NCBI RefSeq assembly: GCF_001540865.1
Contig: NC_033637.1
Location: 4,828,058-4,892,057, forward strand
Direction of reading: 5' to 3'
Origin: Ananas comosus
Taxonomy: Eukaryota; Streptophyta; Magnoliopsida; Poales; Bromeliaceae
DNA length: 64,000 nt
Shown: piece after piece, positions 1 through 64,000 of the stretch
Layout: each line of letters opens with the position of its first letter
Numbering within the stretch: position 1 is the stretch's first letter
Program-made: the position numbers and the translations under genes
The notes under the pieces: model-generated
Database searches by the model: none
The model's input: only the letters and a program-made list of their open reading frames with translations
Told to the model about the DNA's origin: nothing

Positions 1-445
1 CGACGATCAGCTCCGTTAGGCTTGATCTACACTATTGAAAGTATTTAGAAACTAAATTTCATAATTTTTCGATATTATTTATCTATCAAACAAATAGTCT
101 AAAATTATACGGCTGAAAATAAAAATCTCATGAAAAATGATGATAAAAGATTTAAATTCAAGATAAGATATACTGATCTTACTCTAAATAATGAAAAGAA
201 TTTTCTATAAAATTTTCATCGCATTTGGATTGTTTTACACCGTTAAACTCACAAACACACCACATCAACCATCAAAATTATCAATTTTGAGATCTTTTGA
301 TCACTAGTCAAATGATGTCGAAAAAATCTGAAATTTAGTTTCCAAATACTTTCAATAGTGTAGATCAAGTCTAACGGAGCAGATTGTCGATTTAGAAGCC
401 GCATTATCAAAACAACTTGGTAGCACGGAGCGCTCCGTGCTACCG
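1..445. mobile_element. Palindrome-tipped MITE, left end outside the window
   Basis: Bases 1-62 and about 325-390 are imperfect inverted repeats of each other, sharing the motif TTGATCTACACTATTGAAAG. The right side ends in a perfect 26-bp palindrome at 419-444 with arm GGTAGCACGGAGC. The central part is AT-rich and non-coding. Beyond the palindrome lies GTAGCCGGACTC, the reverse complement of the outer end of the copy at 13,236. The left tip is cut by the window edge. This is a non-autonomous DNA transposon; the superfamily is not determined. Confidence 0.7.
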
Positions 446-689
446 GTAGCATAGTAGCCGGACTCGATATATAATTTGATATTTATTAGATATATAGTTT
501 GACATATATCTATTAGATATATGACAGTTGGGTCACATCAAAATGCGTTACACGATATATAATTTGATATCTATTAGATATATAGTTTGACATATATCTA
601 TTAGATATATGACAGTTGGGTCACATCAAAATGCGTTACATATATAATTTGAGAGGTGAGTCGTATCAAAAGCCATGAGAGTGATATGT

Positions 690-826
690 GTTCATACGCT
701 ACCCACTTCATTTATTTCATTTAGAAATAAACTTGGTTAGAAATGTGAATCAACTAGGATTCGAAGTCGGGTCTCGGGTATCAACCACCAAACCCTTTGT
801 CACTTGCTCTAGGGACGGGCGGTACA
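690..826 (-). mobile_element. tRNA-derived SINE copy
   Basis: Read on the minus strand it has a box A-like GTGACAAAGGGTTTGGTGG, a box B-like TTCGAATCCTAGTTGATTC, and the family's 3' part with TTTATTTCTAAATGAAATAA. It is homologous to the copy at 3,044, which has a perfect target-site duplication. No clear A-tail or target duplication remains here. Confidence 0.65.
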
Positions 827-1794
827 ATCTATTACTGTATTAAATATATAATTTGAGAGTTGAGTCACATCAAAAATCATGCGAGTGACATGTGTCCTCC
901 TCTCTTTGCCTCTACACTTCAACAATATATATTGCATGCACTCGGTCTACGAAAATATCATATACACCAAATCTATTTTTTAATTATTAATATTTTAAAA
1001 TCTATAAGATATTTAATTTGATAGCTATTAGATATATAATTTGACATATATCTATTAAATATATAATTTGAGAGTTTGGTCACATCAAAAGCCATGAGAG
1101 TGACATATGTCATCCTCTCTTTGCCTTCTTCACTTTAACAATAAATATTGAATGCACATGGTCTATGAAATTATCATACACACCAAATCTATTTTTTAAT
1201 ATAATTTGAGAGTTGATTCACATTAAAAACCATGCGAGTGACATGTGTCCTTCTCTCTTTGCCTCTTCACTTCAACAATATATATTGCATGTACTTGGTT
1301 TACGAAAATATCATATACACAAAATCTATTTTTTAATTATTAATATTTTAAAATCTATAAGATATATAATTTGATATCTATTATCTATTAAATATATAAT
1401 TTGAGAGTTGGGTCACATCAAAAGTCATGAGAGTGACATGTGTCCTCCTCTCTTTGCCTTCTTCACTTTAACAATATATATTGCGTGCACCCGGTCTATG
1501 AAAATATACACCAAATCTATTTTTTAATTATTAAATTTTAAAATCTGTAAGATATATAATCTATCTATTAGATATCTTCTATAGATAGATATATAATTTG
1601 AGAGTCGGGTCACATCAAAAGTGATGATAGTGACATGTGTCCTCCTTTCTTTGCCTTCTTCACTTTAACAATATATATTGCATGCACCCGATCTATGAAA
1701 ATATTATATACACCAAATCTCTTTTTTAATTATTAAATTTTAAAATCTATAATATATATAATCTATCTATTAGATATATAATATATATAATCGA

Positions 1795-2045
1795 GTTGGA
1801 CTGGGCTACTATTAGTAGCAAAATCTCATTGTTGCTACCAATTTTTTAGCCTTTGGATCAACTCTTTTCATTATTTCTAACCATTAGATTAATTACTATA
1901 ACCCAGTGGGGACCACTCAACCCTAGGGGGACCACTCAACTCTAACTAACTAATATCATCCTGACCCTACAATTTTTCATCCAAGGGTTAAAAATTTGAT
2001 AGCAAAAAGAGCGTTTTACTATTAATAGTATTCCAAGGTAATTCT
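1795..2045. mobile_element. MITE with short palindromic tips (ACTATTAATAGT family)
   Basis: The ends GGGCTACTATTAGTAG and TTTTACTATTAATAGTATTC are palindromic and mutually inverted. The interior (CCCAGTGGGGACCACTCAAC and a run containing AGGGTTAAAAATTTGATAGC) is the inverted counterpart of 12,338-12,565. It is inserted in the tandem array and is non-coding. Confidence 0.6.
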
Positions 2046-2942
2046 ATATAATCTATCTATTAGATATATAATTTGAGAGTTGGGTCACATCGAAAACCAT
2101 GGGAGTAGGAGTGACATGTGTCCTCCTATTTTTACCTTCTCCATTTCAACAATGTATATTACATGCATCCGATCTACAAAAATATCATATACATCATGTC
2201 TATTTTTTAATTATTAATATTTTAAAATCTATAAGATATATAATTTAACAATTTGGCAATTCTATCACTTCACAAAAATCGTTAATGCTAATTATCATAT
2301 ATTTTATCAATTGTCTAATATATTTTTGCTGTATATAAAATATTGGTATATACGAGATGCAAGCAAAGATTTTTTTTTTTTTAAAAAATTATTAATGCAC
2401 TCTCTTAAATATTCTCTACACTTAATTAGTTTATATAAAAACAAACACAATATAGTTTAAAGCTTTGATGGAGATTTTAAAATTTAATTCAGTAAATATA
2501 TTTAATTTATTAAACTTTGTAATTAAGATATATTAAATTAAATTTTGATATTAAATATTAATTCTTTAATATAAGTTGTGGTGTATAGTGTGCTAATATA
2601 TAACAGGTATATATAATATTTTTTTTTCAACAGGTGTTAATATTCACCAGATATATATTATATATATAATAATTTAGAATAAGTCCTTCGATTTGAACTT
2701 TTCAATTAAAAACTTTATTTATAAAATAACTACTAAAACTACTATATTTGATCAAAATTTTAAGTGAACTTTTTAGAATTATTTAACTCAATAAATACTG
2801 AAAGTTAAAATAATATTAATAAAAAATAATTTTTATAATGCATAAAAGATTACATGATTTTTTTTTTTTGCATTTTTTATTATTGTTTATTAATTTTAAA
2901 ATTTTAATAATTATATATATTGATTGACTAGAATACTATCGA

Positions 2943-2971
2943 CCCGCCGCGAAGTGCGGGACCTCCACTAG
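2943..2971 (+). mobile_element. Helitron 3' terminus
   Basis: A GC-rich hairpin (stem CCCGC at 2,943-2,947 with GCGGG at 2,956-2,960) is followed 8 bp later by CTAG and then a host T. This is the classic Helitron 3' end: subterminal hairpin, CTRR, and insertion before T. The 5' TC end was not located. The AT-rich array upstream is a plausible body, in which case the element is non-autonomous. Confidence 0.6.
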
Positions 2972-3024
2972 TGTATTAAAATTTAGTCAGCTAAATTGGA
3001 TAGTAAAACTTTGTATACTAAAAA

Positions 3025-3219
3025 TAAAAATAAAATAAATTTACCGACCGTCCCTAGAGCAAGTGGCAAAGGCTTGGTGGTTGGTACCCGAGATCCAAGT
3101 TCGAATCCTAGTTGATTCACATTTCCAGCTAAGTTTATTTCTAAATGAAATAAAACGAAGCGGATAGTATGCTATCTATCTCTCAAAAAATAAAAATAAA
3201 TAAAAATAAAATAAATTTA
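3025..3219 (+). mobile_element. tRNA-derived SINE with 19-bp target-site duplication
   Basis: The body runs from 3,044 (CCGACCGTCCCTAGAGC) to an A-rich tail near 3,200. An internal RNA polymerase III promoter is recognisable: box A-like AGTGGCAAAGGCTTGGTGG and box B-like AAGTTCGAATCCTAG. A perfect 19-bp direct repeat, TAAAAATAAAATAAATTTA, flanks it at 3,025-3,043 and 3,201-3,219. This is the reference copy for the other family members in the window. Confidence 0.85.
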
Positions 3220-3249
3220 TCTGAATATATATATCAAGCAACTAAAATT

Positions 3250-3312
3250 TGAATTTGGGACCTTGAATACCAAACCATCAAATCTTTTGCCCATTGTGCT
3301 AGAGATGCTCAG
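3250..3312 (-). mobile_element. SINE 5' fragment
   Basis: Degenerate antisense match to the first 60 bp of the SINE family (TTGGGACCTTGAATACCAAAC, then CTTTTGCCCATTGTGCTAGAG). It directly follows the intact copy in the opposite direction and is truncated. Confidence 0.5.
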
Positions 3313-3567
3313 TTATGAATTTGGGTTCTGCATGCATGGGAGGATTTTGGATAGAACTGTAGCTAATCAAGCTCTCAAATCTCAGGAAAAATTTAAAAAA
3401 AAAAATTATCAGGAGGGGATAAGGTGTTATTATTTACTAGAATCTGGTCCAAAGTTTAAATATTTGACCAAATTTTGTTTGTGTACTCCCTGTTTGACTA
3501 AGACCGTAGAACTTGATCTATATCTAAGCTAAAATTGAGGGCACTAGAATATATACTACGTACGCGG

Positions 3568-6456
3568 TGTTAGAACAAATACCGCAACGAAAATCTAATT
3601 GTGATTTAAATCTAACTAAATATTATTATGAAAATAAATAAATACAAACTTACAGATAAACGCAAATCCAAATAAATATTTAATTGATCCGGAAGCGTGC
3701 GAGGCACTGCCCTAAGGCGTATTCCCGTCCTTACGTGCAGGATTAATCGGAAACACCGCCCCAAGGTACGACCGGAATTCCTCCTACTGCGAGCACGATC
3801 GTGAGGGAGGTTGACGGAGACTCTTTCAACACCCAGCGATAAAAACGATCAAATGGAGTGGATGAGATTAATAAAGGAAAAATTAAAATTAATTCTTGAG
3901 AAAACTATTCTGTCAGTCAAAAGCTCTCTTGCCTCCCTTTTTTTCCCAACTGGGAGAGCTACAGTCGCACTTTATCATATATGTGATGACATAATTAGAA
4001 CGTTGGAGGTCCAACGTTCTTCTCGAAACGTCCGCGCGTCGGACGCGCGAACGTGCGAGTGGAGTGCGCAGAGAGCCGGTGCGCACGATGCGCAAAACAA
4101 AACGTCTGCAAAAATCTTCGGTTAATAATTTAAAAACATAATAAATTAAATAATAAATAAATTAAATAAATAAAAGAATAATAAAAGTAATTGAGAAATT
4201 ATTGAATTTTCTCCAACAAACCCCCACAAAATTCAAAATTTCGAAATAAGAATTAAATACAAAATAAATCACCGGGTGTTTATACTATGCAATAGGCGAG
4301 GTGTCTTTAAGAGACTTAACCCCACTTAGTGTAAATAGTTTTCATCAGAAGGAATCGGAGTGAACCAGGTCTTGAACTACGTTCCTTTGTCCCTGACTTC
4401 AACTATCACACACACAGAACAGAATTCTCCGTCGCGGGTCTGTGCGTTAATGGCCATGCACAGTACCTTGATTTTTCATAAGAGCTTCTATGGACAGCCC
4501 ATTCACATAGCCGCGGCCACATACGGATACTCTTATATAGGTGGTTTCCTCCAGGGATGTGTGTAGAGTCACATCTCGCGAAAATTATCGCCTTGGATCC
4601 CATTAAGAGCTCTCAGCTCAACCTAATCCACTACACAGAGCACTACTCACCATAGGGATGGGATTGGAGCTAAAGCTCCTATATAAAAACTGTAGAAAGT
4701 GCTCTTTGGCCAACCTGACAGCTTGTTTTTACCACATTGAACCTTCTTCAAGGGATCTCCTATCACAAAGGTTGGGTTCCCACTGCAGGAAGGCCCATTA
4801 TGGGCAAGTCCCATCCCCCTCGATGATAGTAGGACCATAGTCCTCTTCAGGCCTTTCATCAAGTAATCTGCAAAATTCTGATCAGATAGATAAAACTCAA
4901 AGAGATAATATTATGAGAGGTTAGCCATCTAACAAATTTCTATTTCAATTTAATATATTTGTTAACTTTAGAATTTATCGATTTCATTTACAAGTTAAAC
5001 ACAAAGATAAACAAAATGAAAACATAAGAGCAATTATAATATCAAAATTTATCAAATTGACAAAAATGCTCCCCCCACAATTTCTGAGATACACTAAAAT
5101 TTAAAATTATGAAATTTAATCATGTTAAATAGAGTTTGATTCAACAACAAATAGATACTCTAAACAATTTAAAAATTGAATTTCAATTAGATAATTTTGT
5201 GCAAATAACATATGCAATTAAATAATATCTATGCAGCAATATGCAAGCAAAATCGCTGGGCACCAATTTGAAAATGCACCAACATGAGCTCACCTATCAA
5301 CATGTTCTATGGAAAACATAGCATAGCATAGGTAACATCTAGCTTTCATTTGGATTTCACAATTACCAAAAATTATAAAATTTACCTTTCAATGTGGCAA
5401 AAAAGAATTCAGTACAAAATACCTTTTTAGGAGTATATACTGTAGCAATCTTCTTTTTTTCTTTTTTTTTTTAAAAATAATCTGTACAATGTCATTGTGG
5501 AAAACAAAGTAAAATGGATTTTACCTGATCATATCAAAAAATTCGCACACTAAAAATTTTTTTACTGTAGCAAAATTGTTTAAAAAATTAATTTTGCTGT
5601 AGCACAAATAGTAGACATGAAATAAAATGCAAACGGATTATATGCAATTAATTTTTAAAAATGCTAATCCTGATTAATTTAACTTTGTATGTCAATCATA
5701 CAAATAAGTTATCAAACAAAATATATGCAAAATATATATGTATATATTTTAATGGATTAGCACCGTCAAATTTAATCACAATCAGATAGGGAACTACGCC
5801 TTAGATTGTTAGAACAAATACCGCAACGAAAATCTAATTGTGATTTAAATCTAACTAAATATTATTATGAAAATAAATAAATACAAACTTACAGATAAAC
5901 GCAAATCCAAATAAATATTTAATTGATCCGGAAGCGTGCGAGGCACTGCCCTAAGGCGTATTCCCGTCCTTACGTGCAGGATTAATCGGAAACACCGCCC
6001 CAAGGTACGACCGGAATTCCTCCTACTGCGAGCACGATCGTGAGGGAGGTTGACGGAGACTCTTTCAACACCCAGCGATAAAAACGATCAAATGGAGTGG
6101 ATGAGATTAATAAAGGAAAAATTAAAATTAATTCTTGAGAAAACTATTCTGTTAGTCAAAAGCTCTCTTGCCTCCCTTTTTTTCCAACTGGGAGAGCTAC
6201 AGTCGCACTTTATCATATATGTGATGACAAAATTAGAACGTTGGAGGTCCAACGTTCTTCTCGAAACGTCCGCGCGTCGGACGCGCGAACGTGCGAGTGG
6301 AGTGCGCAGAGAGCCGGTGCGCACGATGCGCAAAACAAAACGTCTGCAAAAATCTTCGGTTAATAATTTAAAAACATAATAAATTAAATAATAAATAAAT
6401 TAAATAAATAAAAGAATAATAAAAGTAATAGAGAAATTATTGAATTTTCTCCAACA
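3568..6456 (-). mobile_element. Non-autonomous LTR retrotransposon (minus orientation)
   Basis: Two direct LTRs of about 650 bp lie at 3,568-4,218 and 5,807-6,456, flanked by the 5-bp target duplication CGCGG at 3,563-3,567 and 6,457-6,461. The LTRs differ at about four positions by eye, so the insertion is recent. On the minus strand the LTR reads TGTTGGAGAAAATTC ... TTCTAACA, and a purine-rich tract with GTGGGGG sits next to the LTR at 4,219-4,232, which gives the orientation. The 1.59-kb interior has no gag or pol domain that I recognise. A minus-strand open frame at 4,647-4,862 (ending near residues SGWPKSTFY) may be a decayed coding remnant. No initiator-Met primer site was seen. Confidence 0.85.
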
Positions 6457-6461
6457 CGCGG

Positions 6462-6949
6462 TTCAAAGTTCATGACCCCTTGCACAAGCTGCTGCTGCTT
6501 TTTCTACTAGTTTCGTTAAACACATTATTGCCTTTGACTTTCCACAAAGCCATTTTTCAACAAATTTACACACAGTTCTAATGGCCTTATATATACACAA
6601 TTATTATCTTTATAAACAGTGTTTAAAATGGTAGCCATGCCCCATGGAGGACTTAAAAAAAGCTATCCCTTTCTTATAATATGTTTCATGCAGTAAATAT
6701 ATATATATCTTTGTGTTTTGTAAAAAAAAATCAGTGAAGAAACTCTCCTCTAGGTGTTACAATAATTACAAAAATAAAACAAAAAACATGAAAAGACAAA
6801 AACAGGGTTAAAGCGATAACACTGAGTAGAATTAGATCCTCGATCAAGGAAAAGGTCGCATATTTACTAGCTTATAATGAAGAGTAATGCTAAACATGCA
6901 GATAAATTTTATAATATTTTACAAACTAATATATGTGGCAGTTAGATTT
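6462..6949. other. Intergenic, nothing recognised
   Basis: AT-rich sequence with a short TA run near 6,697 and an A run near 6,722. No gene, terminal repeat or RNA feature was identified. Confidence 0.5.
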
Positions 6950-7525
6950 GGCAAATGGACGGATTGGATAACCGTAAGCGGGTCATTGTACCTACGGGTT
7001 ACTTGGGCATAGGTAAAATTTACCCACAAATTTTTGGGTAGTCAACATTTTTACCCATACCCACCCGCTCGTGGGCAGGTGGGTATGCGGGTTACCCGAA
7101 ATTTTTTTTTCTTTTATATATATTTTTTAAATACAAAATATATATATAAAAAAATTTTAAAAACGTACCATAACTCATTATTTAAAATATTATAACATAC
7201 AATAAAACTATTTTCAAAGTCTTAAAATAAAAATATTTCATAATATAAAAGACACGCGATAAAAAAATTAGAGTTATGATTTTTAGAATCGATAAATAAA
7301 AATATATACATTTTTTAATTAAGAAATCATATTATATATTAAAAAAATATATGTGCGGGTGCCCGTGGGTACCTGCGGGTTACCCAAAATGTCCACAGCT
7401 TAATAGATACCCACCCATTTTATCCGCAATTTTTTGGGTTGAAAAAGTTGGTACCCATACCCGCAAATTTGCGGGTAACCCACGAGCACCCGCGGGTATG
7501 AGTCGAGATTGCCGGGTCTACTAGC
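6950..7525. repeat. Inverted-repeat element rich in GCGGGT/ACCCGC
   Basis: Two arms (about 6,960-7,105 and 7,352-7,520) carry many GCGGGTTACCC and TACCCATACCCGC motifs in opposite orientation around an AT-rich core. Related motifs appear at 36,040-36,085. It is non-coding and is most likely a MITE-type element; its exact ends and target duplication were not resolved. Confidence 0.5.
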
Positions 7526-7949
7526 GGTATTTGTATAGATCTGATACCTTTTTGAGATAAATTTGAAAAGATTTGGTATCTTTCGAAGGTGTAATTATGA
7601 AATTCAGATTTAATACTTTACCAAAATAAGATAATCATAAAATTTCAAATAAAAAATACTGGAAAAACATGGAGACGCCACATGTATCTAAGAAACCGTC
7701 AATTTATATATTTGTAAGAAAAAGAGAATTTTATCGGAAAATATTTGAATAGTTTGTGGATTTGGAAAGATTATACCGTTCCGTTAGGGTGGCAAATCCA
7801 AGTCTCGCGTTGTTCGCAGAGCCACGCTCGTTCGTGCTATCCGAAAAGTGAACTCAGATGAAGTGTGATCGGGTCTCTTGGGGCGGCGGGCATGTGAGTG
7901 GGGCTGTTAGGTATGTATGCGACGGGATCGTGGTGTGTGGTAGTGGGGG

Positions 7950-8495
7950 GCCGAACACGAGCTGAATTTTCAGCTCGTTAATTGAACGACCGAACATCGA
8001 GCTGCGGATTACCTCGCTCGGTGTTCGTGCTCGATAACAGCTCGAATACATATATTTTATATTATATAATTTATTAATTTATATTTTATATATAAATAAT
8101 ATAATTAATATGTATATATTTTTTATTTAAATTTTAGAAAAATAAAAATATAAATGCAGTTTAATTATAAAAAAACTCATTTATATGTAAATGTTTCAAC
8201 ATTAAATCAAAATCTAATGGATAAATTTTATAAATTTATTTTTATATATATTTAATCTAATTCTTTTTAATTTATTGTTCTGTTGGCACTCGTGAGCCAC
8301 TCCGTGTTCGGCTCGATAATAAACAGCCGAACACGATTAAAAATCGGCTCGATACTTTAACGAGCCAGCTCGTGTTCGGCTCGTTTAATAAACGAGCCGA
8401 ATATGAGCCGACCCCAGCTCGCTGATTAAACGAGCCGAACACGAGCTGACCCCAGCTCGCTCGTGTTCGGCTCGTTTACACCCCTATTTCCGATA
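7950..8495. repeat. hAT-type MITE-like element with GCTCGTGTTCGGCTCG repeats
   Basis: Inverted and direct copies of ACGAGCCGAACACGAGCT crowd both sides of an AT-rich core. The right end, read on the minus strand, begins AGGGGTGTAAACGAGCC, a terminus often seen in plant hAT-derived elements. The left terminus is less clear. Non-coding. Confidence 0.5.
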
Positions 8496-10661
8496 TGTAG
8501 TCATGAAATTCAGATTTAGTACTTTAATGAGATAAGATAATCATAAAATTCAAAAAAAAAAGTATTGAAAAAATATGGAGGAGCCACGTGTATCTAAGAA
8601 ACCACCAATTTATATATTTGCATGTACGTGGATTTGTAAAGATTTGATACATTTCCGAAGTATAATTATAAAATCCAAATTTGATACTTTATCGAGATAA
8701 GATAACCATGAAATTCAAAATATAAAATACCTAAGAAACCGCCAATTTATATATTTGTATGGACAAGATGTGTACAACTCACCTCCCTAGCTACAATATT
8801 GCAATCAAATAACTACAATGATTCACTCCAAACCAAAAGATGGAAGAAGCGAATCGCCACATTACTGTTATATCATTTCTATATTATTATTCGTTTCTTT
8901 TCTCTCTCTTTTCCCCCGTTCCTCATTTAACTTCTTTGTCTTGTCCTCTAAAAAAAGAAAAAAAAAATTGTCGCAGGAAAACGAACATGCGATTAGCAGT
9001 ATATGATTCACAGATCTTCATATTTCCATCACATGTTAGGGAGCTTAAACTTCGATCACTTGTGTTCTTCAATTCCTGCAAGAAATTAAATACATGCATT
9101 AATTTCATAAGTTACTAGAGTAAATATAATTCTGTAATCTCTTATTGGGAAAAAAAAAAAAAAAAAAAACTAAATATCTCGCAAAGTCGGCGTAAAATAA
9201 TTGAAGCAAAAATCGTTGAGAGAGAATAAAACAGAATNGAGCTTAAACTTCGATCACTTGTGTTCTTCAATTCCTGCAAGAAATTAAATACATGCATTAA
9301 TTTCATAAGTTACTAGAGTAAATATAATTCTGTAATCTCTTATTGGGAAAAAAAAAAAAAAAAAAAACTAAATATCTCGCAAAGTCGGCGTAAAATAATT
9401 GAAGCAAAAATCGTTGAGAGAGAATAAAACAGAATGTCTGATTTCTTATAAAAGAAATCATCTATAATAATTTTTTTAAAGTAAAATATGTAAAACTAAT
9501 TACGTTAATTATGGATCATTTTGAATTTGTTGGGTCTAATCTTTCAAAATTTTAATTTTATTATCCAACTTTTCAATTTTTTGATTTGAGTTAGTCAACG
9601 ATAGTTTGACTTTTAAACTTTAAGCTAACTATTTCTCTTTATAAATTTATAGTTGCTGGAATTCCGTAAAGTTAATTAATCAAATCTGTAAAGATAAACG
9701 ATGCATTCATATTTTGAAATCGAAGTGCTGTTCAGTGACTTAAATCAAACAAATTAAAAGATTAAATAGTAAAATCAAATTTTTAAAAAGTTTGTTAGTT
9801 TAGTCAAAATAGCAGTCTATAGTTCAAAAAAGTTCTGCACATTATACCATTTTACAATTAAAATTTCACTATTTTGGGATAGAGTGCGTGGGCTGTCATG
9901 GAATTCGTAGTCTAATCTGAAATTAGAAAAACCATCTATTTTCAAAAGTTTAAGCTATCATAGATGAGCGTTTTTAATATGGTTAATTTTATACAGATCC
10001 CTGTAAATATAGTAAATTGTAAATATATTCTTACAAACTTCAACTTTCATATATTGTTTCTATAAAAATCCTAATATTTTCAAATATGTCTCTCTGATTT
10101 ATTACCATTAAAGTACTATTTATTTTATAAGTAAAATGACCTTTTTGCCATCATAGATATGTTCCTTCAAAAGTCCTAACTGTTAATTGAATAGGAATAA
10201 AAAAAGTTAATTCACCTCATTCGTATTTTATTATAATTAGTTAACTAATTTTTTCTAACAAATCCTAACGGTAGGAACAAATTTAAAAACATCAGAATTT
10301 TGTAAAGACAATACATGAAAATTAAACTTTATAGAAATATATTTATAATTCACTATGTTTGCAAACATTTACATAAAATTAACCCTTTTAATATTTATAC
10401 TTAACACTAATCCCTCACAAAGGAAAATTTAAAGTATTACTAGGAGTCGGTCCAATTTGAATTTAAGACCTCAAACTAGCAGTTCGATAAAAATGTGAAA
10501 TAATTAATATTCTCTAAAACTTAAGCTATCTCTCACGAGAAAAAATTGAATACATATAAATAAAAGTCTGACGCAACTCGAACTCGGTACAATTTAATAA
10601 CACAATTAAACGAAAAAGAAAGAAAAAAAAAGAGAGAGTATATATAGTAAAGTGTCGACCT
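8496..10661. other. Intergenic, apart from a contig-overlap duplication
   Basis: AT-rich, with no gene recognised. Open frames near 8,818-9,118 lie in low-complexity pyrimidine and A tracts and have no recognisable domain. The only structured item is the duplicated block around the N at 9,238, listed separately. Confidence 0.5.
9041..9435. other. Unmerged contig overlap across a single N
   Basis: Bases 9,041-9,237 and 9,239-9,435 are identical 197-bp blocks, including an A run of about 20, separated only by N at 9,238. Perfect identity including the homopolymer, with an N exactly between the copies, points to two contig ends that overlap but were joined without merging. The duplication is therefore not biological. 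Confidence 0.9.
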
Positions 10662-10976
10662 TTAAACCTCCTTGTGAGGCATCTTGGAGGGGGAGATGAT
10701 TCCCCTCCCCCTCTCCGAGATGGTCGAGAAGATTCCGGCCAAGATGACCGCCACCAAGACCGGCATCAGCACGACTCCGATCACGAGCAACAGCGACCCT
10801 CCGATCACGAGCGTCAAAGAAGCCCCGAGCAGCAGCCCCGCCAACCCTGCCAGCGGCGGCGGTGTGCCGCCGTTCGACGCCTTGCGCTGGGGCCGGCGGA
10901 GGACGGCCGAGAGGAGGGCATAGAGATCGTCGATAGCCCGCGAGAGATCGTCGTCGTCGTCGTCGTAGCGTCTCAT
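10662..10976 (-). CDS. Small two-helix membrane protein, unknown function (104 aa)
   Basis: Single-exon frame of 104 codons. Residues 1-10 start MRRYDDDDDD, a very acidic patch followed by an amphipathic stretch (LSRAIDDLYALLSAVL) and a basic RRPQRK. Residues 41-90 are almost entirely hydrophobic or small (LAGLLLGASLTLVIGGSLLL, then VLMPVLVAVILAGIF), enough for two membrane helices in a tight hairpin. The tail is basic and polar. GC content is far above the flanks, which supports real coding. The ATG is the first in frame, and a TATA box lies 165 bp upstream. I do not recognise the family. The glycine-rich helix pair recalls oleosin-like hairpins, but there is no proline knot, so I do not assign it. 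Confidence 0.7.
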   Translation of the reverse strand: MRRYDDDDDDLSRAIDDLYALLSAVLRRPQRKASNGGTPPPLAGLAGLLLGASLTLVIGGSLLLVIGVVLMPVLVAVILAGIFSTISERGRGIISPSKMPHKEV

Positions 10977-11140
10977 CTTTCTTTATTCTTAGGAAAAAAA
11001 TTGTTGTAAAACTTAAATGGTATTACAAGTGTGGGGATTATGAATGAAATTCTCTCCACTAATTTTTTGTTTGTGTAAGGAAGAGATGAGGTGAGGTGTT
11101 TGCTTCAGGTTCGTGAGGAAAGTGTGTGTGTGTGTGTGAT

Positions 11141-11147
11141 ATTTATA
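11141..11147 (-). promoter_or_regulatory. TATA box of the small membrane-protein gene
   Basis: On the minus strand GTGTATAAATATCAC contains TATAAAT 165 bp upstream of the ATG at 10,976. A start about 30 bp downstream would give a 5' leader of roughly 135 nt. A CA/TG microsatellite (11,122-11,138) lies between them. No other core element is certain. Confidence 0.55.
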
Positions 11148-11149
11148 CA

Positions 11150-12330
11150 CGTCTTTTTGGATTGTGTCAAAAATGACAGGGGAAATAAATAATAGGGAGT
11201 AAAATTATATATGTATCCGTGTGTCACACGTTCATACGGAAGGACTTAGTTAATTAATAGATTCCGTTAACAAAGAAACATATACATGAGACAGATTCAA
11301 CAAAAAAATAAAAAATAATAAAAAAAAAAGCAAAGGAGATTTACTGGCATTCTATAAATAAAAAAAATAATAATGCTATTTATACATTAAAAAAAGTAAG
11401 TATAAAAATTTTATCACCTCTTGTTCATTTTTTTTGTGTCATGCTTTGAGGAGATAAATCCCGAAAAAGCAAAGAGCAACATGCCACAAATAATACTGCT
11501 ACAAATTTTTCAAAATATATTCTTTATAATTATTTGCGTACAAGCATACAAACTATAGAGATTTTTTATTAATTTATGCACACATTCTGAGAGTACATTA
11601 TGTATTTAGAGATCAAAGGTAATTTTTCTAAATTATCTAAGTTACAAAGTAAGAAGTGAATGGGCTAGCGAATACTAGCAATTGGGCATTTAGCAAATAA
11701 AAATTTTATAAAAAATTTCTGTGTAATTTTTTTTTTTATTTCAGTGTCTGTATCCTGGATTAAGTTTGGATCAAACCCTTTAGTTAATTTGCTAATGAGT
11801 GTTGACTACTTTACTTGTGCACTATCCAATTTAATTTTTTTACTAACATGCATTTTGAGGCAAAAGAAAAAAAAAAAAAAAGAAAAGAAAAGAAGAGAAA
11901 ACAATAAATTTTGTTGACAATGAAATTAAACTTTTCAAAGTCCAGTTGATTGAATCAATTTGGAATCCTGATACCACTGCAGTGTGCGACTTTCAATGTT
12001 TGAAGAGGGATTTGAAATGTTCCAACATTTTTGCTTGAATTTTATTTTATTTTCCTTGGGGTCTGTACTATATATCTTTTTAGATATAATTCAAAATGGA
12101 ATATATTTTTTCATTATTATCATGGTTGGTTAATTGGGAATATACTTCAGTCAGTGTAAAAGATGACAACTACTTAATATATAAATTACATTCAACGGCA
12201 CCGATCATCGATTTAGAGGTTCTATCATAAAAAATAAATGGATGATAACGGTACTCATTTGCTACTAATAATATTACAGCTCAACTCTCTCTTTCTATAT
12301 ATATATATATATGTAGAGAGAGAAAAAGAA
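11150..12330. other. Intergenic, upstream of the small membrane-protein gene
   Basis: AT-rich sequence with A and T homopolymers and a (TA)n run at about 12,297-12,312. No gene or element ends were recognised. Confidence 0.5.
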
Positions 12331-12337
12331 TTGGGCT

Positions 12338-12565
12338 GGAATACTATTGATAGTATGTGCTCTCTTTTACTATCAAATTTTTAACTTTTGGATGAAAAAT
12401 TGTAGGGTTAGAATGATATTAGTCCCTTAAGGTTGAGTGGTCCTCACTGGATTATAATATTTAATCCAATAATTAGAAATGATCAAAGAAATTGATCCAA
12501 GGGTTAAAAATTTAATAGCAAAGGAGATAAATACTATTAATAGTATTCTAGCTCAACTCTATAAT
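12338..12565. mobile_element. MITE with short palindromic tips (ACTATTAATAGT family)
   Basis: The ends GGAATACTATTGATAGTA and ACTATTAATAGTATTC are palindromic and mutually inverted. The interior matches 1,795-2,045 in inverted orientation (AGGGTTAAAAATTTAATAGC). A further partial copy abuts it at 12,566-12,650. The element is non-coding. Confidence 0.6.
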
Positions 12566-12651
12566 TCTAATCCTATAATTTTTTATTCAAGAGTTAAAAA
12601 TTCGATAGCAAAAGAATCCCAATACTATTAATAGTATTTCACCCTAATTAT

Positions 12652-13180
12652 AGACTTGTATGTTATTAGGAGCACGGAAGCCTCCGTGCTCCTAAGTAAT
12701 TTTCAGTGATGAAACTTTTGAATCGATGATCGGCTCTATTAGATTTGATCTAGTGTATTTGATTAATTATTAGAAAATAAATTTTACAGATTTTCGTTAT
12801 CATTTACCTAGTGATTGAAGGATTTAAAATCAATAATTTTTAATGGTTGATGTGTACCATTTGTAAGTTTAACGGTGTAGAAGTATTCAAATTAGATGAA
12901 ATTTTGATATAAAATTTTTTATACTATCTATAGCAAGATCAATATCTCTGATTGAAAATTTTCGTATTATATCATATCTTTTTGTGAGATTTTTAATTTT
13001 AACCGTTAATTTTGAGTCCATTCAATCATTAGGTACATAATATCAAAAAATCACAAAATGTATTTTCTATATACTTCAAAGATACTAGATCAAGTCTAAC
13101 AGAGCCGATCGTTGATTCGTAAGCTCCATCATCGAAAACAACTTTAGAGCACGAAGCCTTTGTGCTCTTAATAACACACA

Positions 13181-13184
<4 letters not shown>
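12652..13184. mobile_element. Palindrome-tipped MITE, complete
   Basis: Terminal inverted repeats exceed 100 bp: the left side (GACTTGTATGTTATTAGGAG ...) matches the reverse complement of the right side (GGACTTGTGTGTTATTAAGA ...). Each terminus carries a short palindrome: arms AGGAGCACGGA around AGCC at 12,668-12,693, and AGAGCAC/GTGCTCT at 13,146-13,168. The interior is AT-rich and non-coding. The same sequence occurs as a mirror image in block A. Confidence 0.75.
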
Positions 13185-13186
<2 letters not shown>

Positions 13187-13230
<44 letters not shown>

Positions 13231-13231
13231 G
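13187..13231. repeat. (CT)n(TA)n microsatellite
   Basis: A pure dinucleotide run of CT followed by TA. The alignment between the 12.5-kb sequence and its mirror in block A loses perfect identity here. Confidence 0.85.
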
Positions 13232-13235
13232 TATA

Positions 13236-13525
13236 GAGTCCGGCTACTATACTCTAATGAGTACGCTGGTACTCATAAGTTATTTTCGATGATAGAGCTT
13301 CCGAATCGACGATCTACACCGTTAAACATTATTTAGAGTATTTAAAACATCTAGAAATCAAATTTTATAATTTTTCGACATCATTTACCTGACAATCAAA
13401 AGCTCACAAAATTGACAATTTTTAACGGCCGGTATGAGATATTTGCTAGTTTAACGGTGAAAAAGAATCGGAATAGGTTGAATTTTTGATAGAAAATTTT
13501 ATTCACTACCTAAATAAAGATCAAT
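13236..13525. mobile_element. Palindrome-tipped MITE, truncated at the N
   Basis: Starts GAGTCCGGCTACTATAC, then a palindrome with arms ATGAGTAC/GTACTCAT (13,257-13,276), then sequence shared with block A only when block A is read backwards (25,455 down to about 25,185). It stops at the N at 13,526. Confidence 0.65.
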
Positions 13526-13679
13526 NAACTCTAAGCACGGTAGACTATCTGCCACTTACCTCGCCAGGCACATGGGCACGGGCGGTTTTAAAACACGGGC
13601 GATCACGCCAGCACTCAACGCTGCGCGCGCGGCGGCGAGCTGCTGTTAGCAGCAGCAGCAGCAGCAGAAGAAGGAGGCG

Positions 13680-13710
<31 letters not shown>

Positions 13711-13712
13711 GT

Positions 13713-16700
13713 TACCTCAAAAACTTCGCGCGCTATGAGGCTTAGCGCAGGTGGGGGCTGCGCGCGGAGGGCCTCGAGGGTGCGGAGGTGGCGACGGAGG
13801 AGGAGGGGTAGGAGAGGAGGCGGAGGCGGGAGATAGCGGAGAGGGAGGAGGAGGCGGCGGCGGCGGAGGAGGAGAGGGGGGTGTCCGTGTTTGGGATTGG
13901 GATTGGTTTGGGGCAAGGAGAAAGAAAAAGAATCTCAAAGATCGAAAACAGGGAGAGAGAATCCCAAAGATCCAACGGCCACGGCCACTATTCGCAACCC
14001 TTACACTGCACCCCGCCGTTACCTTTCTGCGGGTACCACCTCGAGTAGCGGGCTAAGAAGCTGCTTACGCCCTAGTGGGGGGAGCAGGAATGGTCTCATA
14101 GATAGAGGAAGAGATATCTGTCTACAACACACGGCGCTAGAATATAGCCTTTAAAGAAAAAAATCTACAAACACTAATCGGCTACGACGCAATTTTTAGG
14201 GTTGAAAAAGAACTTAACCTCGACCATGCTCGCTATTGAAATGGTACGCGCCAGTACAGAGAGTAGGAGTGTTTAAATGCTGATCAATTAAGGACTTTCT
14301 AAACTGTGGTAAAGTACAACACGGTTGTTAAAAAGGAAAATTTTGTACTCGTATCTTCAACAAAGACTATAGGAACACTACACAAATTATAGTAGTAACG
14401 TTAAGGTACATTACAAAGGAACCAAAACATCGGAATCGTTATTTGACAATTCTCATTTAATATTGAATCAAAGATGTGTATCTTCTCAACATGCCGGGGA
14501 AAGTCATACTCGTCTCATTACGCCAAACGATGTTGACAACTACAACTGCCGTGGAAGCTTGATAGCTAGCAACTAACGGGGAGCCGTTTTTAATCTGTAA
14601 TAACGATTGGGTCGACATTGCGTCTATAACACGACGAAAATAGGAAGAAGGAACTGCAACGATACTAAAAAATAGAGTACGCTGTGGAATGGCAGTCCTT
14701 AAGTTGTAGTGTTTCGTCAAAGCCATAGTTCGAATTTTGACTTTACCAAAAAGGAGAGAAAAGAGAAGAGATTGTGTATATAGTTGTCTTCTAACAATCT
14801 CAACAGATACTTGATCGTTGAAATTGCACAAATACCTAAAACCATTTAGACGACTACTTTACAGATTACCTTGAATTTGACATCGGACAAGTTTCCCTTT
14901 TACAATGTATACATCAATCTATACAAGACTAAAATGTTTAAGCATAAGAGTATCGTATTGTAATAACTAGTTTTAAGACTTTAGTCTCTAGAGGAAATAC
15001 GTATAAATACAGATACAAAAACGAATCTTCTATAATATTATTTGTCCTACCTCATCAGAGAAGTAACAGGTGTTTAAAAAAAGTGTCCCAATACGTCCAC
15101 CACTGCTCCGGTTTTACGAATTTTCCGTGGAGGTCCTATGAAGACGTTATTAACCGTATCCACGATTGTCCCGTCGATGACGACGAAGAAACGAGTTATT
15201 TGTACCAATATGACTACGAACGGCACACAATACATACCTCCTGGTATGTAACGGTGTGTTCAAGCCTGGAGTGAGACTGTTACCTTTTCAACCACACCAT
15301 TATAACCTACTACCCTACGTCCATAATTTGTTACTTATATATGAGAGTACTTAAAAATAAACCAGACCTATTATCCATTAATTCATATAATACTATCAAT
15401 CAACGGTGACTTGTTCTGAAATCATCCACGGCTTATCATAAATAGGTAGACTATCGGAAACATCGACACGTTTCATATAAACATCGATAAAATTGAAGAA
15501 CCACAGTTTACGTTTTAAATTTTAACAATAATATCCTCGAGAATAAAAAATAAAAAAAATTCACCCAACTTTAACCACTATCCAACTGGAAGAACTACTA
15601 GACTAAAAGTACACGAAGGTTAAAGACACTAGTTAAAATAATAACAATAAACTGAAGAGTACTCAGGTACACGAATAAGAAACATATAGGTGTTACCAGA
15701 CAGGATTTAATAATCGTCTTCTTACCTTCACAACAGGGGCTACATAGTGGTGGAAGTACAAAAGGACAAGACACTCGACTACGATAATATTCATTGCCGC
15801 ACTTCGTAGCTTCGACAAAGATAATGATCGTTGTGTTAACCATCGATATCACTACAATGGATTGGAAAAGAAAAGGAAACTGTTGGAAAGAAGTACAAGT
15901 TTTGACAATGGAGATCAATAACGGTAATTGATCTACAATGACATACTAGCTTTCGGAGTAGAGGTTTTTATTTTATTACCGATTATAGACTAGTCCTAAC
16001 TTTAAGTTACCTCAAAGGGAAGTAAAAGACAAATAACAGAAACAACATGAACTACAGGACACCTGTGAAACTTCGTGTCATAAGCAGAATTGGTATAGAA
16101 GTAGAGCAACAACATCCGTCGTGACCTCAAACAACGCATTACACCTTTAGCAATACCATTTATCGTACTACGGTACCCCCTTGAGAGTGGAATAGGGTGC
16201 ACCTGGAAACTCCCTTGGTAATTCACGTGAACCAGTTCGCCTGTAAAATCAATAGGTAGTGCGCCTAAACCATGCAAATTCAACAAGATGACAGATTGAA
16301 CATATATCACGACCCTGTCAACCATGCAAAAGAGGCCTTTAATCAGTAAAGAGCATACGTCTCTATCAATTAAAAAGAAACTGTACGTAGAAAAGAACAT
16401 GACTTAGGAGTAGATACTTATTAAAGTTAGTACTTCCCTTTACAACACATCAAAGCCTGAAGTTGAAGAATAACATCATAGATCCCAGTTCAAAGAATAT
16501 ATACTCGATGAAGACCAACCAACAAAAAAAAAAATAGTAAATATAAGATGTACTAAGTTTATTAACGTTCGAAAGAGATTTTACGTTACTTACTGTCACG
16601 AAGAATAATTTGCATCATTTGTGATAAGAAAACAACGTAAATGAAGAAGTGTCCACAGACTATACGTCGAATTTTAGTAACTTAGTTGTCAGGATCTATA

Positions 16701-17975
16701 TACACCTTGGGACGGTTACAAGAAGTCATCTAATCAGGGCAGTGTAGAGAAGCCTCAATTCTTAGGAGTAAGTTCTAAGGGCGATTGATACAACTTATTA
16801 AGACGACATAATACACATAGACCTTAACCGAAGGGTCTACGGAAAAAGGTGCGTCAATCTCTCCATTAGAAGAAAAAAAAAAAAGCAAAAGGTAAAACGC
16901 ACTTATACAAGAGATAGATTTCAAGTTGAAGACCTCAGACGGATTCAGTTCATTCATTAAAACACTTTATCTTAAAACACATCGGGAGCTTGCAAGAAGA
17001 AATTTAGTTCAATCTTGTGGAGAAAGGGTACAGATGACGCTTCAATTATCAACGTCTAACCTACCGATTGGTGCCTACCAGGCAGAAGATGATGACATGA
17101 AAAGCGTAGTAGGAAGGGTCTTCCTGATCGGGGATAAGAATTTGGACTATAAAGACCTCGAATAACATTAGTGCCGCTAAGAGTTACTTTAAAATATAAG
17201 AAAAAATTTTTTATATATATATATATATGGTGGAAAAATACCAAATTTTGTAAAATCGATCTATAAACCAAAAGACTTATACACAACAGATTTAGTCTTT
17301 CTATGAACAAACAGGGGCTACCTTATAGATGTGCCAAAAGAATATATAACAAAGAAATACCAACTACCGGTCGACATAAAGGAAATAAAAAAAGGTTGTA
17401 AACATTGTAGGTACAACAACGCATACCTCAAAGTAATTATTAAGGTTTGACGACGTCGAACCTGGTAACGTACAACCATCTGACCTGAAGGAACTAGTAG
17501 TAGGAAAATTTCGATCGCACTCAAGAAACAATTGACGAAAACAATAGTCATTAGTCGGTAATTATATAGACAATTAAAAAGAGGTTTTTGTAGGAATTAA
17601 AAACACTTCGATCGCTTTCGGTGAGTTCAAGCCGGTCAACATTAATTGACCGGCTTGAATTAGACCTGTGATAAAGGTAGAAAGCTCTTGAATTTTTGAT
17701 CTCAAAATAGAGAGTTTATGAGTAATTGTTTGAATACCACGTTCTTTCTTTGATAATGTATTAACTGCATTAACACTTTCGCTAGTATAAAGAATTCCCA
17801 AAGTCGCGCGTCTCCTAAGAATGGATGACTTTATATACTACGATAAACTACTAAGGGAAACTCGATTAATCAATTAATGGTAAGGTCCTATAGGTTAACT
17901 AGTCTCTCTTTCGACGTTTCGAACGACGAGTGATGTTATTCCTCTGTCAACAGCATCATTGTCTCTTCCATGCCA

Positions 17976-18026
<51 letters not shown>

Positions 18027-18432
18027 CAAAAGAATCACAAAAAAAAAAAAAAAATCTCTATCCATCGTGCGATGGGCGAAGCAAATAAAGTAAATCTTTA
18101 TTTGAATCGACCTTTATACTTAGTTAATCCTAAACTTGAACCCTGGAGCCCATGGTTGGTGGTTCAGGAAACGGTGAACGAGATCCCTATCAGCCATTCC
18201 ATGTCACAATAACTACAGTAAGAAAATTGCACGCTCACAAGAGATTAAAAGTGAAGGAGGTAAAAGACTGGTCCTAATACTAGCGTTAGGTGTATAAGAG
18301 CCTCTCTATCTACTGTATTTACAAAACCAGGACACAAGAAGAAACGTTTAGTACGGAAATTTCCCTTTTTCGCTCCTACTAAAATCTTACTTCGACTTCC
18401 TCGAAAATTAATCTTGTTTTAGACACGGCACT
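13713..18432. CDS. LPXK: Tetraacyldisaccharide 4'-kinase (LpxK), readable only after complementing
   Basis: LpxK phosphorylates the 4' position of the tetraacyl disaccharide in the lipid A pathway; in plants the pathway is mitochondrial (known). Complemented left to right, the exons are 13,713-13,885, 13,973-14,096, 15,088-15,321, 16,121-16,270, 16,654-16,863, 17,458-17,517, 17,888-17,968 and 18,274-18,432. They total 1,191 bp, giving 396 residues with all phases consistent and TGA at 18,430-18,432. Family marks: LPVPVISVGN at 59-68, P-loop GGNGKTP at 72-78, GYAGGDE at 100-106, IGIGANRAAT in exon 3, LDDGMQHW at 172-179 across the exon 3/4 border, PRGPLREPL in exon 4, and TEKDYDR at 342-348. 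Exons 2-7 have GT donors and all acceptors are AG. Intron 1 appears to be GC-AG. A (CT)n tract precedes the ATG. In a corrected sequence the gene would lie on the minus strand. Confidence 0.93.
17626..17659. repeat. Perfect 14-bp inverted repeat in LpxK intron 6
   Basis: Arms TTCAAGCCGGTCAA (17,626-17,639) and TTGACCGGCTTGAA (17,646-17,659) enclose a 6-base loop. It lies within intron 6 of the complemented LpxK gene. No function is assigned; it may be part of a small inserted element. Confidence 0.6.
18055..18205. mobile_element. SINE copy in LpxK intron 7 (reversed text)
   Basis: Complemented in place, it reads GATAGGTAGCACGCTACCCG, then a run containing TTTAGAAATAAACTTAGCTG, then GGGATAGTCGG: the SINE family in the same order as the normal copy at 28,042. 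A tail of about 55 A in the printed text (T when complemented) precedes it. Imperfect duplications resembling AGGTACAGTG flank it. Confidence 0.75.
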
Positions 18433-18679
18433 GGAGTAACACATGTCGCCACGCAACATAGGATTTAGCAGCCCAATAATCCCATTTCAGATTCCATACG
18501 AATACGAAGACCACGATGAGCTCCAATAACATAGGGACACCCAGACTTTTAAAACTAAGAAAATTGTATGAATAAAGCGATAAAATTGTCTACTAGTCTA
18601 CATCTTGGAGTTAACCTTTGATACATCGTTAATAGTATTCCCTAGGAATAACTGTAAGAGCCGATCTTTTAATTAAAAA

Positions 18680-19045
18680 AATCCCATTTGAAGTTTATGG
18701 TGGGTACATTAAAACGTGAAAGAGTGAAATCACAGGACCCCAAATTTCACATATTTCAATTACAGAACGCCAAAGTAAAAATAGAAAAGCAGTCGAAAAA
18801 GCAATTATAAAGCAATTTAATATATATTTTTTGAAGTTTATGAGGTAGATCTAAATAGCTTATAAGTGAAATAATGGGAAATCAAAATTGAAACAATAAT
18901 TAAATTATTTTTCTTAACCACTTTAGTTATTATTTTCTTATTTTTACTTTGGTGTACCATGATTTAACTATGTAAAATTTAGTGTTTCATCATTTCACTC
19001 TTTTACACTTTGGTGTATTCACTATAAACTTCAAAAGGGGAAAAA
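18680..19045. mobile_element. MITE of the TAAACTTCAAATAC family (reversed text)
   Basis: Complemented, it starts GGGTAAACTTCAAATACC and continues with CTCACTTTAGTG, the family seen in normal orientation at 36,112. Long inverted repeats at both ends enclose a non-coding core. Confidence 0.65.
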
Positions 19046-20589
19046 ATTGGAAATTTACGTCAAGTTAAAAACAATACCCTCTTTTAAGTATCGTAACACT
19101 TTTCCTAGTTGGTTGAGATCCCATACATATTAAAAATGTGACTTACGTAGAGTTACAACCACACGAAATAATTCTCCAACTAAATACATTACGAAAACCT
19201 TAGTGCCTCTGGGACACAAGGATGAAAACGTTAGTAACCTAGTTGAAACTCTAGGCACGACTAGGGGACGTCTCACTACGAATGAATAGGTGTTAAAACT
19301 ATAGTATAAAGGAGTAGTAAACTCAAAGAATTCAAAAAGTAGAGGTTGGGGTCGTATAGATGATATATAAATAAATAATTATACTTCTCTGACCCCTTAC
19401 AGGTGGGGTGTGAGACGATATGAGGTTCAATTCAGTTTGAATCAATCAAGGTAGTGGACGTTTGTAGGAGTAGTAAACATATATATGTGTCGTTCTTTGT
19501 TTATAAGATAACTTTTCTTTTTTTTTTTTTTACCTTCTACGTCTATAAGTTGTGTTGTTGATCTTCGTTCTCCTGTTTTACTCACCCCTTCCACTTGAGG
19601 ATTGGTTGGAGTGGTTGGTTTGGGATTTTTACTACCGAGAAGTAAACACCTGGGTAGACCAACTAGGACGAAAATAAAAACGAAAATAGTTAGAGATTGG
19701 CACACAAGCTGTTTTTTTTTTTTTTGTTTTTTTTTGTTTTTCTTTTTTCGAAAATCTCGAGCAAACCATATTATCTTAACATCTTTAATAGAGAGTCGGT
19801 TTAAATACGGTAATGTTTTAAACGATAAAACATATCTTTGTTTGTTCTACAATAAGATAGTATGAAAAAAAAAAAAAAAAAAAGAAACGACATGTGTTAT
19901 GTACAAATGACATTAAAGTTTAACTCAGAAACATTACTAGGCTAGGCGATCGTTATTATTGAGCAACCCGGAATTTGTTGGCCGGATTTTACAAATTCAG
20001 GTCAATAATAATAATAGCACACTTCGGAGTATATAAGATTAGTCTTAATAAAAAAATAGGTTATATTTTAACAAACTCGTAATGTCAGAATCGTATGTAT
20101 TGTTCTTCGCTTCTACTTTAAGAATATATCTTGAAAATTAAATCACATAGACTAGATTCCAAAATTCACAGGCAGCCGTGTCCGGCATAGATGGCACGGC
20201 ATGGCACAGTTGTTCTACGGTCGTGCTATGTCTGGGGCATGGCTACTGTGTCGAGTTTTGAGAGATAAGAAATTTAATCATTTATTAAAGGAGTTATTTC
20301 AAGTTTTCTACACTTCTTTTCTATGTTATTTATCAATCTTATAAAACAACGATTTCTTTTATTTATAAAGTATGATAATATACAGCCATGTGTTCTTAAA
20401 AAAATTAGCCTTACGTAGCCGTTCCGAGTCGTGCGTGGCACGGCACAGCACAACCGTTCAAAGGCCGTGCTGAGGCACGATGCTGTAAATTTAGGAACTA
20501 GACTATCACGACTTTTCTCGTCATATATCTTCTGTCTCTCTATCTCGTCTTCTTTTTCTAAGAACCAACTTTTTTATATATTTAAAAAA

Positions 20590-21020
20590 TCCTTTTTGAA
20601 CTTTTTGGGGGGAACATCAAAGCACGAAAAAGTAAAATCATGGTACATCAAATTTTACATAGTTCAATCATGGGACACCAAAGAGTGAAATAGTAAAATC
20701 ATGGGACACCAAATTTCACATAGTTCAATCATCATAGGATACCAAAATAAAAACATAGTTCAATCATAGGACACTAAAATAAAAACATAGTTCAATCATA
20801 GGACACTAAAAATTTGGTATCCCATGATTTCACTATTTCACGCTTTGGTGTATTATGATTTTACTATTTCACGTTTTGGTGTACTATGATTGAACTATGT
20901 GAAATTTGGTGTCTTATGATTTCACTTTTTCACATTTTGATATACCATGATTGAACTATGTGAAATTTGGTATCTTATGATTTTACTCTTTTTCACTTTA
21001 GTGTAATCTTATAAACTTCA
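20590..21020. mobile_element. MITE of the TAAACTTCAAATAC family, internally expanded (reversed text)
   Basis: Long inverted arms contain tandem copies of a unit of about 35 bp (CATGGGACACCAAATTTCAC and variants) on both sides. Homology to the copies at 18,680 and 24,170 is clear, with extra unit copies here. Confidence 0.6.
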
Positions 21021-21069
21021 AAAAGGTTTAAAAATTAAATCACAAAACTAAGACGACCTCTCTCTTCGA

Positions 21070-21112
<43 letters not shown>

Positions 21113-22245
21113 TTTACGCATACTTGGTGGTGGAAGCATACCAACTACGTTACGCCCACGTTCCCATGTTCACTGCGTTATTATGCCGGTTCCCCTAATC
21201 GACTCACACGGGGCCTCCCCTATTGTGGAGCGCACTAAAGTAATTTACGCCAAGGAAGCGTCGCCCCGGGACGACACGCGGTAAAATTACAACCAAAACC
21301 TAGGTGGGAGCGACGTACACCGGAGATTAAAACATGTTGTCACTGTTTCTCAAGCATTGTCTAGAGTGATAATAGGAGGGGGTACAAAAGAACGTATATT
21401 TATTTAACCTGCCTCATGGCGTCCAAGAATTTTGAGTGGGGTGGGAGAGAGCTGTCATCTATTTTAATCTTAAGTACCATTTCAATGGCTAAGATGACGT
21501 GACAACGAATTAAACCAGTACAGTGCTAATTTTTGTGTTTAAAATATATTACTTTCTTTCTTGTGTTAGAAAATACTAACGTTGACAGTAATCTTTTTCG
21601 TATATTGCTAAAATATCAAGTCTTCTTCTTTTCCAACTTTCTTTAAAAAAATAAAAAAATCTGAAAGATATTATAATTTTATTATAAAAATCGGTAGAGG
21701 ACTAAACACATTCAGAGAAAATTACTATTACATTACGCATATCATTATGCTCAAAGAGAGATTACAACGACTACTTAACAAGTATATATATCACGTATCC
21801 TTAACTACACTGATTAGTCGCCACAAACAGTCAATATAAATAACGCGTTTGTAACTTAATAGTTTAAACTGGTTTAAACTAATAATTTTTATCACTAATC
21901 TAAGCTATTCGAATAGATAGTTGTAGTTGTAGTCAAGATGATATGTAATTGTGACGTGAGAAGCATTCGTGAAGGTATATACTATAGTAATTAAGAAGAC
22001 AAAAAAAAAGAAGTCCTTTTTTTTCTTTTTTCTTTTTTCTTTTGTCTTCTTCTTTTGTACCGAAGTAAATTCAACTCGTTTGTGTGTATCCTCGGGTGGT
22101 ATCAACCATTTAATTAATTTCTCTTTTTCTTTTTGACTTCTAGATTCGTACTGTCACCACGCAATGGACGGTGACGGACACTCTTTAAATTACGAGAATA
22201 ATTTCGAAGGGTCTGGGGTCAAAATCTCTCTCTTTTCTCATTGGT

Positions 22246-22284
<39 letters not shown>

Positions 22285-22469
22285 CTGGGTTTACGTCAAT
22301 AACGTCGGAGTGGGTGGTGTTTCGACCGAGGTAGCTAGTTTTCTAAGGTACGTCAAATCGGAGTCAACTACGGGAGAGTGAAAAATAGTAACGTCAGTTT
22401 TACGAAAGTACGAAGGTAGAAAAGTGAATGTAGAAGAGGCGCTATAATTGTAATAGGTATGAATGTAGC

Positions 22470-22620
22470 TGGCAGGGATTTTGTTCACCGTTTCTTAAAT
22501 TAATAACTATAAGCTCTAAAGTTCAAGCTTAGGATTAACTAAGTGTAAATATCGATTCAAATAAAGATTTAATTACTTTATTTGCTTCGCCCATCGCACG
22601 ATGAATAGAGATTTTTTTTA
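22470..22620. mobile_element. SINE copy (reversed text)
   Basis: Complemented, it begins CGACCGTCCCTAAAACAAGTG and contains AAGTTCGAATCCTAATTG (box B) and AACGAAGCGGGTAGCGTGCT, ending in an A-rich tail. It matches the reference SINE at 3,044 in sense order. Confidence 0.7.
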
Positions 22621-23194
22621 TATAGATATAAATGATATGTACTGAGCTCGTATTCTTTTTAGGATAAATGTGTCGGATATTCACTCTACATATAGAACGT
22701 GAGTGAGTAGATTTATAAATTTTATGGAGAAAATCTAAGGAAACCTACAAGTCTTACATTCTAAATGCGATACGAATATCCACGTATCTATCATGACGAG
22801 ATATATATATTATTTAAACCGATCGACAGCAGTCACCGACAGTTTTTTGTTAGATACTTAATAACTATACCCGTGTCATGGAAGATGAATCCCAACTAAA
22901 GTAAGTATACGTATACCTTTTTTTTTAGAATGAAACCTGTCTATCTAAATAACTTAGACGAATAACAAATTTTAAATAGTTTAAACGATTTAGAGTAGAT
23001 TTAGACATGTATCTCTTTCACCAATACTATTATGTATGTTGGTAGGATAACTACATCTATTAATTAAAACTATAACTATCTATGTAAAGAACTTAAACTG
23101 GTAATAATTGATTATTAACTTAAAGTAGACTAAGTAACTTAGATCGATTGAACGGGGTGCCTTCTACTGGGATGACTATAATGAAAAAAAAAAA

Positions 23195-23335
23195 AGAAAA
23201 AAAACTCTCTATCCATCGTACGATGGACGAAGCAAATAAAATAAATCTTTATTTGAATCGACCTTTACACTTAGTTGATCCTAAGTTTGAACCCAGAGCC
23301 CATGGTTGGTGGTTCGGGAAAAGAAAATAATCAAT
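23195..23335. mobile_element. SINE copy (reversed text)
   Basis: The printed CTATCCATCGTACGATGGAC and following bases are the base-by-base complement of the SINE at 28,051-28,190 with few mismatches. It is the clearest single repeat-based proof of the polarity error. Confidence 0.75.
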
Positions 23336-24169
23336 TATATGAATTACTAATCTTGGGACTCAGGGAGGTTACCTTCAACTTGATTTCTATGTTTCGAAAA
23401 CGAACTAGGGGTATAGAATGGTGATCTTTAGGATTACTAATTAAATCGGAATATATAATCAAGGATCCCCTAAGAGTAAACGAATGGAATATACCGTGTA
23501 CACATCGTAAAAAGGATAGGATGAGGAAAACATTTATTGTAATTAATTTCTAATATGTTTGATACCATTAAACGATTGTTTTTCGTAAAAACTAAGAATG
23601 ATACTTGTTATTGTATACAAGCTGAAAAATACATGAGTAGTTTCTATACCTATCCCCTTTCTTCTTCTCTAATAATAAAATAATTTTGTTCCAAAAGGAG
23701 TACTGAGGTTATAATCTAATAACCAACGACCGAAAAATCGGTTTTGAATTACTCGACCAATATAAACTGGAACCTTACAGAAAAAAAAAAACTTCTAAAT
23801 TAACAGTTACCCTTTGGAGTCGGAAAATGACTAAAAATAACCTTTAAATTCTCATATAAACTAGTAAATTCTCGTGAAACACCGTAATAAAACGGGAAGG
23901 TTACAACTTACAAAGTTTTAGAAGTAAAACTGAAGGTTAACGTAAGTCTTACAATCCAATTCTTCCCGGGATGATAGTAAGTTTTTAAAATAAATCCTTT
24001 CACACCCACCCGGAAAGTTTATGAAAATTAGTTAAATTAAATTTAATTAATGAAAATTCAGTTCAATTTCTAATCAATTTTAGTTGTCGACGTAATTGAC
24101 TTTTTCGGGTAGTAAAACAAAGTATTTTATAAACCAAACTAACTGTCTTTGGTGAATTTATCCTCTTTT
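23336..24169. other. Block A intergenic, nothing recognised
   Basis: AT-rich in either reading. No exon, RNA gene or element terminus was recognised. Confidence 0.4.
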
Positions 24170-24545
24170 TTATTTTCCATTTGAAGTTTATGTTGGGGAT
24201 ACTAAAACGTGTAAGAGTGAAATCATAGTATACCAAATTTCACATTGTTGAATTATAAGACACCAAAACAAAAATTAGAAAAACAGCCGAAGATGCAGTT
24301 ATAAAGCAATTTAATATACCTTTTTTTTAAAATTTATGGGGTAGATCCAAATAGCTTATAAATGTCATGGGAAATCAAAATTGAAACAGTGACTAAATTG
24401 CTTTTTTTAATCATTTTAGCTATTATTTTTCTATTTTTATTTTGGTGCCTCGTGATTTAAGTATGTGAAATTTAGTGTACCATGATTTCAGTCTTTCACA
24501 CTTTGGTATCACCACCATAGATTTCAAAAGGGTTTTTTTAACTTT
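24170..24545. mobile_element. MITE of the TAAACTTCAAATAC family (reversed text)
   Basis: Complemented, it reads GGTAAACTTCAAATACAACC, then CTCACTTTAGTATCATATGG, matching the normal copy at 36,112 almost base for base. The far end is its inverted repeat. Confidence 0.7.
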
Positions 24546-24919
24546 TTTTTTTTTAGTTTTCGATCGATAGTAAATATGGATCGAAGAAATTAAAATAAGT
24601 GGATAGCGTATATTAGTTAAATTCACCAATCAAAGTAACGACTGTACACTATCTCATTCACATGAATTTTCAAGACCTCGGTAATAACGGGTGTGTCGAT
24701 TTTTATTAATCGTAGAAGAAATTAAAGAACCACTAATTAAACACTTCACACTTATATCGTAAATATCACACGACGTAGTTTCTCTGAAAGTTTTCTTGTT
24801 CGTTCCATCCACATGTTTGATATAAGTTCAAAGGTTTATTGTTATTATTATAATTCAAAATATAATAATTCAAAATATATATATATATATATATATCATC
24901 CCGATAATATGATAATACT

Positions 24920-25425
24920 CATAACCCGGGAAGCATGAGTATTCAACAAAAGCTACTATCTCGAAGGCTTAGCTACTAGGTGAGGCAATTTATACTAGAT
25001 CTCATAAACTTTGAAGATCTTTTATTTAAAGCATTAAAAAGCTTTAGGATTATTTCAGGTACTTCGTCCGTATTTTACTTACCAGTTTTAGCTTGCTACA
25101 GAATTTTTACCTACTAGCCCAGGAAGTTAAATTCTAGTCTCAATAACTAGAAATAGATCCATCACTTATCTTAAAAGATAGTTTTTAAGTTGAATAAGCC
25201 TAAGAAAAAGTGGCAATTTGATCGTTCATAAAGTATGGCCGGCAATTTTTAACAGTTAAAACACTCGAAAACTAACAGTCCATGTACTACAACTTTTTAA
25301 TACTTTAAACTAAAGATCTACAAAATTTACGAGATCTATTACAAATTGCCACACCTAGCAGCTAAGCCTTCGAGATAGTAGCTTTTATTGAATACTCATG
25401 CTCCCGCTAGCATGAGTAATATCAT
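24920..25425. mobile_element. Palindrome-tipped MITE (reversed text)
   Basis: The printed ends carry palindromes ACTCATAACCCGGGAAGCATGAGT-like at about 24,927 and 25,396. Read in corrected polarity, the body (ACTCATAAGTT, GATGATAGAGCTTCCGAATC) matches 13,265-13,525, allowing completion of that truncated copy. Confidence 0.65.
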
Positions 25426-25522
25426 ATCATCGGCCTGAGATATATATATATATATAATAAGGTTGAATAATCTTCTCTTCCAGAGAAAAAAATTCTCAAT
25501 AACTCAGATAGTATCTCTCTCA

Positions 25523-26060
25523 TCTCCTGAACACACAATAATTCTCGTGTTTCCGAAGCACGAGATTTCAACAAAAGCTACTACCTCGAATGCTTAGTTG
25601 CTAGCCGAGACAATCTGAACTAGATCATAGAAACTTCATATATCTTTTATGTAAAACACTAAAAAACTATAATACATGGATTACTAACTTACCTGAGTTT
25701 TAATTGCCAATTTTAATTTTTAGAGTGTTTTTCTATACTATATTATGCTTTTAAAAGTTAGTCTCTATAACTAGAACGATATCTATCATATTTTTTAAAA
25801 TATAGTTTTAAAGTAGATTAAACTTATGAAGATGTGGCAATTTGAATGTTTACCATGTGTAGTTGGTAATTTTTAATAACTAAAATTTAGGAAGTTAGTG
25901 ATCCATTTACTATTGCTTTTAGACATTTTAAATAAAAGATTATTAATTAGTTTATGTGATCTAGTTTAGATTATCTCGGCTAGTAGCTAAGTTTTCAAAG
26001 TAGTGACTTTTAATGAATCCTCGTGCCTCCGAAGGCACGAGGATTATTGTATGTTCAGAT
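25523..26060. mobile_element. Palindrome-tipped MITE (reversed text), mirror of 12,652-13,184
   Basis: Read right to left without complementing, this is the same sequence as 12,652-13,184, including both terminal palindromes; the stretches I compared by eye are identical. It belongs to the mirror repeat described in the findings. Confidence 0.85.
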
Positions 26061-27110
26061 ATTAATCCCACTTTATGATAATTATCATAACCCTAAGAAA
26101 ACGATAGCTTAAAAATTGAGAACTTATTTTTTAATATCCTAATCTTAATATCTCAACTCGATCTTATGATAATTATCATAAATAGAGGAAACGATAATTT
26201 AAAAATTGGGAAAGCCGAATTCTTATTATTGATGGTGTGAAATAGCTTCTTTTAATTAAAAACCCGATTGGTCCATTCCATTCCGATTCCTATTCCGATT
26301 CGGATTGGAGAACAAAAAAAAAAAAAAAAAAAAAAACAAATGCGGATCTAAAGATAATAATTTACCAAAAGTGTAATATTGGTATTTTTTAAGATCCCAT
26401 TTGGTTCGGAAGATAAGCGTATTCCGGCTATTCCACCAAACGAAGTCATTTTTTGTTTAAGGAAGGATTCTTATAATAAAATAAAATTAAAATTAAAATT
26501 ATAGGATAGTTTAGTATAGCTTTGTAAACTATAAGATAACAAAGTAAAAAATCTACTGCCCAATAAAACTTGGAGTTTCAAAAATAAAAATAAGCTGTAG
26601 AAATATTTTGATTTTTAAAAAAAATAAATAAATAAATAAATAAAGATAGAAATACAGAACAACTAAGTTTTAAACTTAATTAGAACGTCATACATCAACC
26701 ATTAAATTTTTTACCATTTGCACTAAGAACAGTTAATTGCATTACAGCTTATTTGATTTATGGCTTTTTACATATTACGCTATCGGCTATTCACATGCTT
26801 TTTGGAAAATTAGTTACCCGAGTTTAACACGACAAGCAAAAATATTCAAATCGAAGGATCCAATTAATCCATTTCATCAAACCCATGCTCTACCAAATAA
26901 ATAAAGTTTAGATGAATAAGCCCATTTGGCTGCAGGTCACATCACCCTACTGGATCCTTAGCTCTTACTACTTCAACTCTTGTTGATGCTTGTGATGTTC
27001 AACCAATACCACCTGGTGGAAGTTGCCATACACCTACCTATCATTACTACAAGTTTCTCCAAATGATCGTATGGAGATCATGATCCTCAAGCATCTTCTC
27101 AAAACATTTA

Positions 27111-27796
27111 GGGTGCGTTTGGTTCGCGCTATCTTTTAAAGATTTTTAGTAATTCAATAGAAATAAAAAAAATATGACGGTGTTTGGCTAAACGCACTAA
27201 GTAATCTAGTTGGTAATATTGGATTCACTTGGGAATAAGATTCACCCCAAAATACTAATTTCATTTGCTTGAGGGAGGGTGGGTATCCTCATATTAATGG
27301 ATTGGGATAATCATAATATGTATAATCTCTTTCTTTCTTCCTACCCGCCGGCTAATTAATATTATTTTTCTTTACACTTTAACCTTATATCTCTTTCTAA
27401 ACTTATTTCTCTCTCTAAAATTCAACTTTTTTTTTCTCTCTCTAAACTAAGCTTTCTCTCTCTCTCTCTTTCTAAAATTTCAACTCTCTCCCTCTAATTT
27501 CGACTATATTTTTCTTTCTATTTTTTTAATTATGCTCTTTCTCTCTCTAACTTATACTCTCTCTCCTTTTTTTCTAAAAAGATGTTGAAATTTTTGGTAA
27601 CATTATCTAAAATTAAATAAATAAATTAATTAATTAATTGTATATTTTTTGTAATATTAAATAACATAGCTAATTAATATTACCGTGCGAACCAAACACA
27701 GAAATTTTACATTCTTAGTAATAGGATAAATAGAAATAAAATTTTCGAATATCTTTTATTTCTAGTAATTTTTCATAATGCGAACCAAACGCACCC
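27111..27796. mobile_element. PIF/Harbinger-type MITE, copy 1
   Basis: Terminal inverted repeats GGGTGCGTTTGGTTCGC / GCGAACCAAACGCACCC flanked by the 3-bp duplication TTA (27,108-27,110 and 27,797-27,799), typical of PIF/Harbinger. The interior has a long polypyrimidine tract. It is homologous to 36,500-37,184 and, inverted, to 57,519-58,216. Confidence 0.85.
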
Positions 27797-28041
27797 TTAG
27801 AATAAATTAAACTCGTGAGCTCGAGTTTGCGTAGCTCGCGAGTTAAGAGAATCCGACGTTTCACTCTTCAGGACGAAGTCGCTCTTTCACGCTGTACTGG
27901 ATCGCTCCACCACTTTACTTATCAGCATATGTCGCGATCTTTTTCTCGATCCTAAGCATATACTCTTTTGCTGTTTACAAAGTACTAGATTCATATATTG
28001 AAATGATGTCCTATTTGCGTGCTCTATGGCATGTACTAGCC

Positions 28042-28194
28042 TTTTTTTTTGAGAGATAGGTAGCACGCTATCCGCTTCGTTTATTTTATTTAGAAATAAA
28101 CTTAGCTGGAAATGTGAATCAACTAGGATTCGAACTTGGGTCTCAGATACCAATCACCAAGCTCTTTGCCATTTGCTCTGGGGATGATCGGTGA
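28042..28194 (-). mobile_element. SINE with 12-bp target-site duplication
   Basis: Normal-polarity copy on the minus strand. Box B-like AAGTTCGAATCCTAGTTG and the family 3' region end in a T run (A-tail) at 28,042. CATGTACTAGCC repeats at 28,030-28,041 and 28,195-28,206. This copy is the reference used to show that 18,055, 22,470 and 23,195 are written in reversed polarity. Confidence 0.85.
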
Positions 28195-29014
28195 CATGTA
28201 CTAGCCTTAATTTAATAAAAATTAGTGTAAAAATAATAAAATATACTAAGTTTGTTTAACTAACCCTATATTTAAAATACACCATATATGTAAATAAACT
28301 CTAACCTATACTATTAACGAATTAGGATATACGGTTCGGGTTTGTACTCTAATCACGTCACACATATCTATCCCGAATAATGAAACATTTGATTTTAATT
28401 AATTTTTTTGTTGTTGTTGTTGTTGTTGTTGTCGTTAGAACCGAGAGATGTAATCGAAATCTACCCGGTTCTTTGAAGGTGTAAAGTATTTGTTTCTTTT
28501 CTTTCTTAGATCTCTCTGTAATCCTAATTAACACAATGTTTATTCGGTAGTTAATCTTAGAAGTTACTCTTAAACTAGTATTTTTACCGAAAAGGTAGTT
28601 ACTCGTTTCTTACACCCCCTTCTCGTGTCGGAGAGGGAGAGGGAGAGATGTATATATAAAGATATGACAAAGGAAAGGAGAAGATCCCTAGAAAAGATTG
28701 TCCTTTGATTTTGTCGTTTATGTATGTGGAACATATGGTAAGTGTGTACCGATCTTACGTCAAATTCGGGAAGTCTATATAGGCGTTCGTAAAATGGCGT
28801 GACTCACTATGTTATTAACGTAGGTGTCCCCGGCTGTCATTGTTTTGATACGCGCGTTTTACTGGTTGACTCACGTCTAACCTTCAAGACACTCGTAAGT
28901 CTTGATCTATATAGGGCCCCTTATTTGACGTAAAATCGGAAACGTGTAACTGGAATATTTCTCATGCTGCCGCTCTACAAAAGAAAGGTTTTTAAAGACG
29001 AACTACATAAAGTT

Positions 29015-32000
29015 AGTCTTCTGACGTGAGGTCTCTCGCGAAAGTGGAAGCGGCGTGGCGACTACTTGAAGAAAATAGGAGACTCGTCTCAACGTATACG
29101 GCGACGTCGAGGTTAGCTTGCTCCGTTGTGTCTACAACGGCCGGACTCGAAAGGTGAGCGTCAGACCTCTGTACATAACAAAAGAGCTAATCAAAGTCAA
29201 ATAACTGGCTTTACATTGTTTAGTGTGCTATAAATATCGAATCGGCTTTTACGTTCTAACAGCCGTCTACGTAATAAAACAAGGACTTCGTCTTTTCTAT
29301 GCGGAGTTATACAAAAGAGTTTGTATCTCTTGTTATCGGAGCAAAGCATTGCAAAGACTCAAAAATGAGCTTTGTCGATGATTTCTACTAAATTTGTACA
29401 ATGTACTTTCTAAATTGTGAAATGGTCCGCCTCATGGTGTTGTGTCAGAGGCCAGTAGCTATACAAGGTGTAGATTAGGTTACTTGGTGCTGGGGTTGCT
29501 GTGTAGGAGTAATCGCATGAACACCTCGTATACGGACTCCACTTAACTTGTTGTTAATCGTCAAAAACAATGCCGCTATTTATTGTATAAGTTTTTCTTT
29601 CGAATGACCAACAACCTATACATATAGCGGTCTAGAAAACTTTAACGTATATCGACTGGTCATCGCACCGCCTTTATGAACAAAGGAAGGAGAGGTTTAA
29701 AGGTCATGAGTCCAAGTACTATGGAGTGGGGGGACTAGTTGTTTTCAACGCGTGTATTTTTGTTCCGAAATTTGTATTTATATGTGTGTATTACATATCA
29801 TATACGTTGAGATGTAGTAAGCGACATGTATATGTAATAAACCATTTACGAATGAAAGCGCGATCTTGTCCTGGCCTAAAGTACGTAGGTTATATTTGTG
29901 CTCCGAAACTTGCCACGGAACGGTTTCATAAAGGTTCTCATCGACGTTACCAAACCGTTCACCTTCATAATCATATATTCCTATTTTCGTAATGCCTTCA
30001 AATATCTATACCAGGTTGTGTTGTCTAGTAGTATCAATCTTCTAGACTAACAAGTGTCCAATAAGTAAAATCAACCATTCTTTGACCTTCATTATTGGTA
30101 CGCTGTCCGCTACAATGGGTGACCTTTACTTCTCTATATTGTAGCTCTCTTTTCCAACCATCTTTAAACCGGGCGTGCCGTACCGTACGGTAAATATTCC
30201 ACAACTCGAAATTATAACGTAACTATTTAAGGATAGTTTAAATCTAACCTCTTATTGGATATTATGCTTAGTCAACCTATACGTCTTAGCTAGACAATCT
30301 ATGTTTAGTCTACGTAGATATTTCTTTTTTTTTTGAATTTAGCCGGTTATTTCTCCGACCGTTTTCGCTTAACCAGAGCGTGGATATAAATGTACATGTA
30401 GTAGTAGATGAAACTACATCTTGAGACGTAGGGTGTACCTGTGTCGACATCGTTTCATATAGAACCAGAAGCGTCTATCAAGTTCTATGGGAAGCTGCAC
30501 TAGGATTTCTTCAAATGCTTATTCATACCAATCCCTACTTTAGCTTACAGGTTTAATTTTCGCGGTCCTAGCTTACTTCGACCTGATTTTCGAGTCCCTA
30601 ATCATAACGTTTATTGGCTCTCTTTTAAAATGCTCAGAGTACTTCAGGGGTACAAAGGACGGAAGACGAAGTTAACGGAATAGGTCATAAGGTGGACCTC
30701 AGCGTGATACACTTCTATGGTTTGTCAGTCTTATTTATAATGTTTAAATTGCAAGATGTTTTTACCATTGTCGTTCGACCTTACAAAATGAGCAGGTGTG
30801 GACACTGGATACTGCTTCGCCTACTATTACGGGAAGAGAAGGAGATCGAAGAAAGAAAAGAGCGGACAAAATCAATTAGCGTAAAAAGAACATCACTACG
30901 TAATTTACTCCTTTCGCTGTCCGTTTATTCTTCACTTCCTTTCCAAAGCTTGGAACTCCGTTGGTTCATCGCGCTTGACTTAGAGAAGAAAACGCCGACG
31001 ATTTTCGTCATAAATACGGATGTTGGTATTTTTTAAAGACGAAGGGCCAACTAAGCTCTCGTAGATGTAAAAGGCTATTACCCCTCGGCGACTCATACCT
31101 GAGAACGCACCGGGAACGCCGTCGATTAAGGTAAAGATCCAAACTCTAACAAAACAGCTCACAGGACGTATATTTTTAATATTAACGAGTGACCTAGCTT
31201 TGCTCATTAATAAGTTCTATTGATTGTTGAATCACTATTCAGCTAAGCTTGTGTTTTTAGAATGACATATCGTACTACCCAGGAACTTTGAAGTGGCTCT
31301 TGCAGGAACACGAGAGCGAAGACCGGTTAGATTGTTCGCCGTTTTTTTTTTTAAAATTTTTTATTTGGTAGTATAATCTTTTTTTTTTTTGTATTAATTG
31401 GTTTAAAACCCTCTTGATTTGTTATTAAAATGTGTATTTGAAGTAAAAACTAGTCCCCTGTTGTTCTAACACGTAGTACTAAATTTGGTTGTTTAAGAAG
31501 ATGTCTTGGTATTGTAACGTGCTTATTTTTATCTATTTGATTGTTTTGAGTGTGAAAAACATGATGTTAGCGGTCGATGCTCCAAGTAGAAGAGAGGAAG
31601 CCAGGGACAAGAGGCCTATTATAGAAAACCAAGTCCCTAGCAGGTGTAGGACAAAGGTGGAAAACTTCTAATCATACGATTTAACGTGAAAATAAGGAGA
31701 TTGTCGATTACGTTTATTCAGCTTCGTGTATATGGTGAACGTTACGTATTTTTCAACGTTTATATTCTTAGGGATTAAAAACAATGCGTCAGCTCATTTA
31801 CGTATAGAATTAAAGTAACACCATTGTTTCGGTTTTTTTTTTGGGTTAAGTTCACGATAGTTTAGTAGTTGACTCTTCACGAAGGAGAAACTTGCTTTCA
31901 CGATGTTTTGAGCCGTTTTAAATGGAGAGTTAAGTGGTCTAGAAGGTAATCATCTGAGAAGGGAGAGATAGACCCTCGTTCCTGAGTTTTGAATGATTAG

Positions 32001-32544
32001 GTATATTCTTTTTCTAGAAAATATGGGAATATATTCTAATTGGGGTTTAGATGTAAGAAATAGTATCTTTAGTTGTTGTAAACTTGTTGGGGATTTTGGG
32101 GTTAAGTTCAAAGTGTTCTTGTTCGTTGTTTGTATAGTTTAATTCGTCTTTTTTGTTGTAAAATCTAGTTTTGTCCGAGTTTAACCTACTTTGTTTTCCC
32201 CGTTGCACTTAATGACTAGGTATTTCCTAGTCTTTTTGATTTGGATGTAAGAATAGTATATTCAGGTGTTTTAGACTTGTTCGGGTTTTTTGGGTTAAGT
32301 TCAAAGTGGTCTTGTTCGTTGTTTGTATAGTTTAATTCGTGTTTATTGTTGTAAAATCTAGTTTCGTCCGCGTTTAACCTACTTTGTTTTTTCCCGTTGA
32401 AATCTTGGACAATCACTTCTCCTCCGGTTCCGTTTTCGAGGGTTCCGTTTCGTTGTTCCGGGTAAAGGATCTGTGTCACGGGGCTTTTCTTCTTCGGAGA
32501 GGAGGGGGTTAACGAGGAGGAGGAGGAGATGAGAATTTCGAGTA
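29015..32544. CDS. Beta-1,3-galactosyltransferase (GT31, DUF4094), read right to left without complementing
   Basis: A type II Golgi glycosyltransferase that transfers galactose in beta-1,3 linkage onto glycans or glycoproteins (family knowledge; the acceptor is not predictable). Exons, read from high to low coordinate: 32,544-32,408, 31,649-31,553, 31,320-31,265, 31,164-30,953, 30,864-30,801, 30,705-30,633, 30,503-30,383, 29,942-29,855, 29,732-29,607, 29,534-29,425 and 29,163-29,015. They total 1,233 bp, giving 410 residues with every phase matching and TGA at the end. The signal anchor is about residues 28-44 (WALLLCLGSFCLGLLF). DUF4094 follows (RMWTIPEPKD, GEVSRTHHAIQ). Then SSRKRRDSVRATWLPQG, IIIRFVIGHS, the DxD motif VDDDVHVN at 245-252, HATGQLYAIS, and the ED-containing NEDVSLGSWF at 333-342. 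Cysteine-rich C-terminus with ASFDWSCSGIC and ALWSAVF. All introns GT-AG. In corrected text it would lie on the plus strand. Confidence 0.93.
32045..32391. repeat. Tandem duplication in the galactosyltransferase first intron
   Basis: Two imperfect copies of a unit of about 150 bp, at about 32,391-32,235 and 32,193-32,045 read right to left, share TTTTGTTTCATCCAATTTG, TTGATCTAAAATGTTGTT and GGTTTTTTGGGC-like segments. It lies wholly inside intron 1 of the reversed gene. No coding sequence is involved. Confidence 0.7.
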
Positions 32545-32579
32545 ATAAATGTTAGAGCTAGGGGAGGAGAGGAGGAGGG

Positions 32580-34859
32580 TGAAATCTAGGGGTTTTCTAG
32601 TTTTAAACCTCGGGAGGATAAGTGTTGTGGGTAGAGTTTGAGGTATTTCCTCGGAGTAAATACTCTTTCCTTTTGACGAGGTACCTCGTTAACCCGAGGA
32701 CCCAGAAGAAATTGACGATGTCTCTAACCTTAACATCTCTAGTTTTCTTTTTCTCTATTTTTACCCTAAAAAAAAAAAAAAAAAACCGAAGAAGAAGAAG
32801 AAGCTATGTTCAGATTTTGAAGTTTGAAAAAGGAGAGATCGAAAAGAGAAACAGCAGCCTTTTTCTTTTCCTCTCTACGTTGCTAATCGTCGCTTCACCT
32901 CTAAATCTTTAAAAATCTAAAAAGGGAAAAAAAAAACTCTTTTTCTCCTTAAAAACCTAATAATATACACTAAAACTTCCATTTAAAACGGGGAAAACTT
33001 ACTATTTAGCTACATCAAATCTTCAACTTCGTTGACCCAAATAAAAAAGAAAAAAGAAAAAAAAATAAAAACCATTTTTACATATCTCCAGGGAGTTCAT
33101 ATAAGGTTAACTTTACCGGAGGAGACTAACTAAGTATGTTAGTTAATGTATAATGTAATCTTATTAAAATAATTAATAATTACTGAATATCGATTCTTTA
33201 AACAATTACAGCGGTTTGCAAGTTAAGTTTTAAAGTTTATTTCAGTTTTAAAATTTAGTTTTGTTAAATCTTTCAAAAGATTTTTTAATGGTAAATTATA
33301 CTCTTATTTTACTCATCGGATAACGTATTATAAGATATCAATTCCCCCGAAAAAGTATTATAAAATTTGGTGGGAAATAACCTTTAAACAACTTTCAACT
33401 TTGATTTTTTAGGAACTTGCGAGGCCTAGTACGAAACGTACACCTCCTCGTCAGTTCAGCTTAATTAATAATTTTTTTTTCTACGAGTAAACACTCGTTT
33501 TTCCTTAATTTTTTTGCGATTTAATGTATTTTGAAGGAATAGTTTTAAGCTAAAAAATGAACGAGGAGGATAGTAAATTTTTGAATGTGAAACAGGGTAA
33601 CATTTTATTTTTTATAAGTATCCCTACCATGCCACACATTTTACTAGTAAAACAGGGAATAGTAAAAGCAGAGGTTGTAGTAGAAGGAGCTGTCGGCGGA
33701 GCTAGTCGGCGCTAAGTGTGGAGCTAGCCGGCGCTAAAAAGAGGTAAAAGAAGAGATGAACGAGAGGAAGAGGAGGACGTGGGAGTGGCAAGGAGCTAAA
33801 GCCGCTGTCATACCTCCTTTAGCTCTACCTGCAACTACCTCTCTATCCGTTCCTGTTGCTCCTGCTTCTGTCCGCCGCCTCCTTCTGCTTCCCCTACACC
33901 CGCTCCCGCTCCATCACCTCCTCCCGCTCCACCTCTCCGCCGCTCGACCTCCCTCCGCTTCGTTCTTTCTCTCACCTACCCATAAAAACCGTATTTTTTT
34001 ATAGAATATTGCCTTGGGATTGCCATCCCCTACTTCACGTGTAAAAAATAAAATGTTCCCCCGTTTCATATCTAAAAATTTACTGTCATCCTTTTCACTT
34101 TTTAGCTTAAAACTGTTTTCTTAAAAAATATTAAATCGGAATTTTTTATTTTTTTAGAGTAGGAGAAAAAGGAAAAGGGTTTTAAATAATTTTTTTATTT
34201 ATTTATTAAAAGATTTTTATATGTCTTATTTAAAATCTTGACGCTCTAAACCTTTTTATGAAAAAATTATTAATTGGCTAAAGTCTGTTTAACTCTTTAC
34301 TGCCTACCTTTTAAGTTTCTCTTTCAAAATCTTAATAAAATCATTTAAATCACAGTACCTTCTCTTTAACCTATGTTTATGCTCACTGTTTACTACAATA
34401 AGCTATTTAATAGTAAACCGACTAATAATCTTTTCTGTGATATAATTTAAAAAACAAATAGCCTTCGTCTTCGAAATTTTATTTCGAAAATAAATGTTTT
34501 GAGTTTTAGACTAAAACTAAAAAGATTAGTTATTCCCCCACAACAAGCTACTATAAAACAAGCCTGCATGCCATGGTTTTAAACCAATTGCTTAAGAAAA
34601 TAATATATTGAAAATCTTAAATATTGTAGTAAAATTAAAAAATAAAATTTTATTTAAACCTATAAATTAAGTAATTAAAATTTTTATATAAATATTTATA
34701 TCACTTTTATTTTTCATCTCGTTTTGTATCTTTACTCGTGTTAGTACTATTGATGATGACCTAGTACACCAGCTGTGCAACGTAGCTTCTTTATTATTCA
34801 GTTAGTATAAAAAAAAATTATATTAATTACATAAAAAATTACTTCTTGAAATTAATTTA
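32580..34859. other. Block B upstream region of the galactosyltransferase gene
   Basis: Upstream of the reversed start codon. The stretch at about 33,650-33,990 is GC-rich (CGGCCGATCGAG and CTCGCC runs when read right to left) and could be the 5' exon of another gene or a promoter. Frames printed there (for example 33,756-34,004) are not trusted because of the polarity error. No gene was assembled. Confidence 0.4.
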
Positions 34860-35400
34860 ACGGGTGTTTTCGACATTCTCCAACGGGGGAGTTATTACCT
34901 CAACGTGCCCGAAAAAAACGTTTATCGGGGATTTGTTTAAAATAAACGTTTTTATCGGGAGAGATTTTAAATAAACGTTTTTACCGGGACGGAGACGGTG
35001 CGGTCGCGGTGCAGTCGCGGTGCGCCCGTCCCTGACCCGGTCCATAAGTTCAACTTGTGCCACTAACCAAGTGGCACAGATTTGTGCCACTTGACAATTG
35101 GCACAAATCTCTGCCACTTGCTAAGGGGCACAGATTACATTAAGGACTACTCGCTGTGAACGCGCACTTATGTGACTTGTGCCAATAACCAAGTGGCACA
35201 AATCTGTGCCACTTGGTTAGTGGCACAAATAGAACTTATGGACCGGGTCGGGGACGGGCGCACCGCGACTGCACCGCGACCGCACCGTCTCCGTCCCGGT
35301 AAAAACGTTTATTTAAAATATCTCCCGATCAAAACGTTTATTTTAAACAAACTCCCGGTAAACGTTTTTTTCGGGCTCAACGTGTGAACGTGGTTTGTTA
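34860..35400. repeat. Long inverted repeat with arms of about 250 bp
   Basis: The left arm (about 34,872-35,125) and right arm (about 35,150-35,400) are near-perfect reverse complements, so both encode the same spurious peptide in opposite directions. Repeated AAACGTTTATTT and GTGCCACTTGG motifs occur in each arm. Read in corrected polarity, the outer arm has GGGCCATTTTTGCAAATAAA, a plausible transposon terminus. This is probably a fold-back MITE. Confidence 0.65.
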
Positions 35401-35857
35401 AAGAAAGTGAAGTGCACAAATGGGTGGAAGAATATATTAAACACTTAAATAAGAATAAACAAAAGGTAGTTTAATTAAAAAAAATTTATTATATCATTGT
35501 ACTCTTAATCAAGATCGAATAAAATTAACGAACATTTTCTAAGACTTAAAGCTGGATACAAAGATCACAAATTACTAACTATATATATTCTGATTAACTA
35601 ACATGGAGTATTCAAGCTTTATAACAACAACAAAATATAAAGAAGGACTATAAGATAACAGACTCTACTTAGGCACTTCACCATTTAAAATAATGAGTAG
35701 ATTTAATATTACTTACTACTATCAAATACTATTCGACGCTAATTAAGTTATTAATCACCTTGATCGAGGACTCTACGTATAGTACAACAGTTTACCTGTC
35801 ACTCTAGCAGGCTATACGCCTTTCTTTTTTTAATGTATAGGTTGATGGTATTTTCGT

Positions 35858-35858
35858 N

Positions 35859-35891
<33 letters not shown>
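35858..35891. repeat. N join followed by (TA)n run
   Basis: A single N at 35,858 followed by about 32 bases of TA. Block B (reversed) ends at the N and normal text starts after it. Low-complexity TA may explain why the assembly broke here. Confidence 0.85.
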
Positions 35892-35897
<6 letters not shown>

Positions 35898-36111
35898 GGC
35901 AATATACTGCTATACTCTTATATAAAAATTAGACCTGACAATTTCTACCATAACCGCTAATTACCAGTAAATTTACGGATATTGATATTATTTTTTCTTA
36001 CCTAAAAAATTATAGGTAAAACGAATGGGCATCTGTTAAGTGGTGGGTATTTTGGGCAACCCGCAAGTACCCATGGGTAGTTGCATATATTTTTCTAATT
36101 ATAAAATATAG

Positions 36112-36470
36112 GATAAACTTCAAATACTTCCTGTGGTTTCACACGTTCTCACTTCAGTACCTTGTGGTTTAAAGTGTATCAAGTTAGCCCCTATGGTTCA
36201 CACTTTCTCACTTTAGTACCATGTGGCTTAAAGTGTATCAAGTTAGTATCCTATGGTTTTATTTTTTTTTTTATTATACATTTCACTAATTATGTTACTG
36301 TTTTAAAACAACAAAACCGCATAACCACCACCTACCTGGCCGCAAGGGTATGAGAAAAGATGTTGACTAATGTGACCTGTAGGGACAATGAACCGTCTAT
36401 TGATTATCTAATCTGTCTATTTGTCAGGTCTAATAAAGGTTTTATTTTTTTAAAAAAAATAAAAGGCGAT
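36112..36470. mobile_element. MITE of the TAAACTTCAAATAC family, normal polarity
   Basis: GGATAAACTTCAAATACTTC followed by two tandem copies of a block containing TTCTCACTT, AGTACC and GTGGTTTAAAGTGTATCAAG. This family is widespread in plant genomes. Its terminus serves as the normal-polarity reference for three reversed copies in block A. A TIR-like second end was not clearly resolved. Confidence 0.65.
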
Positions 36471-36499
36471 AATAGTTAGTGAAAATCTAATAACATTTT

Positions 36500-37184
36500 G
36501 GGTGCGTTTGGTTCGCGCTATCTTTTAAAGATTCCTAATAATCCAATAGGAATAAAAAAATATGGCGGTGTTTGGCTAAACGCACTAAGTAATCTAGTTG
36601 GTAATATTGGATTCACTTGGGAATAAGATTCACCCCAAAGTACTAATCTCATTCGCTTGAGGGAGGGTGGGTATTCTCATATTAATGGATTGGGGTAATC
36701 ATAATATGTCTAATCTCTTTCTTTCTTCCTACCCGCCGGTTAATTGATATTATTTTTTTTTACACTCTAACCTTATATCTCTCTCTAAACATATTTTTCT
36801 CTCTAAAATTCAACTTTTTTTTCTCTCTCTAAACTAAGCTTTCTCTCTCTCTCTTTCTAAAATTTCAACTCTCTCACTCCTTCTAATTTCGACTATATTT
36901 TTCTTTCTATTTTTTTAATTATGCTCTCTCTCTCTAACTTATACTCTCTCTCCTTTTTTTCTAAAAAGATGTTGAAACTTTTGGTAACATTATCTAAAAT
37001 TAATTAAATAAATAAATTAATTAATTGTATATTTTTTTGTAATAATAAATAAAATGACTAATTAATATTACTGTGCGAACCAAACACAGAAATTTTACAT
37101 TCTTAGTAATAGGATGAATAGGAATAAGATTCTCGGATATCTTTTATTCCTAGTAATCTTTCATAATGCGAACCAAACGCACCC
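36500..37184. mobile_element. PIF/Harbinger-type MITE, copy 2
   Basis: TIRs GGGTGCGTTTGGTTCGC / GCGAACCAAACGCACCC flanked by the 3-bp duplication TTT (36,497-36,499 and 37,185-37,187). Same orientation and high similarity to copy 1 at 27,111. Confidence 0.85.
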
Positions 37185-37187
37185 TTT

Positions 37188-38935
37188 AAGGTATCTTTGT
37201 ACTGGAGTAGTCCAAGGGCGGCAGATGGGAGTGGAATTTCGGTGCAAGTGAAAACCTTCCTTATTTACTTTGATGAAAATGTGAAAAATCTTGGTGAGAT
37301 AATATTCACCCTTTCACTTTCCTATCCATGACTTTGCCCGCTATACAGGGGTCATCAAAATGAATAATTAAACAAAAATTGACTTTAATGAATCTACAAT
37401 TACTTCCGTGGGGCCGCGAATGCAAGTCCACGGTAAGCTCACAAAATTCAAATTCCTTTTGAATGTATAAAACTGAAGATATGGACGTCCGCATTTGTTT
37501 TGACATCAAAGTCGTAAGTTCATCCGAACTCCTACTTAGGGTAGATATATTTTTTTTCTTTTTTTTCTTTTTTAAGAATAGGTAGCGAGCTACCTGCTTC
37601 ATTCATTAAGCAAAATGAACTAGGCGAATATTTTGGAAGCAGCCAGGGCCTCCGTTGAAGGAAAGAGACAAAAGAAACAGAAAGAGAAAGAGAAAGAGGT
37701 AGAAAGCGTAACTAAAAGTAAATGCAGGAAGAAAGTCAGAGATGCTCCATCCAAGCTTTGGCAAGGGAGATGACTCGGTGAAGGGCCCGAGCGGCATGGG
37801 GGGCTGCCGAGTTGAAGATAATATATATATATATTTTCGCGAATTTGGACTTCAGTTGAAGTGCATTTTGAGTTTTTTGAGTTTAATTGGAGTTCAAATG
37901 AAAATGGTACTGTTTGTTTTTAGGACAGTAAAAGTAAAATTCTTTTAGTTCTGCCCTTCGTTTGGTAGTTGTAAAATAAAATTATTACATGGCCTCTTAT
38001 ACAACTTGATAAATAAATAAATTATAACATTATAAATAAAAATATAATATAATTATATAATTATACAAATAATAAATTATAAAAAAATGATGTAAATAAT
38101 AAATTATAATATAATAAAAAAGTTAAAAATAATAGAATTATAAAAGTTATAAATTATAATGTAAAGTCGAGTGGAAATTAAAACAAAGTGGGTTCTGCCA
38201 AACCCACGAGTTCCTCATTCTCCGGCTTCGCACTTGTAAACAGCTCCCTAAGCATGGAGTACGATTATTTGACTAATCTGAGAATCAGGTGGTTAAATGA
38301 TCGAACTTAATTACTAATTAGATCAAAGTCCTCCATTTTTTAATTTGTAGCGCTTAATTTGTTGACCCAGTTCTCGCGTGCAGGGGAGGGTTGGTGACGA
38401 CCCAACAAGTTTGAACACCACCATTAATAGAGTGTATGTGACGGCATATGAAAATTGATAATTTAGCAGTAATTGTTGAATCTAATGTCGGTTTATTTAT
38501 TTTAATTTTTTTAAAAAAAAATAGTTTTTTTTTTCTGCACTTGTCTACTCTTAAGACTGCTTCCTTCTCTATTAGATACAATCTGAGAAGCCGGAGGCAC
38601 GAACCTCTTGTTTGGATTCAGATCTCCAACTTAATTCCGTCAAGTTATCATTCTAAGTGACGAAAAATAGTTTTTTTTTCTGCACTTCTCTTCTCTTAAA
38701 ATTTACTAGCTGAAAATGTAGGCTTGAATTGTGTTTCATTTTGAAACCGACCCTTCAGCATTAAATGATCCGGTTGACATTTGTTTCTCTATGTTGGTGA
38801 TATATGATTTGAATAATAATTTCAGCTATTTGAATTAGAATATTTGTCAAAGTCACGACATCGTTAGTCGCTGGGGCATTTATGACTAAATGGAATGGAC
38901 ATTTCCATCAGCCGCAAAAATAATAAAGATTTTAG
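37188..38935. other. Intergenic, nothing recognised
   Basis: AT-rich, with a TA run at about 37,823 and a low-complexity stretch rich in AAATTATAA at 38,020-38,160. The short open frames have no recognisable domain. Confidence 0.5.
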
Positions 38936-41706
38936 ACTGCGTTTGGCTTGAGAACTAAATTTTGAAGAACAGCTTTATTTTATTCCCGATAACAAAAAAT
39001 ATTTTGGTACAAGATAAAATAATTATAAATTTATGTTTGGATGCATTTAGGAATATTCTAGAGGATATCCTTAGTAGCGATTGGATAAAAAGTGTAGAAC
39101 AATGTCTAAATATATTTTTAAAAATAAAATAACTAATTTATATTAGTATATTTTATATAAAATTACTTCATATAGTAATTTATAATATAATATTTTATGT
39201 AACAATCTAATTTAAAATAGTATATTTTATTATATATAATAATTTATTTTATGTAATAATTTATTTTATATAATTTATGTAGTATCCCTGGTGGCCAGCA
39301 GCTGCGGAATTACAGCATTTGAGACTTGTCGACACATCTGGAGAGTGCCGAAACAGGTCCGAGTCGCGTTGGCGCAAAATAGACGCAAGACGGGCTTGTT
39401 GCGACGCGAGAGCAGAATTTTAGCATCGAAATTTGCATATTGTCGATTTTCAGCAATGCGTACCGGTACCACACAGGGGAGTATCAATACCACAGTATAG
39501 AATTTCTGTTTGTTGCTCTCGGGTTGCGAAGACTGATGCGGGGTATCGGTACGGCATCGGCCTGATACCGGTACTCCAGGATAGGTGAGAGGCTGTTTCG
39601 TCTTTTGATGCCTCGTTCACTTCACCCTTATCCCCACTACTATATATAGGATAGAGAGAGGCTGAGGAGGAGTTTATTTTTGCTGTGCTCTCTCTCTCTA
39701 GTTCTTGACCGTGAGCAAGGTGGAGGCCTTGGGTGGAATTTGGATCCACGCCGACGTCGCGCCGGGGAGCCGTTCGAGTGCGTGGACGTCGTAGTTGCTT
39801 CGTTGGGAGGTCGGGCGAGCGCGTGGTTCCATTTCTTTCGATTTCCTGCCGTTGTCGGAGTAGCTTTGGAGGTGGGTTAATGATATGCTTACCGGATTCT
39901 ACGGATTTTCTCCTAAGTATAGTTTGTTGTCGACATGTATTTCCGCTTTTTATAGCATGTTTAGTAGCTCGATTCGTTGATTTATATTATTTTTAAATCT
40001 GAATTGGAGCGTAGAATATTAGCTAAATTATATATATTGGACTTAAATTTGACTTAGAAGAAAACTATCGATTCTACATCGTCATTTGCTCAAACTATCA
40101 GATTTAGCTCTAGGAGGCGTAGTTTGTTTGTATCGCCAAAGTTTGTGGGCTGTGGATACTCAGAATAGTGTAGAATGCATTTACGCTCGTACTGAGATGC
40201 CGAGTGTATTTTTACAGTAGTGTACAGACTATTTCGGATTGTCGGGTGCCGTTGTGGTTGACGGTGGACCCAGTTTGCAGTTTTTGCATCAGATTGTGTC
40301 GAGGGCATGTAGATTGTGGTTGTTCGACCAATGATACCTTTTTACTTTGATTACAGCATGTGAGAACCTGATTGAGCTCGGCAGAGACACATTTATATAC
40401 TCGGTTGAGTAGCACCCACGAGTGCCGCTCCGGAGTCGGGCTTAGTGCTTTTGTGTTGATGTCGGTTTGCCCTGTTTGGACTTACTCTCCACTGACGACC
40501 TAGCGTGATGGCAATTAGTGTAATTTCGACAGGTGGGACGGGCGTATTCACAGTCCCCAGAGAAATTGGGTCAGATATTGCATTTTCTACAGATAGTTAG
40601 TGTTAGATTGTGATAGTATAGTGGTATATAGCTGTAGATTTGTTCCAGCTTTCTTTACTATTTTTGAGCATATATCTGTAGAATCAGTGGGTGAACCGTT
40701 GAGGTCGATAGCGGTAACCACTGAGTACTACTTCTTTTTGCAGTAGTTTTCACACCCAGTGGTTGGAAACCTTTTGCAGAGCCTTCGTCTTCGGCTGCTG
40801 CTGTTGCTAATTCGAATCGTGAAAAGGGAGTCGCGAGCTAGATCCCTTCCCAGTTGCTGCTGACCTAGAGATTTATACCAGCTACAGGTAATTATAGTTT
40901 TTTGTTCTTATACATATGGATGTTAGTATCTTGCCGAAGCGAGTGTTTTTGTATCAGGATACTATGTATGTATTTGAACCGATGTTATTTATACATATTT
41001 TCTTTTTAGCAGCTTTATACTACTGGTTATAGTATTATATAATTACATATACAGATACAGATACAGCTATCGCTTCGTATATAGGAAAAATTCCTTTGTA
41101 TACGGCGGATTTGTCGGCGTGCCCGGAGAAACGAGTAATCCGGGGCGTGACAATTTATTCATAATATATTAATAAATAAAGTATAATACTAACAATATCC
41201 TTATAATTTTAATTAATAATTAGTATAAATTTCAATACAAATAAAAAATATATATAATATATGAAAAAATGATTTTATGTATATAATACTTAATATAAAA
41301 TAAAATAATTAAATATCAATATATACATGATAAAACTTAATAAAATAAAAAATATATCAAATTTAATTAATTTATATTATCTAAAAAAATTTAAGTATAA
41401 ATAATATTTATATTAATATATTTATTTATTAAATTTGAGCATTCATTTAATTTATTTGAAATTAATTAAAATAAAGTATAAAAAAATTAAAAGGCCAGAA
41501 AAAAAAAAAAAAAAAAAAAAAAAGAGACAAAATTGAGAAGTTCCAGCTTGTTCTCCATCAAAGGAGAACTAGGCTTAACGGGTTAGTCGGGAATAACCCG
41601 TTAAGCCCAGAATAAGGGGTTGTCCCATTTTGCCTTGTGTTTGGGGGGAACAAAGAGAGATATCCTGTTTTGTTCTAGAATATTCCTCCGACCAAACGCA
41701 GCCTAA
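38936..41706. mobile_element. Terminal-inverted-repeat element split by a solo LTR
   Basis: The left end GACTGCGTTTGGC (about 38,937) and right end CCAAACGCAGCCTAAA (to about 41,706) are inverted repeats around AT-rich arms. About 900 bp remain without the inserted solo LTR. A CCCGTTAAGCC-type inverted motif lies near the right end (41,571-41,610). The target duplication is uncertain (TTA against TAA). Non-coding. Confidence 0.5.
39278..41152 (+). mobile_element. Solo LTR (1,875 bp)
   Basis: Begins TGTAGTATCCCTGG and ends CCGGGGCGTGACA, flanked by the 5-bp duplication ATTTA at 39,273-39,277 and 41,153-41,157. No second LTR, primer site or pol sequence follows, so the interior was lost by LTR-LTR recombination. 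The large size and the GGGGCGTGACA end suggest a Gypsy/chromovirus-type LTR (inference). A TATATATAGG box at about 39,642 probably marks the LTR promoter and the orientation. Small open frames inside have no domains. Confidence 0.8.
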
Positions 41707-42707
41707 ATCTACTAAAAATTAATATTAAATTAAGTGAAATCTTCTGTTCATTTGAATGGAAAAATTAAACCAATGAAAAAAAAAATTAAAGCTCGAGAAC
41801 TATTTCAAAATGCGGCATATATATAACTGAGAGGGTCGGTCTCCACAATATTTTGCCGAAATTACGGTCCATCTTTTTTGACTTCCACAGTTTTTTCAGT
41901 AGAAAAAGATTAACATGCATGTAGTGTAGTTTTTTCTTGGGTTTACAGACTTTTTAGTTTATTAATAGCGATCTTATGATCACAAGTTGACCAAAACTTC
42001 GTTTCCTCATTTAAAATAATGTGTACGGAATGGTACGAAGGTACTACCAAGTCATATTCAAAATAAACATGCCCCAAAAAATTATGTATGAACCAGTCAA
42101 ACTATTCACACAGGAACCCAAACATACTCGAGCTCATCAAAATCTCCCTTCTTATTTCCTGGACAAATAATGAAGTTCCATGATAAAAATTGTTAAACTA
42201 TGTGAAATCACTATTTGTTTCTAAAATCCTAAATTGTTAGATATTTTGATAGACACGAGACACGAATTCAACTATTTATCTCAAAAAACTTAAGCCGTTC
42301 AAGAATAATGTTTTAATAATACTCTTTTTATACAATATTAAATAATATAAAATAATCATTTACCTCCAAAGTTTAAGCCGTCGGAAAATAGTACTTTTTG
42401 ATGTTTTATATCTAACAAAAAGCCAACAAAATGACAATACTCCAAATGCCATACAATTACATAGACATTAGTTAAAAGGGTGAATCCTTCCAGTAGCTTA
42501 TTACACAAGTATCTGAAATACAAGCTCGTGCCTAATTAAATAAGAGCAAGCAGCACCAGTAGAACAGTTTAGATAATACAAACTATTACAATCAAACACA
42601 ACATTTTCGTGGGAAATTGGGTCTCTAACAATACAACACAAGCAGGGAGAGAGTGTTGGCCCAAAAGCAGCAAGGATTGTGTACAGAGAAATACCTGCTT
42701 AATTACC
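41707..42707. other. 3' flank of the SEPALLATA-like gene
   Basis: AT-rich, with no gene recognised. The portion nearest 42,707 should hold the 3' untranslated region of the minus-strand MADS gene; no unambiguous polyadenylation signal was chosen. Confidence 0.5.
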
Positions 42708-45700
42708 TTATGCAAGCCATCCTGGCAAATAGTTGCTCACACTTGGCCCGGGAGTTGTCGCGATTGTTATTTGATCAGGATGGTACCTATTAAGTATGAA
42801 ATATTAAAAACTTTGCTCTTTGTCGGCTTAAGTTTTTATAGTAATTAGTTGTTTTACATAGTATCAAAACAAATTATCTCTATGTTTGAATCCCACGAAG
42901 CGCCAAATCTCATCTAACTATCATTTAATTCAAGTCCACATCTAAGCAAGGAAAATTTTTGAACATAAAATATGTTTCACACTACCCTATATGCACAAAA
43001 TGAAGGGTAATGTGTATGTCGTTCAGATAGAAGACTAGAGTGTGAAAGCTTGCTAATTGCTTTTGTTTAATAGCTGATCAATGTAGTGGATTCTGAATAG
43101 GCATTAAAAACGGTGTCAAGTTCGAATTAAAGGAAATCTATATAAATTTTCTTTCGCAGAAGTATATTAAAACATTGTATATTATGTATGAAGGTTTGAT
43201 CAAATTTGTTCTGGTGTATGCTCTATGCATGCAAAGAAATGTCAGAGTATGTTACATTTGTCTCTCTACGTGAAAATGGTTTGTAGACTAGTACCGGTTA
43301 GAAATCCAGATCCCTATTATATCCCAAAGGAAAAAAGTATGCCAATTCAGTTAACCTACTGTTTAATCCACATGTTATTTTCATTGGTATTATGATGAAT
43401 TGTTGACTATTTGATCAAACTTTGTATTCCACTTTCACCTGTTGTCAGCTTTTTTGAAGCATTTAGTGAGACTTTAATCATGGCAGAAGGAGGAAAATTT
43501 GTGAGGCAGTAAAATAAGCCTCAGTTTAAAGCTTATACTTTCGCCTGAAATAGAAGCTCAATGTAAAGCCTATTAGAATAGTGCTATCAAACAAGAACTT
43601 CATCAAACAATATTAATGCCTACAGACCCTACAGCAAGGCCTTCTTTTATTTAAGCTTTGACTACAGCTGCTAAATTAATAACACGTTTCCGAATGCGTA
43701 TAAATAAACTTACCCGATTTGGAGAGTGGGTTCACACTCGATAGGCTGGAAGAAGCCATCACCCTGAGGCTGAGCAGCCTGCCGGCCATAACCAACAGCG
43801 TGTGCGTTCGGATCCCAAACCTGCTGCTGACTAGCCTGGTTGCTCTCTTCCAGCTGCATGTACGTGCAAACCATCAAAATAATAATTGCAATAAACAGCT
43901 TAGATTTTTTTTCACATGAATATAGGCTAAATTTATGGTAAAATAAAAGAAACATATAACCGGATTTTAATTTGTGTTGAAGGGTATGGCACATGTTTTC
44001 CGTCGCATTCAACTGACAAGCTTAAGCCATAAGATTTGATTCGAATGATCTGAATCAATCATTCTTACTTTCATTGTTATATTTCATTAATGTACTTCGT
44101 CAACATTGATTACTCTTAAAGTGTCATGTGCACAATATGCGAATTCCAGAAGTACTATACAATTAATTCTTATGAAAGCTCTATGATTGTCTATCTTAAT
44201 TCGTTCACATCGACCGGATTCTGTCATTCATATTTAATCTTTTCTGAAACTTAATCATCAGCTTTTGTTTGTTCTCCATGTAAAAATGGCTTCATTGCAT
44301 ACAATGATCAATCAAATCCATTCCGCGAATCTCGTAAAGAGCAAAGCAGGTACTCACCCTTCTCCTTAGGCTTCTATTGGCCTCAGAAAGCATTTGCTCC
44401 TGCAGAAAAAGAATACAGTCCATTAGACTGGTATTCAAAATAAATGCCACTCAAAAACTATTTGAAGCAATACTATACCCTCCTCTGCAGGTCTGCCAGT
44501 TGATCAAGCATGTATTGGGTCTGCCAAAAGATAGAAATTCTAAGTCAAGATTTTACATTTCTTAACTTCTATTTTGCTCTCCGTTTAATGAGAAAGTTTA
44601 GAGAAGTAGCATATGATGAAAACTGTGTTATCAGAGAGACAAGAAATTAATTCTCATCATCAAGAAACAAGAAACAATGCTATTGTTGATCCCGGTCTTT
44701 AGTGAAAGAAATTTAAATAAAAAACAATATCGTGTAAGAAATAAAGTTCAACGTAAATATACGCGTGTTGATCTTATTTGTTTCAGTGATGCATCCAACT
44801 GTCGCTCCAGTTGCTCAAGTTCCTTGCTGCTGAGTGGGCCCAAATCCTCGCCAAGGAGATTTCTGAGGTTACATCGAGTTAAAATCATACAAATCATGGA
44901 AAAATAACATTTGTAGTATTTATTTTACTCACCTTTGCGAACGTTGCAGGGCCTCGACACGTGCTTTAAGTTTCAAGTATTCCTGTTGACTACTCTGTTC
45001 ACGACAACAAGGTAAGAGGGATTAGTCCTTTCATTCGGCTCAGATGATGGATTGGAGTTAACCATTAGCATGTTGGTGCATTCTAAATTTTGCAGAACAT
45101 ATTGCAACTCGTATAAACCAAATTCCATCTTCCTGTTTCCAATGCAACTCATGTAGAACTGATAAAAGAGTTTACCTTTCCTAGTTATAATATTAATTGC
45201 TAAAAGAGTTAACTTTTCCTAATTACAATATTAATTGTTTGTGTGTTAGCCCAACAATTGGTGAAAGAGATGTTCTGAAGCCTATATATAGGAATTGAAG
45301 TTTTCACTTAAAAAAGAAAATGGTACTACAGATTTGCAATAAGAAAAGTTATCCACTTTTTCTCATTGATGAATTGGAGTAAGAAAAATATAACCTACTT
45401 GACGTCAAAATGTAATTTGTAATTCCTACTTTCGAATAATAAAGTACGTTTTGGGAAAGAGTCATGTTAGAAATCTAGTCATTGACCTAGAAAATTTAAA
45501 GAGTTGCTAAGTTAATGAGTTGTGAGAAATCCTAAAAGTCATGACAGGGAGCTCGGGGATCATCTGAATGTTTATAAACAGTTAGCCTTCGAAGCATGGC
45601 AAGAGTAAGTCACTAAGCCAAGAACTTCTCTTATAACCATAAACCAAATCGATGATAATCTCCCTTAGTGTCTACTAAAATTGCAGTTTCTTCTTCTAAC

Positions 45701-48700
45701 TTCCTAGTACCCAACACCTGACATGTTTGGATCATTTATTGGTACTTACTGTTGGGAATCCGGTACACGCCCTGGTACCGGATCTCGACAATCCGCAACC
45801 CGCTGTGGTACTGACTGCTGTGGATCCGGTATCGATTGTTGGGATTCCGCAACGGAAGCGTCGAATCCGGTTTTTACCATAAACCCGTCTCCTCAGCAAA
45901 AGCTTTCTCTCGTCTTCTATAAACCCACAAAGAAGACCTCTCCGCATGTACCCGTGAACAAGGTGCACTAAAATAACTCTCTCTCTCTTTTCTCTCCTGG
46001 TACGACACCCCAATGATTCCAGCCGTACTCCCTTTAAAAAAGAGAACCACAATGCCTATTTATAATGCTCAACTTAAAACGTACCCCAATCCTAATATAT
46101 TTAGGATTCATACTTTAATTAATATCTAAATCTATCTTAATCAATCTCTAATAGATTTAAATATTAATCCTAATCTAGTTAGGTTTATCCTCTAATTAAT
46201 ATTTAAATCTTAATTTATCTCAAACAGATTTAAATATTAATTCTTATCCAAATAGGATTTAACTACAAATCTAACCAAATCCTAACATTCTCCACCTTGG
46301 TTTGATTTGTAATTTTCAACCGCTACGTCGAGCTCACCATGCAAGCTCCACCTTGAGCTTGTCTCCTCCGCTCGATGTCGCCGCATCCGTCGCTCCGTCT
46401 CGAGCAACTGCACATCCGCGAACTTTTGGAACCAAAACCATCTTCGCTCCCGTTCTGGCTGTGCTCCCATTCAGAACGTATAAGTTCCCACGCTTGTTCG
46501 CCTCGCATACGACCCGATCTCGTTTTCGGACTCTCACAGCTCCACCTGAAGCTGAAATATCGCAACCCTTCGAGTCCAATGTGCCTAACGAGATCAAATT
46601 CCGCTTCAATTCAGGAACATGCCGCACACCTGTCAGCGTCCTCACGACCCCATCGTGCATTCGGATTTTCACCATGCCGACTCCCAATACTTTGCACGCT
46701 GTCCCGTTCCCCATCAGCGCCTTTCCACCTTTGATCGTCTTATAGGTGGCAAAAGACTCATTCTCCGGGCATACGTGAAAAGAACACGCTGAATCGAGCA
46801 CCCATGCATCGTCCAAAATTTTCGCACCTCCGGTCGCCGCATACAGTACATCAGAATCGATCATCTCCGACTCTGCTGTCTGCGCCGTCGCTGATACCGT
46901 CTCGTCCTGGTTCACGACAGTTTGCTCCTTCTGTCGCTTTAACTCCTTTAGATCATCCTGAAGTTTTCGACAATTGCGCTTGACATGCCCCTTCCTGTGA
47001 CAATAAAAGCATTCTACCTCAAATAGCGGTTTCTTCTGTTGATATCCGGTCGCCGATATTCTCGTCTCTTTCTTCGCAGTCACCACCAGTCCTACATCCT
47101 GACTTTGCGTGCCGGACTCTTAAGTCATCTTCCGCATCTCGTTCGAGAGAAGCGCCGCCGTGACCGCCTCCACGCTTATGGACTCCTTGCCATAAAGCAA
47201 CGTGGTCACCAAATGCTCATATGTCGTCGGTAGCGAAGATAGTAGGATCAACGCCTTGTCTTCGTCATCCAGATTGACTTCGATGCTGGTCAATTGGGCC
47301 ACCACCTTGTTGAACTCATTTAGATGATCATGTAGGCTCGCCGCTTCTTACATCTGCAACGTAAACAGTCGCTGCTTCAGATACAATCTGCTCGTCAGGG
47401 ATTTGGTCATGTACAGATCTTTCAATTTCTTCCACAATTTCGTCGGTGTCGTCTCGCCGGCTACATTGTAAAAAACCTCATCTGCTAATGATAGATGAAG
47501 CGTACTCAGCGCCTTCCGCTCTATCTTCGTCCATGCCGCATCCGTGACCTCCGCCGGCTTTGCCTCCTTCCCGTTCATCGTGTCGTCTAACTCTTGCTGT
47601 ACGAGGATTGCTTGTACTTTAATTTGTCATAATCCGAAATTGTTCTTGCCGTCGAACTTCTCGATTTCGAATTTCGTGGCCATCTCCGTCGATCTCTCCT
47701 GCAGATCGGTAACCTTCGGCTCTGATACCAATTGTTGGGAATCCGGTACTCGCCCCGGTACCGGATCTCGACAATCCGCAATCCGTTGTGGTACCGACTG
47801 CTGTAGATCCGGTATCGATTGTTGGGATTCCGCAACGGAAGCGTCGAATCCGGTTTTTACCATAAACCCGTCTCCTCAGCAAAAGCTTTCTCTCGTCTTC
47901 TATAAACCCACAAAGAAGACCTCTCCGTGTGTACCCGTGAACAAGGTGCACTAAAATAACTCTCTCTCTCTTTTCTCTCCTGGTACGACACCCCAATGAT
48001 TCCAGCCGTACTCCCTTTAAAAAAGAGAGCCACAATGCCTATTTATAATGCTCAACTTAAAACGTACCCCAATCCTAATATATTTAGAATTCATACTTTA
48101 ATTAATATCTAAATCTATCTTAATCAATCTCTAATAGATTTAAATATTAATCATAATCTAGTTAGGTTTATCCTCTAATTAATATTTAAATTTTAATTTA
48201 TCTCAAACAAATTTAAATATTAATTCTTATCCAAATAGGATTTAACTACAAATCTAACCAAATCCTAACACTTACTGTATTGCTACTTTGTGAATACTTC
48301 TATCCACCTTAAATGTCATACTCCGAACCCCAAATTGGGCTAATCAAGTTTAAGTTAAAACTTCTTTTCTGCTAAGTTTGTATAATTTTCAGATAGTATT
48401 GTACAATGCCATACAGAGACTGATACGATTTGAAATGTCTAAGACCTAAATACGTTTACTCAGGGACACGGCGCAATTTATCCGAAACACTTTATGATTT
48501 CGAATTAATGGTGCGCAAATTCTGTATATGGCTGTACAAACATAAGCAGAAGCTGCATAATTTCTCCAGTTATGGGCTGAACTAACAATTAAGAGGCAAA
48601 ACGACCCAGTCACCGACTCTTTCACCAACAAAGCTTATGTAGTTAATCATTCATAGCCATCCTCTTGTCTGCCACCCATTAAGATAGGAAAAGACCAAAA

Positions 48701-51700
48701 TTACTCTCCTCATATGTCTAAGCCTCATGTGATTAAATGTTAGGCAGGAAAAGTGTAAAACAACCATTTTACTCTAAAAACTTAAGCTGTTAGAGAACGA
48801 AATTAATATACTAGAAGCCTGGCGTGACTCGAACTCAGGACCTCCTGCTCTGATCCCATGTAAAACAACCGTTGTACTCTAAAATCTTAAACTGTTAAAG
48901 AACGGTGTTTAAACATTTTTATATTTAACAAAAAGTTTCTTCTCCTCTCATCTCTTTCTTTATTCTTCTTTCTTGAGAAGATGACCAAAAGTAAGGACAG
49001 AACATTCTCGACCATTCTCAAAGAAGATGAGAAATAGTGGAGCACAAGCTTGGAGGAAAGATCTATTTCAAACTTGGAAGCCCTAAAGAAATGAATTTGG
49101 GGATTTTTGCTTTTAAAGTTTAGACTAGGGTTTTTAGAACTTGATTTGAATTTGTTTAGAGTCCGTTTAAATGCTATTAACTACTTTTACGACCGGGCCA
49201 TAATTTTTAGAGGATTTGACACTATATGGTGAAGCTCAATTTTGCCGTTGACGTGGGATTCAATTATGGGTCCTCGGATTGACACTTGAGGAGTCAATTA
49301 GGTTCGTCGGGAGGGACCAAGGCCACGGGCATCGTGTGCTGGCAAGCCAACAACTTACGGACAATTAAAAATTAAATTAAAAATTAAATTTGTTATATTT
49401 CTCATGGTACTACTAATTGCAACACAACATTCATAACTTAGAAAATTAATATGACGATTGCATGCTTATTGTCGAATGCGTCATAATAACAGCAAGTACA
49501 ATTTCTTTTATGCATATTATAATTTTAAATTTAAAATTTAAAATTATAAACTTTAATTTTGAGATTTCAAATTATAAATTTTAAAAATTTAAATTTTTAA
49601 ATTTTAAGTTTTCAAATTTTAAAATAAGAATAGGGGTGGGAACAATTAATAAAAATAATTTATTATAATAAATTTATAAATTTTTTTACAATTATACTTA
49701 AACTTAAATTTAATAAAAAGATTTTATTATAATATTTAATTATAAAAAATATGTATTAATATAGTATAATTAATAATTTTATAATAAAAATAATATATTA
49801 TAATATATAACATATTATATTTATATAATTTAGTTTTAATTCAACATATAATTTTAATTAAGTTTGAAATTAAGTATTGGAATAGCACTATTCCACCAAA
49901 ATGGTGGAATAGAAAATTCCTTGCTATTCCGGGATAATCAGGAATAGCAAGGTTTGACCGAATAAAATATCCCTACAACAAATCACTCCATTTGGCGGAA
50001 TAGCGGGGATAACTTTTGTTATCCCCGCTTATCCCTCAAACCAAACGGGGCCTAGGAGTATATATTTTTATATATTCACTCCAGTGTAAAGGTGTTCATA
50101 TGGATCGGGTCGGGTTTGGATAATTATATACTGTACCCATACCTTAAAAAACATAGGTAGGAAAAAAATATATATACCCTACCTATTTAACTTCGGGTCA
50201 GGTTTGGGTCTGGGCGCTTAAGTTACTAATATACCCATCGGATCTATCTGAGCTGGTCTGAATAGTGACTATCCGAATACTACTTGAAATCGGGTATGGG
50301 TCAGGTCTAGATCAGGTATGGATATCCATATGCATATAATTTTTATAGCCTTAATTAAACAGTTTATAGATAAACTATAAAGCTCTTACTATAAAAAAAA
50401 CTCGCATTCTAATAAATTGCACTCAGTTCAAAAAAATTCGTTCAAAAGAAAGAACAAAATATCCCAATACAAGAAAGGCCATCATTTTTCATAAGCACAA
50501 AAGATATGGAAAAGCTATCATACTCCATAAAAAGTACAAAATGGCATCATCAAGTAGCATATACGTACTAAGACATCTTAAGTGGATATAAACCATATAC
50601 TACTATAATACACATGAATCCAAAGCATATGCACCTACCGTAAAGTAATATGAACCATATAATACTACAATACACATGGGTCCAAAACACATGTACCTAC
50701 TATTATATAGTTAAAACATATACATAATATGTCTGAAATATTGCAATGAAAATATAGGTATCAAGTTTTTCAATTTTCACGAGTGAACAACAACATAATA
50801 GTCACAATAACCAATAGAACAATTATCAAAATTTTTTTCTTGTCGATTGATTCTTTTTCCAGAATTTCTAGTAACAAAAGTCTTCAACCTGTCAACAAAA
50901 GGGTTTCATTTGGACGTACACAAAGACCCTTCATCTATAAGTCCTATTGAAGATGATATCTCAACTTCAATTCTATTTTATTTGCTATCGGATATTTCAC
51001 TGAGTCTAAATCCAAATCTAGATTTGAAAACTATTTCAAACCCTACCCATTAAAAGGTTGGATTCGGATCGGATCCAAGTCGGTTATAAAGCATCCGGAC
51101 CTATGTCCGAAACTTTAATGGATAATTTTTTTTTGCTCATATGCTATCCATTTTTTATTGGCTACGATTCGGGTCCAAGTAAGGTATAGGATATCAGGTA
51201 TTTTGGATGGCTTTAATCCAATGTTTATACCTCGTGGATCTAGCCACTGTCTAAATTGATATAGCCGAGTTAAGAGGTTTAGTCCTATTCCTGGGGTCTT
51301 ACATTCTCCCACTCTTTAAGCCTTATGTCCTCATTAGGCTCTGACACACTCATAAGTATCAAGCAATATCATACTCGACCTTATGGTTGTTAGAGATAAT
51401 GCTAATTAGATTAGGATTAGATTATTTGATATTATCCATTATTATATTCGGTTATGATTAAAATATATTCGGTTATTATTTAAATGATGGTTAAGATGAA
51501 ATCTAATTAGAGTAGGATTATATGTAATTAGTTATAAATAGATAGGTTGGGATTATTTGGTTAATGAAGCTGGGAGTCGCCATAATTAATTAGCGCTCGC
51601 CAAAGGTTGCATATGGTGATGAGTTATGTTCTTCAATAAAGTTATTTTGTTTTTCTTCCATGACAACGTACCAGATTTTTTGATTTGTCTTCTTCCTCTC

Positions 51701-54700
51701 TCGTTTTTTTCTATTTTACTTTTTGTGGAGATCTCTCTATACCATAACAAGTATATAGAACGTATTTGTTAGTGGCCCATCACCGTAACAAGTGGTATCA
51801 GAGCCTAGATTTCGAGAGGAGAAGGTGTTGATAGCGTTTAACAGCGCTAATGGAGTTGCACAAGGATTCCCAATTTTCAAGGGGGACAATTATGATTTTT
51901 GGTGCGTGAAGATGCGGACGTTACTGCGATCCCAAGATTTATGGGATTTTGTCGAAAAAGGATGCAAGGAAACAACCGGAGAGAATCTGAAAAAGATGCA
52001 AAGGCGTTTTTTTTTATTCAGCAATCAGTTGACGATTCTATATTTTCTCACATTGCCGGTGCTACTAAATCAAAGGAAGTATGGGATATATTACAGAAGG
52101 AATACCAAGGTAATGAAAAGGTACTTAGAGTTAAAATTCAAATTTTAAAAAGAAGATTTGAAACTTCTTTTATGCAAGAAAATGAAAATATTCATACTTT
52201 TTATTCTAAAGTTATGGAATTAGTTATCTTGATGCGTACATATGGTGAACAGATTACTGATCAAACAGTAGTCGAAAAAATTTTAAGAAGTCTAACGAAA
52301 AAATATGGTGATGTTGTTTCTGCTATAGAAGAGGCAAAAGATTTATCTAAATTATCTTGTAGCGAACTTCTTGGTTCTCTTTTAGTACATGAAGAACGAA
52401 AAGATAGAACTGAAAATTTTTCTGAGCATGCTTTTCAAAGTGAATCGAAAAGCGATGAAAAAGATGGTGCCGATTCTTCTAATTATCAAGCTTTAGCATA
52501 CGGTGGCTATAGTAGAGGCCGTGGTCGTGGCCTAGGCAGAGACCGCGGAGGTAGATCGGGTGATTTCAACAACAGAAACGATGAAAGATCGGGTAATCAA
52601 AATCAGAGAACCTACGGAGGTAACGATGAATCTCGTAATCGTAAAAATATTCAATGCTATTATTGTAAAAAATTTGGCCATATCGAGCGCTTTTGTCGAT
52701 TGAAACAACAAAATGTGAATTTTGTTTGTGAAAAGAATGAAAACGATAATGTACTTTTTACATGTCGTTCATTAGAAAAAATTACTAACAATATTTGGTA
52801 TGTCGATAGTGGTTGTAGCAGTCACATGACAGGAAAAGAAGAGAACTTTATTAATTTGGACAAATCAGTTAAAGGCCGGGTGACGATAGGTGACGGTTAT
52901 GTCCATGACGTGCACGGAAGAGGTACAATTGCGGTAAATATTTCTGGAATGCAAAAAATAAATAATGTCTTATATGTTTCAGGATTAAATTCCAATCTTT
53001 TTAGTGTGGGTCAATTTTTGAAAGAAGGTCATTCGCTTATTTTTGAAGATTCTAAGTGCACAATTTATGAAGATAAAGATAAAAAGAATTTGCTTTTTGA
53101 AGTTCCAATGACAGAAAATAAAATTTTTCCTGTTCATGTTGCAATGAAAGTAGTGCTAGATGATGATTGGTTATGGCACTATCGATATGGTCATTTGAGT
53201 TTTAAGGGACTTGATCTATTACATAAAAAGAATATGGTTGATGGTTTGCCTTTGGTGCATAATAATAATTCTGTATGTGAAAGTTGTGTGCTAGGAAAGC
53301 ATCACAGGAACTCTTTTCCGAGAAAGAGCAATAGGAGAGCCAAAGAACCATTAGAATTAATACATGCAGATGTATGCGGACCGATGTAGACACCGTCGCT
53401 CAGCATCAATTACTACTTTGTAGTTTTCGTGGATGATTATAGCCGGATGACTTGGGTTTATTTTATCAAAAATAAATCCCAAGCTTTTGATGTTTTTCAG
53501 AAATTTAAAAATTTGATTGAGAACGAATCTGGTTATTATATTAGCACCCTTTGTACAGATTGAGGGGAAGAATTTATTTCTAACAAGTTTGAAAATTTTT
53601 GTAAGGCTAATGGTATCCACAGACAGTTGACAACCAGTTACACACCTCAGCAGAACGGAATTGCAGAGCGCAAAAATCGAAGTTTAGTGGGGATGGCAAA
53701 AAGCATGTTGAAAGCGAAAAATCTCCCGAACAAATTTTGGGCAGAAGCGGTATCTACTGCAGCATACATTCTCAATAGAAGTACAACTTTAGCGCTGGAG
53801 AATATTACACCTTATGAAGTATGGACGGGGTGGAAACCGAAGGTAAAACACTTTAAAATTTTTGGATCAGCTTCTTTTGTTCATACCCCATCACAAAATA
53901 GGCAAAAATTGGATGATAATAGTCAGAAGTGTATTTTTGTTGGATATAGTGAAAGAAGTAAAGCTTATCGATTTTATAATCCTACTACTAACTCTTTAAT
54001 TATAAGTCGTGATGCTATATTTGATGAACAAAAAGCTTGGGATTGGAGCGCAAAAGTGCAGGATAATCCACTTTTGATATTCGAAAATGAAACTGCAACT
54101 GAAAATAGAAACAATGGCGAAAACACGACAAGCACAGAAACAACACCACAAGCTTCACCATGAATTTCACCAGAAACTTCTCCAGAGACAACGCCAAGAA
54201 AAGTAAGATCACTTAGTGAAATATATGAACAGTGCATGTATTCACAATGTGGAGAATCACAAAACTGCGAAAAGGTGGCAAAATCTAATGATTGGTATAA
54301 GGCGACGAACAAAGAAAATGCAGCGTTAAGGAAAAATAATATCTACGAGTTTGATGAATCGCCTATAGATAAAGAAGTTATTGGATTTAAGTTGATATAT
54401 AAGGCGAAAATGATATTGAGAGATTTGAAAGGAACAAGAGACCACCGGTTGTGGTATACTAATCCTAACGATTTTTATTTTGGTTATTTTAATAGTGGTT
54501 GGACAGATTCAGTTGATGATCGAAAAAGTACGAGAAGGGTTCGAGTTGATACACTAAGCAACCGAGGAGCAGATGGCGGATATTTTCATAAAGTCGCTAA
54601 CATTGGAGAAATTCATATTTTGCCGAGAAAAGATCGGTGTGAAGGACATTAGCATTATGGGGGAGTGTTAGAGATAATGCTAATTAGATTAGGATTAGAT

Positions 54701-57700
54701 TATTTGATATTATCCATTATTATATTCAGTTATGGTTAAGATATATTCGGTTATTATTTAAATGATGGTTAAGATGAAATCTAATTAGAGTAGGATTCTA
54801 TGTAATTAGTTATAAATAGATAGGTTGGGATTATTTGGTTAATGAAGTCGGGAGTCGCCATAATTAATTAGCGCTCGCCGAAGGTTGCATATGGTGATGA
54901 GTTTTTTTCTTCAATAAAGTTATTTTGTTTTGCTTCCATGACAACGTACCAGATTCTTTGATTTGTCTTCTTCCCCTCTCGTTTTTTCTATTTTACTTTT
55001 TGTGGAGATCTCTATATACCATAACAAGTATATAGAACGTATTTGTTGGTGGCCCATCACCGTAACAATGGTGAGCTGTGCTCCACCCACATGATCGATT
55101 CTACAAATGACTGGGTGTTATCATTGTTGCACTTGTGTTGCCTCTTTCACTCTCCAACTAAGGCATTAGTGTGCAAACATACTGAATACCACAATTTCTG
55201 CATGACAGTGTGCAACGCAATTGCATACTAACTTGCAAGAATGAGATTTGGCTCTCTAGTACAAACCGATGGCTTCCATAGTAAGAAGCAATGTCTAGTT
55301 TGGTTACTCTAGCATTTTGAAGAGAGCGAACGATAGAATTTTAATTAATATAGGAATTGCAATATGCCATTTGTGGGAAGCTTGTTTTGCAAGTGCAAAG
55401 CAAGAAAAAGGAAATGTTGTTCAGCGAAGTTTGTAGTACTTACCCCAAAACAAAGAACTTGGGCAAAAACCTGATGATAAGAAAGTTAAGGGGAATAAGC
55501 TCTTGAATAAAAGGGAGAGAGAAGCTAATAATCCTGGGAAGGAAAAAAAATAAATAAATGCACTAGCAAAAGGAACGTTGAGCATTACAACGACAGTATA
55601 TTTGGATTGCAAGTGTAAAGCAAGAAAAGAAATGTTGTTCAGCAAAGTTTGCAGTACTTATCCCAAAAAAAGAACTTGGGCACAAATCCGATGATGAGAA
55701 AGTTAAGGGGAATAAGCTCTTGAATAAAAGGAAGAGAGAAGCTAATAATCCTAGGAAGGAAAAAAATAAATAAATGCACTAGAAAAAGGGAATGATAAGC
55801 ATTATAAAGACGGTATATTTTGATTTAAGGGTAGGTGTTGTAGTTGATAAAAAATCCCTAATTTTTCGTATTAAATAGGCATGCAAGAATTATAAGCTAA
55901 ATGGAATAGAGCGAGAAGAACATGGCATCTCGAATGACCATGGAAAGGGAAGAACACGCACACCCCACTTTCTTCGCTTTGAAAGTGGAGTTCTACGCTT
56001 GTGAACGAAGAATTAGGCAAGATTAGCAGCCTATACATATATAGGAGCTTTCTTAATAAAATTCCTAGGTTAAGAAGTCAAGGATGTGATTCAACTCTCC
56101 TATCATTCTGAAAACTCTGTGAATGCATTATTAAAACTAGAGCACTAATAAATTAGATTTGTGATTAAAATTGCCACACCCTAATAGTCCACATCAGATA
56201 GAAAAAGAATTATAATTGTGAACATAAGAGTTCATAGACCCTAATAATAATTAATAGCTAGGCATAAACATTTTGGGTCAATAGTTTGGATTATTAATCT
56301 TTTGTATCACAGCGAGTTCACCAACCAGAAGTGCGAAGTGGGGCTCACATCTCCCCGTGGTCATCTTGGTTGTCTTGGTTGGACGGGAAAAGGGCTGTGG
56401 CCGGGGTTGTGCCCAAAAGTGTGAGGGCGAAGTCGGCCACACATTGCTTGGTGGTCATCTTGGTTGTCTTGGTTGGATGGGAAAAGAGTTGTAGCGGAAG
56501 TGCTAGATTGGCCTCACATCACATGGTTGTATTGGTTAGATGGAAAAAGGATTGCGATTGTGAATATAAGAGACCATGAATTTTAATAATAATAGCCAGA
56601 TTTAACCATTGTGGATCAGTAGTTTAGAAAGAAAATGTTGGATGGGAAAAAGATTGTGATTGTAAATATAAGAGACTATGAATTCTAATTAATAATTATA
56701 ATAGCCAGACAAGAATATTTTGGGTCAGTAGTTTGGGAAGAAAAGAAAGCAGAAAATTGATCAATCCAAAAAAGGAAGCAAAAAACTGATCAATTCGAAA
56801 GTGTGCGAGGAACTGCCCTAAGGCATATTTCTATCTTTGACGTAGATTAACCAAGAGTACGTACTACCCCAAAGGTATGTTCGAAACTCCTTATCCTACG
56901 AGCACGACTGTGGCGGAGGTTAATTGACGAAAATTTTTTCAACACATAGATAAGTTGGGATATGTAAGGGCACTATCATGTGGCCTTTTTATAGATCCAC
57001 AAAACCCTAACGACATGTTTGGTTTATGATTGGAATGGAAATGAGAAATGGATTGGATTGCTTTGGAATTGGAAATGGATTGAAGAATCATCCAAAAATA
57101 TTTGGTTCATTATTTGAATGAAAATTCATAAATTTTGAGAGAGGGTTTTGATTAAGAGAGAGAAAATTGATGAAGGGAGATGAGATAGGTGTTGATAAAA
57201 AAAAATTTTGAATAGTTTATTTTCAAATTGACCAATCCGGAATTCTAAGCCGGATTGGATCATAAATGAATTTGACCATTCCCACTCGGGAGTGGAATGG
57301 GAACCAAAATTTGATTGCTATAAAATAAATGACAATTATCGGAATCAATGAATTACATTCCGATTTCATAGTCTAAAATAGATGAACCAAACATGCCGTA
57401 AATGTAAGTCCCCTTTTATAGTTCCATAAAATGCTTACATTAAAGTCCACAAGGTGCACCTGATGACACACACAAACATTCGCAAAACACTCACGTTATA
57501 TATGCATAAAAACCCTAAGGGTGCGTTTGGTTCGCATTATGAAAGATTACTAGGAATAAAAGATATCCGAGAATCTTATTCCTATTCATCCTATTACTAA
57601 GAATGTAAAATTTCTGTGTTTGGTTCGCACAGTAATATTAATTAGCCATGTTATTTAATATTACAAAAAAAATATACAATTAATTAATTAATTTATTTAA

Positions 57701-60700
57701 TTAATTTTAGATAATGTTACCAAAAGTTTCAACATCTTTTTAGAAAAAAGGGAGAGAGAGTATAAGTTAGAGAGAGAGAGAGAGAGAGAGAGAGCATAAT
57801 TAAAAAAATAGAAAGAAAAATACAGTCGAAATTAGAGGGAGAGAGTTGAAATTTTAGAAAGAGAGAGAGAGAGAAAGCTTAGTTTAGAGAGAGAAAAAAA
57901 AGTTGAATTTTAGAGAGAAAAATATGTTTAGAGCGAGATATAAGGTTAGAGTGTAAAGAAAAATAATATCAATTAGCCGGCGGGTAGGAAGAAAGAAAGA
58001 GATTAGACATATTATGATTACCCCAATTCATTAATATGAGGATACCCACCCTCCCTCAAGCGAATGAGATTAGTACTTTGGGGTGAATCTTATTCCCAAG
58101 TGAATCCAATATTACCAACTAGATTACTTAGTGCGTTTAGCCAAACACCGCCATATTTTTTTATTCTTATTGGATTACTAGGAATCTTTAAAAGATAGCG
58201 CGAACCAAACGCACCCTAATATTAAAGTCTCCGACATGCACCGAAAGAGACACGAGAACGTTCGCAAAACGTGCGCATTCACCTGAGCAGACGCAATAGA
58301 AAAAAAATTAGAAACAAGTGAACTAAATAAATAATTATCAAGCAACAATTATTAAAATATTTTGGGTAAGTCCCGCAATGGGTTGGTTCAGTTTAGTGCG
58401 TGCACACAAATTAAAGAATTTTCTCTCAAACCCAATTCTTTTCTTCACAAGCCCGTAAGGGCTTATGCCACACCCCCAAATATAAATAGATGTGGTTTTA
58501 TTTTCACTTGCAATGTGAGAGTAGAATTTCACCTTGACAAGAGGGGTTATAGCTCAAGTTCAAATTTCATTTTGAAATTGAAAGAGAAAGAGGTGAGAGG
58601 CACGAGAAAAAAAAGGAATCCAATTATAGGTGAGAGAGAATAGTTTTAAAAAAATTTAAAGGAATGTGGAGGGAATTTTGGGTTCCCCCCTAAATTTTCC
58701 TCCTAGAAAGGTCTCATTTTGGTTGCATTAAGAGTTTGCACGAGAATAGTCCTTAATCGAATAATTATAAAAGAATAATAGAGATCAGACGTGGAGTTAC
58801 CGAGCACAACTCAAACCCACACAGCATACGAGCGCAGCAGAAATAGAATCTTTTGTAGACGTAAGAGACGAGAACGATCATAGAAAAATAAACACAAGAA
58901 TAACAAAGCAATTAAGAAAATAAAAATCACAAGAACACAAGATTTATGTGGTTCGGTCAACCTTGAGTCGACCTACGTCCATGGGTAAGACCACCTCAAT
59001 ACTTTTTTTCGATTAATCCACGACACAAAAGTACAAAGAAATAGATTGGATTACAAGAAACTCTTTCTCAGGAGCTCTCCACGTTTTCCTCTCAAATGGG
59101 GAGTCTACAATAAAGCTCATAATCTAAAAGATTAATTACAAGAGTTTAAAGAATCCAAAAATCTCAATTCTAGTAGGAAACGATCTTTGCCTTCCATCCG
59201 AATCTCCGATTCATATCTAACCGTCTATATCCTCTTAGGAATCCATTTTAAAGTAATTCTACACCATCCCTTGTTGGCTTACATAGCCCAGCATCCTGCC
59301 CTATGGCAGGAGGCCATGTTGGGTCGAGTCATATTCGAAATAGTGTAAGGCTGGATGGGCCGAGTCATATTTGAAGTGGCGTGAGGCTGGTTCGGCCGAG
59401 TCACAATCAAGACCCGTAGGCGTTGTATCTGTACGCTTTAAATGAATTACTTGTGTTTTTCTAACAGCTCGAGTTTTTGAGATTAATGGTTAGCGCCAAC
59501 GATTCGATAAATGGTATCAGAACCAGAGGCCACAGGTTCGACTCCCGCATGCTGCAAATGTGTGCAGGTGTTGGAGGGAGGATTGTTGGCTTAAATAGGC
59601 TAGCATCCTGCCCTGTGGCGGGAGGCTATATTTGGCCGAGTCATGTTCGAAATGACGTGAGGCTGGGTAGGCCGATCGAGTCATGTTCAAAGTGGCGTGA
59701 GACTGGTTGGGCCGAGTCACAATCAAGACCTGTGGGTGCTGTTTCTGTACGCTTTAAGTTAATTGGTTGCGTATTTCTAACAGCTCAAGCTTTTGGGATT
59801 AATGGTTAGCACCAACGATCCGACAATCCCTAATCTTTTGGAACAAAATTAGATCTAATTAGAGTCAAGCTCTGCATATCCAATCCGTCGCGGAATTGCG
59901 TACCCGTACTCAAAGTCGCATCCCGGTACTCAATACATAAACAGAATATGGCGTATCAGTACACCAAGTCGCATACCGGTACTCAATACAAAAAGCAGTT
60001 TTTCAGCTTTCGGGTTTTGAGGTACTCCTGAGGAACTGTTGAGGTACTCAATAGTACCGGTACTAAAACTTCAGGTACAGGTACCCAACATCCAGAAATC
60101 CCAAAACTTCGATGTTTTTACCGTGACATCGACTTGGGACATGGCTTTACATAATCCAACAAAATCTACTATTGGACTCAGACCTAATAGACTTAAGCTT
60201 TTAGTTGAATGTGTTCCATCAGATATATCATATCCTTTGGCTTATGCAGGTGTGGACTAAACCTAGAACTTATTAACAATGGATATTTGATGGTTAACGA
60301 TCATGGGCTACTTGTCTAACTGGCATGGTGCGATCGAGTTTGTGGCTCTTTGAAGATTCTAAGCTACTTGTCTAGGTGGTGTGGTGTGATTAAATTGGTG
60401 ACGGTTATGGACATGACTGGTTCATAGAGCGAAGTCATGGTCACGATATGATGGTTTAATGCACTAAAAAGAATTGAGCTAAAAAGGTGCATGTTAAGCG
60501 TATAGGGTAAAATGGTTAGTGCATTCAAAAGCAATCAAGCTAGGGAGGCACAAGTTAGGGCACATGGGCTCAAATGAATTTTTGAGTGGCCTCGGTTAAA
60601 AAATGCATGGATTCAGATGAAAAGTAAAGAAACTTGAAGGGTATGTTTTGGAGAAGAACCGAAAAATTGGCTTGATACAACTCTTAAAGAATAAAAAAGA

Positions 60701-63700
60701 AAAAGAGTTCAACGGGCAGTTGATCGTCCAAATGTGAAAGATGAAGAATGTTAAGAGTTCACATATGAATAGTCCCATATCAAAAAATTATAAACAAGTA
60801 AAAGTGTTGACATATGTTAGTGGGCTCAGATCTAAAAGGTTCATGTTTTTTTGTTGTATGGATTCTATTACATATGTCATGTTCTTTGACTTATGTGGGC
60901 ATGGGCTGGCCCACTACTTAGTATCAGATTGTGGGTTGTCAAATGAGCACAATAACGCAAATGCACACCCACATATAAACAGCAGTATGCATGCACGTAC
61001 CCACACACACTATACATATATAAATATATAGACACTATAGACATATCCATGCTGAACGCATGCATATGAAGATACAAACATATAGACATACATTTATTTA
61101 TTTCATCATTAATATAGCTGGTGATATATTTGCTCATCGTATTGTATTTGTTGCTCCCTTTTTTGGCCATACTCATGCCTTGGATTAGTTATAATAATTT
61201 ATAGTGTTTTTTTTTGTGCAACAATTCAACATTAGATATTAATATTTGTAGATTCTTTATTATGCCGTGAATTATTATCAATATCTAGCAAAATCTAGCA
61301 TTACTAAAGCACGGTTTCTTGTACACAAATTTGATTCCAAGAGAATCTAATGGTTCTAAAGTTCTTTCATGCAAAAAACCGAAATAGCAACTTAAAAGGC
61401 AATAATACAGAAGACTATGACACACAAGATAACAGTTTTGTTGCACTCATATCATAGGGTTTGAAAGTTGATTTTTGTTGAATATAAATATTAAAAATTA
61501 CTGTTCTCTAATAAATTAAACTTTTGGAGCACAATAATTATTTTGCGCAATTTAATATGATATCAAAGTCGAAGGTCCTAAGTTCGAGTCCCGCCAGACT
61601 CCTAGTTAACTTCAATTAATTTCCTTCCAAGTCCATGTCTTGGACTTATCGAAAGTCTCGAGTTTAGAAATGATCGAGGATGAGTATTGAATATAAATAT
61701 TAATAAATGTACCATTCTCTGGTAGCTTAATTAAGCATTTGAAGAACAATAGTTATTTTGCATAATTTGACAATTTCAGTACTTCAAACTTTGCGGAACT
61801 CAAAATAACATGCTATAGTCTTATACGTATAAACGTACATGCTTATTATTAATCCTTCCTGCATCATCTAGCACATCCATAGACAGTTATGACCATCTCT
61901 TGTATTCGTAAACATGCAATGCAATCAACGCTTGATGGAAAATAAAAATTTCCAGGAATTAAATTTATCATATTAGAAATTATTCGTTAACTAAAAGACC
62001 TAGAATAAAAGAATTGCAACCATGCATATTCTGAAGAGATCATTGACAATGTTACCTGAGTCTCCTTTGATATAATATTTGTTTCCGGCGCCCCATAATT
62101 GCATTTTTGGTACCTCTCGAGTGTCTTCATCATGCTGTAGATTTAGCCAGTAGGCTCATTAGAAGGCTTATTAAAAATAACGAAAGTTAATAACCTAAAC
62201 AAAAACAGTTTGAAAAATCTCAAATAGTCAAAACTTTGTTATGCATCAAGAAAAGCATGGAACTGCATTTAACATTCTTGAATTTTTTTTATTCCACAAA
62301 TATAGATGTGTCTTAAAATATCTATTAACGACTTCTCCAATATAAGAAACGGAAGTAATAAATAACTAAGCCAATAGTTAAGTTTTCATATAGTAGATTT
62401 TAGGACATGAGTAATAAATTGTGAGGAGTTGCCAATTATTTGCACAGAAATTTCATCTTTGAGTCCTGTTGACTCACATATTATTCCGAAAAGTCATGAA
62501 TGATGATGAGGATGTAACTTGTTCTCTCTTGAGTGCTCCGATCGAAATTTTTAGAAAGAATCGGAGAGAAATACGACTGATAGAAGTAGAAAATGCATAT
62601 TTTAATGGAAATTCCATTATAGAATTCTAAGCTAGAGATCATGCGTGCATTTAGAGATAAACCTAGCTGATCTCAAAGTTTAATGATCATTAACGGGATG
62701 TAGATGACATCTTAGAGCTAAATTCCATGTCTTCTTTTAAAGCACATTTTAAAATGTATAATCAAAAGATATATTATAACCAGAAAAGCGTTTTTTTTAT
62801 ATATTTCAAAAATCGCCATGACAAAGCAAAGGGTCAATCATGAAGTGAAATCACGCAAAATTCAGATTCGGTTTTGTCATGCACTCACTGCTTAAACACG
62901 CACACACATTAGATATGAAAAGAAAATCCCTAATGACCAAAAAACAACAATTGGGCTCTTTGGGAGAATCAAAAAAGGAACTTCTGTAAAAGAGACAACA
63001 TACAAATTGACGATTCCTAAACTTAGCAGTGCGAATTTTCATGATGTCATGTCAAGAAAAGACCAGTTTTTTTAGAATTTCTTTGCCATGAGGAATTATT
63101 ATTGCACACATATTACGAAGCAAAAGGAAAGATCTGAGGCTGTACGTTGCTTATGTTTCCAAAAAGAAATTCTGAAGCTAAGAGCTAACCCTAATTTCTA
63201 AAGGGTGATACGATGAGAGTTTGAAGCAAATCGCAAACCCTAACTCCTAAATGCGATGCCTTTTTCACTCATCATCCACACATCAAAACGTGAAAGCAAG
63301 GGGTTGTAAACTCTTAATAAAGAGGTTTTGAGGCAAGATCCAAGGAAAACCCCCTAGGATCCAAGAAAGAATTAGAAAAGAGATCTCGATCTACTTATCT
63401 GATCATTTTGGCACGAAAATGAGATCTTCTCCTTATTACCAAAACAAGAAGCCAAAAGAAGTTGGAAAGACCTTAAAAATCTCAAAACCCTAAAAAGATC
63501 AGCTTCTTCGGAGCTGATCTAAGTGTAAAAGATAATTAGTTTCCTTTCTTTTCTCGTTTATTAAATCTACTTTTCCATTTCCTTCACCGAAATGGAAACC
63601 TAGCGCAAAAGCAGCAGCCACATGCTCCAAAATTCAAATCCGGAAACCGATCAAAGAACCACAAAATCGGATCAGCTAACCAATCGAACGCAAAAGCAGC

Positions 63701-63967
63701 AACCAAAACAAAGAGACCGTAGCCGATCTAACAGGAAGGAGATCGGAGATCGGAGATCGAAGTAGCCGATCGATGGATTCACCTGGAGCTGCTGCAGAAC
63801 TCGTAGAGCTTGCCCCGGTTGGAGAAGATAATGAGGGCGACCTCGGCATCGCAGAGCACGGAGAGCTCGTAGGCCTTCTTGAGGAGCCCATTCCGGCGCT
63901 TCGCGAAGGTCACCTGCCGATTGATCTTGTTCTCGATCCGCTTCAGCTCCACCCTCCCCCTCCCCAT
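42708..63967 (-). CDS. SEPALLATA-like MADS-box transcription factor (MIKCc), 8 exons
   Basis: A DNA-binding E-class floral organ-identity factor acting in nuclear MADS complexes (family knowledge). Coding exons on the minus strand: 63,967-63,783, 62,134-62,056, 44,994-44,933, 44,862-44,763, 44,520-44,479, 44,399-44,358, 43,853-43,714 and 42,786-42,708. They are 185, 79, 62, 100, 42, 42, 140 and 79 bp, giving 242 residues. The first six sizes match the conserved MIKC/SEP pattern, all introns are GT-AG, and there are no stops. MADS domain at residues 1-60 ([14 protein letters not shown]). I region with [17 protein letters not shown] at 63-79. K domain about 88-175 with [19 protein letters not shown]. 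The C-terminus has CEPTLQIG (SEP motif I) and [10 protein letters not shown] (motif II). The start was chosen at MGRGR; an in-frame ATG at 63,994 would add a 9-residue extension (MGCGLGFWG) not expected for this family. Intron 2 is 17,061 bp and full of transposons. The subclade (LOFSEP or SEP3) is not decided. Confidence 0.95.
45750..48270 (-). mobile_element. Ty1/Copia LTR retrotransposon, gag-protease only
   Basis: LTRs of 538 bp at 45,750-46,287 and 47,733-48,270, flanked by the target duplication CTTAC (45,745-45,749 and 48,271-48,275). On the minus strand the primer-binding site ATTGGTATCAGAG (47,732-47,720) abuts the LTR and matches initiator-Met tRNA. A purine-rich GGTGGAGAA precedes the other LTR. 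The interior of 1,445 bp codes only for gag, zinc knuckle, protease and the start of the next domain. Integrase, reverse transcriptase and RNase H are absent, so any mobility depended on another element. It lies in intron 2 of the MADS gene, on the same strand as that gene. Confidence 0.92.
46334..47683 (-). pseudogene. Copia gag-protease remnant
   Basis: Begins [18 protein letters not shown] at 47,683, the usual Copia gag start, then shifts frame. Gag continues at 47,578-47,348 ([20 protein letters not shown]) and 47,305-47,120, then 47,086-46,334. The last piece carries the CCHC knuckle ([14 protein letters not shown]), the aspartic protease region with [13 protein letters not shown], and gag-pre-integrase sequence (RGNLYVLNG). 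The usual protease motif is DSG or DTG; DSA here suggests loss of activity. In-frame stops separate the pieces near 47,346 and 47,118, so it is not translatable as one protein. Confidence 0.85.
48276..51382. other. MADS intron 2 sequence between the two Copia elements
   Basis: AT-rich. At 49,880-50,055 there are inverted TATTCC/GGAATA motifs ending CCAAACGGGGCC, probably one end of a transposon. At about 50,090-50,330 and 51,055-51,240 there are GGGTCGGGT-type motifs like those at 6,950. A piece resembling an older retrotransposon (ACATTCTCCCACTCTTTAAG, 51,301-51,320) is the site interrupted by the Copia insertion. No gene. Confidence 0.45.
51388..55067 (+). mobile_element. Ty1/Copia LTR retrotransposon with internal deletion
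   Basis: LTRs of about 403 bp at 51,388-51,790 and 54,666-55,067, flanked by the target duplication ATGGT (51,383-51,387 and 55,068-55,072). The primer-binding site TGGTATCAGAGC (51,793-51,804) lies two bases after the 5' LTR. The polypurine tract TGGGGGAG abuts the 3' LTR. The LTRs differ at only a few positions, so insertion is recent despite the broken coding region. It is antisense to the host MADS gene and sits in its second intron. Confidence 0.93.
51830..54652 (+). pseudogene. Copia gag-pol with stops, a frameshift and reverse-transcriptase deletion
   Basis: The gag start region ([13 protein letters not shown]) is in one frame, then a one-base shift near 51,990 leads into the long frame to 53,389. 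That frame holds gag, a CCHC knuckle ([14 protein letters not shown]), protease with [11 protein letters not shown], and the gag-pre-integrase zinc region ([12 protein letters not shown], then [10 protein letters not shown]). Stops interrupt integrase at about 53,387 and 53,562; it resumes at 53,627 with [15 protein letters not shown]. After another stop near 54,161, only the first part of reverse transcriptase remains ([25 protein letters not shown]). It then joins directly to RNase H tail sequence ([15 protein letters not shown]). The catalytic YVDD region is missing. Confidence 0.88.
55387..55832. repeat. Tandem duplication, unit about 223 bp
   Basis: Two direct copies (about 55,387-55,610 and 55,611-55,832) share GAAATGTTGTTCAGC, AAGTTAAGGGGAATAAGCTC, GAGAGAAGCTAATAATCCT and AAATAAATAAATGCACTAG with scattered substitutions. 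Non-coding, in intron 2. Confidence 0.8.
56770..56960. repeat. Degenerate LTR fragment related to the 3.6-kb element
   Basis: GTGCGAGGAACTGCCCTAAG, then CCCCAAAGGTA and CTACGAGCACGACTGTG, align with 3,695-3,810 of the LTR of the 3,568-6,456 element in the same orientation. It is diverged, unlike the near-identical pair there, and no partner LTR is evident. Confidence 0.6.
57011..57398. mobile_element. PIF/Harbinger-type MITE (CGGCATGTTTGGT ends)
   Basis: The ends CGACATGTTTGGTTTATGAT and ATGAACCAAACATGCCG are inverted repeats, flanked by TAA at 57,008-57,010 and 57,399-57,401. It is 388 bp and non-coding, distinct from the GGGTGCGTTTGG family next to it. Confidence 0.8.
57519..58216. mobile_element. 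PIF/Harbinger-type MITE, copy 3 (inverted)
   Basis: Same family as 27,111 and 36,500 but in the opposite orientation: it is their true reverse complement, which shows how a normal inverted copy looks. Ends GGGTGCGTTTGGTTCGC / GCGAACCAAACGCACCC with TAA duplications at 57,516-57,518 and 58,217-58,219. Confidence 0.87.
58220..59266. other. MADS intron 2, probable old retrotransposon remnant
   Basis: At 58,950-59,030 there is TTTATGTGGTTCGGTCAACC followed by a cysteine-free low-information stretch, a motif common in plant Copia LTR flanks. No intact terminal repeats or frames were found. Confidence 0.4.
59272..59826 (+). mobile_element. TRIM (miniature LTR retrotransposon), 555 bp, complete
   Basis: Two direct terminal repeats of about 240 bp, at 59,272-59,510 and 59,584-59,826, both starting TGTTGGCTTA. 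They are flanked by the 5-bp duplication TCCCT at 59,267-59,271 and 59,827-59,831. The primer-binding site ATGGTATCAGAACC follows the first repeat (one mismatch to the usual initiator-Met site). The interior is only about 73 bp, with no coding capacity. This fits terminal-repeat retrotransposons in miniature. The repeats differ at many positions, so the insertion is older than the LTR elements nearby. Confidence 0.85.
59832..62055. other. Remainder of MADS intron 2 next to exon 2
   Basis: AT-rich. A tRNA-like or primer-like stretch CCTAAGTTCGAGTCCCGCC is at 61,577-61,595. CA-rich and TA-rich simple sequence lies around 60,960-61,080. Open frames there (for example 60,741-61,031) have no recognisable domain. 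Nothing else was identified. Confidence 0.45.
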
Positions 63968-64000
63968 TCCCCAAAACCCTAACCCACAACCCAAAACGAA

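Follow-up and report, generated by a model that had tools for sequence, protein, structure and literature searches.

Mirror-written blocks in a 64-kb assembly window of Ananas comosus, each holding a plant gene

The window, that is, the whole stretch of 64,000 nucleotides of Ananas comosus DNA analysed here, consists of plant DNA rich in A+T and contains single Ns at three positions (9,238, 13,526 and 35,858). Two genes are present, one for tetraacyldisaccharide 4'-kinase (LpxK) and one for a GT31 beta-1,3-galactosyltransferase. Once the text is mirrored, i.e. its base order reversed and its bases left uncomplemented, they are complete and ordinary, like other plant LpxK and GT31 genes, but unlike these they are undetectable in the printed text. 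They lie in two blocks, B and D (Table 1), which are strongly shown to be written with reversed base order and without complementing, an artefact and not biology. The mirrored blocks add up to 20.3 of the 64 kb, or 32% of the window. G+C is 34.5% in block B, 36.0% in block D and 34.2% in the flanks, and neither block has an N inside it.

Table 1. Positions of genes, repeat copies, contig ends and mirrored blocks in the window
Feature	Positions	Strand	Remarks
Unmerged contig-end overlap	9041..9435	+	Exact 197-bp duplication flanking the N at 9,238, normal polarity
Preceding contig's end	12499..13525	+	End-to-end overlap with reversed 26,212..25,144
Single N	13526..13526	.	Left edge of block B
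Mirrored block B	13527..26212	.	12,686 bp
LpxK (tetraacyldisaccharide 4'-kinase) gene	13713..18432	.	Runs left to right once complemented in place
LpxK exons	13713-13885, 13973-14096, 15088-15321, 16121-16270, 16654-16863, 17458-17517, 17888-17968, 18274-18432		
Block C	26213..28206	+	Normal writing, no N on either side
MITE-like element, three copies	27,097-27,800 (block C); 36,486-37,186; 57,515-58,219		About 700 bp, normal polarity
SINE-like copy in block C	28,042-28,192		Repeat CATGTACTAGCC on either side, at 28,030 and 28,195
Mirrored block D	28207..35857 (left edge approximate)	.	About 7,651 bp
Beta-1,3-galactosyltransferase (GT31; DUF4094 + Galactosyl_T) gene	29015..32544	.	Read right to left, uncomplemented
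GT31 exons	32544-32408, 31649-31553, 31329-31265, 31164-30953, 30864-30801, 30705-30633, 30503-30383, 29942-29855, 29732-29607, 29534-29425, 29163-29015		
Single N	35858..35858	.	Right edge of block D

The LpxK model of block B has 8 exons and 396 amino acids, with a near full-length Pfam domain (LpxK, PF02606, 8.7e-65, residues 32-370). The phases are consistent, and the introns comprise one GC-AG intron, in first place, and six of GT-AG type. Against protein P0001 of Ananas comosus the model shows 97% identity, the next species standing at 67% among the matches listed; the domain and the high identity to the orthologue together mark it as a plant LpxK. When P0001 is aligned to the mirrored window, it falls into seven ordered pieces, with all exons matched in the mirrored text alone, whereas on the printed window its single match, with E 0.87 and located at 60.4 kb, is put down to chance. 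The original prediction had described this gene on the in-place complement, with 8 exons, consistent phases and 396 residues, and the gene is as described there. It had also proposed that the reading should be given up if the reversed text had no plant LpxK match; plant LpxK does match the reversed text.

Block D has a complete GT31 gene in its reversed text only. The model comprises 11 exons and 413 amino acids, and 10 of 10 introns are GT-AG. Both DUF4094 (5e-25) and Galactosyl_T (7.4e-50) are found, as expected of a plant GT31 beta-1,3-galactosyltransferase, these scores being for the model without exon 3. Among the matches listed, the closest protein is P0121 of Ananas comosus var. bracteatus, with 91% identity over 95% of the exon-3-less query. 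Together with the LpxK identities, this points to Ananas or a close bromeliad as the likely source. P0121 is recovered as 11 ordered pieces on the mirrored window and not at all on the printed one. Compared with the window model (32,544-29,015), the public P0121 record has a different N terminus and carries an additional piece, NLVFMCATFVDQ; these differences look like exon prediction errors in the public record.

For both genes, splice junctions were picked among GT-AG (or GC-AG) sites. Because these dinucleotides were required when the junctions were chosen, they are a consistency check and not independent proof. Intact splicing and an intact frame are nevertheless found together, for LpxK and for GT31, in the mirrored text only. 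At E<1e-5, none of 240 plant LpxK and GT31 proteins matches the printed window and all 240 match the mirrored window, every match lying inside blocks B and D; the proteins had been retrieved with the mirrored gene models, and the count bears on polarity and not on families. Blocks B and D are overlapped by 15 printed open reading frames of at least 95 amino acids; Pfam yields no match for them at or above its cut-off, and weak ones below it for three. The printed window has no tRNA, and no Rfam family reaches the gathering score in it. Fragments of Copia-type retrotransposons in normal polarity are found at 51,896-54,163 (+) and 46,334-47,119 (-), with the domains Retrotran_gag_2, Pol_BBD, gag_pre-integrs and SH3_retrovirus (3 of 10 scanned open reading frames matched).

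Repeats shared between the blocks and their normal flanks give a second view of polarity. Each block, printed or reversed, was compared with the flanks by BLASTN (E<1e-3, both strands). Block B has no matches as printed and 49 when reversed; block C has six as printed and none when reversed; block D has none as printed and one weak match of 35 bp when reversed. As a control, the normal flanks were reversed and compared with themselves, with no BLASTN matches. The longest exact match is also on the reversed text of block B, where 26,212..25,523 equals 12,499..13,188 over 690 bases with zero mismatches, whereas the printed, reverse-complement and in-place-complement readings of this block share at most 27-30 bases with the flanks, all of them CT repeat. 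Homology of block B to other DNA thus appears after reversal alone. For block D the longest exact match to the flanks is 16-19 bases, alike in all four readings. Because the repeat and exact-match tests on DNA give almost nothing for block D, the mirror call there rests on the gene and on k-mers.

Block C is marked by two elements whose SINE and MITE labels are putative. The SINE-like copy of block C has three matching sites in block B, and these appear only with block B reversed. The three MITE-like copies are 93-95% alike and open with GGGTGCGTTTGGTTCGC. A single mirrored unit running from N to N (13,527-35,857) is ruled out; the printed text of 26,213-28,206 has matches among normal copies, and the contig-end overlap lies at 26,212. 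A stretch of 87 bp in block B (20,917-21,002) matches its own reverse; tandem arrays are listed there, and the match is taken as tandem-repeat symmetry. In normal sequence, 3,568-4,218 and 5,807-6,456 form a direct duplicate of 651 bp with 99.4% identity.

The dinucleotide biases of double-stranded DNA are equal on both strands but unequal when a sequence is read backwards, an example being the excess of TG+CA over GT+AC. In bins of two kb, the ratio (TG+CA)/(GT+AC) is above 1 in seven of seven bins at 1-14,000, in all 14 from 36,001 on, and at 26,001-28,000. It is 0.67-0.93 in the six bins at 14,001-26,000 and 0.65-0.78 in the four bins at 28,001-36,000. A strand-symmetric 4-mer polarity model, trained on 35,859-64,000 only and applied to one-kb bins with the mixed bin 13,001-14,000 omitted, scores 12 of 13 bins as normal in 1-13,000 and both bins in 26,001-28,000. 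Mirrored scores are given to 11 of 12 bins in 14,001-26,000 (block B) and to eight of eight in 28,001-36,000 (block D). The bins against the trend are 10,001 in the normal part and 20,001 in block B. Of the 28 bins on which the model was trained, 26 score as normal, the exceptions being 36,001 and 48,001.

When a two-state segmentation was trained on the two flanks and run with five switching penalties, the lightest penalty placed edges at 13,972, 26,200, 28,196 and 36,601; the four heavier penalties absorb the normal 2-kb piece, block C. The outer edges fall about 450 and 740 bases beyond the Ns, in zones rich in simple repeats. Repeat copies indicate that 36,097-37,186 is written normally, despite the segmentation edge at 36,601.

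The ends of contigs give sharper limits. Block B, reversed, opens with 1,069 bases that dovetail with the 1,027 bases immediately preceding the N at 13,526 (1,069 columns, 94.2% identity). The two are identical over the first 690 bases; 38 substitutions and two gaps, of 36 and 6, make up all the differences and lie past the onset of a CT/AT repeat. This overlap shows that block B is a separate contig whose left neighbour is 9,239-13,525. The N joins at 9,238 and 13,526 are alike in that each has an unmerged end overlap. End overlaps were also sought at the B/C, C/D and D/E junctions, and the matches were short low-complexity or internal repeats only. The left edge of block D has no N and is set just past the SINE-like copy, with an accuracy of perhaps 150 bp. 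Three of the four block edges thus fall on single-N joins or on a contig-end overlap, and the fourth, at about 28,206, is unmarked. Polarity switches at 26,212-26,213 and at 28,206-28,207 without an N, unlike at the edges at 13,526 and 35,858.

Mirror-writing of 13,527-26,212 is confirmed and lies far above chance. It was originally predicted that this segment is reversed and uncomplemented, and the 690-base mirror match, the 49 matches against none and the 4-mer bins all agree. Its coordinates are exact to the base, because the edges are fixed by the N at 13,526 and by the end-to-end overlap at 26,212. As an account of a single block the prediction holds for 13,527-26,212 but is incomplete, in that the second block at about 28,207-35,857, with a complete gene, was overlooked.

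The blocks were likely mirror-written by a joining step that complemented contigs placed in minus orientation without reversing them. For block B the real plus strand is the printed letters taken backwards, and the opposite strand is those letters complemented in place. If the contig of block B had been stored on that opposite strand, joining would have needed its reverse complement, and complementing the stored strand without reversing it would give exactly the printed letters. As the preceding contig overlaps, end to end, with block B in its reversed form, a complement-only slip is the likeliest for this block. Reversing a minus contig without complementing it was considered for block B and rejected; it would have brought the preceding contig up against the in-place complement, and these two share no end overlap, their matches being limited to 27-30 bases of CT repeat in the interior of the contigs. 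Block D would have arisen by the same slip, by analogy, the orientation logic being drawn from block B and block D lying without a neighbour overlap. We infer that the operation was complement-only, that the joining of oriented contigs was the step at fault, and that block D has the same origin. A wider form of the proposal, that all minus-oriented contigs of the assembly are mirror-written, so that missing genes and assembly-specific regions were made by one code line, is conceivable, with a chance somewhat below even. Two pieces of the window are mirrored and four unchanged, and a properly reverse-complemented piece is indistinguishable from a plus piece.

Other origins are less probable. 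Mirror-writing might have been introduced after deposition, while the supplied window was handled, and not in the assembly, which is unlikely. The edges lie on the Ns at 13,526 and 35,858 and on a contig end, 26,212, that is known through the overlap alone, an edge to which processing of a plain string would be blind. Because three of four edges sit on N joins or a contig-end overlap, the error most likely arose at contig joining and not in the supplied string. A stray reversal of plus-oriented contigs with no complementing would yield letters identical to those of a complement-only operation on a minus contig. It is nevertheless less plausible than the latter, and quite unlikely, in that a joining program would have no reason to alter plus contigs, and the pieces next to the blocks have been left as they were.

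A real genomic event, such as an inversion or a genuine mirror sequence, is improbable in the extreme. The strands are antiparallel, and we know of no rearrangement that reverses the base order of one strand without strand exchange. Nothing in the present data speaks for such an event. The longest exact match of block B to its flanks is 30 bases of CT repeat as reverse complement against 690 as reversed text, and a real event would leave unexplained a contig-end overlap in which introns, exons and repeats are mirrored together. An ordinary inversion and a misoriented contig were both rejected for block B, where similarity as reverse complement is lacking. Block B as printed has no flank matches on either strand, so that it is no ordinary inversion, and the attribution to a data-handling error is supported as the sole reading in agreement with the data. 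Genomes have been said to hold many reversed, non-complementary sequences (PMC2206014), although the section available of that paper has none of the present kind.

A misoriented contig is valid DNA on the other strand and can be aligned by BLAST. Mirror-writing resembles such scaffold misassembly in its origin at contig joining, in its contig-sized units and in its edges at gap Ns, but differs in that block B as printed matches nothing in the flanks on either strand. An unmerged contig-end overlap (negative gap), as present at the N joins at 9,238 and 13,526, duplicates sequence but leaves polarity unaltered. Overlapping contigs are left unmerged by optical-map scaffolding, according to the portion of PMC7736779 available, and in that of PMC8920891 reversed motifs serve as a control. 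No description of a mirror-writing fault was recognised in the available parts of the literature on such artefacts or on overlap joins.

There is no biological novelty in two ordinary plant genes; the value of the locus is as a warning, together with a simple screen. The fault is silent, and both genes, as well as the repeats of block B, are unfindable in 32% of the window. Should it recur across the assembly, gene completeness would be lowered and false presence/absence variation created. If every minus contig were mirrored, a large share of the published genome would be unrecognisable to reads, gene finders and BLAST. The dinucleotide or 4-mer polarity test is reference-free and could screen any assembly for mirror-writing.

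The order of the two genes was compared with that in other plants by eye, from the 120 matches listed per protein, with contigs of equal size for both proteins as the criterion. LpxK and the galactosyltransferase are on an equal-sized contig in 10 of the 24 species common to both listings (Phoenix, Elaeis, Carex rostrata, Dioscorea sansibarensis, Tasmannia, Persea, Aquilegia, Magnolia sinica, Cinchona and Ranunculus cassubicifolius) and are not in the other 14. A. comosus is among the 14, and its listed protein looks like a paralogue. In Aquilegia the tags of the two genes are 00500021 and 00500031. On the basis of the 10 species and the Aquilegia tags, the comparison suggests, without proving it, that LpxK and GT31 have long been neighbours, and that the blocks stand in the right order with only their writing wrong.
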